Assembly (NCBI GenBank): GCA_034231615.1
Contig: CM067315.1
Span: forward strand, 13,828,267-13,892,266
Source of the DNA: Meghimatium bilineatum
Lineage: Eukaryota > Mollusca > Gastropoda > Stylommatophora > Philomycidae
Length of the DNA: 64,000 nucleotides
Direction: 5' to 3'
Positions 1 to 64,000 of the stretch are shown piece by piece. Position 1 is the first letter of the stretch; each line of letters starts with the position of its first letter. The position numbers and the translations under genes are program-made. The notes beneath the pieces are model-generated. The model searched no databases and was not told where the DNA came from. It worked only from the letters and a program-made list of their open reading frames with translations.

Positions 1-77
1 AACACTCGTCCTTGGTGTGTCCGGTGTTGGAAAATCCTCTCTTGTACAGCAGTTTACACGTTCGGACTCTAACAATG
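1..77 (+). CDS. RGK-family small GTPase, P-loop exon (5' partial)
   Basis: First visible exon of a Rad/Gem/Rem/Kir-like GTPase; the gene begins before the window. The frame (codons from base 2) contains the G1 motif GVSGVGKSSL followed by VQQFTRSDSNN. The exon ends at AACAATG with the donor GTGAGT at 78, leaving phase 1. It joins in phase to the exon at 23822. RGK proteins act at the plasma membrane as regulators of voltage-gated calcium channels and the cytoskeleton (family knowledge). The following intron is about 23.7 kb and holds a trinucleotide array and the giant palindrome. Family assignment rests on all four exons together. Confidence 0.88.
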
Positions 78-870
78 GTGAGTCTACATGTTCAATACTA
101 TTACTACTACTGCTGCTACTATTACTACTACTGCTGCTACTACTACTACTACTGCTGCTACTACTACTACTACTGCTGCTACTACTACTACTACTGCTGC
201 TACTACTACTACTACTGCTGCTACTACTACTACTACTGCTGCTACTGCTATTACTACTGCTGCTACTATTACTACTACTGCTGCTACTACTACTGCTGCT
301 ACTATTACTACTATTGCTGCTGCTGCTACTACTACTACTGCTGCTACTACTACTGCTGCTACTATTACTACTATTGCTGCTGCTGCTACTACTACTACTG
401 CTGCTACTACTACTACTACTGCTACTATTACTACTACTGCTGCTACTACTACTGCTGCTACTATTACTACTATTGCTGCTGCTGCTACTACTACTACTGC
501 TTCTACTACTACTACTACTACTACTATTACTACTATTGCTGCTGCTGCTACTACTACTACTGCTTCTACTACTACTACTACTACTACTATTACTACTATT
601 GCTGCTGCTGCTACTACTACTACTGCTTCTACTACTACTACTACTATTACTACTACTACTACTGCTGCTGTTACTGATGAATACTATTATGTGACTACTA
701 CTATTATTACTATTGCTTCTACTACTATTACTACTACAACTACTACCACTACTACTACAACTACTACCACTACTACTACAACTACTACCACTACTACTAC
801 AACTACTACCACTACTACTACAACTACTACCACTACTACTACTATTGCTATTCCTACAATAATAATAATA

Positions 871-902
<32 letters not shown>

Positions 903-960
903 ATACTACTACTATCACTACCACTGCTGCTACTACTCACGTAGTACCCGGGTCGCTACA
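78..960 (+). repeat. Trinucleotide array (CTA/CTG) in RGK intron 1
   Basis: Starts about 20 nt after the 5' splice site of the P-loop exon. From about 97 to 670 it is blocks of CTACTACTACTACTGCTG type; then CTA/CAA/CCA variants to about 840 and an ATA/ACT-rich tail to about 940. There is higher-order order: the block CTATTACTACTATTGCTGCTG recurs several times. Long open frames here (poly-Leu, poly-Thr, Tyr/Cys) are artefacts of period 3. Confidence 0.95.
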
Positions 961-1199
961 CCCGGGTCAGATGGTCGGTGGGAGAGTGACTTAAAACTAC
1001 ACTAACGCGATTCGTGTCTTGAATTTCGTTCTGGTCGTTATATAATTTCACATGCTATGCAACAATACACTACACTTAAAGGTACATGCCCTCAATCCTG
1101 ACAAAGAGTACACAATTTAATAGTTATTTCCCTATATTATATTTCCATCTATTTTATGTTCAATAATCTATTTTATGTTATATCTATTCACTAAACCCT
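961..1199. other. AT-rich intron sequence
   Basis: Unremarkable intronic DNA between the trinucleotide array and the LINE fragment. I see no gene or clear repeat. Confidence 0.5.
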
Positions 1200-1866
1200 T
1201 TGTTGCCTTTGAGCGTCCGGGATAGACGAGATTTCTGGAGATGGTCATCGTGTGTGCTGAGTATATTGTGGAATTTGTCGCCTATTATGTTTCGGTGGTC
1301 CATCGTTTTCGTGGTCGACCTCTAGGTCTATATCTTCACTATGCAGCATAGCTTGCTGTGGTATGCTGTCTGGTGGTAATCTGCTGATGTGTGCAAACCA
1401 TTTGTTGTGTTGTCTCTTAATATATTCCAAGATTGGGGTGGTGCCGGTTCTTTATATAATGTCCTAATTCCTAACTCTGTCTCTTATGGCTATTCCTAAG
1501 ATTCTGCAAAAGCATGTCATTTCAGCTGTCACAAGTTTACGTTTGTCTTGTGTTGCCATTGTCCATTTTTGGTTTTGGTAACTCAGCGTTGGCATAATAA
1601 TTGTTGTGAATAGTGTTATTTTGGTGTTTAAATCTACATTTTATGTTTTTGAAGATTGGATTCATTTTAGTAGGGCTTAGTATGCTTTACTTCATCTATT
1701 GTGTATTTCTTTGCTGCTCTTTCTGTCTGTTGTTATATTGTTTCCTAAGTATGCTAATTCTATCTTTTGTGTCCAATATATATATTGGTGTTTCTTTCTG
1801 TTCTTCCTATCTTTCATTATTTTAGTCTTTTCTATGTTTATCTTCATGTTAAACGTTTGGCATGTT
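1200..1866 (-). mobile_element. LINE (non-LTR retrotransposon), RT 3' part
   Basis: Read on the - strand. It carries reverse-transcriptase features: NMKINIEKTKIM (palm/thumb junction), ELAYLGNNITTD, then RILGIAIRDRVRN, and EYIKRQHNKWFAHISRLPPDSIPQQAM-type C-terminal sequence (RTE/craniofacial-like LINE tail). Stops interrupt the frame, so it is a decayed copy. It is the left half of a single LINE copy whose 5' part continues at 17691-18085. The palindromic element is inserted at the codons between LHQT and CQTFN. Confidence 0.8.
1861..1866. repeat. Left target-site duplication CATGTT
   Basis: CATGTT immediately before the AG terminus of the palindrome, repeated exactly at 17685-17690. Deleting the element plus one copy restores the LINE reading frame. 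Confidence 0.88.
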
Positions 1867-1880
1867 AGTAGTGTATGCTG

Positions 1881-2105
1881 CATGTAATGATACGTGGGTC
1901 AGTTGGTCAGTTGGGTCAGTTGGGTCAGTTCCGGGTCAGTTGGTCAGTTGGGTCAGTTCCGGGTCAGTTGGTCAGTTCGTGGTCAGTTGGTCAGTTCGTG
2001 GTCAGTTGGTCAGTTCCGGGTCAGTTGGTCAGTTCCTGGTCATTTGGTCAGTTCGAGGTCTGTTGGTCAGGTCAGTTGGTCAGTTGTGTCTGTCAAGGTC
2101 AACAG
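1881..2105 (+). repeat. Subterminal VNTR, GGTCAGTT-rich (left arm)
   Basis: Tandem GGTCAGTT units with spacers such as GGTCAGTTCCG and GGTCAGTTCGT. It starts about 14 nt inside the terminus. GGTCAACAGACC-type variants continue to about 2215. Mirror copy at 17446-17670. Confidence 0.9.
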
Positions 2106-2284
2106 ACCAGAACAGACCATAACAGCCCCAAAACGGACCCATGGTCTGTCAAGGTCAACAGACCCGGAACTGACTCGGAACGGACCCAGTGTCAGTGAAG
2201 GTCAACGGACCTGGGGAACAATGGTCCTGTGTAAGATTTTATGACATGGTGGGAGGGTTTGTAGGTGGTACCAAGTGGTACCAC

Positions 2285-2460
2285 AACCAATGAATGGTCA
2301 CCGAAACGGGTCGAACCCGCGCGGTGTGTGGGCCCGGAGCGAAACCGGTCGAAACCGGCCGATCCCGCGTGGTGTGTGTGCCCGGAGCGGGGCGGTGATA
2401 TCGGCGGGGCGGGCGGCGAGGTCCCCGACCCAGACAACTGGAAAAGGGGTGGGTGGGATT
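2285..2460. other. CpG-rich subterminal block (left arm)
   Basis: A GC-rich, CpG-rich island in otherwise AT-rich DNA. It holds two related direct repeats ending in GCCCGGAGCG, each preceded by GTGTGTG, plus short palindromes such as CCGGTCGAAACCGG. Position and composition would suit an origin, packaging or promoter role, but nothing proves this. Mirror at 17091-17266. Confidence 0.7.
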
Positions 2461-2495
2461 TTCCCTTTAGATTTTGTGGTAAAGAAAACGTCTAT

Positions 2496-3790
2496 GGAAA
2501 GTTACAATGAATGAGGTCAGTATAACCAGGTCATACGGTGGTGGGGTCATATATACCTCTACCATATGTAGATCTAGGTCAATTCCTTAGAAGGAATAGT
2601 ACTGACGTGTGTGCCACTTGTGTTTAAAATTCAAATTCCCACCAGCAAAACACCATAAAACTTTACGATACAAGGTCAATTAACCATCTGGTGGGGCACG
2701 GAAACTTACAGTGAATGATGTCAGCATAGCCCGATTACGTTGTCGGGGTCATCCATAACACTACGCTATTTAGCTCTGGTTCAAACTGTGCGATGACATA
2801 ACAGAGATGCACACTTTTCCACAAAGAAAATGGGCTGGAAACTTAGAAAGAATGAGGTCAGCATAACCGGGTTAAAAGGTGGGGGTCATATATACCTCTA
2901 CCATATTTAGATCTAGGTCAATTCCTTAGAAGGCATAGTACTGCCGTGTGTGCCACTTGTGTTTAAAATTCAAATTCCCACCAGCAAAACACCATAAAAC
3001 TTTACAATTCAAGGTCAATTAACCATCTGGTGGGGCACGGAAACTTACAGTGAATGATGTCAGCATAACCCGATTACGCTGTCGGGGTCATCCATAATAC
3101 TACCCTATTTAGATCTGGTTCAAACTGTACGATGACATAACACAGATGCATACTTTTCCACAAAGAAAATGGATGGAAACTTACAATGAATGAGGTCAGC
3201 ATAACCGGGTTAAAAGGTGGGTCATATATACCTCTACCATATTTAGATCTAGGTCAATTCATTAGAAGGCATAGTACTGACGTGTGTGCCACTTGTGTTT
3301 AAAATTCAAATTCCCACCAGCAAAACACCATAAAACTTTACGATACAAGGTCAATTAGCCATCCGGTGGGGCACGGAAACTTACACCAAATGTTGTCAGC
3401 ATAACCCGGTTACGCTGTCGGGGTCATCCATAACACTACCCTATTTAGATCTGGTTCAAACTGTACAATGATATAACACAGATGCATACTTTTCCACAAA
3501 GAAAATGGGTTGGAAACTTACAATGAATGAGGTCAGCATAACCAGATCATACGGTGGGGGTCATATATACCTCTACCATATTTAAATTTAAGTCAATTCA
3601 TTAGAAGGAATAGCACTGACGTGTGTGCCACTAGTGTTAAAAATTGAAATTCCGACCAGCAAAACACCATAAAACTTTACGTTTCAAGGTTGAGTAGCCA
3701 TCTGTTAGGGCACGGGCTATTTCAATATATGATCATTAGCGAACTTTTCCACAAAGAAACCGATACTGGAATCTTAGCACGAATGATGTC
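2496..3790 (+). repeat. 340-bp composite tandem repeat (left arm)
   Basis: About four units of 337-341 bp begin near 2496, 2837, 3175 and 3512. Each has an A half (GGTCATATATACCTCTACCA, CCACCAGCAAAACACCATAA) and a shorter B half (CGGGGTCATCCATAA). Both halves start GGAAACTTACARTGAATGA, so the unit arose from an older duplication. The last unit is degenerate. Mirror at 15761-17055. Confidence 0.9.
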
Positions 3791-4581
3791 AGCATAATCC
3801 GATCACGCAACCAGTATATGAAAGCGAACACCCTTTATCTATCTTAGCTGTCTCTGTATATAATCACTATAAGCATGGTTGGTGTCCGAATGTAGGGATA
3901 TCGTTTTGTGATCATGCTATATTATTATTAATGATATTAATATACTGATACAAATGCTATTTAAATTATTAGTTTGAATTTCAAACAGTATTTTACAAAA
4001 TATTTCCAGCTTTATGAAATAGTTTAAAAGGAAAAATAAATCCCTATATAAACTCCTGTGATAAACCACAGGTAAAGTGTAACGGCTTAATTACTGGCTC
4101 GAGACGGCGTACGCGTGTCAATCGATAATCACCAAGCGTGACGGCTTGACCACAGTGTAAAATGTATTAGAGTAACACAGACACTGACAAAATAATTGGG
4201 GGTAATTATAAGAAACATATATATATGCATGAAGCATACATAAGCGTGAACATGTCGCATTCATAACATTCCTTGAATTACTGAAAACGGTTAAAAATTA
4301 GTCTTACTATTAAACAATGAAAATTTTTAAAAACTGGTCTGTTAAATGCTTACAATACGGCCACCTGGTAGAGATTAACACCTTCTGTTATGACTAGCGT
4401 CTCTGGCATCTTTATTACCATAATTTTGAATATTTGTAAACCTCACTATACAACACGATTTAGCGCTGTGTTATGAGTGTTCTCAAACTCCCTAAGTCTT
4501 CGTACATATATAGTTAAATATACCTTGGTGTAAGAATTAGAAATTGTACCAAATTAATACAATTTCATTATTACAGGCCCT

Positions 4582-4582
<1 letters not shown>
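3791..4582. other. AT-rich spacer (left arm)
   Basis: No gene or clear repeat seen. The mirror is 14969-15760. Confidence 0.5.

Positions 4583-4668
<86 letters not shown>
4583..4668. repeat. (AT)n microsatellite (left arm)
   Basis: About 43 AT dinucleotides at the 3' side of the internal LINE fragment. Its length equals that of the mirror copy. Confidence 0.97.
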
Positions 4669-4670
<2 letters not shown>

Positions 4671-4900
4671 TGTTTTTCTTTCCGTTCTTCCTAGCTTCGG
4701 CCTTTTCTTTTGTTTATCTTCATGTTAAAGGTTTGGTATGTTTGATGTAATCTGGGTGTTTATCTTTGTATGTGTTCTTATAACGCTGGTAGTAGTGATT
4801 GGTCGTCTGCGAAGCGCAATTCGTTGAGTTATCTCTTATATTGTTTTCTTCAGTTGTTTTTGCTGCTTTGGTGATGTGATCTAAGTATGTTATATATAGA
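4669..4900 (-). mobile_element. LINE RT fragment carried inside left arm
   Basis: On the - strand it encodes NELRFADDQSLL (RT motif C, FADD box), then LHQTYQTFNMKIN, ending at the (AT)n tract. It is the same LINE family as the insertion target at 1200-1866/17691-18085 and covers the target point without interruption. Stops are present, so it is decayed. Confidence 0.75.
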
Positions 4901-4919
4901 TGGCCACACACACACACAC

Positions 4920-5737
4920 ATACTTACAGATATTTTCAAAGCTCTGTAGCGTGTTTAAATCTTTACAAAAGAAACATTTGACATATATGCACATTCTCAA
5001 ACTCCCCCCCTTACAGTTGAGTGATTCTAAGTTGTTATCAAACACGGTTCGGGGTTGCCACACAATTGGAGTTATTAATAAACAATCTTTTTAATGTTAA
5101 ATTTTAAAGAAAGGAGCGCATTAATCATAATATGAATAAGGGTCTCCACACATTCTTCTGTGCCTTGGCCAATGGTTCTCATTATTTTATGCTTATATTC
5201 AAGTGCTTCTCACATTGTAAAATTGAAAATTATGGTGCTGGGTGGTTAATATAACTCATATAACAAAAATGTTCTCAGTATATTCACACTAGCTTCTATC
5301 ATATTCTACCCTGTTTAATATTTTCTTAGTATGTTCTCACTAGGCTCTGCAACTATTTTCTCACTTCACGCTTTAGCCATGGTCGCCGGGTGGTCTCTGT
5401 ATGAGTTTCAACTATGTTCTACCATATTATCAGTATGGTCTCGCTAGCTTCTAACATTGTCTACTTTGGGTCAATATTTTCTTAGTATATTCTCGGTAGG
5501 TTCTTCAATTATGTTTTCAGTCCCCGCTTCAATTATGGTATCTCTCTTTTAAGTTATTGTTTCTTTGCCAACAGTTCTCATAATAACATATATCCCACAC
5601 CACAAACGTCATGTTTATCAGTTTTCTGAATTAGCAGTTCTATACCCATAATAGTTACCCTACCTTTAAATAACACAGAGGAAAAGGCCAAGGGTTCTCA
5701 CACCTTTAGGGTGGTTTGGGTGCTTGAATTAACTTGA
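4920..5737. other. Degenerate repeats, no gene (left arm)
   Basis: Loosely repeated motifs of the form AGTATRTTCTCRSTAGSTTCT with intervening TTTTCTTAGTAT recur from about 5260 to 5520. No coding support. The mirror is 13814-14631. Confidence 0.5.
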
Positions 5738-6004
5738 CTAGCTTATGACCCCAAACCATGATGGGGTTTCTAATGTTATCTTGGTCTGTGTATAACCCTT
5801 GTATAAATCAGTTCTGGGCTCAGCAGGTCTACCTATATCGAATATATAGAGAGCGAAGGTTCTGTTCTTCATGATCTGTGGATAACTTCTTAGTTCTGTA
5901 CCGGTCAATAACTTGAACCTCTGTAGTTTATAGAAGCTTTCTTTGTAACAAGACAAAGCATATAGTACAACGAACCAGACAATACACATATACAAATATA
6001 ACAA
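5738..6004 (-). CDS. Unknown ORF, possible capsid-like C-terminal remnant (left arm)
   Basis: An 88-codon open frame. The N-terminal 22 residues are hydrophobic and may be intronic: an acceptor-like AAACTACAG precedes RFKLLTGTE in the same frame. The remainder has RTFALYIFDIGRPAEPRTDL, then YKGYTQTKITLE. An aromatic-FD strand followed by K-G-(x)n-I-x-L-E recalls the C-terminal strands of Polinton/adintovirus double-jelly-roll capsid proteins, but this is a weak resemblance by eye. It may be a truncated exon. Last in the outward cluster. Confidence 0.4.
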   Translation of the reverse strand: MLYLYMCIVWFVVLYALSCYKESFYKLQRFKLLTGTELRSYPQIMKNRTFALYIFDIGRPAEPRTDLYKGYTQTKITLETPSWFGVIS

Positions 6005-6099
6005 TGATTAAACCCGAACCATAAAAACGTGACAGACATATTTGTTCAGAGATATAAAACATATTTATTTTATGATTCGCATACCTTTTTCCAAAATAA

Positions 6100-6270
6100 T
6101 TAAGAAAGAATAAAAAAAGGTTCATGGTATAATTGACTGTTCATAGGAGTCACAGTTGGTTGTAGTTTTCGTCTCCTGGTTGGCTTCTTCTTTTTCTGTT
6201 CTGGTTGGTTGTGGGTTGCTACAGGCATCTCAGGTACATATGTGGGTTCGTAGTCGGTCGTGAGATACAT
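6100..6270 (-). CDS. Short basic ORF (left arm)
   Basis: A 56-codon frame beginning MYLTTDYEPTYVPEMP, with the strongly basic stretch QKKKKPTRRRKLQPT. It lies 18 nt after the PC4-like stop. It could be a small nucleic-acid-binding or nuclear-localised protein, or the first exon of a larger one. AATAAA follows at 6064-6069 (- strand). Function unknown. Confidence 0.4.
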   Translation of the reverse strand: MYLTTDYEPTYVPEMPVATHNQPEQKKKKPTRRRKLQPTVTPMNSQLYHEPFFILS

Positions 6271-6288
6271 CTCTAGATTACCAAAATA

Positions 6289-6614
6289 CTACTCTGTGGG
6301 TGTAGACATTTTGTTGGTTGTATTAGTAACTGTGTTTGCAGCTGGAGCAGTTGAATCGGTTTTTGTGCCAAAAACACCACACACTCTATCAAATTCTTTC
6401 AGAATGACCTCTCGGAGGTCTACGAGGTCTACAAATTCTTGACGACTCATTGTGATGCCGGTTCTAGTTGGATACTTTATATTTGCATCACCATAGTAAC
6501 GCCGAACATGGATAAGTGGTCTCTTGAATGATGTTACGGCTACATCATTAACACCATCACCTAATGGTTTATCATATCATTGCCTCTGGAAAAATAGGTA
6601 GTTGAGGACCTCAT
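6289..6614 (-). CDS. PC4/p15-like ssDNA-binding protein, apparent frameshift (left arm)
   Basis: The open frame 6289-6576 carries the PC4 fold signature: VTSFKRPLIHVRRYYGD, then PTRTGITMSRQEFVDL, and a C-terminal helix, matching human PC4 (DFKGKVLIDIREYW...GRKGISLNPEQW). PC4 proteins bind single-stranded DNA as dimers and act in transcription and replication. No ATG opens this frame at the right place. The likely N-terminus (ATG at 6612-6614, MRSSTTYFSRGNDM) is one frame away, and the shift falls near 6570. This is a one-base indel, an unrecognised splice, or a frameshifting site. Both arms share it. Confidence 0.62.
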
Positions 6615-6768
6615 ATTCCTAATTATTGAAATGACAGTACACCATATTGAAATGACAGTTTATTTTCCCAGTGTGTGACTGTGAAACGTGGAAATATAAG
6701 CGGCAGTGACACATCAAGCCCTTTTAACATTAATAGAGCAAGGACAAATGGTGAGTTAGTCAACTTAA

Positions 6769-7739
6769 TCATTGGGCTGGCTCAAAGCTTTTTTTGAAAT
6801 GATGAGGTCTGTCTAAAGTGTAAGCCTGACTATTATTTCTTCCCTGTTCGTAGTGATCTATGATCTTACGCCTATGGGTGCTATCAAGCAAGGGTGAAAT
6901 GACTAGCTCAAGCTCATTGACCCGCCTTTGAAACAGTTCCCGGTCTAAAGCAAAATAACTTCTTGTATAATGATGAGCTTCAGCCACAAAAATATAGGTA
7001 GTTATCAATTTACCCCCTGTAGCAAAATGAACCTGTAGAGTAAACAAGAGGAATATCCATTAGCTCGGCTTGTTACACTTACTTATAGGTTAGCACACTT
7101 AAGAAAAGAAAGTTCGCATTAGCTGTACGTGCATATTATTATACACTAGTTACTCCACCACGGATATAATCCGCCCCCGGTGTAGTGATATCATAGGAAG
7201 AAAAAGTACCACGACAAAATAGTCTCTGTTCGGTAATGATATTATTATTATTATTTTATTTTTTTTCAAAGGTTAGCCTAAACACAAACAACTAAACTCC
7301 AATTACCGCCTTACAACAACAACCAATATATATGTATACATACACATAATACCTTTCTACGACCCTGTTTGCTTTCAGTTCCTGAGACAGCGTGACAACG
7401 GGCGATGGTAGTGGTAGGATAATCATGCTCCCATTTAGCATTAATCTGACTAAGTGATGGTAAACATGATTCTAGACTATTGGTCCCAGACTCACCAGCT
7501 AGATGAATGGTTTCTGTCTCGGATGATGGGTCTGATACGGCTTCACTTCTGGGTTTAAAGAGCGTGGCTAGCGTTAAAGGTGAATTAAAGACAGAGCAGC
7601 TTATCGGGGACATCGACATATCTTCATTGTCTGACCACCCATCACTGTCTTCATTACTACCAACGCCCTCAGTTGCCTCAGAAGCTGAACACCAAGAAAA
7701 AAGGCTCCCAAGTGGACATCTATCGAGTTGCATTTTCAC
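6769..7739 (-). CDS. PPP1R15/GADD34-like phosphatase regulator, two exons (left arm)
   Basis: Exon 1 is 7353-7739 and exon 2 is 6769-7032 on the - strand; the intron is in phase 0 with GT...AG ends. The product would be about 216 residues. Exon 1 has an acidic stretch (SNEDSDGWSDNEDM) and ends GRRK; exon 2 continues VHFATGGKL. Together they make a KVHF-type PP1-docking motif, followed by SYFALDRELFQRRVNELE and a helix. This is the order in PPP1R15A/B (KVRF/KVTF, then E(E)FARD..RF.+RI). The family recruits PP1 to dephosphorylate eIF2alpha and keep translation on during stress. Several large DNA viruses carry homologues. AATAAA at 6659-6664. Confidence 0.78.
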
Positions 7740-8155
7740 TGGCGACGTTGGTCGTATCGGCTTTTTGTTGTTGGGGTTTAAAAGACACTAATTATGGAGA
7801 AGCCACACCTACCAGCTGCCTACGGGTAATGTTAGTGCCTATAAGAGTGAAGTGTATTATAGGGTTTGTGTGCCGCCTTCAACATTAACCGCTACCAGTA
7901 ATAATCTGCCGAACTAGCTAAACTCACCCGCACCGCATAAACAATAGCTAAACATATAGGGTAGCTTGTTATGGGGTTGTACCTGAGCAATACGTAGTGA
8001 AAATTTTATTAGTGTGTAACCTATACATAAAGGATGAAAAAAGGCTACCCTTCGTCATTGTCTTAAACATGCACACCTCTGAGAATGACATCTCAGCACG
8101 GGCTATAAATACGAAAGCATATGATTCTGATACTAACAAACGAGCAAACACCTAG

Positions 8156-8164
8156 TTTTATATA
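8156..8164 (-). promoter_or_regulatory. TATA box for outward gene cluster (left arm)
   Basis: TATATAAAA on the - strand, about 420 nt upstream of the PPP1R15-like start codon. The short inverted pair CCTGTATTGC/GCAATACAGG lies just upstream (about 8187-8225). Predicted from sequence only. Confidence 0.5.
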
Positions 8165-8768
8165 CGAACCAGCTACACCAATCGCCTGTATTGCACTATT
8201 GAAGCACAACCGAATAGGCAATACAGGTTTTGTACTGTGCACACACTTGGAGTAACCCATTCATCCCATTGGGTGATGTGTGTATATTTGTAGGACCAAA
8301 CATTTAAAAAAAAATCATACGTTATCGGCACTTACTAATAGAAACTACCGGAACTTGATCATTTTGAAGAATGACTTATGTAAGTAATGTTGTTAATATC
8401 TGAACAGGTGGTTTGTTATTCTAACAGGATTTTCAATCATAGTATTGTTTTTGGCTCTTCTTCTTCAGACATGCGTTAACGGGCACATTCGCTACCTTTT
8501 CTATGGTATTTTGATGTTAAATTTAATATCTGACATGTGTGAAATTCTATAGGGTCTTGGTTGTTGGTCCGTTTTGGTAGTTGCCAGCATGTGGGCGTGG
8601 AAAAAAGTTGGTGTAAATGTGAATACATTTGTGTATTTTTGGTGTGTATAGATACACTAACATCCCGGTGATATATTTGGGTCGTATTTATTACTATTGT
8701 TGTGCTCGTTGTATATGTATATTGTTTGAGCTGTGTATGTATAGCCTGATTATGAGTTAGGGCTAACT
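8165..8768. other. Divergent intergenic region (left arm)
   Basis: About 600 nt between the outward cluster and the inward zinc-finger gene, without convincing coding sequence. It may hold promoters for both directions. Carries the single-base arm difference at 8358. Mirror at 10783-11386. Confidence 0.5.
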
Positions 8769-9482
8769 ATGTTTGTTATCTGCTTGGGAATTGGCTTATT
8801 TACGCAGTCCATATATTTTCCACAGACTAAGGCGTCCACCAAAACCTTCCGGTGTGTTCAATGCTTGAAACCATTCAGTCGCCTTTACACACTGCAAAGA
8901 CATACACAAGATCTTCACCTTAAAAAAAGACATAACTGTAATTTGTGTGTTAATGTTTACACAGACGCTTCAACATTAAGACAGCACAAACAGAAGTGTC
9001 ATACACCCCAATTAGTAACAACGGATGGGACTTTTAAACCTAGCGAGGGGCATCATAGTAATTTAACACCAACCAAGAACATGATACTAGTTGATCCCCA
9101 GGTGGTCGACACCTTGCTGTATAAAACAGTCTATAAACCACCTGCTTCTTTAACTGATTCTACGGGTGAGTTGGACCAAGATATGCGGGCGGTTTTATCT
9201 CGTGGTGATTTAACCAATCATGAAAAATCTACACTATACCAAAAAACATTACAACAGTATTTGAATCGACTCAGTCAATACAAAAACATACCGATGAAGC
9301 TATTAGAGAGCACGCAGTGTTCGGTACCAAGTGCCTTAATACAGAAAGATGAAGAACCCACTGAGAAAATTCCAGAGAAAGGCGAAGTGATGTCTAAGAT
9401 GCCACTGCTTCAACATAGGCGGGTATCTAAAAGAACAAAATGTAAAACAATGGACAAAAGTCTGATTTGGGATAAGTGGTAG
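8769..9482 (+). CDS. C2H2 zinc-finger protein with Maverick-associated domain (left arm)
   Basis: A 237-codon open frame. Two C2H2 fingers lie near residues 27-79: FRCVQCLKPF...LQRHTQDLH and HNCNLCVNVY...LRQHKQKCH. Then MILVDPQVVDTLLYK and LDQDMRAVLSR...NHEKSTLYQKTLQQYL. The last two match a pattern I recall from Maverick/adintovirus ORFs (LVP-x-E...; LD-x-EM-x-x-IL...EK-x-x-LY-x-x-LQRYL). A basic tail follows. The first 19 residues are hydrophobic, but a good acceptor (TATTTTCCACAG|ACT) at 8825/8826 suggests the mature exon starts at 8826 and an upstream exon was missed. AATAAA at 9575-9580. Likely a DNA-binding regulator or virion-associated protein; the role is not known. Confidence 0.72.
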   Translation: MFVICLGIGLFTQSIYFPQTKASTKTFRCVQCLKPFSRLYTLQRHTQDLHLKKRHNCNLCVNVYTDASTLRQHKQKCHTPQLVTTDGTFKPSEGHHSNLTPTKNMILVDPQVVDTLLYKTVYKPPASLTDSTGELDQDMRAVLSRGDLTNHEKSTLYQKTLQQYLNRLSQYKNIPMKLLESTQCSVPSALIQKDEEPTEKIPEKGEVMSKMPLLQHRRVSKRTKCKTMDKSLIWDKW

Positions 9483-9648
9483 AAAAACTGTAGAAGGCAA
9501 CGCCCCATTACACAACAACTTATCGCCTGTTTAAACTAATATGATACTTATATATATATTACATTAATAAGCAAAATAAAATAAGAAAACCACAACCATG
9601 TTGTTGTATTTTGTCTGTATTTGTGTGTATGTGTGTGTATGCCTGTGT

Positions 9649-9665
9649 AAAAAAAAAAAAAAAAA
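9649..9665 (+). repeat. Poly-A tract, left side of centre
   Basis: 17 A residues. The mirror tract at 9867-9902 has 36 nt with one interruption. This is the only length difference seen between the arms. Confidence 0.95.
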
Positions 9666-9866
9666 GATTGCTCATAAACATAAAAAAACTATGCCGATTT
9701 CCCTCCTAGCACGGGATCCCGTGTAGGTCCAAGATGAGAAACCCGTGTTACACGGGCCCGTGCAGCACGGGATCCCGTGTAACACGGGGGTCTTTTATCA
9801 TGTATCTACACGGGATCCCGTGCTAGGAGGGAAATCGGCATAGTTTTTTTATGTTTATGAGCAATC
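9666..9866. repeat. Central hairpin of the palindrome
   Basis: The perfect stem ends at 9725/9807, leaving an 81-nt spacer (9726-9806). The self-complementary 14-mer CACGGGATCCCGTG occurs three times: once in each stem end and once inside the spacer. The spacer contains a second imperfect inverted repeat (ACCCGTGTTACACGGG against CCCGTGTAACACGGGGGT) and unpaired asymmetric ends. The structure resembles a terminal hairpin or a head-to-head telomere junction of a linear replicon. Confidence 0.8.
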
Positions 9867-9869
9867 TTT

Positions 9870-9907
<38 letters not shown>

Positions 9908-10068
9908 GGCATACACACACATACACACAAATACAGACAAAATACAACAACATGGTTGTGGTTTTCTTATTTTATTTTGCTTATTAATGTAATATATATA
10001 TAAGTATCATATTAGTTTAAACAGGCGATAAGTTGTTGTGTAATGGGGCGTTGCCTTCTACAGTTTTT

Positions 10069-10782
10069 CTACCACTTATCCCAAATCAGACTTTTGTCCA
10101 TTGTTTTACATTTTGTTCTTTTAGATACCCGCCTATGTTGAAGCAGTGGCATCTTAGACATCACTTCGCCTTTCTCTGGAATTTTCTCAGTGGGTTCTTC
10201 ATCTTTCTGTATTAAGGCACTTGGTACCGAACACTGCGTGCTCTCTAATAGCTTCATCGGTATGTTTTTGTATTGACTGAGTCGATTCAAATACTGTTGT
10301 AATGTTTTTTGGTATAGTGTAGATTTTTCATGATTGGTTAAATCACCACGAGATAAAACCGCCCGCATATCTTGGTCCAACTCACCCGTAGAATCAGTTA
10401 AAGAAGCAGGTGGTTTATAGACTGTTTTATACAGCAAGGTGTCGACCACCTGGGGATCAACTAGTATCATGTTCTTGGTTGGTGTTAAATTACTATGATG
10501 CCCCTCGCTAGGTTTAAAAGTCCCATCCGTTGTTACTAATTGGGGTGTATGACACTTCTGTTTGTGCTGTCTTAATGTTGAAGCGTCTGTGTAAACATTA
10601 ACACACAAATTACAGTTATGTCTTTTTTTAAGGTGAAGATCTTGTGTATGTCTTTGCAGTGTGTAAAGGCGACTGAATGGTTTCAAGCATTGAACACACC
10701 GGAAGGTTTTGGTGGACGCCTTAGTCTGTGGAAAATATATGGACTGCGTAAATAAGCCAATTCCCAAGCAGATAACAAACAT
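10069..10782 (-). CDS. C2H2 zinc-finger protein with Maverick-associated domain (right arm)
   Basis: Mirror copy of 8769-9482, identical at the protein level. The alternative exon start after the acceptor would be 10725. AATAAA on the - strand at 9971-9976. Confidence 0.72.
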   Translation of the reverse strand: MFVICLGIGLFTQSIYFPQTKASTKTFRCVQCLKPFSRLYTLQRHTQDLHLKKRHNCNLCVNVYTDASTLRQHKQKCHTPQLVTTDGTFKPSEGHHSNLTPTKNMILVDPQVVDTLLYKTVYKPPASLTDSTGELDQDMRAVLSRGDLTNHEKSTLYQKTLQQYLNRLSQYKNIPMKLLESTQCSVPSALIQKDEEPTEKIPEKGEVMSKMPLLQHRRVSKRTKCKTMDKSLIWDKW

Positions 10783-11386
10783 AGTTAGCCCTAACTCATA
10801 ATCAGGCTATACATACACAGCTCAAACAATATACATATACAACGAGCACAACAATAGTAATAAATACGACCCAAATATATCACCGGGATGTTAGTGTATC
10901 TATACACACCAAAAATACACAAATGTATTCACATTTACACCAACTTTTTTCCACGCCCACATGCTGGCAACTACCAAAACGGACCAACAACCAAGACCCT
11001 ATAGAATTTCACACATGTCAGATATTAAATTTAACATCAAAATACCATAGAAAAGGTAGCGAATGTGCCCGTTAACGCATGTCTGAAGAAGAAGAGCCAA
11101 AAACAATACTATGATTGAAAATCCTGTTAGAATAACAAACCACCTGTTCAGATATTAACAACATTACTTACATAAGTCATTCTTCAAAATGACCAAGTTC
11201 CGGTAGTTTCTATTAGTAAGTGCCGATAACGTATGATTTTTTTTTAAATGTTTGGTCCTACAAATATACACACATCACCCAATGGGATGAATGGGTTACT
11301 CCAAGTGTGTGCACAGTACAAAACCTGTATTGCCTATTCGGTTGTGCTTCAATAGTGCAATACAGGCGATTGGTGTAGCTGGTTCG
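10783..11386. other. Divergent intergenic region (right arm)
   Basis: Mirror of 8165-8768; the variant base is at 11193. Confidence 0.5.
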
Positions 11387-11395
11387 TATATAAAA
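11387..11395 (+). promoter_or_regulatory. TATA box for outward gene cluster (right arm)
   Basis: Mirror of 8156-8164. Confidence 0.5.
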
Positions 11396-11811
11396 CTAGG
11401 TGTTTGCTCGTTTGTTAGTATCAGAATCATATGCTTTCGTATTTATAGCCCGTGCTGAGATGTCATTCTCAGAGGTGTGCATGTTTAAGACAATGACGAA
11501 GGGTAGCCTTTTTTCATCCTTTATGTATAGGTTACACACTAATAAAATTTTCACTACGTATTGCTCAGGTACAACCCCATAACAAGCTACCCTATATGTT
11601 TAGCTATTGTTTATGCGGTGCGGGTGAGTTTAGCTAGTTCGGCAGATTATTACTGGTAGCGGTTAATGTTGAAGGCGGCACACAAACCCTATAATACACT
11701 TCACTCTTATAGGCACTAACATTACCCGTAGGCAGCTGGTAGGTGTGGCTTCTCCATAATTAGTGTCTTTTAAACCCCAACAACAAAAAGCCGATACGAC
11801 CAACGTCGCCA

Positions 11812-12782
11812 GTGAAAATGCAACTCGATAGATGTCCACTTGGGAGCCTTTTTTCTTGGTGTTCAGCTTCTGAGGCAACTGAGGGCGTTGGTAGTAATGA
11901 AGACAGTGATGGGTGGTCAGACAATGAAGATATGTCGATGTCCCCGATAAGCTGCTCTGTCTTTAATTCACCTTTAACGCTAGCCACGCTCTTTAAACCC
12001 AGAAGTGAAGCCGTATCAGACCCATCATCCGAGACAGAAACCATTCATCTAGCTGGTGAGTCTGGGACCAATAGTCTAGAATCATGTTTACCATCACTTA
12101 GTCAGATTAATGCTAAATGGGAGCATGATTATCCTACCACTACCATCGCCCGTTGTCACGCTGTCTCAGGAACTGAAAGCAAACAGGGTCGTAGAAAGGT
12201 ATTATGTGTATGTATACATATATATTGGTTGTTGTTGTAAGGCGGTAATTGGAGTTTAGTTGTTTGTGTTTAGGCTAACCTTTGAAAAAAAATAAAATAA
12301 TAATAATAATATCATTACCGAACAGAGACTATTTTGTCGTGGTACTTTTTCTTCCTATGATATCACTACACCGGGGGCGGATTATATCCGTGGTGGAGTA
12401 ACTAGTGTATAATAATATGCACGTACAGCTAATGCGAACTTTCTTTTCTTAAGTGTGCTAACCTATAAGTAAGTGTAACAAGCCGAGCTAATGGATATTC
12501 CTCTTGTTTACTCTACAGGTTCATTTTGCTACAGGGGGTAAATTGATAACTACCTATATTTTTGTGGCTGAAGCTCATCATTATACAAGAAGTTATTTTG
12601 CTTTAGACCGGGAACTGTTTCAAAGGCGGGTCAATGAGCTTGAGCTAGTCATTTCACCCTTGCTTGATAGCACCCATAGGCGTAAGATCATAGATCACTA
12701 CGAACAGGGAAGAAATAATAGTCAGGCTTACACTTTAGACAGACCTCATCATTTCAAAAAAAGCTTTGAGCCAGCCCAATGA
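11812..12782 (+). CDS. PPP1R15/GADD34-like phosphatase regulator, two exons (right arm)
   Basis: Exon 1 11812-12198 (donor GTATTA), exon 2 12519-12782 (acceptor CTCTACAG). Mirror of 6769-7739, both copies open. First gene of the outward cluster, about 420 nt after a TATA box at 11387. Start chosen as the first ATG of the open exon. AATAAA at 12887-12892. Confidence 0.78.
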
Positions 12783-12936
12783 TTAAGTTGACTAACTCAC
12801 CATTTGTCCTTGCTCTATTAATGTTAAAAGGGCTTGATGTGTCACTGCCGCTTATATTTCCACGTTTCACAGTCACACACTGGGAAAATAAACTGTCATT
12901 TCAATATGGTGTACTGTCATTTCAATAATTAGGAAT

Positions 12937-13262
12937 ATGAGGTCCTCAACTACCTATTTTTCCAGAGGCAATGATATGATAAACCATTAGGTGATGGTGT
13001 TAATGATGTAGCCGTAACATCATTCAAGAGACCACTTATCCATGTTCGGCGTTACTATGGTGATGCAAATATAAAGTATCCAACTAGAACCGGCATCACA
13101 ATGAGTCGTCAAGAATTTGTAGACCTCGTAGACCTCCGAGAGGTCATTCTGAAAGAATTTGATAGAGTGTGTGGTGTTTTTGGCACAAAAACCGATTCAA
13201 CTGCTCCAGCTGCAAACACAGTTACTAATACAACCAACAAAATGTCTACACCCACAGAGTAG
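12937..13262 (+). CDS. PC4/p15-like ssDNA-binding protein, apparent frameshift (right arm)
   Basis: Mirror of 6289-6614. The N-terminal frame starts at 12937; the PC4 frame runs 12975-13262. It follows the PPP1R15-like gene by about 150 nt in the same direction. A Thr/Ala/Pro-rich tail ends the protein. Confidence 0.62.
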
Positions 13263-13280
13263 TATTTTGGTAATCTAGAG

Positions 13281-13451
13281 ATGTATCTCACGACCGACTA
13301 CGAACCCACATATGTACCTGAGATGCCTGTAGCAACCCACAACCAACCAGAACAGAAAAAGAAGAAGCCAACCAGGAGACGAAAACTACAACCAACTGTG
13401 ACTCCTATGAACAGTCAATTATACCATGAACCTTTTTTTATTCTTTCTTAA
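13281..13451 (+). CDS. Short basic ORF (right arm)
   Basis: Mirror of 6100-6270. AATAAA on the + strand at 13482-13487. Confidence 0.4.
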   Translation: MYLTTDYEPTYVPEMPVATHNQPEQKKKKPTRRRKLQPTVTPMNSQLYHEPFFILS

Positions 13452-13546
13452 TTATTTTGGAAAAAGGTATGCGAATCATAAAATAAATATGTTTTATATC
13501 TCTGAACAAATATGTCTGTCACGTTTTTATGGTTCGGGTTTAATCA

Positions 13547-13813
13547 TTGTTATATTTGTATATGTGTATTGTCTGGTTCGTTGTACTATATGCTTTGTCT
13601 TGTTACAAAGAAAGCTTCTATAAACTACAGAGGTTCAAGTTATTGACCGGTACAGAACTAAGAAGTTATCCACAGATCATGAAGAACAGAACCTTCGCTC
13701 TCTATATATTCGATATAGGTAGACCTGCTGAGCCCAGAACTGATTTATACAAGGGTTATACACAGACCAAGATAACATTAGAAACCCCATCATGGTTTGG
13801 GGTCATAAGCTAG
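13547..13813 (+). CDS. Unknown ORF, possible capsid-like C-terminal remnant (right arm)
   Basis: Mirror copy of 5738-6004 with the same frame and no visible difference. Function not established. Confidence 0.4.
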   Translation: MLYLYMCIVWFVVLYALSCYKESFYKLQRFKLLTGTELRSYPQIMKNRTFALYIFDIGRPAEPRTDLYKGYTQTKITLETPSWFGVIS

Positions 13814-14631
13814 TCAAGTTAATTCAAGCACCCAAACCACCCTAAAGGTGTGAGAACCCTTGGCCTTTTCCTCTGTGTTATTTAAAGGTAGGGTAACTAT
13901 TATGGGTATAGAACTGCTAATTCAGAAAACTGATAAACATGACGTTTGTGGTGTGGGATATATGTTATTATGAGAACTGTTGGCAAAGAAACAATAACTT
14001 AAAAGAGAGATACCATAATTGAAGCGGGGACTGAAAACATAATTGAAGAACCTACCGAGAATATACTAAGAAAATATTGACCCAAAGTAGACAATGTTAG
14101 AAGCTAGCGAGACCATACTGATAATATGGTAGAACATAGTTGAAACTCATACAGAGACCACCCGGCGACCATGGCTAAAGCGTGAAGTGAGAAAATAGTT
14201 GCAGAGCCTAGTGAGAACATACTAAGAAAATATTAAACAGGGTAGAATATGATAGAAGCTAGTGTGAATATACTGAGAACATTTTTGTTATATGAGTTAT
14301 ATTAACCACCCAGCACCATAATTTTCAATTTTACAATGTGAGAAGCACTTGAATATAAGCATAAAATAATGAGAACCATTGGCCAAGGCACAGAAGAATG
14401 TGTGGAGACCCTTATTCATATTATGATTAATGCGCTCCTTTCTTTAAAATTTAACATTAAAAAGATTGTTTATTAATAACTCCAATTGTGTGGCAACCCC
14501 GAACCGTGTTTGATAACAACTTAGAATCACTCAACTGTAAGGGGGGGAGTTTGAGAATGTGCATATATGTCAAATGTTTCTTTTGTAAAGATTTAAACAC
14601 GCTACAGAGCTTTGAAAATATCTGTAAGTAT
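13814..14631. other. Degenerate repeats, no gene (right arm)
   Basis: Mirror of 4920-5737. Confidence 0.5.
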
Positions 14632-14650
14632 GTGTGTGTGTGTGTGGCCA

Positions 14651-14880
14651 TCTATATATAACATACTTAGATCACATCACCAAAGCAGCAAAAACAACTG
14701 AAGAAAACAATATAAGAGATAACTCAACGAATTGCGCTTCGCAGACGACCAATCACTACTACCAGCGTTATAAGAACACATACAAAGATAAACACCCAGA
14801 TTACATCAAACATACCAAACCTTTAACATGAAGATAAACAAAAGAAAAGGCCGAAGCTAGGAAGAACGGAAAGAAAAACA

Positions 14881-14882
<2 letters not shown>
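14651..14882 (+). mobile_element. LINE RT fragment carried inside right arm
   Basis: Mirror of 4669-4900; FADDQ box visible on the + strand. Confidence 0.75.

Positions 14883-14968
<86 letters not shown>
14883..14968. repeat. (AT)n microsatellite (right arm)
   Basis: Mirror copy, same length as 4583-4668. Confidence 0.97.
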
Positions 14969-14969
<1 letters not shown>

Positions 14970-15760
14970 AGGGCCTGTAATAATGAAATTGTATTAATTT
15001 GGTACAATTTCTAATTCTTACACCAAGGTATATTTAACTATATATGTACGAAGACTTAGGGAGTTTGAGAACACTCATAACACAGCGCTAAATCGTGTTG
15101 TATAGTGAGGTTTACAAATATTCAAAATTATGGTAATAAAGATGCCAGAGACGCTAGTCATAACAGAAGGTGTTAATCTCTACCAGGTGGCCGTATTGTA
15201 AGCATTTAACAGACCAGTTTTTAAAAATTTTCATTGTTTAATAGTAAGACTAATTTTTAACCGTTTTCAGTAATTCAAGGAATGTTATGAATGCGACATG
15301 TTCACGCTTATGTATGCTTCATGCATATATATATGTTTCTTATAATTACCCCCAATTATTTTGTCAGTGTCTGTGTTACTCTAATACATTTTACACTGTG
15401 GTCAAGCCGTCACGCTTGGTGATTATCGATTGACACGCGTACGCCGTCTCGAGCCAGTAATTAAGCCGTTACACTTTACCTGTGGTTTATCACAGGAGTT
15501 TATATAGGGATTTATTTTTCCTTTTAAACTATTTCATAAAGCTGGAAATATTTTGTAAAATACTGTTTGAAATTCAAACTAATAATTTAAATAGCATTTG
15601 TATCAGTATATTAATATCATTAATAATAATATAGCATGATCACAAAACGATATCCCTACATTCGGACACCAACCATGCTTATAGTGATTATATACAGAGA
15701 CAGCTAAGATAGATAAAGGGTGTTCGCTTTCATATACTGGTTGCGTGATCGGATTATGCT
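14969..15760. other. AT-rich spacer (right arm)
   Basis: Mirror of 3791-4582; nothing recognised. Confidence 0.5.
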
Positions 15761-17055
15761 GACATCATTCGTGCTAAGATTCCAGTATCGGTTTCTTTGT
15801 GGAAAAGTTCGCTAATGATCATATATTGAAATAGCCCGTGCCCTAACAGATGGCTACTCAACCTTGAAACGTAAAGTTTTATGGTGTTTTGCTGGTCGGA
15901 ATTTCAATTTTTAACACTAGTGGCACACACGTCAGTGCTATTCCTTCTAATGAATTGACTTAAATTTAAATATGGTAGAGGTATATATGACCCCCACCGT
16001 ATGATCTGGTTATGCTGACCTCATTCATTGTAAGTTTCCAACCCATTTTCTTTGTGGAAAAGTATGCATCTGTGTTATATCATTGTACAGTTTGAACCAG
16101 ATCTAAATAGGGTAGTGTTATGGATGACCCCGACAGCGTAACCGGGTTATGCTGACAACATTTGGTGTAAGTTTCCGTGCCCCACCGGATGGCTAATTGA
16201 CCTTGTATCGTAAAGTTTTATGGTGTTTTGCTGGTGGGAATTTGAATTTTAAACACAAGTGGCACACACGTCAGTACAGTGCCTTCTAATGAATTGACCT
16301 AGATCTAAATATGGTAGAGGTATATATGACCCACCTTTTAACCCGGTTATGCTGACCTCATTCATTGTAAGTTTCCATCCATTTTCTTTGTGGAAAAGTA
16401 TGCATCTGTGTTATGTCATCGTACAGTTTGAACCAGATCTAAATAGGGTAGTATTATGGATGACCCCGACAGCGTAATCGGGTTATGCTGACATCATTCA
16501 CTGTAAGTTTCCGTGCCCCACCAGATGGTTAATTGACCTTGAATTGTAAAGTTTTATGGTGTTTTGCTGGTGGGAATTTGAATTTTAAACACAAGTGGCA
16601 CACACGGCAGTACTATGCCTTCTAAGGAATTGACCTAGATCTAAATATGGTAGAGGTATATATGACCCCCACCTTTTAACCCGGTTATGCTGACCTCATT
16701 CTTTCTAAGTTTCCAGCCCATTTTCTTTGTGGAAAAGTGTGCATCTCTGTTATGTCATCGCACAGTTTGAACCAGAGCTAAATAGCGTAGTGTTATGGAT
16801 GACCCCGACAACGTAATCGGGCTATGCTGACATCATTCACTGTAAGTTTCCGTGCCCCACCAGATGGTTAATTGACCTTGTATCGTAAAGTTTTATGGTG
16901 TTTTGCTGGTGGGAATTTGAATTTTAAACACAAGTGGCACACACGTCAGTACTATTCCTTCTAAGGAATTGACCTAGATCTACATATGGTAGAGGTATAT
17001 ATGACCCCACCACCGTATGACCTGGTTATACTGACCTCATTCATTGTAACTTTCC
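15761..17055 (-). repeat. 340-bp composite tandem repeat (right arm)
   Basis: Mirror of 2496-3790. Contains the 2-nt arm difference at 16278-16279. Confidence 0.9.
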
Positions 17056-17090
17056 ATAGACGTTTTCTTTACCACAAAATCTAAAGGGAA

Positions 17091-17266
17091 AATCCCACCC
17101 ACCCCTTTTCCAGTTGTCTGGGTCGGGGACCTCGCCGCCCGCCCCGCCGATATCACCGCCCCGCTCCGGGCACACACACCACGCGGGATCGGCCGGTTTC
17201 GACCGGTTTCGCTCCGGGCCCACACACCGCGCGGGTTCGACCCGTTTCGGTGACCATTCATTGGTT
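17091..17266. other. CpG-rich subterminal block (right arm)
   Basis: Mirror of 2285-2460. Confidence 0.7.
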
Positions 17267-17445
17267 GTGGTACCACTTGGTACCACCTACAAACCCTCCC
17301 ACCATGTCATAAAATCTTACACAGGACCATTGTTCCCCAGGTCCGTTGACCTTCACTGACACTGGGTCCGTTCCGAGTCAGTTCCGGGTCTGTTGACCTT
17401 GACAGACCATGGGTCCGTTTTGGGGCTGTTATGGTCTGTTCTGGT

Positions 17446-17670
17446 CTGTTGACCTTGACAGACACAACTGACCAACTGACCTGACCAACAGACCTCGAAC
17501 TGACCAAATGACCAGGAACTGACCAACTGACCCGGAACTGACCAACTGACCACGAACTGACCAACTGACCACGAACTGACCAACTGACCCGGAACTGACC
17601 CAACTGACCAACTGACCCGGAACTGACCCAACTGACCCAACTGACCAACTGACCCACGTATCATTACATG
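17446..17670 (-). repeat. Subterminal VNTR (right arm)
   Basis: Mirror of 1881-2105, read on this strand as AACTGACC repeats. Confidence 0.9.
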
Positions 17671-17684
17671 CAGCATACACTACT

Positions 17685-17690
17685 CATGTT
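17685..17690. repeat. Right target-site duplication CATGTT
   Basis: Exact repeat of 1861-1866, directly after the CT terminus. Confidence 0.88.
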
Positions 17691-18085
17691 TGATGTAATC
17701 TGTCTATTTGTCTTTGTAGTTGCTCTTCTGATGATGCTACTAGTGCTTGGTTTTCTGCAAATAGCAATTCGTTTAATGTATTCTTCAGATTGTTTTCTTC
17801 TGTTGTCTATGCTACTTTGTAGATGTATGTTCTGAACAGTGAGTGGGGGGGGGGGGAGGGGAGGGGGGTGTGGAGAATAGTACACATCCTTGTCTCACTC
17901 CCGAGTGAATTTGAAAATTATCGTATGTACTTGTGCTCGTTCCTACTAACTGCGCATTGACTATTGGTGAATATGCTCTGACATAGGCTAATCAGATGTT
18001 GGGGAGCTCCGTATGTCTGTAGTGTTATCCATAGTTGTATTATATCCACTCTGTCAAAAGTTTTCTCTTGGTCCACGAAAGTCAA
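17691..18085 (-). mobile_element. LINE RT 5' part (right of insertion)
   Basis: On the - strand: FVDQEKTFDRVD (RT motif A), ISLCQSIFTNSQCAV, a degraded motif B, NELLFAENQAL (a decayed FADD box), then SSEEQLQRQIDRLHQT. It continues across the palindrome into CQTFNMKINIEKTKIM at 1866 and below. Frame breaks and a poly-G/C tract near 17845-17870 show decay. Confidence 0.82.
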
Positions 18086-18087
18086 AT

Positions 18088-18225
18088 ATATTAACCATTT
18101 ATTTTATATTCAATCATATATGTTATATTCAATTGTATATATTATATTCAATCATATATTTTATATACAATCATATATTTTATATGCAATCATATATTTT
18201 ATATTCAATCATATATTTTATGATT
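18088..18225 (+). repeat. Short AT-rich tandem repeat
   Basis: Imperfect 22-27-nt units of the form TTATATTCAATCATATATTT. Confidence 0.85.
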
Positions 18226-18308
18226 TCACATACATTGTATTCTTCCTCATCCATGGAATGTTCTAGTCTGCGTTCTATTATCTATTTTATGTCCCACTGT
18301 GTTCTGTT

Positions 18309-18600
18309 TCTTCTGCGTTAGTTCTCCAACTCCTGAACATTAGCAGGGTGTAGTCCGGAATACAGAACGCTTTGTGTAATGGTTTACTACATAGCTGCGA
18401 TATCTGCGTCTTTGGGCCTGACATATTCTAGTTCAGCATGACATATTGGTCGCTTTGCCCACATATAGAATGGGACAGCAACTATATCCCCAAAACCCCT
18501 TTAGTTGCCTCTTACTACATGTTAAACATGGGAGTTAAAACAGTGGTTCTATTTCTTGCTCCCCTTTCGGGCCTCGACAGTACAAAATCACCCATTCCAC
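18309..18600 (-). mobile_element. Dispersed retroposon 'family A', copy 1
   Basis: Reverse copy of a repeat of about 270-300 bp. Read forward it starts GGGGAGCAAAGAATAG, includes TGTCAGGC..AAAGGCGCAGATATCGC and ends CAGGAGTTTGAGAACGAACG followed by a GAAGAAGAAG tail. Other copies are near 21116, 22977, 34337, 34487, 38455, 41900 and 63510. The microsatellite-like 3' tail suggests a SINE or a truncated LINE end. Confidence 0.7.
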
Positions 18601-18930
18601 TATCAATTTCTACACAGATTTATGATCGATTACTGTATAGCTAGTTAGAAACCTGCTGTCACCTGTTTCACAGTCATAAAATAGCCCCATTAAGTCACAT
18701 CTACCTGGCTAACAACAGCGAATATTGATTCCATCTGGGACATTTAATACGCTTTTCTTGTTGGCAAATTAAACCAGTACAAGTCACATGGATTGCGATG
18801 GATCAAGTGTGGATACAATTTGGAGAGAAAACTTTCTGGTGTAAATCTATGGATAACAAATCAGGCCACATTCCGAAACGCACTAATTGATCTAATATTG
18901 CTTCACATTTTGTTTCATCGTCTTCAGCAT
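18601..18930. other. Intron sequence, nothing recognised
   Basis: No gene, repeat or regulatory element that I can support. Confidence 0.4.
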
Positions 18931-19500
18931 CAGAACAATCATTATCATCTTTTTCTTCATCTTCATCATAATCATCTTTTAATCATCTCACCTGATTTAT
19001 CATTTTCATCATTATCATCTGCTTCATCGTCTTCTGTGTCCGGCTCTGTGGCGAAGTGGTACAGAGCGCGTCTGTGACGCAAAGGTACCGAGTTCGATCC
19101 TCACCACAGGCAATTGTGTATCCGGACCGTTCAGAAAGCAATGGCAACCTACTGAACGTATTTATATTGCCTAGAAAATCACCACAGCCAACAAATGCTG
19201 GATAGGATATGCTACCAATTTTTCATCGTCTTCAGCATAAGAACAATCATTATCATCTGCTTCATCGTCTTCAGCATCAGAACAATCATTATCATCTTTT
19301 TCATCATCTTCATCATCATCTTATTCACCATCATTATTTTATTTATTCCTCTTCCTCATCATCTGCTTCGTCATCATAATCATCCTTTAATCATCTCACC
19401 TGATTTATCATTTTCTTCATTATCATCTGCTTCTTCATCATAATCATCCTTTTATTCGTCATCATCATCATCATCATCATATTCATCGGCTTGTTTTTCT
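18931..19500 (+). repeat. TCATCATC/TTCATC-rich microsatellite, split by a SINE
   Basis: Imperfect TCATCATCTTCATC-type sequence on both sides of the SINE at 19043-19220, including a repeated CATCGTCTTCAGCATMAGAACAATCATTATCATC block. Confidence 0.85.
19043..19220 (+). mobile_element. tRNA-derived SINE, family 1
   Basis: The 5' part has A-box-like TGGCGAAGTGG and B-box GAGTTCGATCC. The body contains CCGGACCGTTCAGAAAGCAATGG and CTGAACGTATTTATATTGCC and ends GATATGCTACCAATTT. TCATCGTCTTC stands on both sides, possibly a TSD, though the surrounding repeat makes this uncertain. Related copies at 24108-24285 and 54005-54206. Confidence 0.8.
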
Positions 19501-19886
19501 ACTTCCACTTCTGCTTCAACATCTATTTTATATTTCATTATCTATTTTATTTTGTATTATCTATTTTATTTTGTATTATCTATTTTATGTTATAACATCT
19601 AATCTATATAAGCACATTCTTCGTATTTCTTTGTTTCTTCGTCTCCTTCTTCTTCTGCGTGCATTCCAAAACGTTTGTCGACTGACATAACGTTACACGT
19701 TAATTAACATAAGGCACTTAAACTAAGCAGGCATGACCAGTGCGACCATTGGGGTAAGACGAATGGGCCAAAACGACCGAGTTCTGCCCAGGGCGGAATC
19801 GCCAGAAGCAATACTCAGGAGAACCGCAAATAAGATTTTTCAATGGTGGTAAAATTTATAATATCGACCCAGTTAATATCTAGATA
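19501..19886. other. Intron sequence with short CTATTTTATTTTGTATTAT repeats
   Basis: A few 20-nt units at about 19520-19590. Nothing coding. Confidence 0.5.
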
Positions 19887-20338
19887 TGTATATCACATAT
19901 ACACTCTCGCTTACTGACTCATATACACTCTCTCTTACTGACTCATATACACTCTCTCTTACTGACTCATATACACTCTCTCTTACTGACTCATATACAC
20001 TCTCGCTTACTGACTCATATACACTCTCTCTTACTGACTCATATACACTCTCTCTTACTGACTCATATACACTCTCTCTTACTGACTCATATACACTCTC
20101 GCTTACTGACTCATATACACTCTCTCTTACTGACTCATATACACTCTCGCTTACTGACTCATATACACTCTCTCTTACTGACTCATATACACTCTCTCTT
20201 ACTGACTCATATACACTCTCGCTTACTGACTCATATACACTCTCGCTTACTGACTCATATACACTCTCTCCTACTGACTCATATACACTCTCTCCTACTG
20301 ACTCATATACACTCTCTCCTACTGACTCATATACACTA
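19887..20338 (+). repeat. 24-bp minisatellite
   Basis: About 19 copies of ATATACACTCTCTCTTACTGACTC differing mainly at one base (CTCTC against CTCGC, later CTCCT). Period 24 is a multiple of 3, which creates long false ORFs on both strands. Confidence 0.97.
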
Positions 20339-20344
20339 TTACAC

Positions 20345-21110
20345 ATACACGCTCACAGTTACACACTAAATATATCTGAAGGAAGTAGTCCAAGCACGTT
20401 CAGATAGATTTACGTGGGATTATTTCTTCTGATAAATATTCAGCTTTCAATAACCTTCCGCGTACAGAATACCCATCATTACACAACACCTGCTACACAA
20501 AAATACCGATACTTCTGTGCAGTTTCGCAATGTCCTAATTACATATGTAACCAGATTGTTCCACCACCCCCCAATCTATACTAGAACCACCTTCCATCAT
20601 CATCAACCACACATCTGTCCGGAGATCTGTTTACCGCCTCAGCTCTGAAATACCGAGTATAAGCCATTGATTCCAGCTATAATTCTGCAGCAACGACTGC
20701 TAACTCAATAATGGAACAAGAAGATTATTTGCGTGTTTTTCTAACTCCAAGAATAGCGCTCAATTATACACCTATAGCAATAGATTTCAATGTTAATATA
20801 CGGCTGGTAGTAATTGATGACTACAAAATATTACTGCTGGGGAATTTTTAACATTTAACATAGTAATATTCGTATATTTTTAGCTTTGATAATAGCTTGG
20901 AAGGTTTGATAATAGCTTGGAAGGTTTGATAAAATCGAGTGAAGGAACAATTATTGTGTACATGTGGTTTTATCCGATAGAAGAAAAAAAAAAGATTTTG
21001 TCGAAATTGTTCCGGAAGTTTAATGTGACGCCATTTTGTGTGAAATACGTTACGATGTTTAGTGGCATTTTTCGTTTTTGCCAATATTTTCTATCACTTT
21101 TTTTTCCACT
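20345..21110. other. Intron sequence, no gene recognised
   Basis: Mostly unique AT-rich DNA. A 23-nt unit (TTTGATAATAGCTTGGAAGG) is duplicated near 20884-20930. Confidence 0.4.
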
Positions 21111-21115
21111 TATTT

Positions 21116-21500
21116 TGCGATCGTTCTCAAACTCCTGCTGGTTAGTAGGATATAATCTAAACTAATGACTGCGTTGAGTCATGGCTGCGATGTTTTTCGC
21201 TTTTCTGCCAGACACGTTCGACTTATGTATGACTTTTTAGTTTCTTTGTCCTTATGATATGGAAAAATCAACTACACCCCGACGTCTTGGTACGTCAAAG
21301 TCATCATCCTCATAATGAGGTTCCGACTTCGCACTGAAGATTCGCTGCAAACAGACCGCCAGCATCTTCTGTCTTTTCCTTGGTGGTGCACACTGATCTA
21401 CATTATCATGTTCATCTCATGCTTTTTCAGGTCAGAATATTTCAAACAAAAACCGAATATTGCTGTTCTTGTCTCCCCTTTCGGGTTTCTTCAAAACACG
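21116..21500 (-). mobile_element. Family A retroposon, degraded copy
   Basis: CGTTCTCAAACTCCTGCTGG start (reverse orientation) at 21122, GTCATGGCTGCGATG near 21177, and the CTCCCCTTTCGGG end near 21474. Internally diverged and partly replaced. Confidence 0.5.
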
Positions 21501-21755
21501 AACATGTTCTTGTAATTGTTGTCACTAGACCGAGACAAGGACCGTCGACAGAGTTCTAGTTATGTTAGAGCGAGTTTAGTAATACCTTACATTCACTCTT
21601 TTATCATGAGAATAAAAACATCCATAACAAACACAATAACAATAAGAACAACATGAGATTTACCACACAAAAAGCAACCACAAACGAAAGCTTTTATGAA
21701 CTTGTAATATAATTTGACTGAAGCATGAAGATTGATTCAACTATACAGGTGTAAG

Positions 21756-22036
21756 CCGTATAGGGAGCGGCGTTAGCGCAGTGGTTAGCGCACTGGCTTC
21801 GCATATGAGTGGTCCTGGGTTCATTCCCCAGCTGAGGCGGAAATTTTTCAGATCGCAACGGCTCCCAGGTCGACCCAGCCTTAAATGGGTACCGGATTAA
21901 TTCGGGAAGTAAAGACTGCGAGGGAGAGGAGATGGCTACCGCCCTCATTTGCAGAGCCTGTGAAATGTGAGATCGCTAACATCTCACACCCCTACGGCAT
22001 TAATAAATGCTATGGGTTACTTTACTTTACTTTTAC
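21756..22036 (+). mobile_element. tRNA-derived SINE, family 2, with perfect TSD
   Basis: A-box GTTAGCGCAGTGGTTAGCGC and B-box GGGTTCATTCC at the 5' end. A central block GGTCGACCCAGCCTTAAATG follows, and the 3' end is TTACTTTACTTTAC-type. Flanked by a perfect 12-nt TSD, TACAGGTGTAAG, at 21744-21755 and 22037-22048, so the insertion is relatively young. Confidence 0.88.
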
Positions 22037-22087
22037 TACAGGTGTAAGATAACATACAAGATAGATCTCGGTAGTGCGGTAGGTCTG

Positions 22088-22290
22088 AGGAGCGCGGTAG
22101 CCTAGATGATAGTGAGCTTGCTTTCTATCACAAGATTACAGCGTGCCAGGTTCGAAACCACGATAAAAAAAATTCGGGTTGTGATTTCTCACTTGACACG
22201 ACCACTTCTCCAGTCGACTCAGCTGTAAATGAGCACCTGACGAATGAGTTCTCCGGACAACATCCTGCGAATCTGCAGAAGTTTCATCAC
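22088..22290 (+). mobile_element. tRNA-derived SINE, family 3
   Basis: GCGGTAGCCTAGATGATAGTG (A-box region), AGGTTCGAAACC (B-box), then CAGTCGACTCAGCTGTAAATG, the same central block as family 2. A reverse copy lies at 59395-59590. Confidence 0.75.
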
Positions 22291-22299
22291 AAAGAAGAA

Positions 22300-22412
22300 G
22301 ATCCAGGAATTCTACTGGAATATGTAATTCTACTGTGATATAGAATTATACTTGAATATAGAATTCTACTTGAATATAGAATTCTACTGGAATATACAAT
22401 TCTACTGGAATA
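22300..22412 (+). repeat. 17-bp repeat, GAATTCTACTGGAATAT
   Basis: About six imperfect units. Confidence 0.85.
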
Positions 22413-22744
22413 CATACACAGCTGAGTACAAACTAAATGATGAATCTGAAACTACGGAATTCATTTGATTCAGGAAAATCAATACAAAATCTATTTATAT
22501 CAATCGGAATAACAAACAAGAAACGCACATGTAATTAATTATATGAAAGACCGGGTATAATAAGTCTAGATTTAGCAATCCTTTATTGCGCATCCATAGA
22601 TATCAGATTTGTCTTGTAAGACTTCGTTTCATTGGTCAACGAATCGAGTTTGTAAACTTAACGTTGATTGAGTACATGAGCAATGTTAGCTTATTCTTAT
22701 GAGATGTATGCTGCCCGCCCACATTAGTGATGGGAACATGTATG

Positions 22745-22911
22745 CAGGGCCGGCCCTAACAATTGAGGGGCCCAATGCGAAGCGGATTGCGTGGGGCCCA
22801 GTCTGGATAGGGAAGAGGATAATAAAATAAATTCTAATATTGATTTATGGGCCTATGAAGTGCGGGGCCCAATGCGGCCGCATAGGTTGCAATGGCCTAA
22901 GACCGGCCCTG
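22745..22911. mobile_element. hAT-type MITE with 8-bp TSD
   Basis: 167 bp with terminal inverted repeats CAGGGCCGGCC...GGCCGGCCCTG-like (right end GACCGGCCCTG) and GGGGCCCAATGCG motifs inside. Flanked by the perfect 8-bp TSD CATGTATG at 22737-22744 and 22912-22919. It has no coding capacity. Confidence 0.85.
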
Positions 22912-22976
22912 CATGTATGCTGCCCACATTAGTGACGGGAACATGTAGTGATATAATTATTGTTTTTCTCTTCTTT

Positions 22977-23110
22977 GTTCGTTCTCAAACTCCTGCCGAT
23001 TGGCAGGATGGAATCTGAAAAATAGTAAGCGTAGCATTGTAGTTTACAGCTCTGCTGAGATATCGGCACCTTTGTGCATGTCACAGTCGGCTTATATTGC
23101 ATATATAATT
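22977..23110 (-). mobile_element. Family A retroposon fragment
   Basis: CGTTCTCAAACTCCTGCCG followed by diverged GTAGTTTACAGC and GAGATATCGGCACC. A further family A end (CATGCATGATAAG...TTGCTCCC) lies at 23668-23715. Confidence 0.6.
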
Positions 23111-23369
23111 GTTGAGTTCATTACCTATCTATAGCTCAAGTTACCAATCTCACGCCTAAACCTCTTTGTCATTTCTGACAACATGTATGGTAGATGACAT
23201 TGTTCCTATTCTGTGCTACCGTTTCGCATCACGTCGACGAACAGTTCGAACATCCTAATATACAAGTACTGATTCGTATATTGGTACATAGATGACATAC
23301 GCTTTAGAAATTTGTGTTCGTTCGAAATTTCCACAAGTGAGTATACATTGAACAAGGTTACCACTCAAA

Positions 23370-23640
23370 TTTTAGAGATAACCCCAGATTTGGAGTAGTT
23401 GTTAAACCGCTTGCTTCTGTGCTCAAGGGGGGGGGGGGGGAAGAGGGTCAATGGATCGAAATCCGCCTGCGACGTATTGTTTAAAAAGTAGATTTTCTTG
23501 GAGATCAAACTGGGATTATCATTTAAAGCTACGGAGTTACGTGCTATGGGTGGTACTTTCGGCAGGTGGAGACGGATAGAGTATATATGGGATACTTTTT
23601 GATCACTTTGACCTAAGATATTAGGCAGTCTACTCATCCC
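23370..23640. repeat. Dispersed repeat shared with 44320-44520
   Basis: GGATTATC..TTYAAGCTA(C/T)GGAGT and GGTGGTACTTTCGGCAGGTG match CTGGGGATTATCGCTTCAAGC and GTCGTACTCTCAGCAGGTG at 44430-44490. The class of element is not known. Confidence 0.5.
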
Positions 23641-23821
23641 CCCCCCCCAAACCTGCTTAGTCACGTCTTACAACATGCATGATAAGTCTTATTATTGCTA
23701 TTTGCTCCCATTTTGGGTCTCGGCAACACATGACAAGAACAGCATATCATATATATATATAATATAAAACTGATATAAACAGTTTGAAAGTATAAAGTGA
23801 GCATATATAATTAATCCTCAG

Positions 23822-23916
23822 ATGATGACGAGAGTCGGTCCCATGAAAACAGACCGATAGTCTCTGTGCAGCTAGACGGGCACGAATCAACTATGGAATT
23901 CATTGATGGAGCAGAG
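23822..23916 (+). CDS. RGK-family small GTPase, switch-region exon
   Basis: A 95-nt exon with acceptor AATCCTCAG before 23822 and donor GTAACT after 23916. It enters in phase 2 (completing the codon split at base 77) and leaves in phase 0, matching both neighbours. It encodes an acidic linker (DDDESRSHENRP) and then IVSVQLDGHESTMEFIDGAE. That is the strand-loop-strand before switch II, where canonical Ras proteins have DTAGQ. Here the G3 position reads IDGAE, a non-canonical G3 as expected for RGK proteins. The exon is too short to stand out as an open frame and was found by matching splice phase and motif. Confidence 0.85.
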
Positions 23917-24107
23917 GTAACTGATGAAGTTCATTGTGTGTTGTCTTGCATTCTCCATCACTGTTAGCTAGGTTATTTCGTGTTTATATTTATAGGAATT
24001 ACGAACAATGAACCGTTTGGTTTCTATGTACGGAGTTTAGTTATATATTGGGATGGGGGGAATTCTCCAAAGTTTTCTTTGATTGTCCAGCTCGGTGGCT
24101 TCAAGGT

Positions 24108-24285
24108 ACAGACCGTTTTTCTGACGGTCAAGGTACACGGGATGAATCCAGCGCAGGAAATTGTGCATCCGGACTGTTCAGAAAGTACTGGTATACTGCT
24201 GAACGTATTTATGTTGACTAGAAAATCAATACAGTCAAAGAATGATGGGTTGATGGCTTCGACTTGAATAGGATATGATACTACT
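24108..24285 (+). mobile_element. SINE family 1, degraded copy
   Basis: Contains CATCCGGACTGTTCAGAAAG, CTGAACGTATTTATGTTGAC and AATAGGATATGATACTAC, colinear with 19043-19220. The tRNA head is poorly preserved. Confidence 0.65.
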
Positions 24286-24299
24286 TTGTACTTTCTTAC

Positions 24300-24825
24300 T
24301 TAGAATATTCTAACTTTCATACTTTGCATATTCCAACTTTCATACTTCGAATATTCCAAATTTCATACTTCGAATATTCCAAATTTCATACTTCGAATAT
24401 TACAACTTTCATACTTCGAATATTCCAACTTTCACACTTCGAATATTCCAACTTTCATACTTCGAATATTCCAAATTTCATACTTCGAATATTCCAACTT
24501 TCATACTTCGAATATTCCAACTTTCATACTTTGCATATTCCAGCTTTCATACTTCGAATATTCCAAATTTCATACTTCGAATATTACAACTTTCATACTT
24601 CGATTATTCCAACTTTCATACTTTGAATATTCCAACTTTCATACTTCAAAATTCCAACTTTCATATTTCGAATATTCCAACTTTCATACTTTGAATATTT
24701 CAACTTCCATACTTCGAATATTCCAACTTTCATACATTGAATATTCCAACTTTCATATTTCGAACATTTCAACTTCCATACTTCGAATATTCCAACTTCC
24801 ATACTTCGAATATTCCAACTTTCAA
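24300..24825 (+). repeat. 23-bp minisatellite
   Basis: About 22 units of TTCGAATATTCCAACTTTCATAC with variants (TTTGCATATTCC, AAATTTC). Confidence 0.97.
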
Positions 24826-26542
24826 CGATATGGCTTCAAAACGGTCATTGATTTTTGGGCCTATAGGACACAGTGTCTAAATGACAACAGGGCAGATAGT
24901 AGACGACGTGGGACGACACTATATGATTGCACGGGTCAGGATCGGATTGTATCACCTCTCAGAGGCGGACACTCAATTCTGAAGGTTGGGTGGAAACTGT
25001 CAGAATTTTAGGTCTGGCGACGATGATATAATCATGGCTGTCTAACATAATTTGACCTACTGGCTAATGGGAAATTAAGAATATTTAATAACTCATTTAA
25101 CTAATCCGATCCAGTAGTTTTCATTTGTCGCTGACTATTTTTTTGTGTGGCAGTCATTGAAAACATGTCAATAGATAAATGAGCCATTTTAGAAGGATGT
25201 ATTTTCTATTAGCCAATATGCCTTCTATTGTAGAGAGTGTACATTCTTATCGCAAAAGTGCTCAACGTTTTGTTTTTACCCGTGGCCTACTTTAGATACA
25301 AATTATTTTCCATTTCCATACCCCCTTCCATTTAAAAAAAAGAAAAGAAAAACAAGTTAAAATAAAACAAACAAACAAAAAGACAATAAAGAGAAAACAT
25401 TTTTTTAAAGGGGAAAACGGAAATAGAGGAGAGAAAAAAAGTGGTGAAAAATATTTTTTTTTAAATGAATGACAAAAACAACAATAAGGAATATAACAAT
25501 ATCTAAAAGAATGGGAGAAAAGAAAAATAAGCAAATTAAAAAATAAAAGAAACAGGAAGAAAATTCAGGGCAAAGATGGCGCTGAAATAACTACATAACG
25601 ATATTATTCGCCATAATTTCAATTAGTGACTACACGCAGGAAAAGCAGAACAAGTACTTTTGTAAAAAAAACTGATTTTGTTTGCGACCTTCTGGGTCAC
25701 GCCCATTTAGTATTTCATTAATGTAAAATGTAAGCCAGATTTCTAAAAAAAAATATCACGTGGCAGATCAACCCAAACAATAATAAAGAGCAATATTGCA
25801 CTTTTAATGTGAAGAGTGTCAACAAAAAAAAAGCTAGTTATTCTGAGTACTGTTCGAAACCATAAATGAAACCACGTTCATTAGCAGCGCGTACATTTGT
25901 TTACAAATTAGCGGGAACGAACTTTAGCAGACGCTGTGAATTACAAAACGACACAAATATGCTTCTAGCTAGGGAAGAAAACTGTGTGTTTTAGCCGGGT
26001 ACCGTAGTACCACATACGGTGATGGGGCTAATTGGTTATAAGCGAAATCAGTGATTTGTGGGAAAATATTGTACATTCTGAAAGTGCAATTTTTGAGTGA
26101 CTTTGTGACCCAGTACTTTAGTTGGTGACCTGGATAGTGTAACATTAAAACTGTATTTTTATGCGAGTGCTGTAATTGTTAGATGCTACAAATTATTAGT
26201 AAAAGCTGTTACAACGGCTTAGCTCTAGTGTGTTTGTCGATTTAAACAAATCTTAAACAAATTTATTTGAAAATGTGTGATTGTTGTGTGGAGATAACAA
26301 TCGTATTAGAGTTAGGAGAGATCTGTTGAAGTTCCAGGGTTGCTAGAGAGTACATATTGATTATATTAAAATATTAGGTACCGTATAGCAAAAAGACTGT
26401 CAAACTTCAAACATTTAATACCAGTTCATTAAAATGTGACATTTTAAAACGTCAAAATTTATAAAACTGAGTAAAGTAATTCTGGCAACCTTGAGGTGAA
26501 CATCGGTGCCGTAGAAGGAAACATAACCACACAGTCTCTGGT
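24826..26542. other. RGK intron 2, no gene recognised
   Basis: Mixed AT-rich DNA. About 25300-25570 is a purine-rich, A-rich stretch on the + strand. No coding exon or structured repeat found. Confidence 0.4.
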
Positions 26543-26732
26543 CAGGGCCTGATTTATACTTGATAGGGCCCTAAGCTATTTGAGAAATGGGGCCCTAAGT
26601 TATTTGAGATATGGGCCCTTTAGTGATTAAGAATATACAGATAATAATTTTTTTTTTAAATTTTGGGGGTCCCCAAAAAATGTGGGGCCCCTAAGCTATA
26701 GCTTGCTTAGCTTATAGGTAAATCCGGCACTG
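26543..26732. mobile_element. hAT-type MITE with 8-bp TSD
   Basis: 190 bp. Ends CAGGGCCTGATTTA and TAAATCCGGCACTG, with repeated GGGCCCTAAG internally. Perfect 8-bp TSD TCTCTGGT at 26535-26542 and 26733-26740. Confidence 0.85.
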
Positions 26733-26740
26733 TCTCTGGT

Positions 26741-28133
26741 GAAACAAACTAGAACTGACACTATTCGTTTTTTGTTTTTTTAACACAAATCACATGTGGA
26801 GATGGTGATCTTAGTAGTAGCGCATATAGATTTGTTAAGATTAAATAACAAGATTTATTTAGTTTAAATGTAATCTAAAATAATATGTAAACATGATGAT
26901 GATGAGTCGATAACAGAACCAGAGAAAATATATTGTTTCGCCCTAGTTCTATATGCCAAATTTCAATTATTAAATGAACATGAAAATTTACAAACAAAGA
27001 CAAGGGCTATAATTAAACATGTGGTGGCGTTTACTTGTACTGTACCCAGTATCGTTATCGTCTTGATGTCCCATGCGATATAACTATAATATATATATAT
27101 TGTTTTGCGTATGTCCATGTATGTATGTAAGCGACATCTGTATGTAAAAGTGCGTGACAATTATAGGCAGACAAATAGATATGATGTTATTGATAAGACT
27201 GATCATACAGACAGAAACAAACGTTGGAGCAAATAACAGCCAGAAGTTCGACAGATTAAATTGATGAGTCAGACACTATTTGGTGTAGTTTATGCTGACA
27301 TCAAGATTGATGAATATACACAACACGCGTGGGTGTTCTTTATAACCGGCAAGCGGTTGAGTAATGGCTTGTAATGCTCACATTTCCCTGTTGATGAGTG
27401 TTACCGGTTTGATTTCAAACCCTTTTACTTCCAATTTCTCCGCAGGGGGTCTCATAACGCGCTGATTGTTCTGATAATCAATTTATCGACATAATTTCTT
27501 TCCTCTGCCTTGTTTACAATTTGATTCAACCTTTGATTAAATGCCACCCTGTCGTGTTCAGGAGAGATGTACAGAAGGGTCTGGTTTCTAGTGCACGACT
27601 GCAGCAACCACTGAGTGGTTGCAAATCGTTACGTGACTTGTTACCGTCTTAAGTTAGGTTGAACAATCTGCAAGAGCTAGTGACGTCATTATTTTCTACC
27701 GGGAGAGAAAATTAAACAGCTTTAATCACGTGATTAAGTTTCAATCGAATGCATTTTCTTAGATAAGGGGATGCAGAGAACAAACAAGGGTGGGGTGGGG
27801 AGGGGGGTAAGTTGTAGTTCACCCCCCCCCCTCCCTCCTGGTTTTTGCTTACGATTTATTACGATCTGTTTGGGGGTGGGCGATATCACTCACTGGGGGG
27901 GGGGGGCAAAGAGGGAGGTGTACCATATTTCTTTTTACATTCTCTTGACATACTAGAGGTCTATGAGTTTTCTTAAATAGAGGGTTGACGGTTCAAACCC
28001 CGGCCCCATTTATATATATGTGTATGTGTGTGTACATGTTACTTACACACTATTTGCAATGACCTGTTTGACCTATTTGCAATGACTTATGCAACTCGAC
28101 TATTTATATCATTTCTTGTCCATCTTGTTACAG
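26741..28133. other. RGK intron 2, remainder
   Basis: No exon seen besides the acceptor for 28134. Poly-C/poly-G tracts lie at about 27820-27905. A B-box-like GGTTCAAACCCC at 27991 may be a SINE remnant. Confidence 0.4.
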
Positions 28134-28320
28134 CTGTCCAACCTGGAGTGCTACAGAGCTGATGCTTATGTGGTCGTATACGCAGTGTCCGAACCAGAGT
28201 CCTTCACTTTCACTGTTAACCTGATCAACTATCTTAGGCATGATCTTGGAACTGACAGAACCATCTTCCTCGTTGCCAATAAGACAGATCTTGTTAGACA
28301 GAATTTAGTGAGCTCACACG
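28134..28320 (+). CDS. RGK-family small GTPase, G4 exon
   Basis: A 187-nt exon after TTGTTACAG, with donor GTAAGC at 28321. It encodes ECYRADAYVVVYAVSEPESF, the DAYVIVYSV-type core strand of RGK proteins. It then encodes the G4 guanine-specificity motif NKTD in FLVANKTDLVRQ. It enters in phase 0 and leaves in phase 1. There is no stop or frameshift, so the gene appears intact despite the large insertion in intron 1. Confidence 0.9.
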
Positions 28321-28713
28321 GTAAGCGGTTCATATAATAATCTGATTTGTACACGTAATGATGTTATAGTAATTTTGTCACGAATATTGTTCATAAATAA
28401 CGGTAATGATGTTATACTAATTTTGGCACGAATATTATTCATAAATAACGGTAATGATGTTATAATAATCTTGGCAAGAATATTATTTATGAAGTTTCAA
28501 GGTTCGTCATTGATTGACCTCATTACACTTGGATTTGCCAATATGTATCCGGTCCTTCTCAACGGAGCGTCCCGTCAGCTGGCGAGAAAACTACTAATAA
28601 TATAACTATGTTTTCGTTGTAGCAATATCTCACGTGACTTGTATTAATATTTGTTATGCTACTGTTTACATTTTTGCAATCGTCTTTACTAACCGTGTAT
28701 TTACTTGTTTCAG
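28321..28713. other. RGK intron 3
   Basis: 393 nt. A unit of about 39 nt (ATATTRTTCATAAATAACGG) is repeated two to three times at 28380-28500. Confidence 0.7.
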
Positions 28714-29006
28714 ATGCCAGGAAGTACGCTTCCATTAATGACTGCCTTTTTATTGAGACATCTACGGCCTTGAACGTTAACCTTGATGAACTTCTTCTTG
28801 GTATCCTCTGCAGTATCAAACGGCAGCTTATTCCAGTACAAGATGTCAAAGGTCAAGAGAATAGGCATCGACTTAAACGATCCAGTTCTGTTAGGAATTC
28901 ACGCTCTTCAAGTCGGGCGCTGGCTGCTATTAGTAACTTTATCAAATATGCTTGCAAGCGAGATGAGAAAAAGCGCGGGGTAACACCCGCCAATCACCAC
29001 ATGTAG
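28714..29006 (+). CDS. RGK-family small GTPase, terminal exon
   Basis: Last coding exon, after TTGTTTCAG; the stop is at 29004-29006. It begins DARKYASINDCLFIETSTAL, where ETSTAL is the G5 motif, then NVNLDELLLGIL as in the Rem/Gem DELLVGIL helix. A basic, serine-rich C-terminal extension follows (KRSSSVRNSRSSS, a possible 14-3-3/phosphorylation region) and an amphipathic basic segment around FIKYACKRDEKK. The classical vertebrate RGK C-terminal cysteine motif is not seen. I found no AATAAA close downstream. Confidence 0.9.
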
Positions 29007-29714
<708 letters not shown>

Positions 29715-29719
29715 TATAT

Positions 29720-31735
29720 AGGACATTAGCAAAAAGCAAGAGCAAAGAATAATGAACCTGTTAATACCAAGTAAACTTCGATATTATTTCTAGGTCTAAT
29801 CCCACCAAATGTTTTATCAGATCTTCGTGCAGCTGCCAGAGGTAAAATTATAACTAATCAAATCCATTCAGTGAAGTAGTATAGTATGAAGGTTAAGGTC
29901 AAGAGTGTTTTCTGTAACTGGGAGACTATTGCTTAAATGCTCGATCGATATGGATTTTGGACAGTAATTATCAACGTTTATGATTTCTCATATCGACCAC
30001 GGGGGATGTTATTATCTAATTAGTCTATGTGCCAAATTTCATTGGAATCGGTAACGTCATTGAGATTTCTACACTGGGTACACACAATCATAGAGTTACG
30101 GAGTCAGGCACTTAAATATATATATATATATATATAATGTACACAATCATTTTATTATATTATAAATGAGGATTTAGGTGTATATATGTTAGTGCAAGTC
30201 TGTGAAACCATGGCAATCCTTGGTACATTCCTAGTTGTACTTATATTATGTACATATTTATGCAACTTCCTGTAAACATATGTACGTCCTAGCATTAGAT
30301 ATGTGTACATAATTATAGACATGTTTATCATCATGACGTAATCAAACCACGTGATTACTGTTGTTGTGGTGGACATTGTTGTTTATTGTGTAGCTGACAT
30401 CTCAGATTTGTGTTTTTTTCCCCATTATTTTTAATCAATCAATTGGTTTGGTTTTATAAATGTTCTAGCATCTTTTGGGTGCATGTGTCACGGGCAATGA
30501 TTATACATTGGGGCTAATATCTTTATAATTTCATATGATCTCTTTGTAATTATGTTTGGATTATGTCATTCTGTATGACTAATCTTCGCTGTGTGTTCCC
30601 GTGATTTTCATGTCGACTCCATGACATCGTCGTTATTGTGTTCTTGTTCTCTGAGTATGTGTGCAATCAATATACATGTTCTTGTCTATACTAGAACATT
30701 GACCAGAGACTAGTCTATACGTGTTATAACTACACGTGTGTAGATAGAATGACGTCAATGGATGCATTTGCAGGAGAGTGTCCATTTAGCAACCTTCAGC
30801 CATGACCAGGCACACGTATAAAGACATGTCTACAGAACATGTAGACATGACCTCAAAGGTCGATTTTGACTGTTCGCACATTTCGTTGGTCGGCCTTGGT
30901 TATTTTTACATAAAATTCCAAGTACATAAATAGCGACCAACGAAATCACACGACAATAACTAAAAAACGTGAATAATGAAGTCCTAATTAATTTTGTGCT
31001 GAGGTCTTCTACCTATCGACGGTCTCGCTTTAACGTCACATTATTGGTTGATAATGAATGATTATTCAAATTAAATATAGCATCGGAACTTTCCGATACG
31101 ACTCTACGATACTGTATACCCAACCTTCCATCAAGTTGCCTTCTAAAAGCACAGGTACACGGAATCAGCATTAGCGACTATGCCACATGCATCTACGGAG
31201 TAAAACACATACGCCAGAACTGTACTACAGGACTGTACCAGCTTATCTTCACACAGAGCGAGTCTAACCCACAGGAGCGTCTCTGCAAACAACATTGTGG
31301 GGAACCCACAGCGACCCAAAATATACCGCTCCATACATGACCATATCGAACTGGATGCATAGTGATTAATCGCAGAAGAAAAAGAAAAAGGATATCCATC
31401 TTATGGCGTTCTTACCAAATTTCTGCATTTATAACGCCGCATTTTTTTTTACAGGAATCTTCCAGATCTCCGAACATTAGAACTGCCTTCACATTTTGTG
31501 TTAAATTCATTGATTTGACGTTTTGCTAGAAATAACGAGTGTGAAAATAATTTAATGACTTCCAATATATTTTAATAGTTTTTGTGGACTTTTATTTGAA
31601 CCGACTGCTGCATATAATTTAGTGTTATGGGAAGAATTTATTAAATATCTCATAACTTGTATTTTAATTACTGAATTTTTCTGATTGAAACACATTTTTA
31701 TTGTATGAAACATAGGTTTTGATTTCATTATTTTA
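29720..31735. other. Intergenic, no gene recognised
   Basis: Unique AT-rich DNA. It holds two short hairpins: CATGTCTAC/GTAGACATG (30825-30849) and ATTTCGTTGGTCG/CGACCAACGAAAT (30880-30946). Confidence 0.4.
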
Positions 31736-31842
31736 GATTGTAACGAATGGTCAGTGGAATAGTTGAAGATTGTAACGGGTGGTCAGTGGAATAGATGAAG
31801 ATTGTAACTGATGGTCAGTGGAATAGTTGAAGATTGTAACAA
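31736..31842 (+). repeat. 33-bp tandem repeat
   Basis: Three units of ATTGTAACGAATGGTCAGTG plus GAATAGTTGAAG. Confidence 0.9.
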
Positions 31843-31979
31843 TATTGAATGATATTACAAATCAAAAATAATATGAATTGTTTCGTCTGTACCACTTTTT
31901 CAAATTGTGAATTTATCTGTGCCTTATATAACATAAAGCAATACACACTTGGGAAGACATGCGCCGTGAGTGCTAGTAG

Positions 31980-32450
31980 GTTGAGTGATGAGGTTTGTCA
32001 AATATTGTTGAGTGATGAGGTTTGCCAAATATTGTTGAGTGATGAGGTTTGTCAGATATTGTTGAGTGATGAGGTTTGTCAAATATTGTTGAGTGATGAG
32101 GTTTGTCAAATATTGTTGAGTGATGAGGTTTGTCAAATATTGTTGAGTGATGAGGTTTGTCAAATATTGTGAATGCTAATAGATGGAGGAAAAAGTGTAA
32201 AATATTGTGAACACTAATAGATAGAGGAAAAAGTGTCAAATATTGTGAATGCTAGTAGATTAGTATATGGAGGAAAACGTGTCAAATAGTGTGTATGTGG
32301 TAGATGGAGGAAAAAGTGTCAAATAGTGTGTATGTGGTAGATGGAGGGAAAAGTGTCAAATAGTGTGTATGTGGTAGATGGAGGGAAAAGTGTCAAATAT
32401 AATGAATGTTAATAGATGAAGGGAAAAGTGTCATAAATTGTGAATGTCAG
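31980..32450 (+). repeat. 27-bp minisatellite grading into a 36-bp repeat
   Basis: Seven units of TTGAGTGATGAGGTTTGTCA plus AATATTG to 32170. Then seven or more looser units with GATGGAGGAAAAAGTGTCAA. The two share the CAAATATTGTGAATG junction. Confidence 0.95.
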
Positions 32451-32559
32451 TTGATTGGGGGTAATTGTATAATAGTGTGAATGCCGGTTGATTGAGGAAA
32501 GTTGTTACATGTTCTGAGAGTTGTCATAGTAAAATAAGATGACAAAAATGATAGTGATA

Positions 32560-32728
32560 AACTGTTTGATGAAGACAAATGTTAATGAATTAATAATTGA
32601 TGAAGACAAATGTTAATGAATTAATAATTGATGAAGACAAATGTTAATGAATTAATAATTGATGAAGACAAATGTTAATGAATTAATAATTGATGAAGAC
32701 AAATGTTAATGAATTAATAATTGATGAC
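32560..32728 (+). repeat. 31-bp minisatellite
   Basis: Five near-perfect units of AATTAATAATTGATGAAGAC plus AAATGTTAATG. Confidence 0.97.
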
Positions 32729-32929
32729 GCAATTCAAAGAAAATATACAATCATTAATTATTTCACGTGAATGTTCACTAAGTTTCACAAATACGAGAAT
32801 AAGAATTTCTTTTTGAGTTCCACATAATGCATTTTACACCTGCAAGGGTATCATGTCACGGTGTTGCTATTCATTGCTTCTCTTTTCCTTGATTCTTGAT
32901 TAGAAACTGTCCTCACAGCACGTGGGGCA

Positions 32930-33155
32930 TTCCCATAAGTGCTTCTCCCTCTGTTCCAGCAGCCATCCGATTCGATGGTGTTTCGAGTCTAATGCCAACG
33001 AAACAGACGTCGACATCAGGGCACACCTCTGGCAATTGGGACAGGTTTCTCCGTTGTTCTGCCCACCCACGCCGTGCCCGTAACTAGTTCAAGCACAACG
33101 TCGGCCTGTCGGAACAACATGGTAACTGTTATCGAAGGTTACGACTACGGTTCTC
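32930..33155 (-). repeat. Dispersed repeat (probable LINE piece), copy 1
   Basis: Shares GACATCAGGGCACA, CCGCCCACCCACGCCGT-like and AACTAGTTCAAGCACA with 37405-37600, colinear over about 190 nt. On the - strand parts resemble LINE-derived coding sequence, but no diagnostic motif survives. Confidence 0.6.
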
Positions 33156-33305
33156 TTACACCTGCAAGGGTATCGTGTCCCGGTGTTGCCATTCTTTACT
33201 TCTCTTACACCTCCAAGGGTATCATGCCACGTTGTTGCTATTCTTTACTTCTCTTACACTTCCAAGGGTATCATGTCACGGTGGTGCTATTCTTTGCTTC
33301 ACTTC
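33155..33305 (+). repeat. 55-bp tandem repeat
   Basis: Three units of CTCTTACACCTCCAAGGGTA plus TCATGTCACGGTGTTGCTATTC-like sequence. A further unit stands alone at 32835-32885, before the dispersed repeat. Confidence 0.85.
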
Positions 33306-33359
33306 CAGGCTCCATCAGCCTACTAATGTTTAATCTACTACTCTCTATGACATGAATTT

Positions 33360-34330
33360 CCGATGTAAATGATACCCGCTTCTAGAACCTTCTCTTTGGA
33401 AACAATAAACAACCACACATTTGTAAAACTATTTACGTTTCCCATGCCATCTCTATGTAGAAGATGGGTGAAGGTGGTACTATGCGCCTCCATACTAAAT
33501 TGGGTGAAGTAAAATGTTTAATGGTGAGTCTCATGTGCCTCCATACTAAATTGGGTGAAGTAAAATGTTTAATGTTGAGTCTCGCTTCTTTCAACCGAGG
33601 ACATTTGTTCAATTTGGTTATATCAGAGTCTTACAGCCATAAAAGGCGGAGGTCGCAGTTCTGGTACTTCATTCACTTTGACCTCGGGTTATTGTTAACT
33701 TTTAAGGTAAACTGTATGATGATTAATTTTGACAAATAAACATCTAGACATCTAACGTATACCCCTTTTCGTGATGTACGTTCCTTTTCACCGTGGACAT
33801 GATTCCTGTTTGGTTATATCACATTTATGACCATCAGAAATAAAGCAGGTTTTCTTCAGGTTATCTTCCCACCAGAACCAATTTTCAATGAAGTATCAAT
33901 TCATCTTCCACTAATTTATACATTCATCTTTGAGTGAAATCACCAATTAGGGGAAAAAACCCAACCATTTCCTTGATAATATGACTTCCATGGCTGATGT
34001 CCCCTTAATTCATATCCCGCATTCCATAAATATTTTCTTGTTTGTGAATATATAAATTATGTACACTTTTTGTATGACATTTACCAAGAATTATATTCTG
34101 TTCATGACATGCATTTGTTGAAAATTACAATAAAGATATATAACAAACTCATCAATGCCGTTTTGTCGCCATTTATCAGCTAAAATCGGGGTGTAGAGAT
34201 TCCAGTTTGAGACATTGTGTTAGGAAATATCCTTCTTATTGCAATTCATCCTGTGAACTGGGTCATAGAAGTTGGAAGACCGTGCCTTTTACTGGATGAT
34301 GACACAAAGTAAATGCCCGTGTATTGGCGG
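33360..34330. other. Intergenic, no gene recognised
   Basis: A 50-nt duplication (CTCCATACTAAATTGGGTGA) lies at 33488-33570. Otherwise unique AT-rich DNA. Confidence 0.4.
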
Positions 34331-34336
34331 GATCTG

Positions 34337-34480
34337 AAAGGGGAGCAAAGAATAGCTGCACTGTTTACCTGCCATGCAAGTTGTAGGAGGTGACGAATGG
34401 GCTTTGTGGGGGTGGTATGGCTGTACTACTCTATAGAGGGCCAAACTAACCCAAAAGCCATTCCGAAATTGGATGTGCCA
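34337..34480 (+). mobile_element. Family A retroposon, 5' part
   Basis: Forward orientation, starting GGGGAGCAAAGAATAGC, then GTAGGAGGTGACGAATGGGC. It faces the reverse copy at 34487, so the two form a head-on pair. Confidence 0.6.
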
Positions 34481-34486
34481 GGACTT

Positions 34487-34760
34487 CTTCTTCTGCGTTC
34501 GTTCTCAAACTCCTGCAGATCAGCAAGATGTAGTCCGGAGAACAAATTACGTTGTGTCATAGTTTACAGCATTGCTGCGATATCTGCGCCTTTCGGCTTG
34601 ACACATCCGACTTCAGCATGGCTTTGGGTCAATGACCCTATATGGGATGGGACAGCCAACTCCATCCCATAACCTTCTTAGTCGCCTTGTACGACATGCA
34701 TGAAAGGTAAATAGTGTTGCTATTCTTTGCTCCCCTTTCGGCCCCTACAACACACGGGCG
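34487..34760 (-). mobile_element. Family A retroposon, near-complete copy
   Basis: Starts CTTCTTCTGCGTTCGTTCTC and ends TGCTCCCCTTTCGGCCCC in reverse orientation. Includes GCTGCGATATCTGCGCCTTT and GGGATGGGACAGCCAACTCC. Confidence 0.75.
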
Positions 34761-34989
34761 TTGATGTGCCAGGACGAAAGGCGCAAATATCGTAGCTAAG
34801 CTGTTGTTTGTTTGACAGTCCCATGAATTGCGAACGATTAGCTCTTACTTCCTATGTGCAGTGTGATGGTTTTTCTGAGCTTTCTTTCATACCCAGGATA
34901 ATTCCGCTTTCGGCTTAGTGCACTACCTATTGAAGGAGCCTTGTACTCTGAGAGTCTCTATAATTGTATAGTTGGCATGCTACAAAGTT

Positions 34990-35216
34990 TCCGTAAGAGA
35001 GCTTCAATATAACGGCATGTCATCTACTAAGGTTCTCTGTTGCATGGGTGGTTTGTCTAGTAGGCTATTGCTGAGACCCACACGCAATGGGATGGTATCC
35101 ACTGTAGTACTACCTTTCTATGGATGCTCACTTCTCGAATGGCTTCCTTCAGGTCTGGCAGTTTACCGCTGTCAAGAGCTTGAAGGACAGACATAGCATC
35201 AGTAAGAAACCCCACC
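34990..35216 (-). mobile_element. LINE RNase H domain, C-terminal part
   Basis: On the - strand: VGFLTDAMSVLQALDSGKLP, DLKEAIREV, then VLQWIPSHC, the RNase H block of I/R1-type LINEs. Frame breaks follow. The first half of the domain is at 36527-36751, so about 1.3 kb appears inserted between them. A colinear fragment recurs at 37620-37725. Confidence 0.75.
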
Positions 35217-36526
35217 TGTTGACATTGGTTTGTTGTTTTTAATGTTTGTTTGTTTGTTTTTCGTTCGCTCCATTGTAACCATCATGGATATCCGTGCGAT
35301 TTCCGCCGGGAGCGTGATTACGTTGTGCCACAGTTATGCGCCTTGTAGGCCTAGCACATCCGATTTCGGCATGCCTTGACAATTCGGGTGGGCTACCCTT
35401 AGCCTGTGACAGCCTCTATATCTGTCTCCAGGCACGCGTAGTGAAGACTCTTCGCCCAGACGATTTTCTTGCTCTCGTCTCACTCGAACGAGGTGTTCCA
35501 CTGTCTATGAACTTGCCTCGTGTAATTGGACGTGCTGTGCCTGTGCCCATTAGGTACTGAACCGTTTCTCATCCATGAGCCTGGTTCCTTAAGGGGAAGA
35601 ACTCAACAGAGGAGTTGGACCTTGGCTCTTTCGCCCTCTTAGCCGAGGTGTCATTCACCGACATCGTGTACCCCTTGTCCAAGTTCGAGTCTCACACCAC
35701 GCGTTTGAGAGCAAGGCGTTCTCGAGCTGAGCGTCCTTGTCCCAATAGCGCCTGAGCCCATCAGGTACTGAACCCTTTCTCTCTTCAAGTGTATTTCCGG
35801 TGTAGGAAAACCTGACAGTAGAGTTGGGCCAGGGCTAAATCGTTGTCCCTTTTGTGCCTGAGCGAATCGAGTACGGAACCCTTTCTCTCTGCAAGTTACT
35901 TCCGGTATAGGAAACCTTGACAGTAGAGTTGGGCCAGGACTGCCATCGTTGTCCCTTTCTTGCCTACACCCATCGGGTACAGAACCCTTTCTCTTTGCAA
36001 GCGTATTTCCGGTTTAGGAAGGCTCGACATTAGAGTTGGGTTAGGTCTTTTGCTTTGCCAAACGCCGATGGATGGGTCTGGGTCTCTGCCTGTTAGGAAC
36101 TCTGGTAACTAGAAGCCCGTCTCGAGCTGACGGAGCTTGTAGTTCCCTTTCCTAGGGACTTTTCACTTTCTATTTGCAGTTCGCGCTGCCCTCTAGCGCT
36201 GTTCTGCCCTTTCATTGTTTCATTGTACTCTGTATGAAACATATTTGTCTCTCGCCATGCATTTACCTTTACGTGCATTTTACATTGGCCGCCCCTCCAA
36301 TGTTCGGACTGGACTGACTAGCTTCACTGTATGTCGACAGTGTCGCTATATGTGGTGATGCTGGTGGTGTCGGAGATATTGTCTGTCTCCTGTGCAGTCA
36401 AATCTCTTTCCATCTGCTACCTCCACATTCTCGGACACGATCCCCAAATGATTTGGCCAGAATCAGCACGAGCTGCTGTATTTCTGTTTCCAGGTGCACC
36501 GCGTGGAGGTACATTTGGGATCTTGG
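35217..36526. repeat. Sequence between the two RNase H halves, with 130-bp repeat
   Basis: From about 35550 to 36040 there are four imperfect units of about 110-130 bp sharing GGTACTGAACCCTTTCTCTC, TTTCCGGTRTAGGAAA and AGAGTTGGGCCAGG. A diverged family A piece is at 35295-35375. No coding sequence identified. Confidence 0.6.
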
Positions 36527-36751
36527 TTATCTGCTAACCCTGGGTCCGCCTAGAGCAATGCGTTCCCTTTGCACCCCGTTGTTTTTAATGATTCCTGCAG
36601 CATTGCTTATGGCCTGTACTTCTGCATAGTAGTTGGGGTAGAATAATCCAGTTGGTGAATATTTTGATTCTTTTTCTGAATATTTTATGTACACTCCAGC
36701 ACCTCCTTCCTTTACTGCCGTGATTGCAGATGCATCAGTATATTCTTGCAC
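36527..36751 (-). mobile_element. LINE RNase H domain, N-terminal part
   Basis: EYTDASAITAVKEGGAGVYI (catalytic D in YTDAS) and YYAEVQAISNAAGII (catalytic E), typical of LINE-encoded RNase H. It ends at QRERIAL, where the sequence jumps. Confidence 0.75.
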
Positions 36752-36989
36752 CTACGCGTCCTTGTGACACAATCATGTTGCATACTACAGGGGTATTTTT
36801 TTTTCCATAATCTATAACCTATCTATAAACCATGGGCCGAAAAAGATCAATGTAGCCAGCCTGAGAGAAATGAATGTAAAATAAAATTGGCTAAACAGCA
36901 CGGTTCTTCCCAGTAAACTACATTATTTTGGCAATATCCAAAATTATGGTCACCATGAAAGCCTAGAGAAGACTATAATGGGGGGGGGG

Positions 36990-37162
36990 GAGAGGGGATG
37001 ATGCCAGGGAGACGAACAAGAGGCATACCAAGAAGATGGACGCAAGACATCAAAGGCCACCTGAACATGACATCAACAGAAGCAGGAAGACTGGCTCAAG
37101 ATAGACAGAAGTTTCGAAAGGCTGTGATGACTACTACATCCTGTTCAGTATATGCTATCTGA
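36990..37162 (+). mobile_element. LINE ORF2 C-terminal tail
   Basis: Open on the + strand: RRTRGIPRRWTQDIKGHLNM, then LAQDRQKFRKAV and a stop after SVYAI. This is the RPR-x-RW..DI tail of craniofacial/RTE-like LINEs. It runs opposite to the RNase H fragments nearby. Confidence 0.65.
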
Positions 37163-37404
37163 TTATGATCTATAAACCCGTAACCCGTTGGTACCACATT
37201 GGATGCTTCAGCACAGAGAGTCCGCCAACGATTTCTAACTTGCTCAACGATGCATGCGGATGAGGACAAAGTTTGTTTTGTCCCGTACTTGATGTTTGCA
37301 ATGGTTTTGTGGACCAGCATGCATCTCTATTTTATTTCTTACGTACAGATTTGTCTTATGTTCTCTATAGAAGATTCGTAGAATTAATAATATAAATAGC
37401 AAGT

Positions 37405-37730
37405 TAAAACCAAAAATCGATGTTGTTTCAAGTCCAATGCCGTAGAAACAGATGTCGACATCAGGGCACAACTCTAGCCCTTGCGACAGGGTTCTTTGTT
37501 GTTCCGCCCACCCACGCCGTGTCCGTAACTAGTTCAAGCACAGCGTCGGAACAACATGGTAACTGTTATCGTAGGTTACGACTACGGAATTGTATAGATC
37601 ACGTGCCATGAAGCTTCTATAAGAAGATAACCTCAATATAAAGGCATGTCATCTACTAAGGTTTTCTGTTGCATGGTTGGTTTGTCTAGTGAGCCATTGG
37701 TGAGACCCACAGACGCAACCGCATGCGAAA
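37405..37730 (-). repeat. Dispersed repeat copy 2 plus LINE fragment
   Basis: 37405-37600 matches 32930-33155. 37620-37725 matches the LINE RNase H segment near 34995-35085 (GGCATGTCATCTACTAAGGT). Confidence 0.6.
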
Positions 37731-38454
37731 TTTTACTAATCAGTACTTTTCTTCATGTTTGAAATCTGCTCCTAATATTTCGTCTTTATACTTTATGTGT
37801 CTTTGAGATCTGCTTTATTATTTGCACTTGAGAACCGCTACATTTACCAATATGGCACTCTTAAACCCTACGACATCAATGAGCGCCTCTCACATGGATG
37901 ACCCATAATTCCTCTGTTTCGCGTCACATGTATGCATAATTTTGTGTACATTCCTTGTCCAGTGTCATTTCAACTCTTCAGGTCAATCTACAGTACACAT
38001 GACCATGTGAACGTCGATAATTCTTACGGTTCATTTTCTTCTGTATGTTTAAATAATGTTTTAAATTTTCTCTTGATAAAGACCTCCTGGGTGAAACGTC
38101 GATTTGTGTGTGTGAATATGTGTGTCTTGAGTGATTAACAAAATACATTACCCTCCCTGTTCCTGGATTTAGCTGTTGAAATTCGATTTTGTGCAGTAAG
38201 TTTTTATTATCCATTTACTATGTGCAAGTTCTTTCACCTTTGAGCAAAGCTGCTTCTTTGTAATCTGTACATACTGCAACCTATTAACTTTTCATTCATT
38301 GAGTCTTACAAATTTCTCTTCCTGCTGTAGTTCCTTCTGTCTGTCATAGGTTGCATTAATGTTAATTTATTTTAATGGTGTTGTCATTGCTCCTGTTATT
38401 ATTAGGGTAGGGTCTATTGCTTATTTTACAATCTTTTCATTTTAGGTTCATCAT
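37731..38454. other. Intergenic, no gene recognised
   Basis: Unique AT-rich DNA without a supported feature. Confidence 0.4.
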
Positions 38455-38650
38455 TCTTCTTCTTCTGCGTTCGTTCTCAAACTCCTGCAGATTAGCAGGA
38501 TGTAGTCTGGAGAACGGAATGCGTTGTGTCATGGTTTACAGCATTGCTGCGATATCTGCACCTTTCGGCCTGACACATCCGACTTCAGCATGGCTTTGGG
38601 TCACTAGTGCTATATGGGATGGGGCAGCCAACTCCATCCCATAACCTCAA
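38455..38650 (-). mobile_element. Family A retroposon copy
   Basis: CTTCTTCTTCTGCGTTCGTT through GGGATGGGGCAGCCAACTCC in reverse orientation. It is the best match to 34487-34680. Confidence 0.75.
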
Positions 38651-38689
38651 TTCCATCCCATAATGTCAATAAGTAGTTCAAAATAATAA

Positions 38690-38935
38690 GCAACGACATT
38701 TGAACCATGATACATACATATGTAAGTCAACCTTTGAACCATGATACATACATATGTAAGTCAACCTTTGAACCATGATACATACATATTAAGTCAACCT
38801 TTGAACCATGATACATACATATGTAAGTCAACCTTTGAACCATGATACATACATATGTAAGTCAACCTTTGAACTATGATACATACATATGTAAGTCAAC
38901 CTTTGAACCATGATACATACATAAGTAAGTCAAAG
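38690..38935 (+). repeat. 34-bp minisatellite
   Basis: Seven near-identical units of CTTTGAACCATGATACATAC plus ATATGTAAGTCAAC. Confidence 0.97.
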
Positions 38936-39785
38936 ACATGATTTTGATGGTTTATTTATAGAGACAGATTGACACTCTCTGAGCAAGAAAGGCATCAAGA
39001 TTGATCTGAAATAACATCTTGTGAAACAAACCTGATCAGTTGGTGTGAGTACACTTAAGCACATAGACATGATGGAGAAATTGACAATAAAATAATGTTT
39101 GATCAGGCTATCTCTGACATCTGCTAAACAACAAACATATATTCCACAAAAAAAGTCACAACTCCATCTTCGTTACCAGTAGATTCAACAGTTACAAATC
39201 CCATTATAACAACTTGGCCCGAACCGACAAAATATGTATGTAATAACAGAAAATTGCTATATACAGTATAAATCATATATAATACAAATAATTGGGGATT
39301 TTGAAAAGTGTTGTTATAGAGGGAAATTTGTTATAAAAGGATATGCTAAAGAGGGATTCCATTGTATTTCATAATTTTATATTACTGGAGTGAGATATTC
39401 TTTCCAGAACTACCTGTCTTTTCTATGGATGCTCTAACTCGATTCTCAACCTGTTCAAACGGTAATGATTGTGCGAGTATCATAACATATAATAGGGAGA
39501 TAGAGAAATGGAAAGTGAAAGTAAACGTGAAAACTGACCATATAGCCTTCTTCACTTCACCATACATGCATCCTCTCTCGTTTGTTTCCCTCCCTAATCA
39601 TGAATAGACACCCAATGTTTAGGTATGTACAATAGATACCCAATGTTTAGGTATGTACAATCAAGTTTGAATTAGAAGGGAAGTCATGATCACTAGTGCT
39701 TGCAAGCATTTTTTAACATCTCGGAACTCTGATAGCTACCCAGCCTCTGTTCTGTGCTAGATGTCCAGTCTCCGTATGGCTTCTA
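38936..39785. other. Intergenic, no gene recognised
   Basis: A 24-nt duplication (ACCCAATGTTTAGGTATGTA) at 39610-39660. Otherwise unique. Confidence 0.4.
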
Positions 39786-40015
39786 CCTGTGTTGATGTCA
39801 TGTCAAGCTCCATGTGACATCTACCCACATGTTGTTGATGTCATCTCCAGCTCCATGTGACATCTACCCACATGTTGTTGATGTCATCTCCAGCTCCATG
39901 TGACATCTACCTGCATGTTGTTGATGTCATGTCCAGCATCATGTGACATTTACCTGCATGTTGATGTCATGTCCAGCTCCATGTGACATCTACCTGTGTG
40001 TTGTTGATGTCTAAT
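39786..40015 (+). repeat. 43-bp tandem repeat
   Basis: Five to six imperfect units with TGATGTCATCTCCAGCTCCA and TGTGACATCTACC. Confidence 0.9.
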
Positions 40016-40329
40016 GACATTATTATTGATGACTGAAGCTGCACTTATCATCCACTGAACTAGCACCCTGTCATTATTGTTAATGTTGTCACTTTGAATA
40101 GCCAGATAACAACTTTGCATGCTTTGCACATGTATGCCGACAGTGATTCTTTGTAAAAAAAAACAACAAAACTAGAAGGTACAGTCTAAGGAAGAAGAAG
40201 CAGGTGAAGGACAAAGACAATCATGGGTAACATCAAGGACTGGACAGGTCAGGATATTTTCTCACTCATCAGCATCACTGGAGGACGCTGGGATATGTTG
40301 ATGTGTGTGTTTGTCCACCACAAGTGACA

Positions 40330-40620
40330 ACCATTTGTTACATTCACTTTTGAAAATTCAGTTAGAATTATGTCCATGCCTAATAGCTCGTAGATGGCTA
40401 ATAAGTCCTATCCAAGCTGTAAATGTCTTTGGACAGTTCAGGCATGGAATGACCACTGTAAAAGCATTTTGGTCTATCCGTGGCTTTCTAGCTACACTCT
40501 GTTGTTGAGCTGCTGCATTTTTCCTCTTTTCACAAGAAGATGACTTTTTAACTATAGAGCGACATGTTGCGAGAGTTCTTCTCATGTATCTTGTTCTATT
40601 TCAAAGGTTTTCAGTGAAGT
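40330..40620 (-). mobile_element. LINE C-terminal fragment with CCHH-type finger
   Basis: On the - strand, TLATCRSIVKKSSSCEKRKN, then CLNCPKTFTAWIGLISHLRA with a following RHGH. This resembles the C-terminal finger (C-x2-C...IGLISH-x-R) of some invertebrate LINE ORF2 proteins, often preceded by a basic region. Confidence 0.6.
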
Positions 40621-41555
40621 CTTTAATGAAGTATGTTGATAGATACTATGTGATACCCAAACGACCCCGACAGGTTATGGGCTTAAGGACAATAACACTG
40701 ATTAGTGTTAATAACACTCCTTTCAGTTACCTATGAGCATACAGGTAGTTATCAGTATACACACACCAACTTGCGTTATAATCTTCACCTCACAATCACC
40801 AGAATATCTCTCTACAGTGTTATATGATCCTTCTGTTTCACTTTCCCCATGAATTTCAGAACAAAATTTATCTTAATATACTATAACCTGATTATGATAT
40901 CAAATATTCACAAAATCTAAGTGATCCCTCTGACCAAAACATCACAATGAATCCTGTTTCTACATTAAAAATTGCATACAATCAACCAGTTATATTTGTA
41001 CAACAGTGATATGTTTTCTAGCAAAATATACTCAAGATTATTTTGACATCAAAAGCAATGAACACTATGAATACAACATTTGAGATAGTAAACAATAAAA
41101 ATCAAATTATAAAGTATAAGGTATTGTTTCAAGAAATTTGATTAACGCTTCCGCAATTCTGATAAGTAAAATCACAGCATTGTTTCGGTGGTAGAGTTGT
41201 GAGTAAGCCAAGCTTATAAACTAAATTCATTTGAACTTGCTGGTAGTTGGAAAACTTATTGACTACTTCGTACTGTTGATGTGATGTATTAGTGGTACAT
41301 TTGCCTACTTTGTACTGGTGATGTGATTGAATGTGTTAGTGGTAAATTAAATTCAACAATAGTTGAAGAGCAATGTCTGATACAGCAGTGTATCTAAAAC
41401 GTTAGGTTACTAAGGGCCGGTAATTTGTTCACAATCTGCTAGGAACCACCAAGGGAGCTGAGAATCACAAGTCTTATATGATGTATTGAAAAGACTTGCA
41501 ATTGACTGTCTTGTGGAGTGGTTACTGATGACTCGCAAACTGGCAGTGGATCACA
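40621..41555. other. Intergenic, no gene recognised
   Basis: AT-rich; a TTTGTACTGGTGATGTGAT-like duplication near 41270-41330. Confidence 0.4.
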
Positions 41556-41642
41556 GACCAAGACTTTGAGATGCACTGCTAGACTTTGAGATGCACTGCT
41601 AGACTTTGAGATACACTGCTAGACTTTGAGATGCACTGCTAG
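41556..41642 (+). repeat. 20-bp tandem repeat
   Basis: Four units of AGACTTTGAGATGCACTGCT. Confidence 0.95.
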
Positions 41643-41899
41643 ATAGGATATGTTTCAACTAAAATAGTTCATACAAATCTGATAACTACAATCAATTTGA
41701 AGCTGTATTAGCATGCTCATTACTGCATCAGTTTCAAGTGGCCAATGATTCCATTTCTATGTGGGGAGCGGGGGCATATGTCTTTTAACATACAGTTTTG
41801 TGGTTGATGAAGAAATTGCAAAATAAATCTACTCCTCCGTTTAAAAAACAACTTGGTTCCCCCTTAGTTGAGAAAGTAATGGTGGCTGATCTAGAATGT

Positions 41900-42060
41900 T
41901 CTCCTTCAGCGTTCATTCTTAAACTCCTGCTGGATCTCTCTTGTATCAGAACAATGGCCCTGCTAGATATTCAGGAAGATGTAATCCAGAGAATGAAAAT
42001 GCAAGGTGCCGCCATTTCATATGCGCCCATGGCCCGACACATCCATCTTCAATGGAGATC
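41900..42060 (-). mobile_element. Family A retroposon, diverged copy
   Basis: CGTTCATTCTTAAACTCCTGC, GATGTAATCCAGAGAATG and CCCGACACATCCATCTTC follow family A in order. About 35 nt of extra sequence sits after the first block. Confidence 0.6.
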
Positions 42061-42149
42061 TAGAATCAAATCTCTATGTAACTATGAGCTACACAAGAAA
42101 GTATTTTTTATTGTAGAGACAAAATTACAAATACATTTTAAATGAAACA

Positions 42150-43320
42150 AAGCACTGATACGATGTTGACCACATCATCCTTAGCTGGTCACAGGCAAAT
42201 ACAAACCTAACCCCTTAGTTTCTCCCCATATGCCTTACTTAACACATTCGCTACAATGAGTCTCAGACTGAGACACTAATTTGTGTTACCACCACTACAG
42301 TATTTGTTGTATAGCAAAAATGAAATCAGTAGCATCTTTCAACAACCCAAGTCCAATCTGTCCATGTTTTTATCTTTGTGGTTTTTGCTCCAAAATTAAA
42401 ACCCGACTTTGAAAATGTGTCTACATGGGTTTCCATAGAATAAGTTGGTAAAGCGCAGATGACATAATATTTTTGTGTGCATATTATATGTGTTTTGTGT
42501 AGCATGACAATCAATAATATGAGACTGCTGTAGACTGTAAAACAAATAGTACTTTTATGTAAAGCACAAGGTCAATCGGCTTTACAATTAAGCACAGATT
42601 AATAGATTATAGGGTACGGGTAATAAAAAATACAAATAACAGTATACAAGACAGTTTCAACCTTAAGATCTTTTTCAAGAGAATTCAAAACACACAATAA
42701 AAATAATGGCACTATCACAAAAGTATTATACGGCAGATATTTAACAGCAGAGGCATCCAAGGTAATGGTGATGTACACATGCACAAGTTTTCTCATAGAG
42801 ACAAACATTAAAACAATACGGAGAATTATAATGAAATTTAAAAAACTATGCCTAAAAACAACATAAATGAAAACACAACAAAAGGCCATATCCCACAAAT
42901 CTAAATAAATGAATAATGGTAATACGGCCAAATGCTTAAGGGCACCAAATATTAATGCATTGACCTGAATATCATGGACACCATGATGATCAACAACAGT
43001 GAAATATATAGCGACAGGTGTAGGTGGTCTGTGATTAATGCCATGAAGGTATGCTTGGGTTCATGCAACCAAGCATGACACAGCACTTTACACTATGCAA
43101 ACCCATGTAGACGCATGGTTTCTGGTTTTTTTAAAATCTGGTTTTATTTTAGTATCATATATACCATCTTTGTTAATATATTCTAAGGCAATATTCATTT
43201 ATATAGAAATGATATCTCTTGCAGTAAGTTCTATTCTATTACTAAGAAAAATGCAAGATCAATTTTTGTAAATCCTTCAGGAACATGACCAGGCCCAAAA
43301 AAGATTCCAATCATAGAAAC
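42150..43320. other. Intergenic, no gene recognised
   Basis: Unique AT-rich DNA. Confidence 0.4.
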
Positions 43321-43780
43321 TTGGCAGAATATCTTATTCAGGATATAGGAATCAACACATCATTTTGATGACGTAGAAACTTGACAGAATATCTTATTCA
43401 GGATGTAGGAATCAACACATCATTTTGATGACGTAGAAACTTGACAGAATATCTTATTCAGGATGTAGGAATCAACACATCATTTTGATGACGTAGAAAC
43501 TTGACAGAATATCTTATTCAGGATGTAGGAATCAACACATCATTTTGATGACGTAGAAACTTGACAGAATATCTTATTCAGGATGTAGGAATCAACACAT
43601 CATTTTGATGACGTAGAAACTTGACAGAATATCTTATTCAGGATGTAGGAATCAACACATCATTTTGATGATGTAGAAACTTGACAGAATATCTTATTCA
43701 GGATGTAGGAATCAACACATCATTTTGATGACGTAGAAACTTGACAGAATATCTTATTCAGGATGTAGGAATCTACACAT
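43310..43780 (+). repeat. 60-bp minisatellite, highly uniform
   Basis: Eight units of exactly 60 bp (GTAGAAACTTGACAGAATAT, CTTATTCAGGATGTAGGAAT, CAACACATCATTTTGATGAC) with only one or two differences, suggesting recent expansion or homogenisation. Confidence 0.98.
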
Positions 43781-43807
43781 CATTTTCACAACTAATGATG
43801 TTAAGAC

Positions 43808-44035
43808 CAGTGTTTCTCAACCTTTTTTTTATCATGCCCAAACCTAAGTCTTTCTAAAATTCTGATGCCTTTCCCTCCCTCCTATGTAAAATATAGGTAC
43901 AGTTTTTAATATTTAAAAATTGCATTATTCCACCCTGAATTGCCTTCTTGGACAATCAAATTGACACCCCCCCCCCCCCACTGAACAATAAAATTGCCTC
44001 ATGTGGGGCGTGGGGCTCCACATTGAGAAACACTG
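43808..44035. mobile_element. hAT-type MITE
   Basis: Terminal inverted repeats CAGTGTTTCTCAACC and TTGAGAAACACTG, 228 bp, no coding sequence. Flanks (GTTAAGAC and CTATAGAC) are only partly alike, so the TSD has decayed. Confidence 0.75.
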
Positions 44036-44930
44036 CTATAGACAATATGTTCAGTAGGTTACCAATGCTTTCTGAACGGCTTCGATGACCAACTGTGGCT
44101 AAAATAGAACAAAGTTCTACAGTTGTATGAAATGTGTTTACTACTTCTTCCTTATTAAAAAAAAATTAGGTTGGTAGGTTGATGATTCATTAGGCCATGG
44201 GCCCATGACCTTTCACCCCATGCTACTGTGTGGTATATTTTGATAGAAAATGAGTTAATTACTCAAAGTTCTAGAGTAGGACGTAGGGGGGGGAGGCCAA
44301 GGTATTGCCCTACCAAGACCAACCTTTTTAAGCCATTCCCCCCTCACTCGATTCCCCAAGAGCTAAGGAAAACTGCATTTAGGTAGCCGCCCCCTGACTT
44401 CTTTACAAAGTGGATTTTTACAGAAATCTCTGGGGATTATCGCTTCAAGCTATGGAGTCACAAGCTGTGAGTCGTACTCTCAGCAGGTGAAATGTCATTT
44501 CATTGAGAGACAGAGTACAAATTAGTCAATCTTCTACTTATTTTCAACCTTTACAATCCAATTCCCATCACAGCAAGCACAAGAAAACTACAGTAACAGC
44601 ACACAAAAAAAGTTTGAACTGCATAAATTGTAGAAATTGAACATCACAATGAAATCATAAGAATTAAGTGTATATATATGTCAAATACTATATAGATATA
44701 TATTTGAATAAATAAATAAATATAAAAGCTTCTTTAACTTTGTACAGGTGTCTTCCACAATTGTGAAATATAAATTTACGTTGTCATAAATTTGTATAGC
44801 CAACTATACTTTCAAATAAGTGCATAATGATATGTGTAGTAGGCACAACAGAGATGTAAGTAAAAGTACATGCATACAAATTAATAACAATTGGAATGTA
44901 TGAGATATGTTCAAAGAATTCATGTTTTGT
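44036..44930. other. Intergenic, includes dispersed repeat
   Basis: 44320-44520 matches 23370-23640. The rest is unique. Confidence 0.45.
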
Positions 44931-45375
44931 CTTAATTTTATAAGACATTCTGTGAAGTCTATGAATATTCTGTAAGATAGAACACATAATTTTATAAGAC
45001 ATTCTATATACTTCAAGAGTGTTCTGAGCATGAAACGCTGAGGCAGACATATTGGCCAGAGGAAACAACACTGGAATCAAAGCTCTATGGATCACTGTAT
45101 GAACTACAACAGACAGTGAGTTTTATTAAGGAGACAGAATTACAGATATAGACATGTTTCAAGGTGAACGAAAGAAGAAAACAAGAATAAGACATTCTGT
45201 GAAATCTATGAATATTCTGTAAGATAGAACACATAATTTTATAAGACATTCTGTGAAGTCTATGAATATTCTGTAAGATAGAACACATAATTTTATAAGA
45301 CATTCTGTGAAGTCTATGAATATTCTGTAAGATAGAACACATAATTTTATAAGACATTCTGTGAAGTCTATCAAT
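44931..45375 (+). repeat. 54-bp minisatellite, interrupted
   Basis: Units of ATAATTTTATAAGACATTCT plus GTGAAGTCTATGAATATTCTG in two blocks (44935-45020 and 45185-45375), separated by about 165 nt of other sequence. Confidence 0.95.
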
Positions 45376-45385
45376 ATTAACCTGA

Positions 45386-45460
45386 GGATGTGCTAGTTCC
45401 CCTAGATGGGTGATAAACCTGAGGATGTGCTAGTTCCCCTAGATGGGTGATGAACCTCAG
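45386..45460 (+). repeat. 40-bp duplication
   Basis: Two units of AACCTGAGGATGTGCTAGTT plus CCCCTAGATGGGTGAT. Confidence 0.9.
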
Positions 45461-46465
45461 AATGTACAAGATACAAACCAGTGAACATTGCATCTTTGCC
45501 ATTTTGTGGCAGTCTCCTAGGCGGCAAAGAAATCTAGAAGTGCTATCACTGCAGATTGGTCAACAGATCTGATGGAAGAATGATGAACTAGTTGGCCCAG
45601 ACATGTATATGCTGCACTCCTGGCAGGACATGATGATCCTGGGATACTGCTACACTGGGATACTGCTACACTGGGATACCTTCCTTCTAGGACTAATCAT
45701 ACATCTATAAACCTCCTTTAATACAAACACACCTCTGAGACAGCAAATCGTATGAGTTTCAGTGTCACTTATGTTACTCAACTGAGGAGGATCTATGCTT
45801 TTATTAGGAGGCTATGGGCTATCAATTGTCAAGATCTACCTGCTCACAGTTAAATGGATTATTTCATCATCACTTACTGATCCCCTTTAACATGAGAGTT
45901 CAACAAATTATATATATATATATCTAGAGAGAGACAGGACCACTATCTAATACGAGACTCAACAGGTATGGTCCTGTCTGAAATGCATACAGTTGTAATG
46001 ATTATATACACTGATATATATATACACGAGAAACAATAGACAAGAAATGACAAATGTCAGGTGGGATTATTATATATATTGTATATAAAAAAAAAATGTT
46101 CATCATTCATTCTTCAACTCTTGTTGGGGGGGGGGGGGGGGGTCGTCAGTAGCTCAGCTTCATTGGTGATCCAAGGTTAAATTTGCAGTTTGGGGGGGGG
46201 GGGGGGGGAGGTGTGTGGTGGTTCCCTTAAATTTTTTAGTTCCACTAACTGATGGCAGGGAAGCGAGCAAAAATTATTTTTTTAAAAAAATTGTTCACAT
46301 AATTTATGGGCAGTTCAAATACAGCTCAGGAGAGAATAAGGAAAACTGAAAACTCCAGCTAGATCTCTTTTACCAGAACAATGTTTCTAGATCAAAAGAT
46401 GTAAATATTGCAGCTCTACTGTAAACTAGCGGTACAAAACTATTATGTTCGTTTACTCAAATCCC
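45461..46465. other. Intergenic with poly-G tracts
   Basis: G runs at about 46125-46142 and 46192-46208, and a short TA tract near 45910. No gene recognised. Confidence 0.45.
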
Positions 46466-46962
46466 AATAGGAAATCTGGGTGGTTATTCTGCTGTTTGGT
46501 GACTCAAATCCCAATATGAAATTTGGGTGGTTATTCTGCTGTTTGGTGACTCAAATCACAATAGGAAATCTGGGTGGTTATTCTGCTGTTTGGTGACTCA
46601 AATCCCAATAGGAAATCTGGGTGGTTATTCTGCTGTTTGGTGACTCAAATCCCAATATGAAATTTGGGTGGTTATGCTGCTGTTTGGTGACTCAAATCAC
46701 AATAGGAAATATGGGTGGTTATTCTGCCGTTTGGTGACTCAAATCCCAATAGGAAATCTGGGTGGTTATTCTGCTGTTTGGTGACTCAAATCCCAATATG
46801 AAATTTGGGTGGTTATTCTGCTGTTTGGTGACTCAAATCACAATAGGAAATCTGGGTGGTTATTCTGCTGTTCAGTGATTCAAATCTCAATAGTAAATCT
46901 GGGTGGTTATTCTGCTGTTCAGTGACTCAAATCCCAATAGGAAATCTGGGTGGTTATTCTGC
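46455..46962 (+). repeat. 47-bp minisatellite
   Basis: About 11 units of GTGACTCAAATCCCAATAGG plus AAATCTGGGTGGTTATTCTGCTGTTTG. Variants alternate (CCCAATAGG, CCCAATATG, CACAATAGG) in a repeating three-unit order, so the higher-order unit is about 141 bp. Confidence 0.97.
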
Positions 46963-47047
46963 AGAAGAGGAGGCTGACTAAGATCTTACTCCACTTCATT
47001 TTCCTCCTTAACTCACTCAGATAATCTCATTAATATTTCTTATATAG

Positions 47048-47182
47048 TATGCAGTCTGTCTTATCACCACACACCCTCTCCTTCTGTGGTATGTCTTGTC
47101 ACCAAACACACTCTCTGTCTGTGGTCTGTCTTGTCACCAAACACACTCTCTGTCTGTGGTCTGTCTTGTCACCATACACCTT
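47048..47182 (+). repeat. 35-bp tandem repeat
   Basis: Three to four units of GTCTTGTCACCAAACACACT plus CTCTGTCTGTGGTCT. Confidence 0.9.
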
Positions 47183-47279
47183 CTACAAACTTGGAATGTA
47201 CTTATATCTGAAGTTTTGTCTCTTCTATAAACTTATGGTGTATTGTCTCTTCTATAAACTTTATGGTGCTTTTAACTCA

Positions 47280-47510
47280 TACAGAGGTTTCTTCCACTGT
47301 TGTTTCTCTGGGCATTCCTATTCTGGAAATTCTTGAAGAATATACTCTGCTGTCTGAGATGCCTATCCACATATCAATGTTGCCAATCTTGAACATTGCA
47401 TACACGTGGATGGTGAGATTATTGTGTCTCGTTCTGAAGTGCAGAATGACAACTTCTGATCTGCTAATTTTGTGAAGCCAACATTTCTGGAACATGCCAT
47501 TCATCCCACA
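47280..47510 (-). mobile_element. LINE RNase H C-terminal fragment
   Basis: On the - strand, KISRSEVVILHFRTRHNNLT and IHVYAMFKIGNIDM resemble the SEV-x-LFRLRTGHNRLN...RKFKIG-x-TD segment downstream of RNase H in invertebrate LINEs. Confidence 0.7.
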
Positions 47511-47904
47511 TTATAATCTACAGAATCGGAACTCTTCCCCCGACTTTAAACAAACTTCAGCAATAGATATAACTCAACCTTCATCGTTCATATAATTATA
47601 ATATAATTATTCATGATCAATCACATCAACATAGAAACTCTTAGTAGCTTCTTCTTCTTTCGTTCACTTGAAACATGTCTATGTAATTCTGTCTCCTGGA
47701 AAAAAAATCACTGGCTTTTGTAGTTCATACAGTGATCCATAGAGCTTTGATTCCAGTGTTGTTTCCGCATAGTGGCTAATATTAGTGGATACAACAGAGG
47801 GGGGGGGGGATTTCAAGGAAAAGAAATTACAGTGATTCTATCAATGAATCCTACACAAAATAGAAAAGTTCACAAGAAAGTAGTGGATTAATCTTCTCAG
47901 CAAC

Positions 47905-48235
47905 ATCCAAACTACTAAATGGATCTAATATCACATGGATCTGCTATCACATGAATCTGCTATCACATGGATCTAATATCACATGGATCTGCTATCACAT
48001 GGATCTGCTATCACATGGATCTGCTATCACATGGATCTACTTTCACATGGATCTAATATCACATGGATCTGCTATCACATGGATCTAATATAACATGAAT
48101 CTACTTTCACATGGATCTGCTATCACATGGATCTAATATAACATGAATCTGCTATCACATGGATCTAATATCACATGGATCTACTTTCACATGGATCTGC
48201 TATCACATGGATCTGCTATCACATGGATCTAATAT
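47905..48235 (+). repeat. 16-bp minisatellite
   Basis: About 20 units of ATGGATCTGCTATCAC with CTAATATCAC and CTACTTTCAC variants, arranged irregularly. Confidence 0.95.
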
Positions 48236-48519
48236 CAGGTATTAGATATATTGATTACCCTCTTCGCAAACCAGACATGTTGATAGGTGCTCAAATTAAT
48301 CTTCACTTTAGTAAATCTCTCAGGGTATAAATGCTGATTTATCTGGTTCTATGTTGGTTCACTGCTCTTTTTGAAATCTTAATTAGGTGTTCTCTACAGG
48401 CCACACCTACAGTCACTTCCAATTCATGCATTCTCAATATTGGAGTCACGCTAATTTATCTCAAAATTATCTGATCATGCGGACTCACGTAAAGCAATGA
48501 GTATGTCTGCTCAGTCCAT

Positions 48520-49560
48520 AGGTTGACCATCTGTTATGGTGGCAAAGCTAGCTAATTGGTCGGCCCATTCATTTCCTTCCACACCCACAGACAAGCTGAG
48601 TTTTCGCAGTGAGGCCTGCATTTTAGCTCTCTAATGACTCCACCTGCGTTACGACAAATACTTCCATTGTTAGACTGCTTTTTGTTTCGGCAAAGGCTCC
48701 ACTGGCTGCATGTACTGTTCTTCCTTGTGATCTGGTAGTAAAGGCACACATGCATTGCTGGTGGCAGATGACCAAACTGTCCATGTAAATCACACCATCT
48801 GTGTCATCGGCATGATCGCAGGTGAGTGCCTTCACCTCAGCATCCATGCTCACAGGACTGTTCTCAGCACTCTCTAATGAGTGTAATGACGGCCTTTTGA
48901 AAGACCATAGGAATAGATGCCCATTCCTCAACAGGAGTTATGCCTTCTGGGGCGCAAATCTGTTTACTGGCATCCTCGGCACAACCCATCCACGATTTGC
49001 CTCTCTTGATCCTGCTTTCTTTCACACGAGGAAGCTCAATGTGTAGTGGGTGGTCTATGTCAGAACTCACTCTGAGGTATGCATGGGCACGCCACATATC
49101 AATTCAATGAGATATGCTCTGAAAATGGAGAAACCTCATAGTCACACAGAGTTTGTCCCTTGTGCAACCAAGGATCAATTCATTTTGAATTCTCTCCTCT
49201 CAATCTGTGTATGACTGGCAGTGATATCAATGCATATTCAATGACAGGGAGGACAAGAGCCGTATTTAGGATTACGAGATATGATTGTTTAGTATCAACC
49301 GCTGCCATCACTCGCAGAGCTGAAAGACCTTCTTTGGCCTTTGCAATAACATAATCAACGCGTACCCAAAAGCACAGACTATGATAAAATCGCATGCCCA
49401 GGTATTGTAAGGATGAGATCCTGATAACATTGTACCCTCTTATCTCCACCGTCTGTGTCGTAGACTTTACAATGTGATCACTAAAAGAGAACCATGTCAC
49501 CGCAGCCTTCTTTTGGTTGATGAGTGCTCCAGAATCATCCAACCAGGGGAGATAATACGG
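48520..49560 (-). mobile_element. Degraded LINE, RT end to RNase H
   Basis: Read on the - strand from 49560: ALINQKKAAVTWFSFS, ISSLQYLGMRF, IAKAKEGLSALRVMAAVDTK and LPVIEYAL (RT thumb region). Through many stops it reaches VGVEGNEWADQLA near 48550 (end of RNase H, the GNE-W-AD motif). Clearly a pseudogene. Confidence 0.8.
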
Positions 49561-49599
49561 TATAGCTCATTCTGCAGTAATCTGACAGTATCTATTTGG

Positions 49600-49690
49600 G
49601 GACAAATAAAACTCACACAGAGGAAAAATAACACCCACACAGAGGACAAATAACACCCACACAGAGGACAAATAAAACCCACATAAAAGA
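49600..49690 (+). repeat. 22-bp tandem repeat
   Basis: Three to four units of CACACAGAGGACAAATAACACC. Confidence 0.9.
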
Positions 49691-50015
49691 CATGTGTTTC
49701 TCCCTACATTGTGCATGTTTTCACTAGCTTTCATCTTCCAAGGATCAGGACAATGGAAGGGGGGGGGGGGCCTCTACACAATGCATTCTCTAAATTATCT
49801 GATTGTCATTAAATACTGTAGGGCCCTATAGTATAGGTATCCTACCAGCACACAATTCATATTTAAAAATAAATTATTTGATTTATAAAATTTGACATTA
49901 AAAAAAACATATAACTTTTGCTATATTGAATTTCTGGTTCAATGGAATGTCTCTTGCAGGTTCTTAATCTAATATTTAACACCTACAAAATATACAAATA
50001 TTTGCTTCTTTTCCT
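49691..50015. other. Intergenic, no gene recognised
   Basis: Contains a poly-G run at 49759-49769. Nothing else supported. Confidence 0.4.
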
Positions 50016-50742
50016 AGAAGTGTCTTTGAAGTATATTAGAAGTGTCTTTGAAGTATATTAGAAGTGTCTTTGAAGTACATTAGAAGTGTCTTTGAAGTAC
50101 ATTAGAAGTGTCTTTGAAGTACATTAGAAGTGTCTTTGAAGTACATTAGAAGTGTCTTTGAAGTACATTAGAAGTGTCTTTGAAGTACATTAGAAGTGTC
50201 TTTGAAGTACATTAGAAGTGTCTTTGAAGTACATTAGAAGTGTCTTTGAAGTATATTAGAAGTATATTAGAAGTGTCTTTGAAGTATATTAGAAGTGTCT
50301 TTGAAGTATATTAGAAGTGTCTTTGAAGTATATTAGAAGTGTCTTTGAAGTATATTAGAAGTGTCTTTGAAGTATATTAGAAGTGTCTTTGAAGTATATT
50401 AGAAGTGTCTTTGAAGTATATTAGAAGTGTCTTTGAAGTATATTAGAAGTGTCTTTGAAGTATATTATTAGTGTCTTTGAAGTATATTAGAAGTGTCTTT
50501 GAAGTATATTAGAAGTGTCTTTGAAGTATATTAGAAGTGTCTTTGAAGTATATTAGAAGTGTCTTTGAAGTATATTATAGAAGTGTCTTTGAAGTATATT
50601 AGAAGTGTCTTTGAAGTATATTAGAAGTGTCTTTGAAGTATATTAGAAGTGTCTTTGAAGTATATTAGAAGTGTCTTTGAAGTATATTAGAAGTGTCTTT
50701 ATATTAGAAGTGTCTTTGAAGTATATTAGAAGTGTCTTTGCA
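50016..50742 (+). repeat. 21-bp minisatellite
   Basis: About 34 units of GAAGTATATTAGAAGTGTCTT. An early block carries GAAGTACATTAG, and a few units are shortened or extended (50255, 50465, 50575, 50700). Confidence 0.98.
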
Positions 50743-53700
50743 GAAAACTGCATACATGGTGGATTTACTAAATACAGATCAAGTATTTTCTCACTCTCTA
50801 AAATAGAAGACCTCTGTGTTGACAAAGCAAAAGAAAACAGAACAGTAATAACAATATTAGTAAAATTAATAATAACAATAACTAGTAACAATAATAATAA
50901 TAATAATCCTGATAATAATTGTGACAATAACAAAAAAATTCAAACACAAGCCATGTTCACTGAACAATACAGTCATTCTGCCTAGAAAGCATAAAAACAT
51001 ACAGGACTGATTCATTTTAATAGTTGTCTAGACCAGTAACCACAATATGAATAAACTTTTTTTTTTAAAATCACTCACTTTTTTTAAAAATATTACAATT
51101 CTGCATATACAACCAGCTGTTGAATGATTGGCTACAACATGGACGGCCATGATGTCATCTGTGTAAGACATACATATTTCAGATATAGGCTTATATACAA
51201 ATATAAATTGGTAACGGTCATTCTGTAGCATAGAATGTCATAGGGATTTTGGGCGTATTGAACTGAATTAAGATCCATCTTTCTGAATCTGGAGGTTCAC
51301 TGATATTTCTTGAGACAATTACCTTTCCAAATGTCGAAATTGAGCATCTATTTGTATTGCTGATCTGATTGGAAAGTGATCACCCTAGGTGTTGGAACAT
51401 TGAACCTGTCAGTAATATTGAACTGACCTAACCTCATCATTATTTAGTATCATATTTTACAGTTTGGCTGAGATAACTTGTGATTTGATAATGTATAAAA
51501 TCCAAACCAGAGTCCAGTGTGTATATTTTAAACCATACCGGCAGGCCAAGTAGAAATGGACTAACAGGCAGTATTTGTTCACCCCTGGTCTAAACTGAAA
51601 GCACAGATATTAATTTTGCAGTAACACACCTAATATTATTAATATTATTCTCAAGGTCATCAGAACATAAGAACCACTGACGAGGCAAAGAACAAATATG
51701 TATCATCATCTAAAATCAATCAATATTTTCTGTGAAAGTTTTAATATCAGTGACTTCGCCATGACAATAGTGACATTTGTTATAATTAAGTTCAACTGCT
51801 GCAATGTCTCATCATCATCATCATCAGGTGCAGTCCACAACTCTCTGTTTCAAGTATCTTTAATCAGGAGAGCTGACAAACGTTACTTGCTCTTTGCCGT
51901 GCAATGATGTCAGATTAATATCTTCTCTTGTTGTCATCCTCGATATGTATCCCCCTCACTCTTGTCTCATAACGTGACCAAAATATACACACGGTCTTAG
52001 TTGTCTAACTTTAAGATTGTTTTTAAAGTCTAGTTCACCGTAACTTGAGAACCATTTATTCTCAATACAACAACATTCACAACCCTGATATCACGAAAAC
52101 AGACTCTTGATTCCACCAAAATATATTTATCTCAAAACAAACATACATTCATAACTGACAAAACATATATGCAAAAGCTATCTGTAGCATTAAACAGCCT
52201 CAGAACCATCTGACTAAAACTTGGATCCGATTTGCTTGAAGGTAAGACAAATATTAAAACAACGCAGGCCATATGTTTATCCGAATACATTAATCTTACC
52301 ACAATATTTGAAAATAGTACAGAAATTTCATAAAACTACTGGCACTGATCACAATAGATAAGTTTTAAATATCAACATGAGAAAATACCAAAGAGTATTT
52401 TCATCTGATTTGTACTAAAGTTACAATGACTTCCAGCATGGATATCTTCACATTTTGTATGACAATTATTAGACTTAATAAATAGCTGGAATGTATAACT
52501 TTCTCCCCTCAAAAAATGGAGAAAATAGACCCTGCCTCTTGCCTTTTTTAACAAGAAAAATTATATTAATAATAAAAATTATATGAAAAAAAGATACATT
52601 AACAACAATCATGAATTTAAAAAAAAAAAATGACTTGTCTTTAACCCAAAACTGGTTGTGCTTCTTTCTTCTCTGTTTATGTGCATTTTTGGGAGATTTT
52701 AGTCATGCTATGAGGGACACAATCAAAATCTTTAATGTACATGTCACGTCGTCTGTTATGGCAGAGCAGCCTTTATTTCCACAGCCCATAGAAAGCCTCA
52801 GAATTCCACTACCCTGTACTCTTTCACAGGAAAAACATGCAGTAACGAAAGTTTATGAGGGGGTAGCATTCAATAAGTAGGTCACAAACTAATGTGGACA
52901 AGAATAGAAATGGAATAGGTTTTACTGTGTACAGGATGGATTATTAGATTACAGCATCTAGTTTTATGATTAATGTGTGTGTCAGGTTATAGCTGTACCA
53001 GTAATGTACAAGCAACCATGATCAGCATGGATATTGTTGGCATTTTATAGACTTTCTGCCAATGATGTTCATAAGGAGCTGAGAACTGTTTATTGTATAA
53101 ATCCATCCATAACTGGGTAAATCTTGTATAAATCCATCCATAACTGGGTAAATCAATTTTCACAAGAGCATCACATCACTTGCTGATAAAGCATGACCTG
53201 GTTGTCCTGTTGAATTTGTAATGGAAGCTACCGTGCAGGTGGAGAAAATTATTCAAGCTGACCAGGAAAATATAATTCTATACAGAATAGCAGCTACAAT
53301 AGGGTGTTCAGCCTACAGTATAATTCACAATAGGGTAGGGTGTTCAGACTAGAGCATAATACACAATACAGCGTTCAGCCTACATTATAGTGCATGGTGA
53401 ATTGAAATTCTATAAAGTGTGCTTGCTCATAAATAATGTGGAGAAATGAAGGAAAAATGTCAGCCTAAAATTTATATATTTTTTTCAGAAAATGTTTATA
53501 TTGTATTTTATCTCCCAGTCATTTGTGACTTATTTATTGACCTCAATTTTTAGGCAAGTCACCAGGCGAAGTTCTCAGTCTTTTCTAGATCTGAGATGTA
53601 AATATAATTTCAGAATAACCGGCAGGCAGGAGAGAACTCTGGAGTGCATATTCACCACCCCACTACAAAGAACTCTGCAGCATATATTCACTGTCACAAC

Positions 53701-53990
53701 TTGCTGAAGTCAAGGTAGTTCAGAATATTAATTCATGCTAGTTATGCACAGCTTTCTCGAGATCTATACATATGACCAGTTCCTTGGACAAGTTTGTCAA
53801 CCAAATTCAAATTTTGTCAACGTTAACTTAAGTGGAACACTTTTTACCTCAACCTGGCAACACTATTTACAGCAAGATCCAAAACACTGGTACAACAAAT
53901 CTGATATGATGTGGACATTTTAAACTTTCTGTTACATTCTTTCAAGAAATTTAGTCCTGAAAACCATTGGTTGATATTGTAATCTGTAGA
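50743..53990. other. Intergenic, no gene recognised
   Basis: Mostly unique AT-rich DNA. A 35-nt duplication (AAATCCATCCATAACTGGGT) at 53100-53155 and a TAGGGTGTTCAG repeat at 53300-53375. Short open frames here show no family motif. Confidence 0.4.
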
Positions 53991-54004
53991 ATTACTGTCC
54001 AAAT

Positions 54005-54206
54005 CTGTGGTGGCATGGTACAGAGAGTATCTGTGACAACCAAGGTACTGGGTTTGAATCCCCCTGCAGGCAATTGTACCTCCAGATTGTTCAGAAAGCA
54101 ATGGCACACTAATAAAATATTTATATTACCTAGAAAATCACTACTGCCAAAAAGTGCTGGGTTAATGGCTATGTCCTGAATAGGATATGCTACCAATTTA
54201 TTATGT
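54005..54206 (+). mobile_element. SINE family 1, full-length copy
   Basis: B-box-like GGGTTTGAATCC, then GATTGTTCAGAAAGCAATGG and AATAGGATATGCTACCAATTT. Colinear with 19043-19220 but more diverged. Confidence 0.75.
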
Positions 54207-54242
54207 TATAGAATTGTTTTAGAATGCCTTTCAAATAGAGTC

Positions 54243-54385
54243 ATGTCACACTCAGATGTTGATAGTGGATACCTAGACCCTCAGGCTTGTATGGATCTCT
54301 GACATGGATCTCATTTTGTGGATTTGCTAGTGGATACCTAGACCCCCAGACTTGTATGGATCTCTTACATGGATCTCATTTTGGA
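54243..54385 (+). repeat. 70-bp duplication
   Basis: Two units with GTGGATACCTAGACCCYCAG and GTATGGATCTCTKACATGGA. Confidence 0.9.
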
Positions 54386-54429
54386 TAGGTAATGAGTAAT
54401 AGAAATTGATAAAATGACTGCCCACACAG

Positions 54430-55678
54430 AGGGTCAGTCACCTAGAAGCTATGCTAAAGCTGGATGTGTCAGGCAGATAGAAAGTGTGCTGGGTATAAGA
54501 ATGATGAGAAAACCCATCGAGTATCAAAGAAAGAGTTACCATATGATTAAGGTTATACTGAATGGGGGAATCATAGTATATATGGATGTGTCTCAGTGCA
54601 ATGATGATGATAACTTGACTTGACATTATTTTGGCATTGAGATTTATGTTATAAACTAGGAAGATACAACTAAGAAGACGTTGTATCAACAGGCCATGTT
54701 TTTTTCTCCTACCATCTGTAATGACTTTGCTCAAAGAATGAAGCCAGATAACTGTTGATATGTTCCTATGACAGAAACTGGTCAGACGTGGATTATAAAA
54801 TATACTGGTGTTATGTCAAAATAGCAACATTCTGACACGATGACATAAGTGTAATGGTCATGTCCTCAGATGAGGAGCCACACATGAGGTTGTGTTGATA
54901 AGGACTTTGGAGGGCAAATATAAGATGGAACCTTAAAAATTGTTAAAAACTTGGATTCTTTGTTACCTCTAATATTTTATGGTAGTGCGTCCTGATATAA
55001 CATTATTGGACTTTGCTGTTCGTTGGTTGAAAAGAGCACGCCTATCCAAAAGAGAGGTAAACTCATTAACTACCAACTACCAATATAAGATGGGATGATT
55101 AAATATCACATGGTGAAAAACAGCAAAGGTGTGAATGAAGATTAATGGGTCAGAGATGAGATGACTACAGACTGCGCAAGGATTTTGTTGTTGTTAAGGA
55201 TGCTACAAGTCTTTGCTCAAAGTTTGCTTTGATATTAGTTAAGGAAACTAGAAAAGAAAATGTAACAATAGCTTACATTTACAAACTTTCATATCACTAC
55301 TTGACTCATTCTAGAACATGGACAGTTCTGAAATAATAGTTACTTTCTGCAGTTATAGTGGCGGTATTGCCTGAACCACAATCTCCTTTATTTTTTAATG
55401 ATAAACAAGTTCTGATATAATCGAATCGGATTCATGTCCGCGGTTAAAGGAGCATAGGGTTATAAAAAGGGTTTAAAAAAATGACCAGAATAACTTCTGA
55501 AATGCTCTCCTTTACAAGGCCATGCAACCAACCACACCAGATATAAATAAACTTGTTCAGGACAAGACAAATCAAGGCTTATGACAACATGGAATAGTGT
55601 TTAGCACAAATGAGGGGGTAGACAATTAGAACAAGGACTGAGAAGAGACAAGATGAGTGATGCAACAAGTCATCTGCA
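54430..55678. other. GIPC 3' flank
   Basis: A short forward family A piece (GCTATGCTAAAGCTGGATGTGT) at 54448-54485. TTTATT at 55387-55392 is AATAAA on the - strand, about 290 nt past the GIPC stop, and is a candidate polyadenylation signal. Confidence 0.5.
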
Positions 55679-55863
55679 TTAAAATTGCTCGTTGAATTCT
55701 GCTGATTTGTTCAAACGCCCACTCTTAGCATCTGATATAGCACCCCACATGTCAAAAATGAAGTCATCCGTGAAACCAAACATCTGAAGGTCAGATTCAT
55801 CAATTCCAACTGTAAACTCATGCGGGTTGTTTGACTTGCTTCCAAGCTCCCATATTGTTTGTG
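55679..55863 (-). CDS. GIPC: GIPC adaptor, terminal exon (GH2 domain)
   Basis: On the - strand the exon begins after TTCTTAG and ends with the stop at 55679. It encodes QTIWELGSKSNNPHEF, DESDLQMFGFTDDFIFDMWG and AISDAKSGRL, matching the C-terminal GH2 domain of GIPC1-3 (WGAI-x-DAK-x-GR ending). A short extra tail follows. GH2 binds the myosin VI tail; GIPC links PDZ cargo receptors to endocytic transport. It enters in phase 1 from the exon at 59027. Confidence 0.93.
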
Positions 55864-55889
55864 CTAAGAAAGAGAAACAAGAGACACAA

Positions 55890-56340
55890 TGAAGTAATTC
55901 ATTGGAAATAACTATTACAGTATCAATATCATGATTGCAATGGAAATAACTATTAAAGTATCAATATCATGATTGCAATGGAAATTATTAAAGTATCAAT
56001 ATCATAATGGAAATAACTATTGAAGTATCAATATCGTAATGGAAATAACTATTGAAGTATCAATATCATGATTGCAATGGAAATAACTATTAAAGTATCA
56101 ATATCGTGATTGCAATGGAAATAACTATTAAAGTATCAATATCGTGATTGTAATGGAAATAACTATTGAAGTATCAATATCATAATGGAAATAACTATTG
56201 AAGTATCAATATCGTAATGGAAATAACTATTGAAGTATCAATATCATGATTGCAATGGAAATAACTATTAAAGTATCAATATCGTGATTGCAATGGAAAT
56301 AACTATTAAAGTATCAATATCCTGATTGCAATGCAATATA
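55890..56340 (+). repeat. 37-bp minisatellite in GIPC intron
   Basis: About 13 units of AATGGAAATAACTATTAAAG plus TATCAATATCGTGATTGC, with some lacking the GATTGC part. Confidence 0.95.
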
Positions 56341-56735
56341 ACTAACTAAAGTCAAATAAAATGGTGGCACAATGTATCTCCATTCTCTGAACCACATCCA
56401 GCTTGAAATATACCGGTAGTAAGGCCAGTAATCTGTAAACTTAAAATAATTCCAGTGGGAAATTGAGAACAAACTCTAAAACAAAATAACTTGCCATTAC
56501 ATTGGAGCAGCCAACCACCAACACCCACAGTAACTCTCCCAGAGTATGCTGCACATGATAGGAAAATGAATATACAAAAGGAGTAGGACACTTCTCAACA
56601 ATGCCTAGACCATCACATACGGATCTACTGCCCAGGCCATGCAGGAATGTGGGGGCAACGAAAGAGCTAATGCAAATAGCTGGCGGATAAAGATATGGAT
56701 GACAAAGTGATGCGAAGAGACTGAGCTGAGTTAAT
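56341..56735. other. GIPC intron, no feature recognised
   Basis: Unique sequence between two arrays. Confidence 0.4.
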
Positions 56736-58010
56736 GAGGTAGTTATAGATAAACTAGACAAACGGTGTAGTTGATGCTGACAGAGATAAACTAGACAAAC
56801 TGTGAAGTTGATGCTGACAGAGATAAACTAGACAAACGGTGAAGTTGATGCTGACAGAGATAAACTAGACAAACGGTGAAGTTGATGCTGACAGAGATAA
56901 ACTTGACAAACTGTGAAATTGATGCTGACAAATATAAACTAGACAAACGGTGAAGTTGATGCTGACAGAGATAAACTTGACAAACGGTGAAGTTGATGCT
57001 GACAGAGATAAACTAGACAAACGGTGAAGTTGATGCTGACAGAGATAAACTAGACAAACGGTGAAGTTGATGCTGACAGAGATAAACTAGACAAACGGTG
57101 AAGTTGATGCTGACAGAGATAAACTAGACAAACGGTGAAGTTGATGATGACAGAGATAAACTAGACAAACGGTGAAGTTGATGCTGACAGAGATAAGCTA
57201 GACAAACGGTGAAGTTGATGCTGACAGAGATAAACTAGACAAACGGTGAAGTTGATGCTGACAGAGATAAACTTGACAAACGGTGAAGTTGATGCTGACA
57301 GAGATAAACTAGACAAACGGTGAAGTTGATGCTGACAGAGATAAACTAGACAAACGGTGAAGTTGATGCTGACAGAGATAAACTAGACAAACGGTGAAGT
57401 TGATGCTGACAGAGATAAACTAGACAAACGGTGAAGTTGATGCTGACAGAGATAAACTAGACAAACGGTGAAGTTGATGATGACAGAGATAAACTAGACA
57501 AACGGTGAAGTTGATGCTGACAGAGATAAGCTAGACAAACGGTGAAGTTGATGCTGACAGAGATAAACTTGACAAACGGTGAAGTTGATGCTGACAGAGA
57601 TAAACTTGACAAACGGTGAAGTTGATGCTGACAGAGATAAACTAGACAAACGGTGAAGTTGATGCTGACAGAGATAAACTAGACAAACGGTGAAGTTGAT
57701 GCTGACAGAGATAAACTTGACAAACGGTGAAGTTGATGCTGACAGAGATAAACTAGACAAACGGTGAAGTTGATGCTAACAGAGATAAACTAGACAAACG
57801 GTGAAGTTGATGCTGACAGAGATAAACTAGACAAACGGTGAAGTTGATGCTGACAGAGATAAACTAGACAAACGGTGAAGTTGATGCTGACAGAGATAAA
57901 CTAGACAAACAGTGAAGTTGATGCTGACAGAGATAAGCTAGACAAACGGTGAAGTTGATGCTGACAGAGATAAACTAGACAAACGATGAATTTGATGCTG
58001 ACAGAGACAA
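56736..58010 (+). repeat. 37-bp minisatellite, 1.3 kb
   Basis: About 34 units of ACAGAGATAAACTAGACAAA plus CGGTGAAGTTGATGCTG. The spacing of variants (ATGATG, AAGCTAG, ACTTGAC) shows blocks of several units duplicated together, for example 57130-57200 and 57475-57540. Confidence 0.98.
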
Positions 58011-58430
58011 TGTACATGTTCAGAGAATTATAGAAATGGGAGTGGCCAAAGGAAAGAGTAGGAAGTACGTCCTCACTGAAAAGACCAGAAGAACCCACAG
58101 CCAACAACTGACTCGAACATTGAGCCTATGTAATTTTGGATGGCACTTGTCACTGTGATCAGGCTGGAAAATCTGTCTACTCTTACATTTCCCCTAATAC
58201 CCATGTGTCCAGGTACAAAAATTAAGATAACTCTTCAGCACAGACTTCATCAACCACTGATGGTGTGTAAATAACCCGACTGTATCTTTAAAAGTTTACT
58301 CATAGCATTTCCAGCAAGAAATAGTGGTCTAGTAAACGGAGACATCCACATTGTGTTGCCATTTTATTTGAACCATGATCCACCAACACCAATTAACAAT
58401 TTGGGGTAACAATAATAAACATATACAGCA
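58011..58430. other. GIPC intron, no feature recognised
   Basis: Unique sequence. Confidence 0.4.
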
Positions 58431-58431
58431 G

Positions 58432-59026
58432 CTACAGCTGTGCCAGTAGAGTTGGTATAAAGAGTTGTATAACTTACCTAACTCTGTGTCAGCTACAGCT
58501 GTGCTAGTAGAGTTGGTATAAAGAGATGTATAACTTACCCAACTCTGTGTCAGCTACAGCTGTGCTAGTAGAGTTGGTATACATATATGTATAACTTACT
58601 CAACTCTGTGTCAGCTACAGCTGTGCTAGTAGAGTTGGTATAAATATATGTATAACTTACTCAACTCTGTGTCAGCTACAGCTGTGCTAGTAGAGTTGGT
58701 ATAAATATATGTATAACTTACCCAACTCTGTGTCAGCTACAGCTGTGCTAGTAGAGTTGGTATAAATATATGTATAACTTACTCAACTCTGTGTCAGCTA
58801 CAGCTGTGCTAGTAGAGTTGGTATAAATATCTGTATAACTTACTCAACTCTGTGTCAGCTACAGCTGTGCTAGTAGAGTTGGTATAAATATATGTATAAC
58901 TTACCCAACTCTGTGTCAGCTACAGCTGTGCTAGTAGAGTTGGTATAAATATATGTATAACTTACCTAACTCTGTGTCAGCTACAGCTGTGCTAGTAGAG
59001 TTGGTATAAAGAGTTGTATAACTTAC
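58432..59026 (-). repeat. 60-bp minisatellite repeating the GIPC 5' splice site
   Basis: Nine to ten units of about 60 bp directly downstream (- strand) of exon 59027-59108. Each contains TGACACAGAGTTRG followed by GTAAGTTATAC, a near copy of the exon's last 14 nt and its donor. Donors sit near 58471, 58531, 58591, 58652, 58712, 58772, 58832, 58892 and 58952; all keep GTAAGT. Base changes fall mainly at the last two exonic positions (AG, GG, GA). Confidence 0.95.
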
Positions 59027-59108
59027 CTAACTCTGTGTCATTGATTCCCATGAAGGATTCTAGTAAATTATTGAGTTTGTCTGTAGCCACATTAACCACA
59101 TCATCCGG
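59027..59108 (-). CDS. GIPC: GIPC adaptor, GH2 start exon
   Basis: An 82-nt exon, acceptor CTGCTTACAG, donor GTAAGT. Encodes PDDVVNVATDKLNNLLESF then MGINDTEL, corresponding to the human GIPC segment AIEKVDDLLESYMGIRDTEL. Enters in phase 0, exits in phase 1. The flanking donor array lies immediately downstream. Confidence 0.93.
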
Positions 59109-59394
59109 CTGTAAGCAGACATAATTTTTATTAATCATTTCATAGAATTTCTATTCTTATATTCCTAATGTGTTGAACTGGCTGGCATCAAAGAAGAGAG
59201 ATACATAGAGAGAGAGAGAGAGAGAGAAAGAGGGGGCATTCATCCTCATAACTGCAGTAAAGAAAACCATTTAACTGTTATCTCCCTTTTGTGCCATAAA
59301 TATTTTTTCTGTTACTTCTTTTCTCACACTGAAGTTGTTCTGGCAGCAACTTGCCATTGGTGATGAAGATAATTCTTTATGTGCTACGCCGCAG
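59109..59394. other. GIPC intron with (GA)n
   Basis: A short GAGAGAGA tract at 59208-59230; otherwise unremarkable. Confidence 0.5.
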
Positions 59395-59590
59395 CAACTA
59401 TTAGGTGAGGTGGCTAATTCCCTTCCGTGCTGTGTTTACCTTCCCTAACGCATGTGTCAGGTATCCATTCACAGCTGGGTCGACTGGAGGAGCGGTCATG
59501 TCCGGCGAAAAATCACGATCTGGATTTTTTGTCTAGATGTGGTTTTGAACCTGAAACACTGTATAACCCGGTGATAGTAAGCAAGCTCAC
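59395..59590 (-). mobile_element. tRNA-derived SINE, family 3, reverse copy
   Basis: On the - strand: GAGCTTGCTTACTATCACCG, AGGTTCAAAACC (B-box) and CAGTCGACCCAGCTGTGAATG (the central block shared with families 2 and 3). Confidence 0.75.
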
Positions 59591-60240
59591 CATAATTTTT
59601 CTACATTATTCGAAGATGTTGCAACAGTTTTTAATAGCTCATTGCGGTTATTTACATATTACAAATATTTATTGCACACAAAAACATGTCATTTGACATT
59701 GTATTATCTTAAATCAATGGTTGGTTTGTTGCTGATCCAGCGGTCCATGGGCTCATGCCCTTTGATCCAGTCTTAAATCAATCAACAGAAAACATTTAGA
59801 ATATAAAGGGTAGATAACAGTTAAATTATTTGTTAAGTGCTAATTGTGAGGACAATTAACAATAAATGGAGAGAGAAAGAGAGTAAATGATAGAAAGACA
59901 GAATGAGAAAGAGCATGGGAGTTGAATTCTGTGAACTCATTCTTTCATAAATTCACACAACATCCTGCAAATTAGTTTAAAAAAATACTGTTTGCCATAT
60001 GTTTTGCAAGTTATTTCAAGTTCTGAAGTAAGTTCTTATGTTCATTCTCACATCCAGCCATAAGATCAATTTCATCTGCAAAAAGAAAGTTGCACACTAT
60101 AACAAAGGTGTGGTGGCTGGATTACCAGAACTACAACCTCCACAATTTTTTGATGTTTAAAAACTCTGATATAACCAAATTGGACTAACATCTGTGGTTG
60201 AAAGCTGTGTACCTCACCATAAGAGGTACATTTTACTTAA
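59591..60240. other. GIPC intron, no feature recognised
   Basis: Unique AT-rich DNA. Confidence 0.4.
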
Positions 60241-60249
60241 CCAAACCAA

Positions 60250-60530
60250 ACAAGTTGCACCCGAGGGAAGCCACCTATTGGTATTGTTATGTGTTGCACC
60301 CGAGGGAAGCCACATATTGATTATGTTATGTGTTGCACTCAGGGAAGCCACCTATTGACATTGTTATGTGTTGCACCTGAGGGATCCACATATTGATTAT
60401 GTTATGTGTTGCACCCAAGGGAAGCCACCTATTGATATTGTTATGTGTTGCACTCAGGGAAGCCACCTATTGAATATGGTATGTGTTGCACCCAATGGAA
60501 GCTACCTATTGATATTGTTATGTGGCTGTT
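60250..60530 (+). repeat. 38-bp minisatellite
   Basis: Seven units of GTTATGTGTTGCACCCGAGG plus GAAGCCACCTATTGATATT. Confidence 0.95.
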
Positions 60531-60624
60531 CTGTAGTGTCTCTAGCATGATATGCTTCCAAGAATATATTGAATAACTCTGGTGATAATATACATTCTTG
60601 ACAAACTCATGCCATTATTTTCAA

Positions 60625-61045
60625 AAAGTCACCAATATAAAGATTAATTAGTCTCCAATCTCAAGATTAATTAGTCATCAATATCACCATTAATTAGTCA
60701 CCAATATCACCATTAATTAGTCACCAATATCACCATTAATTAGTCACCAATATCACCATTAATTAGTCACCAATATCACCATTAATTAGTCATCCATATC
60801 ACCATTAATTAGTCCCAATATCACCAAACAGTCACTAATATCACCATTAATTAGTCATCAATATCACCAAACAGTCACCAATATCACAATTAATTAGTCC
60901 CCAATATCACCAAACAGTCACCAATATCACCATTAATTAGTCAACAATATCACCATTAATCAGTCACCAATATCACCATTAATTAGTCCCCAATATCACC
61001 AAACAGTCACCAATATCACCATTAATCAGTCACCAATATCACCAC
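60625..61045 (+). repeat. 23-bp minisatellite
   Basis: About 18 units of CACCATTAATTAGTCACCAATAT, with a shorter variant (CACCAAACAGTCACCAATAT) interleaved. Confidence 0.97.
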
Positions 61046-61111
61046 TATTTTGAGAACTATATTAGTACAGTATCCCAAGAAAGCAGTATATGGGAGCAAC
61101 CTAAAGAGTTG

Positions 61112-61490
61112 ATGCACAGGGTCATATCCTGTCAACAGGTCGGAACACAGGGTCATATCCTGTCAACAGGTTGGAACACAGTGTCATATCCTGTCAACAG
61201 GTCGGAACACAGTGTCATATCCAGTCAACAGGTCGGAACACAGGGTCATATCCTGTCAACAGGCCGGAACACAGGGTCATATCCTGTCAACAGGTCGGAA
61301 CACAGGGTCATATCCTGTCAACAGGTCGGAACACAGTGTCATATCCTGTCAACAGGTCGGAACACAGTGTCATATCCTGTCAACAGGTCGGAACACAGTG
61401 TCATATCCTGTCAACAGGTCGGAACACAGTGTCATATCCTGTCAACAGGTCGGAACACAGGGTCATATCCTGTCAACAGGTCGGAACACT
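61112..61490 (+). repeat. 31-bp minisatellite
   Basis: About 12 units of ACAGGGTCATATCCTGTCAA plus CAGGTCGGAAC. Period 31 with no stop lets all three frames read through, giving three false ORFs. The unit is partly palindromic (CAGGGTCATATCCTG). Confidence 0.98.
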
Positions 61491-61499
61491 ACCATCAGC

Positions 61500-62110
61500 T
61501 ATGGAAGTACTCACAAATTGATTATATCCCTTGTCAATGTTTGTCAGTTTATGTTTATCCTTGATTAATTTTAATATAAATTTATTTAGGGTTAGTTTTG
61601 TAAAATAAATCTTTCCTAACTCAAACCCTAAACAAATTAATTGTTAAATTAATGATTGATAAATATCAATTAGCAAATATTGCCTAGGGAAATAATCAAA
61701 TTAATAATGACATGGGGAAAAAAAGGGGGGTGGTGATGTTATTCCAAACCAGAACCATTCACACGGTTAAATAAGTTTGTGTTTTTTGGTAGTATTCTTT
61801 TCTTGAAAAAGGTCCCTTTAGAACCGCAATGTGAAATTAGTCATTGTTCCTTTGTTTATTGTTATTTATTTTTCTTATATTTGATAGTTATAATATTCAG
61901 TAGCATTATTACTTCAATATAGAATTTATTGCACTTGTTCTGATCTATCAAGATAGTTCAGATATGTCCCTCTCCAGAATAGTCCTGCCTAGATGATCCA
62001 AAACAGCATCACATATCTTGGCTAATCAAACTCGTTCCATGCTTTTCATTGGCTGGTGATATAAAGTGCTCAATGATCAGTTGCATCAATCAAGATAAGT
62101 GATCAGCCAG
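61500..62110. other. GIPC intron, no feature recognised
   Basis: Unique AT-rich DNA. Confidence 0.4.
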
Positions 62111-62114
62111 CAGG

Positions 62115-62925
62115 ACCATTATGGAGAAAGACTAGGTATAGATAAAAATAATTTCCCCATTATGGAGAAAGACTAGGGTAGTACAGATAAAAATAATTTC
62201 CCCATTATGGAGAAAGACTAGGTATAGATACAAATAATTTCCCCATTATGGAGAAAGACTAAGTATAGATACAAATAATTTCCCCATTATGGAGAAAGAC
62301 TAGAAAGACTAGGTACAGATAAAATAATTTCCCCATTATGGAGAAAGACTAGGGTAGTACAGATAAAAATAATTTCCCCATTATGGAGAAAGACTAGGGT
62401 AGTACAGATAAAAATAATTTCCCCATTATGGAGAAAGACTAGGTGTAGTTTAAAATAATTTCCCCATTATGGAGAAAGACTAGGTATAGATAAAAATAAT
62501 TTCCCCATTATGGAGAAAGACTATGGTAGTACAGATAAAAATAATTTCCCTATTATGGAGAAAGACTAAGGTAGTACAGATAAAAATAATTTCCCCATTA
62601 TGGAGAAAGACTAGGGTAGTACAGATAAAAATAATTTCCCCATTATGAAGAAAGACTAGGTGTAGTTTAAAATAATTTCCCCATTATGGAGAAAGACTAG
62701 GTATAGATAAAAATAATTTCCCCATTATGGAGAAAGACTAGGTATAGATAAAAATAATTTCCCCATTATGGAGAAAGACTAGGTATAGATAAAAATAATT
62801 TCCCCATTATGGAGAAAGACTAGGTATAGATAATAATTTCCCCATTATGGAGAAAGACTAGGTGTAGTTTAAAATAATTTCCCCATTATGGAGAAAGACT
62901 AGGGTAGCACAGATCAAAATAATTT
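62115..62925 (+). repeat. 41-46-bp minisatellite
   Basis: About 18 units of AATTTCCCCATTATGGAGAA plus AGACTAGGTATAGATAAAAAT. Variants GGGTAGTACAGAT and GGTGTAGTTTAAA recur in order, so multi-unit blocks were copied. Confidence 0.97.
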
Positions 62926-63022
62926 TCTTGGTATTGTTAGTAATGTTGATACCTTTGTTTGTACTGTCTATACTATATTATGACTACATAAGCCTACTGT
63001 ATGAATACACGAGTCTACTTAC

Positions 63023-63123
63023 AATCTCCACTGTTGCAGGACCCTTGGATCTTAACCGCAATGTCTGTTTTCCAGAGCCAAGATTTCCTCCTCCTTTTTT
63101 ACCTACAGCTGGACCAATATTTG
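63023..63123 (-). CDS. GIPC: GIPC adaptor, exon before GH2 (linker)
   Basis: A 101-nt exon on the - strand, acceptor GTTTCAG, donor GTAAGT (ACTTAC on + at 63017-63022). Encodes a Gly-rich linker, then LGSGKQTLRLRSKGPATVEI, matching human GIPC (GTLRLRSRGPATVED) between the PDZ and GH2 domains. Enters in phase 1, exits in phase 0 into the exon at 59108. Upstream PDZ exons are outside the window. Confidence 0.92.
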
Positions 63124-63189
63124 CTGAAACATTGGTCAGAAATCATTCAGAAATAATACACACAACAATTTCATGTGATTATAAATATG

Positions 63190-63509
63190 ATAAACAAAAG
63201 TTAGTTAGTTAGTTTGTTCCTTTCGTGCCGCAAGCGACATATAGGGCAGAGGATTTAGTTTTCCATATGATGCGGTCCGCTGCCTGCAGCTTTAGTTCCT
63301 GGATGGTCTTACAGCCTATTTTCCCCTTCTTTAAGGTGTTTTTAAGGGTTGTTTTAGGTCTTCCTCTTTAGTCAACAAATGAGGCACACAAAAAAGGCCA
63401 TCTTCAGAGAATTCTACCCCTGATGCTGTAAGGCATAAAGGGATATAAAGTGAAAAGGAAGAATACATAAGAATACAATTTCATGTAATACATATAAGAT
63501 TGCATGTGT
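63190..63509. other. GIPC intron, no feature recognised
   Basis: Contains GTTCCTTTCGTGCCGCAAGC and TTTAAGGGTTGTTTTAGGTC, possibly part of an uncharacterised dispersed element, but I cannot name it. Confidence 0.3.
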
Positions 63510-63775
63510 CCAAGGGGGGAGCAAATAATAGCAACACTGTTTACCTTTCATGCATGTCGTAGGAGGCGACTAAGGAGGTTATGGAATGGAGTTGGCTGTT
63601 GCATCCCATATAAGTTAAATATGATCCAAAGACCTGCTAAAGTTGGATGTGTCAGGCTGAAAGGCACAGATATCGCAGGATTGCTGTAAACCATGACACA
63701 ATGCAACCCATTCTCTGGACTACATCCTGCTAGTCTGCAGGAGTTTAAGAACGAACACAGAAGAAGAAGAAGATA
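63510..63775 (+). mobile_element. Family A retroposon, full-length forward copy
   Basis: Starts AAGGGGGGAGCAAATAATAG, passes GTCGTAGGAGGCGACTAAGG, GGATGTGTCAGGCTGAAAGG and CTGCAGGAGTTTAAGAACGA, and ends in GAAGAAGAAGAAG. This copy shows the (GAA)n 3' tail most clearly. Confidence 0.8.
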
Positions 63776-64000
63776 CACAAAACAGTAGCAGCCTTGCTGA
63801 AAAAAAACTTGCAGAATTTCATTTCATTCTGATCATTTACCATGCTGAGAAATGGAAGTTTCCGTAAACAAACGTCACAGCTTGAAATAAATCTAACACT
63901 CATTCCTCCCTGCAAGTTAAATATAAGGTTTAGCTATTAATTAGCTATGTCCACAGTGTGTTTTCTCATCCTGACGTGATGTATGGCTACAGATTAGGCA
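63776..64000. other. GIPC intron, window end
   Basis: No feature recognised. Confidence 0.4.

Follow-up and report, generated by a model that had tools for sequence, protein, structure and literature searches.

How a mobile element comes to consist almost wholly of two mirror-image arms, and whether it took this form before or after entering the chromosome, is the question raised by one locus in a stretch of 64,000 nucleotides (the window) from Meghimatium bilineatum. The parts of this inverted duplication are collected in the table. Its arms of 7,799 bp differ at three positions (left 3272, 3273 and 8358, corresponding to right 16279, 16278 and 11193), which rules out full identity; an earlier reading of the sequence alone had described near-perfect inverted arms of 7.9 kb, and this description holds. 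Among the inverted matches listed for 17691-64000, the longest is 254 bp at 86%, accompanied by a 144-bp self-palindromic stretch, and the 7.8-kb arm therefore lies far above the local background. The termini AGTAGTGTATGCTG and CAGCATACACTACT occur once each in the window. Palindromic flanks were considered and rejected, as the left and right flanks have no mirror relation. All structural results rest on one assembled sequence.

Features of the palindromic element and its flanks (positions in the window)
Feature	Position	Strand	Size or remark	Mirror copy
Element, inverted duplication	1867-17684		15,818 bp	
Left target-site duplication	1861-1866		CATGTT	
Right target-site duplication	17685-17690		CATGTT	
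Left flank as translated	1001-1866	-	part adjoining the junction is LINE (reverse transcriptase by eye)	
Right flank as translated	17691-18590	-	part adjoining the junction continues the LINE frame of the left flank	
Left arm	1867-9665	+	7,799 bp; first letters AGTAGTGTATGCTG	
Right arm	9886-17684	-	7,799 bp; mirror of left arm; last letters CAGCATACACTACT	
Subterminal array	1896-2086	+	19-bp GGTCAGTT-rich units (57-bp fit also possible)	17465-17654
Subterminal tandem array	2494-3715	+	339-bp unit, 3.6 copies	15836-17056
(AT)42	4584-4667	+	84 nt, same length in both arms	14884-14967
LINE fragment	4658-4877	-	same LINE as the insertion target	14674-14893
ORF with PC4 domain (PF02229)	6292-6576	-		12975-13259 (+)
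Putative exon 2 of a two-exon gene	6769-7032	-	AG acceptor, predicted splice; family unassigned	12519-12782
Putative exon 1 of the same gene	7353-7733	-	ATG to GT donor, predicted splice	11818-12198
C2H2-finger ORF	8769-9482	+	intact, 237 aa	10069-10782 (-)
Poly-A	9649-9665		17 nt	
Central stem, left half	9666-9726		61 bp, perfect	
Core	9727-9805		79 nt, imperfect palindrome with nested CCCGTG/CACGGG hairpins	
Central stem, right half	9806-9866		61 bp, perfect	
Poly-T facing the poly-A	9867-9902		36 nt, one interruption	

The termini of the element read AGTAGT...ACTACT, and the limit of symmetry coincides exactly with a target-site duplication (TSD) of 6 bp, CATGTT, both copies of which are exact. 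AG...CT ends in the form (AGT)2//(ACT)2, a 6-bp TSD and terminal inverted repeats (TIRs) are among the features by which Polintons/Mavericks are recognized, the TIRs here being 7.8 kb each, i.e. almost the whole element. In the available part of a study of vertebrate Mavericks, the end motif is likewise (AGT)2//(ACT)2 with 6-bp TSDs, and intact elements measure 12.7-24.6 kb against 15.8 kb here, whereas their TIRs span 46-1,447 bp rather than half of the element (PMC8097293). When the element and one TSD are taken out, a single frame is open across the junction, and its motifs, read by eye, are those of a LINE reverse transcriptase. Moreover, the LINE fragment in each arm aligns with the joined flanks at 77.8% over 230 columns, and the alignment crosses the junction; this fragment, whose own frame is disrupted by stops, is uninterrupted at the target point and is, judged by its sequence, a paralogous empty site within the window. 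Insertion of the element as one unit is supported. The termini and perfect TSD claimed in the sequence-only reading were both found to be exact, and the reverse transcriptase frame said to be restored on excision is indeed open through the junction, its identity being read by eye.

At the centre, mirror symmetry extends inwards beyond the poly-A and poly-T tracts, through the 61-bp stem and up to the 79-nt core. As single-stranded DNA, the central 201 nt fold at -104 kcal/mol, compared with -22.1 +/- 3.0 kcal/mol for 200 dinucleotide shuffles, none of which (0/200) was equally low. In addition, the palindromic 14-mer CACGGGATCCCGTG is present in three copies, all at the centre and with no others in the window. 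A central hairpin that is strong but imperfect fits what is expected of a fold-back point, and the layout as a whole matches that of a snap-back dimer, with one natural end doubled, a single central fold point and an asymmetric loop.

Gene content was assessed with Pfam on 29 of 47 ORFs with a minimum length of 50 aa and an overlap with 1867-9900; the other 18, situated in the terminal repeats, the AT run, the centre and the overlap with the flank, lay outside the scan, as did shorter pieces. Polintons/Mavericks possess core genes, whereas no polymerase, RVE integrase, packaging ATPase, cysteine protease or capsid domain was detected by Pfam in these 29 ORFs, to which extent the absence of a replication and capsid core asserted earlier is confirmed; PC4 and finger ORFs are carried instead. 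The PC4-type single-stranded DNA-binding domain alone exceeded its Pfam cutoff, barely so (E 5.2e-6, 26.3 bits against 25), in a frame interrupted by in-frame stops on both sides, and this ORF returned no match to the PDB by sequence up to E 1 and no relative from the protein database. The finger ORF matches zf-C2H2 under the cutoff (E 1.3e-4, 22.7 bits against 25.2), and its protein has one relative in the protein database, P0001, at 65%, from a 1,037-bp ENA contig. Sub-cutoff Pfam matches to NAD4L, Phenol_monoox, Flavi_M and COX6C were dismissed as chance. No relative was returned when viral contigs were scanned with the finger protein, the second exon, the PC4 ORF and the 18-base terminus; Rfam at its gathering threshold gave 0 matches in 1-20000, and AlphaFold models of the second exon and the finger protein (mean pLDDT 46.4 and 39.9) were too poor for a fold search. 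The ORFs of intact vertebrate Mavericks have no introns, unlike the predicted spliced gene, and neither 'PC4' nor 'zinc finger' occurs in that study (PMC8097293); 'PC4' is likewise unmentioned in the literature searched, among the matches listed. The earlier designation of a non-autonomous Polinton derivative is thus upheld as regards unit insertion, Polinton-type ends and the lack of a core domain, but not by any Polinton gene among the ORFs scanned.

We give about an even chance to the explanation that a non-autonomous Polinton-type element folded back while replicating, became a symmetric dimer and was then integrated in trans; the findings suggest that a defective copy folded back, doubled and kept its ability to insert into a chromosome. 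First, protein-primed strand displacement, at which the AGTAGT ends hint, would have copied a longer linear element bearing these ends, and a displaced or truncated strand would then have folded at the CACGGGATCCCGTG motifs near 9710 and 9809 and primed itself, leaving a hairpin-capped half element. Copying from the sole remaining natural end through the hairpin would have produced a linear molecule with identical halves and two good ends. Everything past the fold would have been lost, and the genes for polymerase, integrase and capsid were presumably part of it. An integrase acting in trans may finally have inserted the dimer into a LINE copy, duplicating 6 bp of the target, a step of which the ends and the TSD are directly visible. 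In adenovirus, jumping-back initiation uses a doubled terminal triplet, 3'-GTAGTA (PMC4974454), a 3-nt terminal duplication serving priming to which the AGTAGT end of the element is similar.

This fold-back dimer is favoured because the symmetry ends at the TSD, a paralogous empty site is present and the joined frame is open; because the ends equal the motif of vertebrate Mavericks, which have 6-bp TSDs, and adenovirus initiates at a doubled terminal triplet; because the strong, imperfect central hairpin is accompanied by centre-specific CACGGGATCCCGTG copies; because the 29 of 47 ORFs lack a core domain and a PC4-type domain and a finger protein are retained; and because the arms were apparently read separately, given their three mismatched positions and the unequal lengths of the poly-A and poly-T runs. 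It is weakened in that neither a second copy nor an autonomous parent was seen in the window, in that no gene of the element is of established Polinton origin, the PC4 match being marginal and without a structure match, in that the predicted spliced gene sits poorly with intronless Maverick ORFs, and in that misassembly also yields arms and an AT run so alike, and in-place conversion predicts identical sequence.

Conversion in place is unlikely, although it leads the alternatives. An ordinary Polinton-type element with TIRs would have inserted first. A later break in one half would have been repaired from the other TIR, with copying that continued inwards to the central hairpin, so that the broken half was overwritten and came to mirror its partner. 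The retained TSD and ends and the single asymmetric centre match this course of events, and the available part of a study of yeast inverted amplicons, in which several model steps were tested, proposes a start at short inverted repeats (PMC4689423). The explanation requires, however, a long copy tract that halted at the centre and left the former right half without trace. ODIRA and other inverted amplicons are likewise inverted, with a proposed origin at a short inverted repeat (PMC4689423). Unlike the element, they carry host sequence and have neither transposon ends nor a TSD.

Less likely again is an assembly artefact, in which the real element has a unique middle and its left half was joined to its own mirror because a read folded back or the assembly graph went wrong in the TIR. 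Arms that share (AT)42 and have three mismatches along 7,799 bp are what such an error would give, and the strong hairpin at the centre is a possible site of fold-back reads. A plain fold-back read, however, should also mirror the left flank, whereas the symmetry stops at the TSD and the right flank continues the LINE of the left flank; moreover, separate reading of the arms in sequencing is suggested by one double and one single mismatch and by the unequal poly-A.

Linear DNAs that replicate by protein priming give rise to symmetric or hairpin derivatives, such as adenovirus defective recombinants and the yeast hairpin plasmid from pGKL1, the symmetric forms having half of the genome mirrored between two natural ends; the literature searched contains, among the matches listed, no paper on them. 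Those derivatives are extrachromosomal, whereas the element is part of a chromosome and is flanked by a TSD. Inverted repeat also makes up most of Foldback-type transposons and palindromic MITEs, and from these the element differs in its Polinton-type end motif with TSD and in carrying ORFs. In the literature searched (open-licence papers, among the matches listed), whole-length palindromic Polintons are not reported. To our knowledge, it is mostly the gene content of Polintons that points to protein priming. If the element is indeed a fold-back dimer that was inserted with both ends intact and a clean TSD, a replication intermediate would be preserved in a chromosome, and two copies of a single end would suffice for integration. 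Long near-perfect palindromes are known to be unstable, and the element, if real, would be one of nearly 16 kb within a chromosome. To judge by the likeness of the arms, their doubling was recent, since only 3 differences exist over 7,799 bp and each arm has 42 AT units.

A bolder reading, which we hold to be improbable, is that in one lineage of animal mobile elements the transposing form is palindromic over its full length. Such an element would be half a Polinton, capped by a hairpin and with a single end of the terminal-protein type, and would persist as an inverted dimer through the polymerase and integrase of its parent, palindromy being its lifestyle and not an accident. It is very unlikely that a whole family is normally palindromic, its members being linear elements closed by a hairpin at one end that move as dimers, with the centre at 9666-9866 as the fused hairpin telomere. 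Telomere fusions of hairpin-ended linear genomes do resemble the long central stem, imperfect core and nested hairpins seen here, but no telomere-resolution enzyme was recognized, no second copy was seen in the window and the viral-contig scans gave no relatives. Least probable of all is an unrelated cut-and-paste family whose TSDs are 6 bp and whose TIRs are long, Polinton-like at its ends only: the ORFs scanned have no Polinton domain and 6-bp targets are known for Ginger2 too, but Ginger2 has TGTNR termini and RTATAY targets (PMC2836005) where the element has AGTAGT and CATGTT, and the doubled AGT end fits published Maverick ends (PMC8097293).

The element at 1867–17684 is a 15,818-bp inverted duplication, as established by comparing arm with arm within one assembled sequence. 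Over 7,799 matched bp the arms carry three mismatches, two of them side by side, which confirms the near-perfect inverted arms claimed by the sequence-only reading. Towards the centre, the arms reach a poly-A of 17 nt lying opposite a poly-T of 36 nt, followed inward by a perfect 61-bp stem and an imperfectly pairing 79-nt core. Folded as ssDNA, the central 201 nt reach -104 kcal/mol, a value equalled by none of 200 dinucleotide shuffles. The core alone, folded with RNA parameters on a slice shifted by one base (9728–9806), gives -46.1 versus -20.7 +/- 3.3, better than all 200 mononucleotide shuffles. The motif CACGGGATCCCGTG occurs in three copies at the element centre and nowhere else in the window.

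Positions of features within the window
Feature	Position	Description
Element	1867-17684	
Left arm; right arm	1867-9665; 9886-17684	
Core	9727-9805	between central stems
TSD	1861-1866; 17685-17690	CATGTT
Subterminal arrays	1896-2086; 2494-3715; mirrors	19-bp and 339-bp units, many GGTCA motifs
LINE fragment in arms	4658-4877; 14674-14893	same LINE and same part as insertion target
PC4 ORF	6292-6576 (-)	mirrored in right arm
Finger ORF	8769-9482 (+)	mirrored in right arm
ORF	28638-29006	
Self-palindromic run	29577-29720	
Inverted pair outside element	34484-34735; 63516-63769	
ORF	49180-49566	
Minisatellite	60983-61568	

The element is an insertion. The 6-bp CATGTT is found at either end, the left and right flanks compared with each other have no mirror symmetry, and the flanks joined with a single CATGTT form one frame that is open across the junction and, on visual inspection, looks like LINE reverse transcriptase; the duplication and the continuous LINE frame had both been noted in the earlier reading. 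Moreover, the joined flanks align across the junction with a LINE fragment inside each arm (78%, 230 columns), whose reading frame is interrupted by stops. Judged by this alignment, the fragment is a paralogous empty site within the window, absent from the earlier reading. Because it is present in both arms, the LINE piece would most simply have been part of the element when the arms were doubled. That arms and target share a LINE is possibly due to chance, if this LINE is abundant, or may reflect a site preference.

The termini, AGTAGT...ACTACT, are identical to the (AGT)2//(ACT)2 motif which, according to PMC8097293, accompanies 6-bp TSDs in vertebrate Mavericks. In adenovirus, a doubled terminal triplet is functional, with initiation inside the terminus followed by jumping back (PMC4974454), and by this analogy the ends of the element point to protein priming. 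The GGTCA-rich subterminal arrays are possible protein-binding sites.

There are 47 stop-to-stop ORFs of at least 50 aa overlapping 1867–9900, and every ORF of the element is present in two copies, one in each arm. The Pfam scan covered 29 of the 47, the other 18 lying in terminal repeats or flank overlap (12), the AT run (four) and the centre (two). Only one scanned ORF passed its curated cutoff, with PC4, an ssDNA-binding domain (26.3 bits, cutoff 25). Since it is bounded by stops, with further same-frame stops close by and no ATG ahead of the domain, this ORF is probably disrupted or else undergoes splicing of an unseen kind; searched by sequence against solved structures, it had no match. 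The finger ORF is intact (237 aa), with a zf-C2H2 match (E 1.3e-4) below its Pfam cutoff, and its open run of 245 codons compares with a maximum of 198 among 1,000 shuffles of 8001–9600. It is 65% identical to P0001, a database relative encoded on a 1,037-bp ENA contig. A two-exon gene on the opposite strand is suggested by GT/AG signals. Among the 29 scanned ORFs, no match to a polymerase or integrase domain was found, nor to one of an ATPase, protease or capsid protein, in agreement with the proposed accessory genes lacking a replication or capsid core.

In its ends, TSD and TIRs the element is Polinton-like, but the scanned ORFs yielded no polymerase, integrase or capsid genes, and on that account the Polinton label is withheld as far as those tests reach. 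Better described as palindromic with Polinton-type ends, it probably moves as a non-autonomous Polinton derivative would. Half-genome mirror dimers have precedents in protein-primed systems. Among the open-licence papers listed, judged by title and abstract start, none concerned a whole-length palindromic Polinton, which is weak evidence of absence, and 'Palindrom' occurs 0 times in PMC12721341 and PMC12220804.

The least strained account, with roughly even chances of being right, is a fold-back dimer of a non-autonomous Polinton-type element. During strand-displacement copying, a strand would fold back at the central hairpin, which would be copied into a symmetric dimer and inserted in trans by a presumed helper. 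This account draws on the observed symmetry, ends, TSD and hairpin centre and on scanned ORFs free of core domains, and supposes the priming mode, the order of events and the helper. Conversion of the element in place from one TIR and misassembly of the palindrome are less likely alternatives.

Elsewhere in the window, two inverted copies, each about 254 bp long and 86% alike, are probably a dispersed repeat. A self-palindromic stretch, at most 144 bp long, has 20-mers in common with the element arms, compatible with an AT repeat. The ORF at 28638–29006 has a translation that may resemble the last part of an RGK-type small GTPase, which hints at an animal genome. The ORF at 49180–49566, by eye a decayed reverse transcriptase, had no Pfam match at E 0.1. 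The minisatellite is open in three plus-strand frames.
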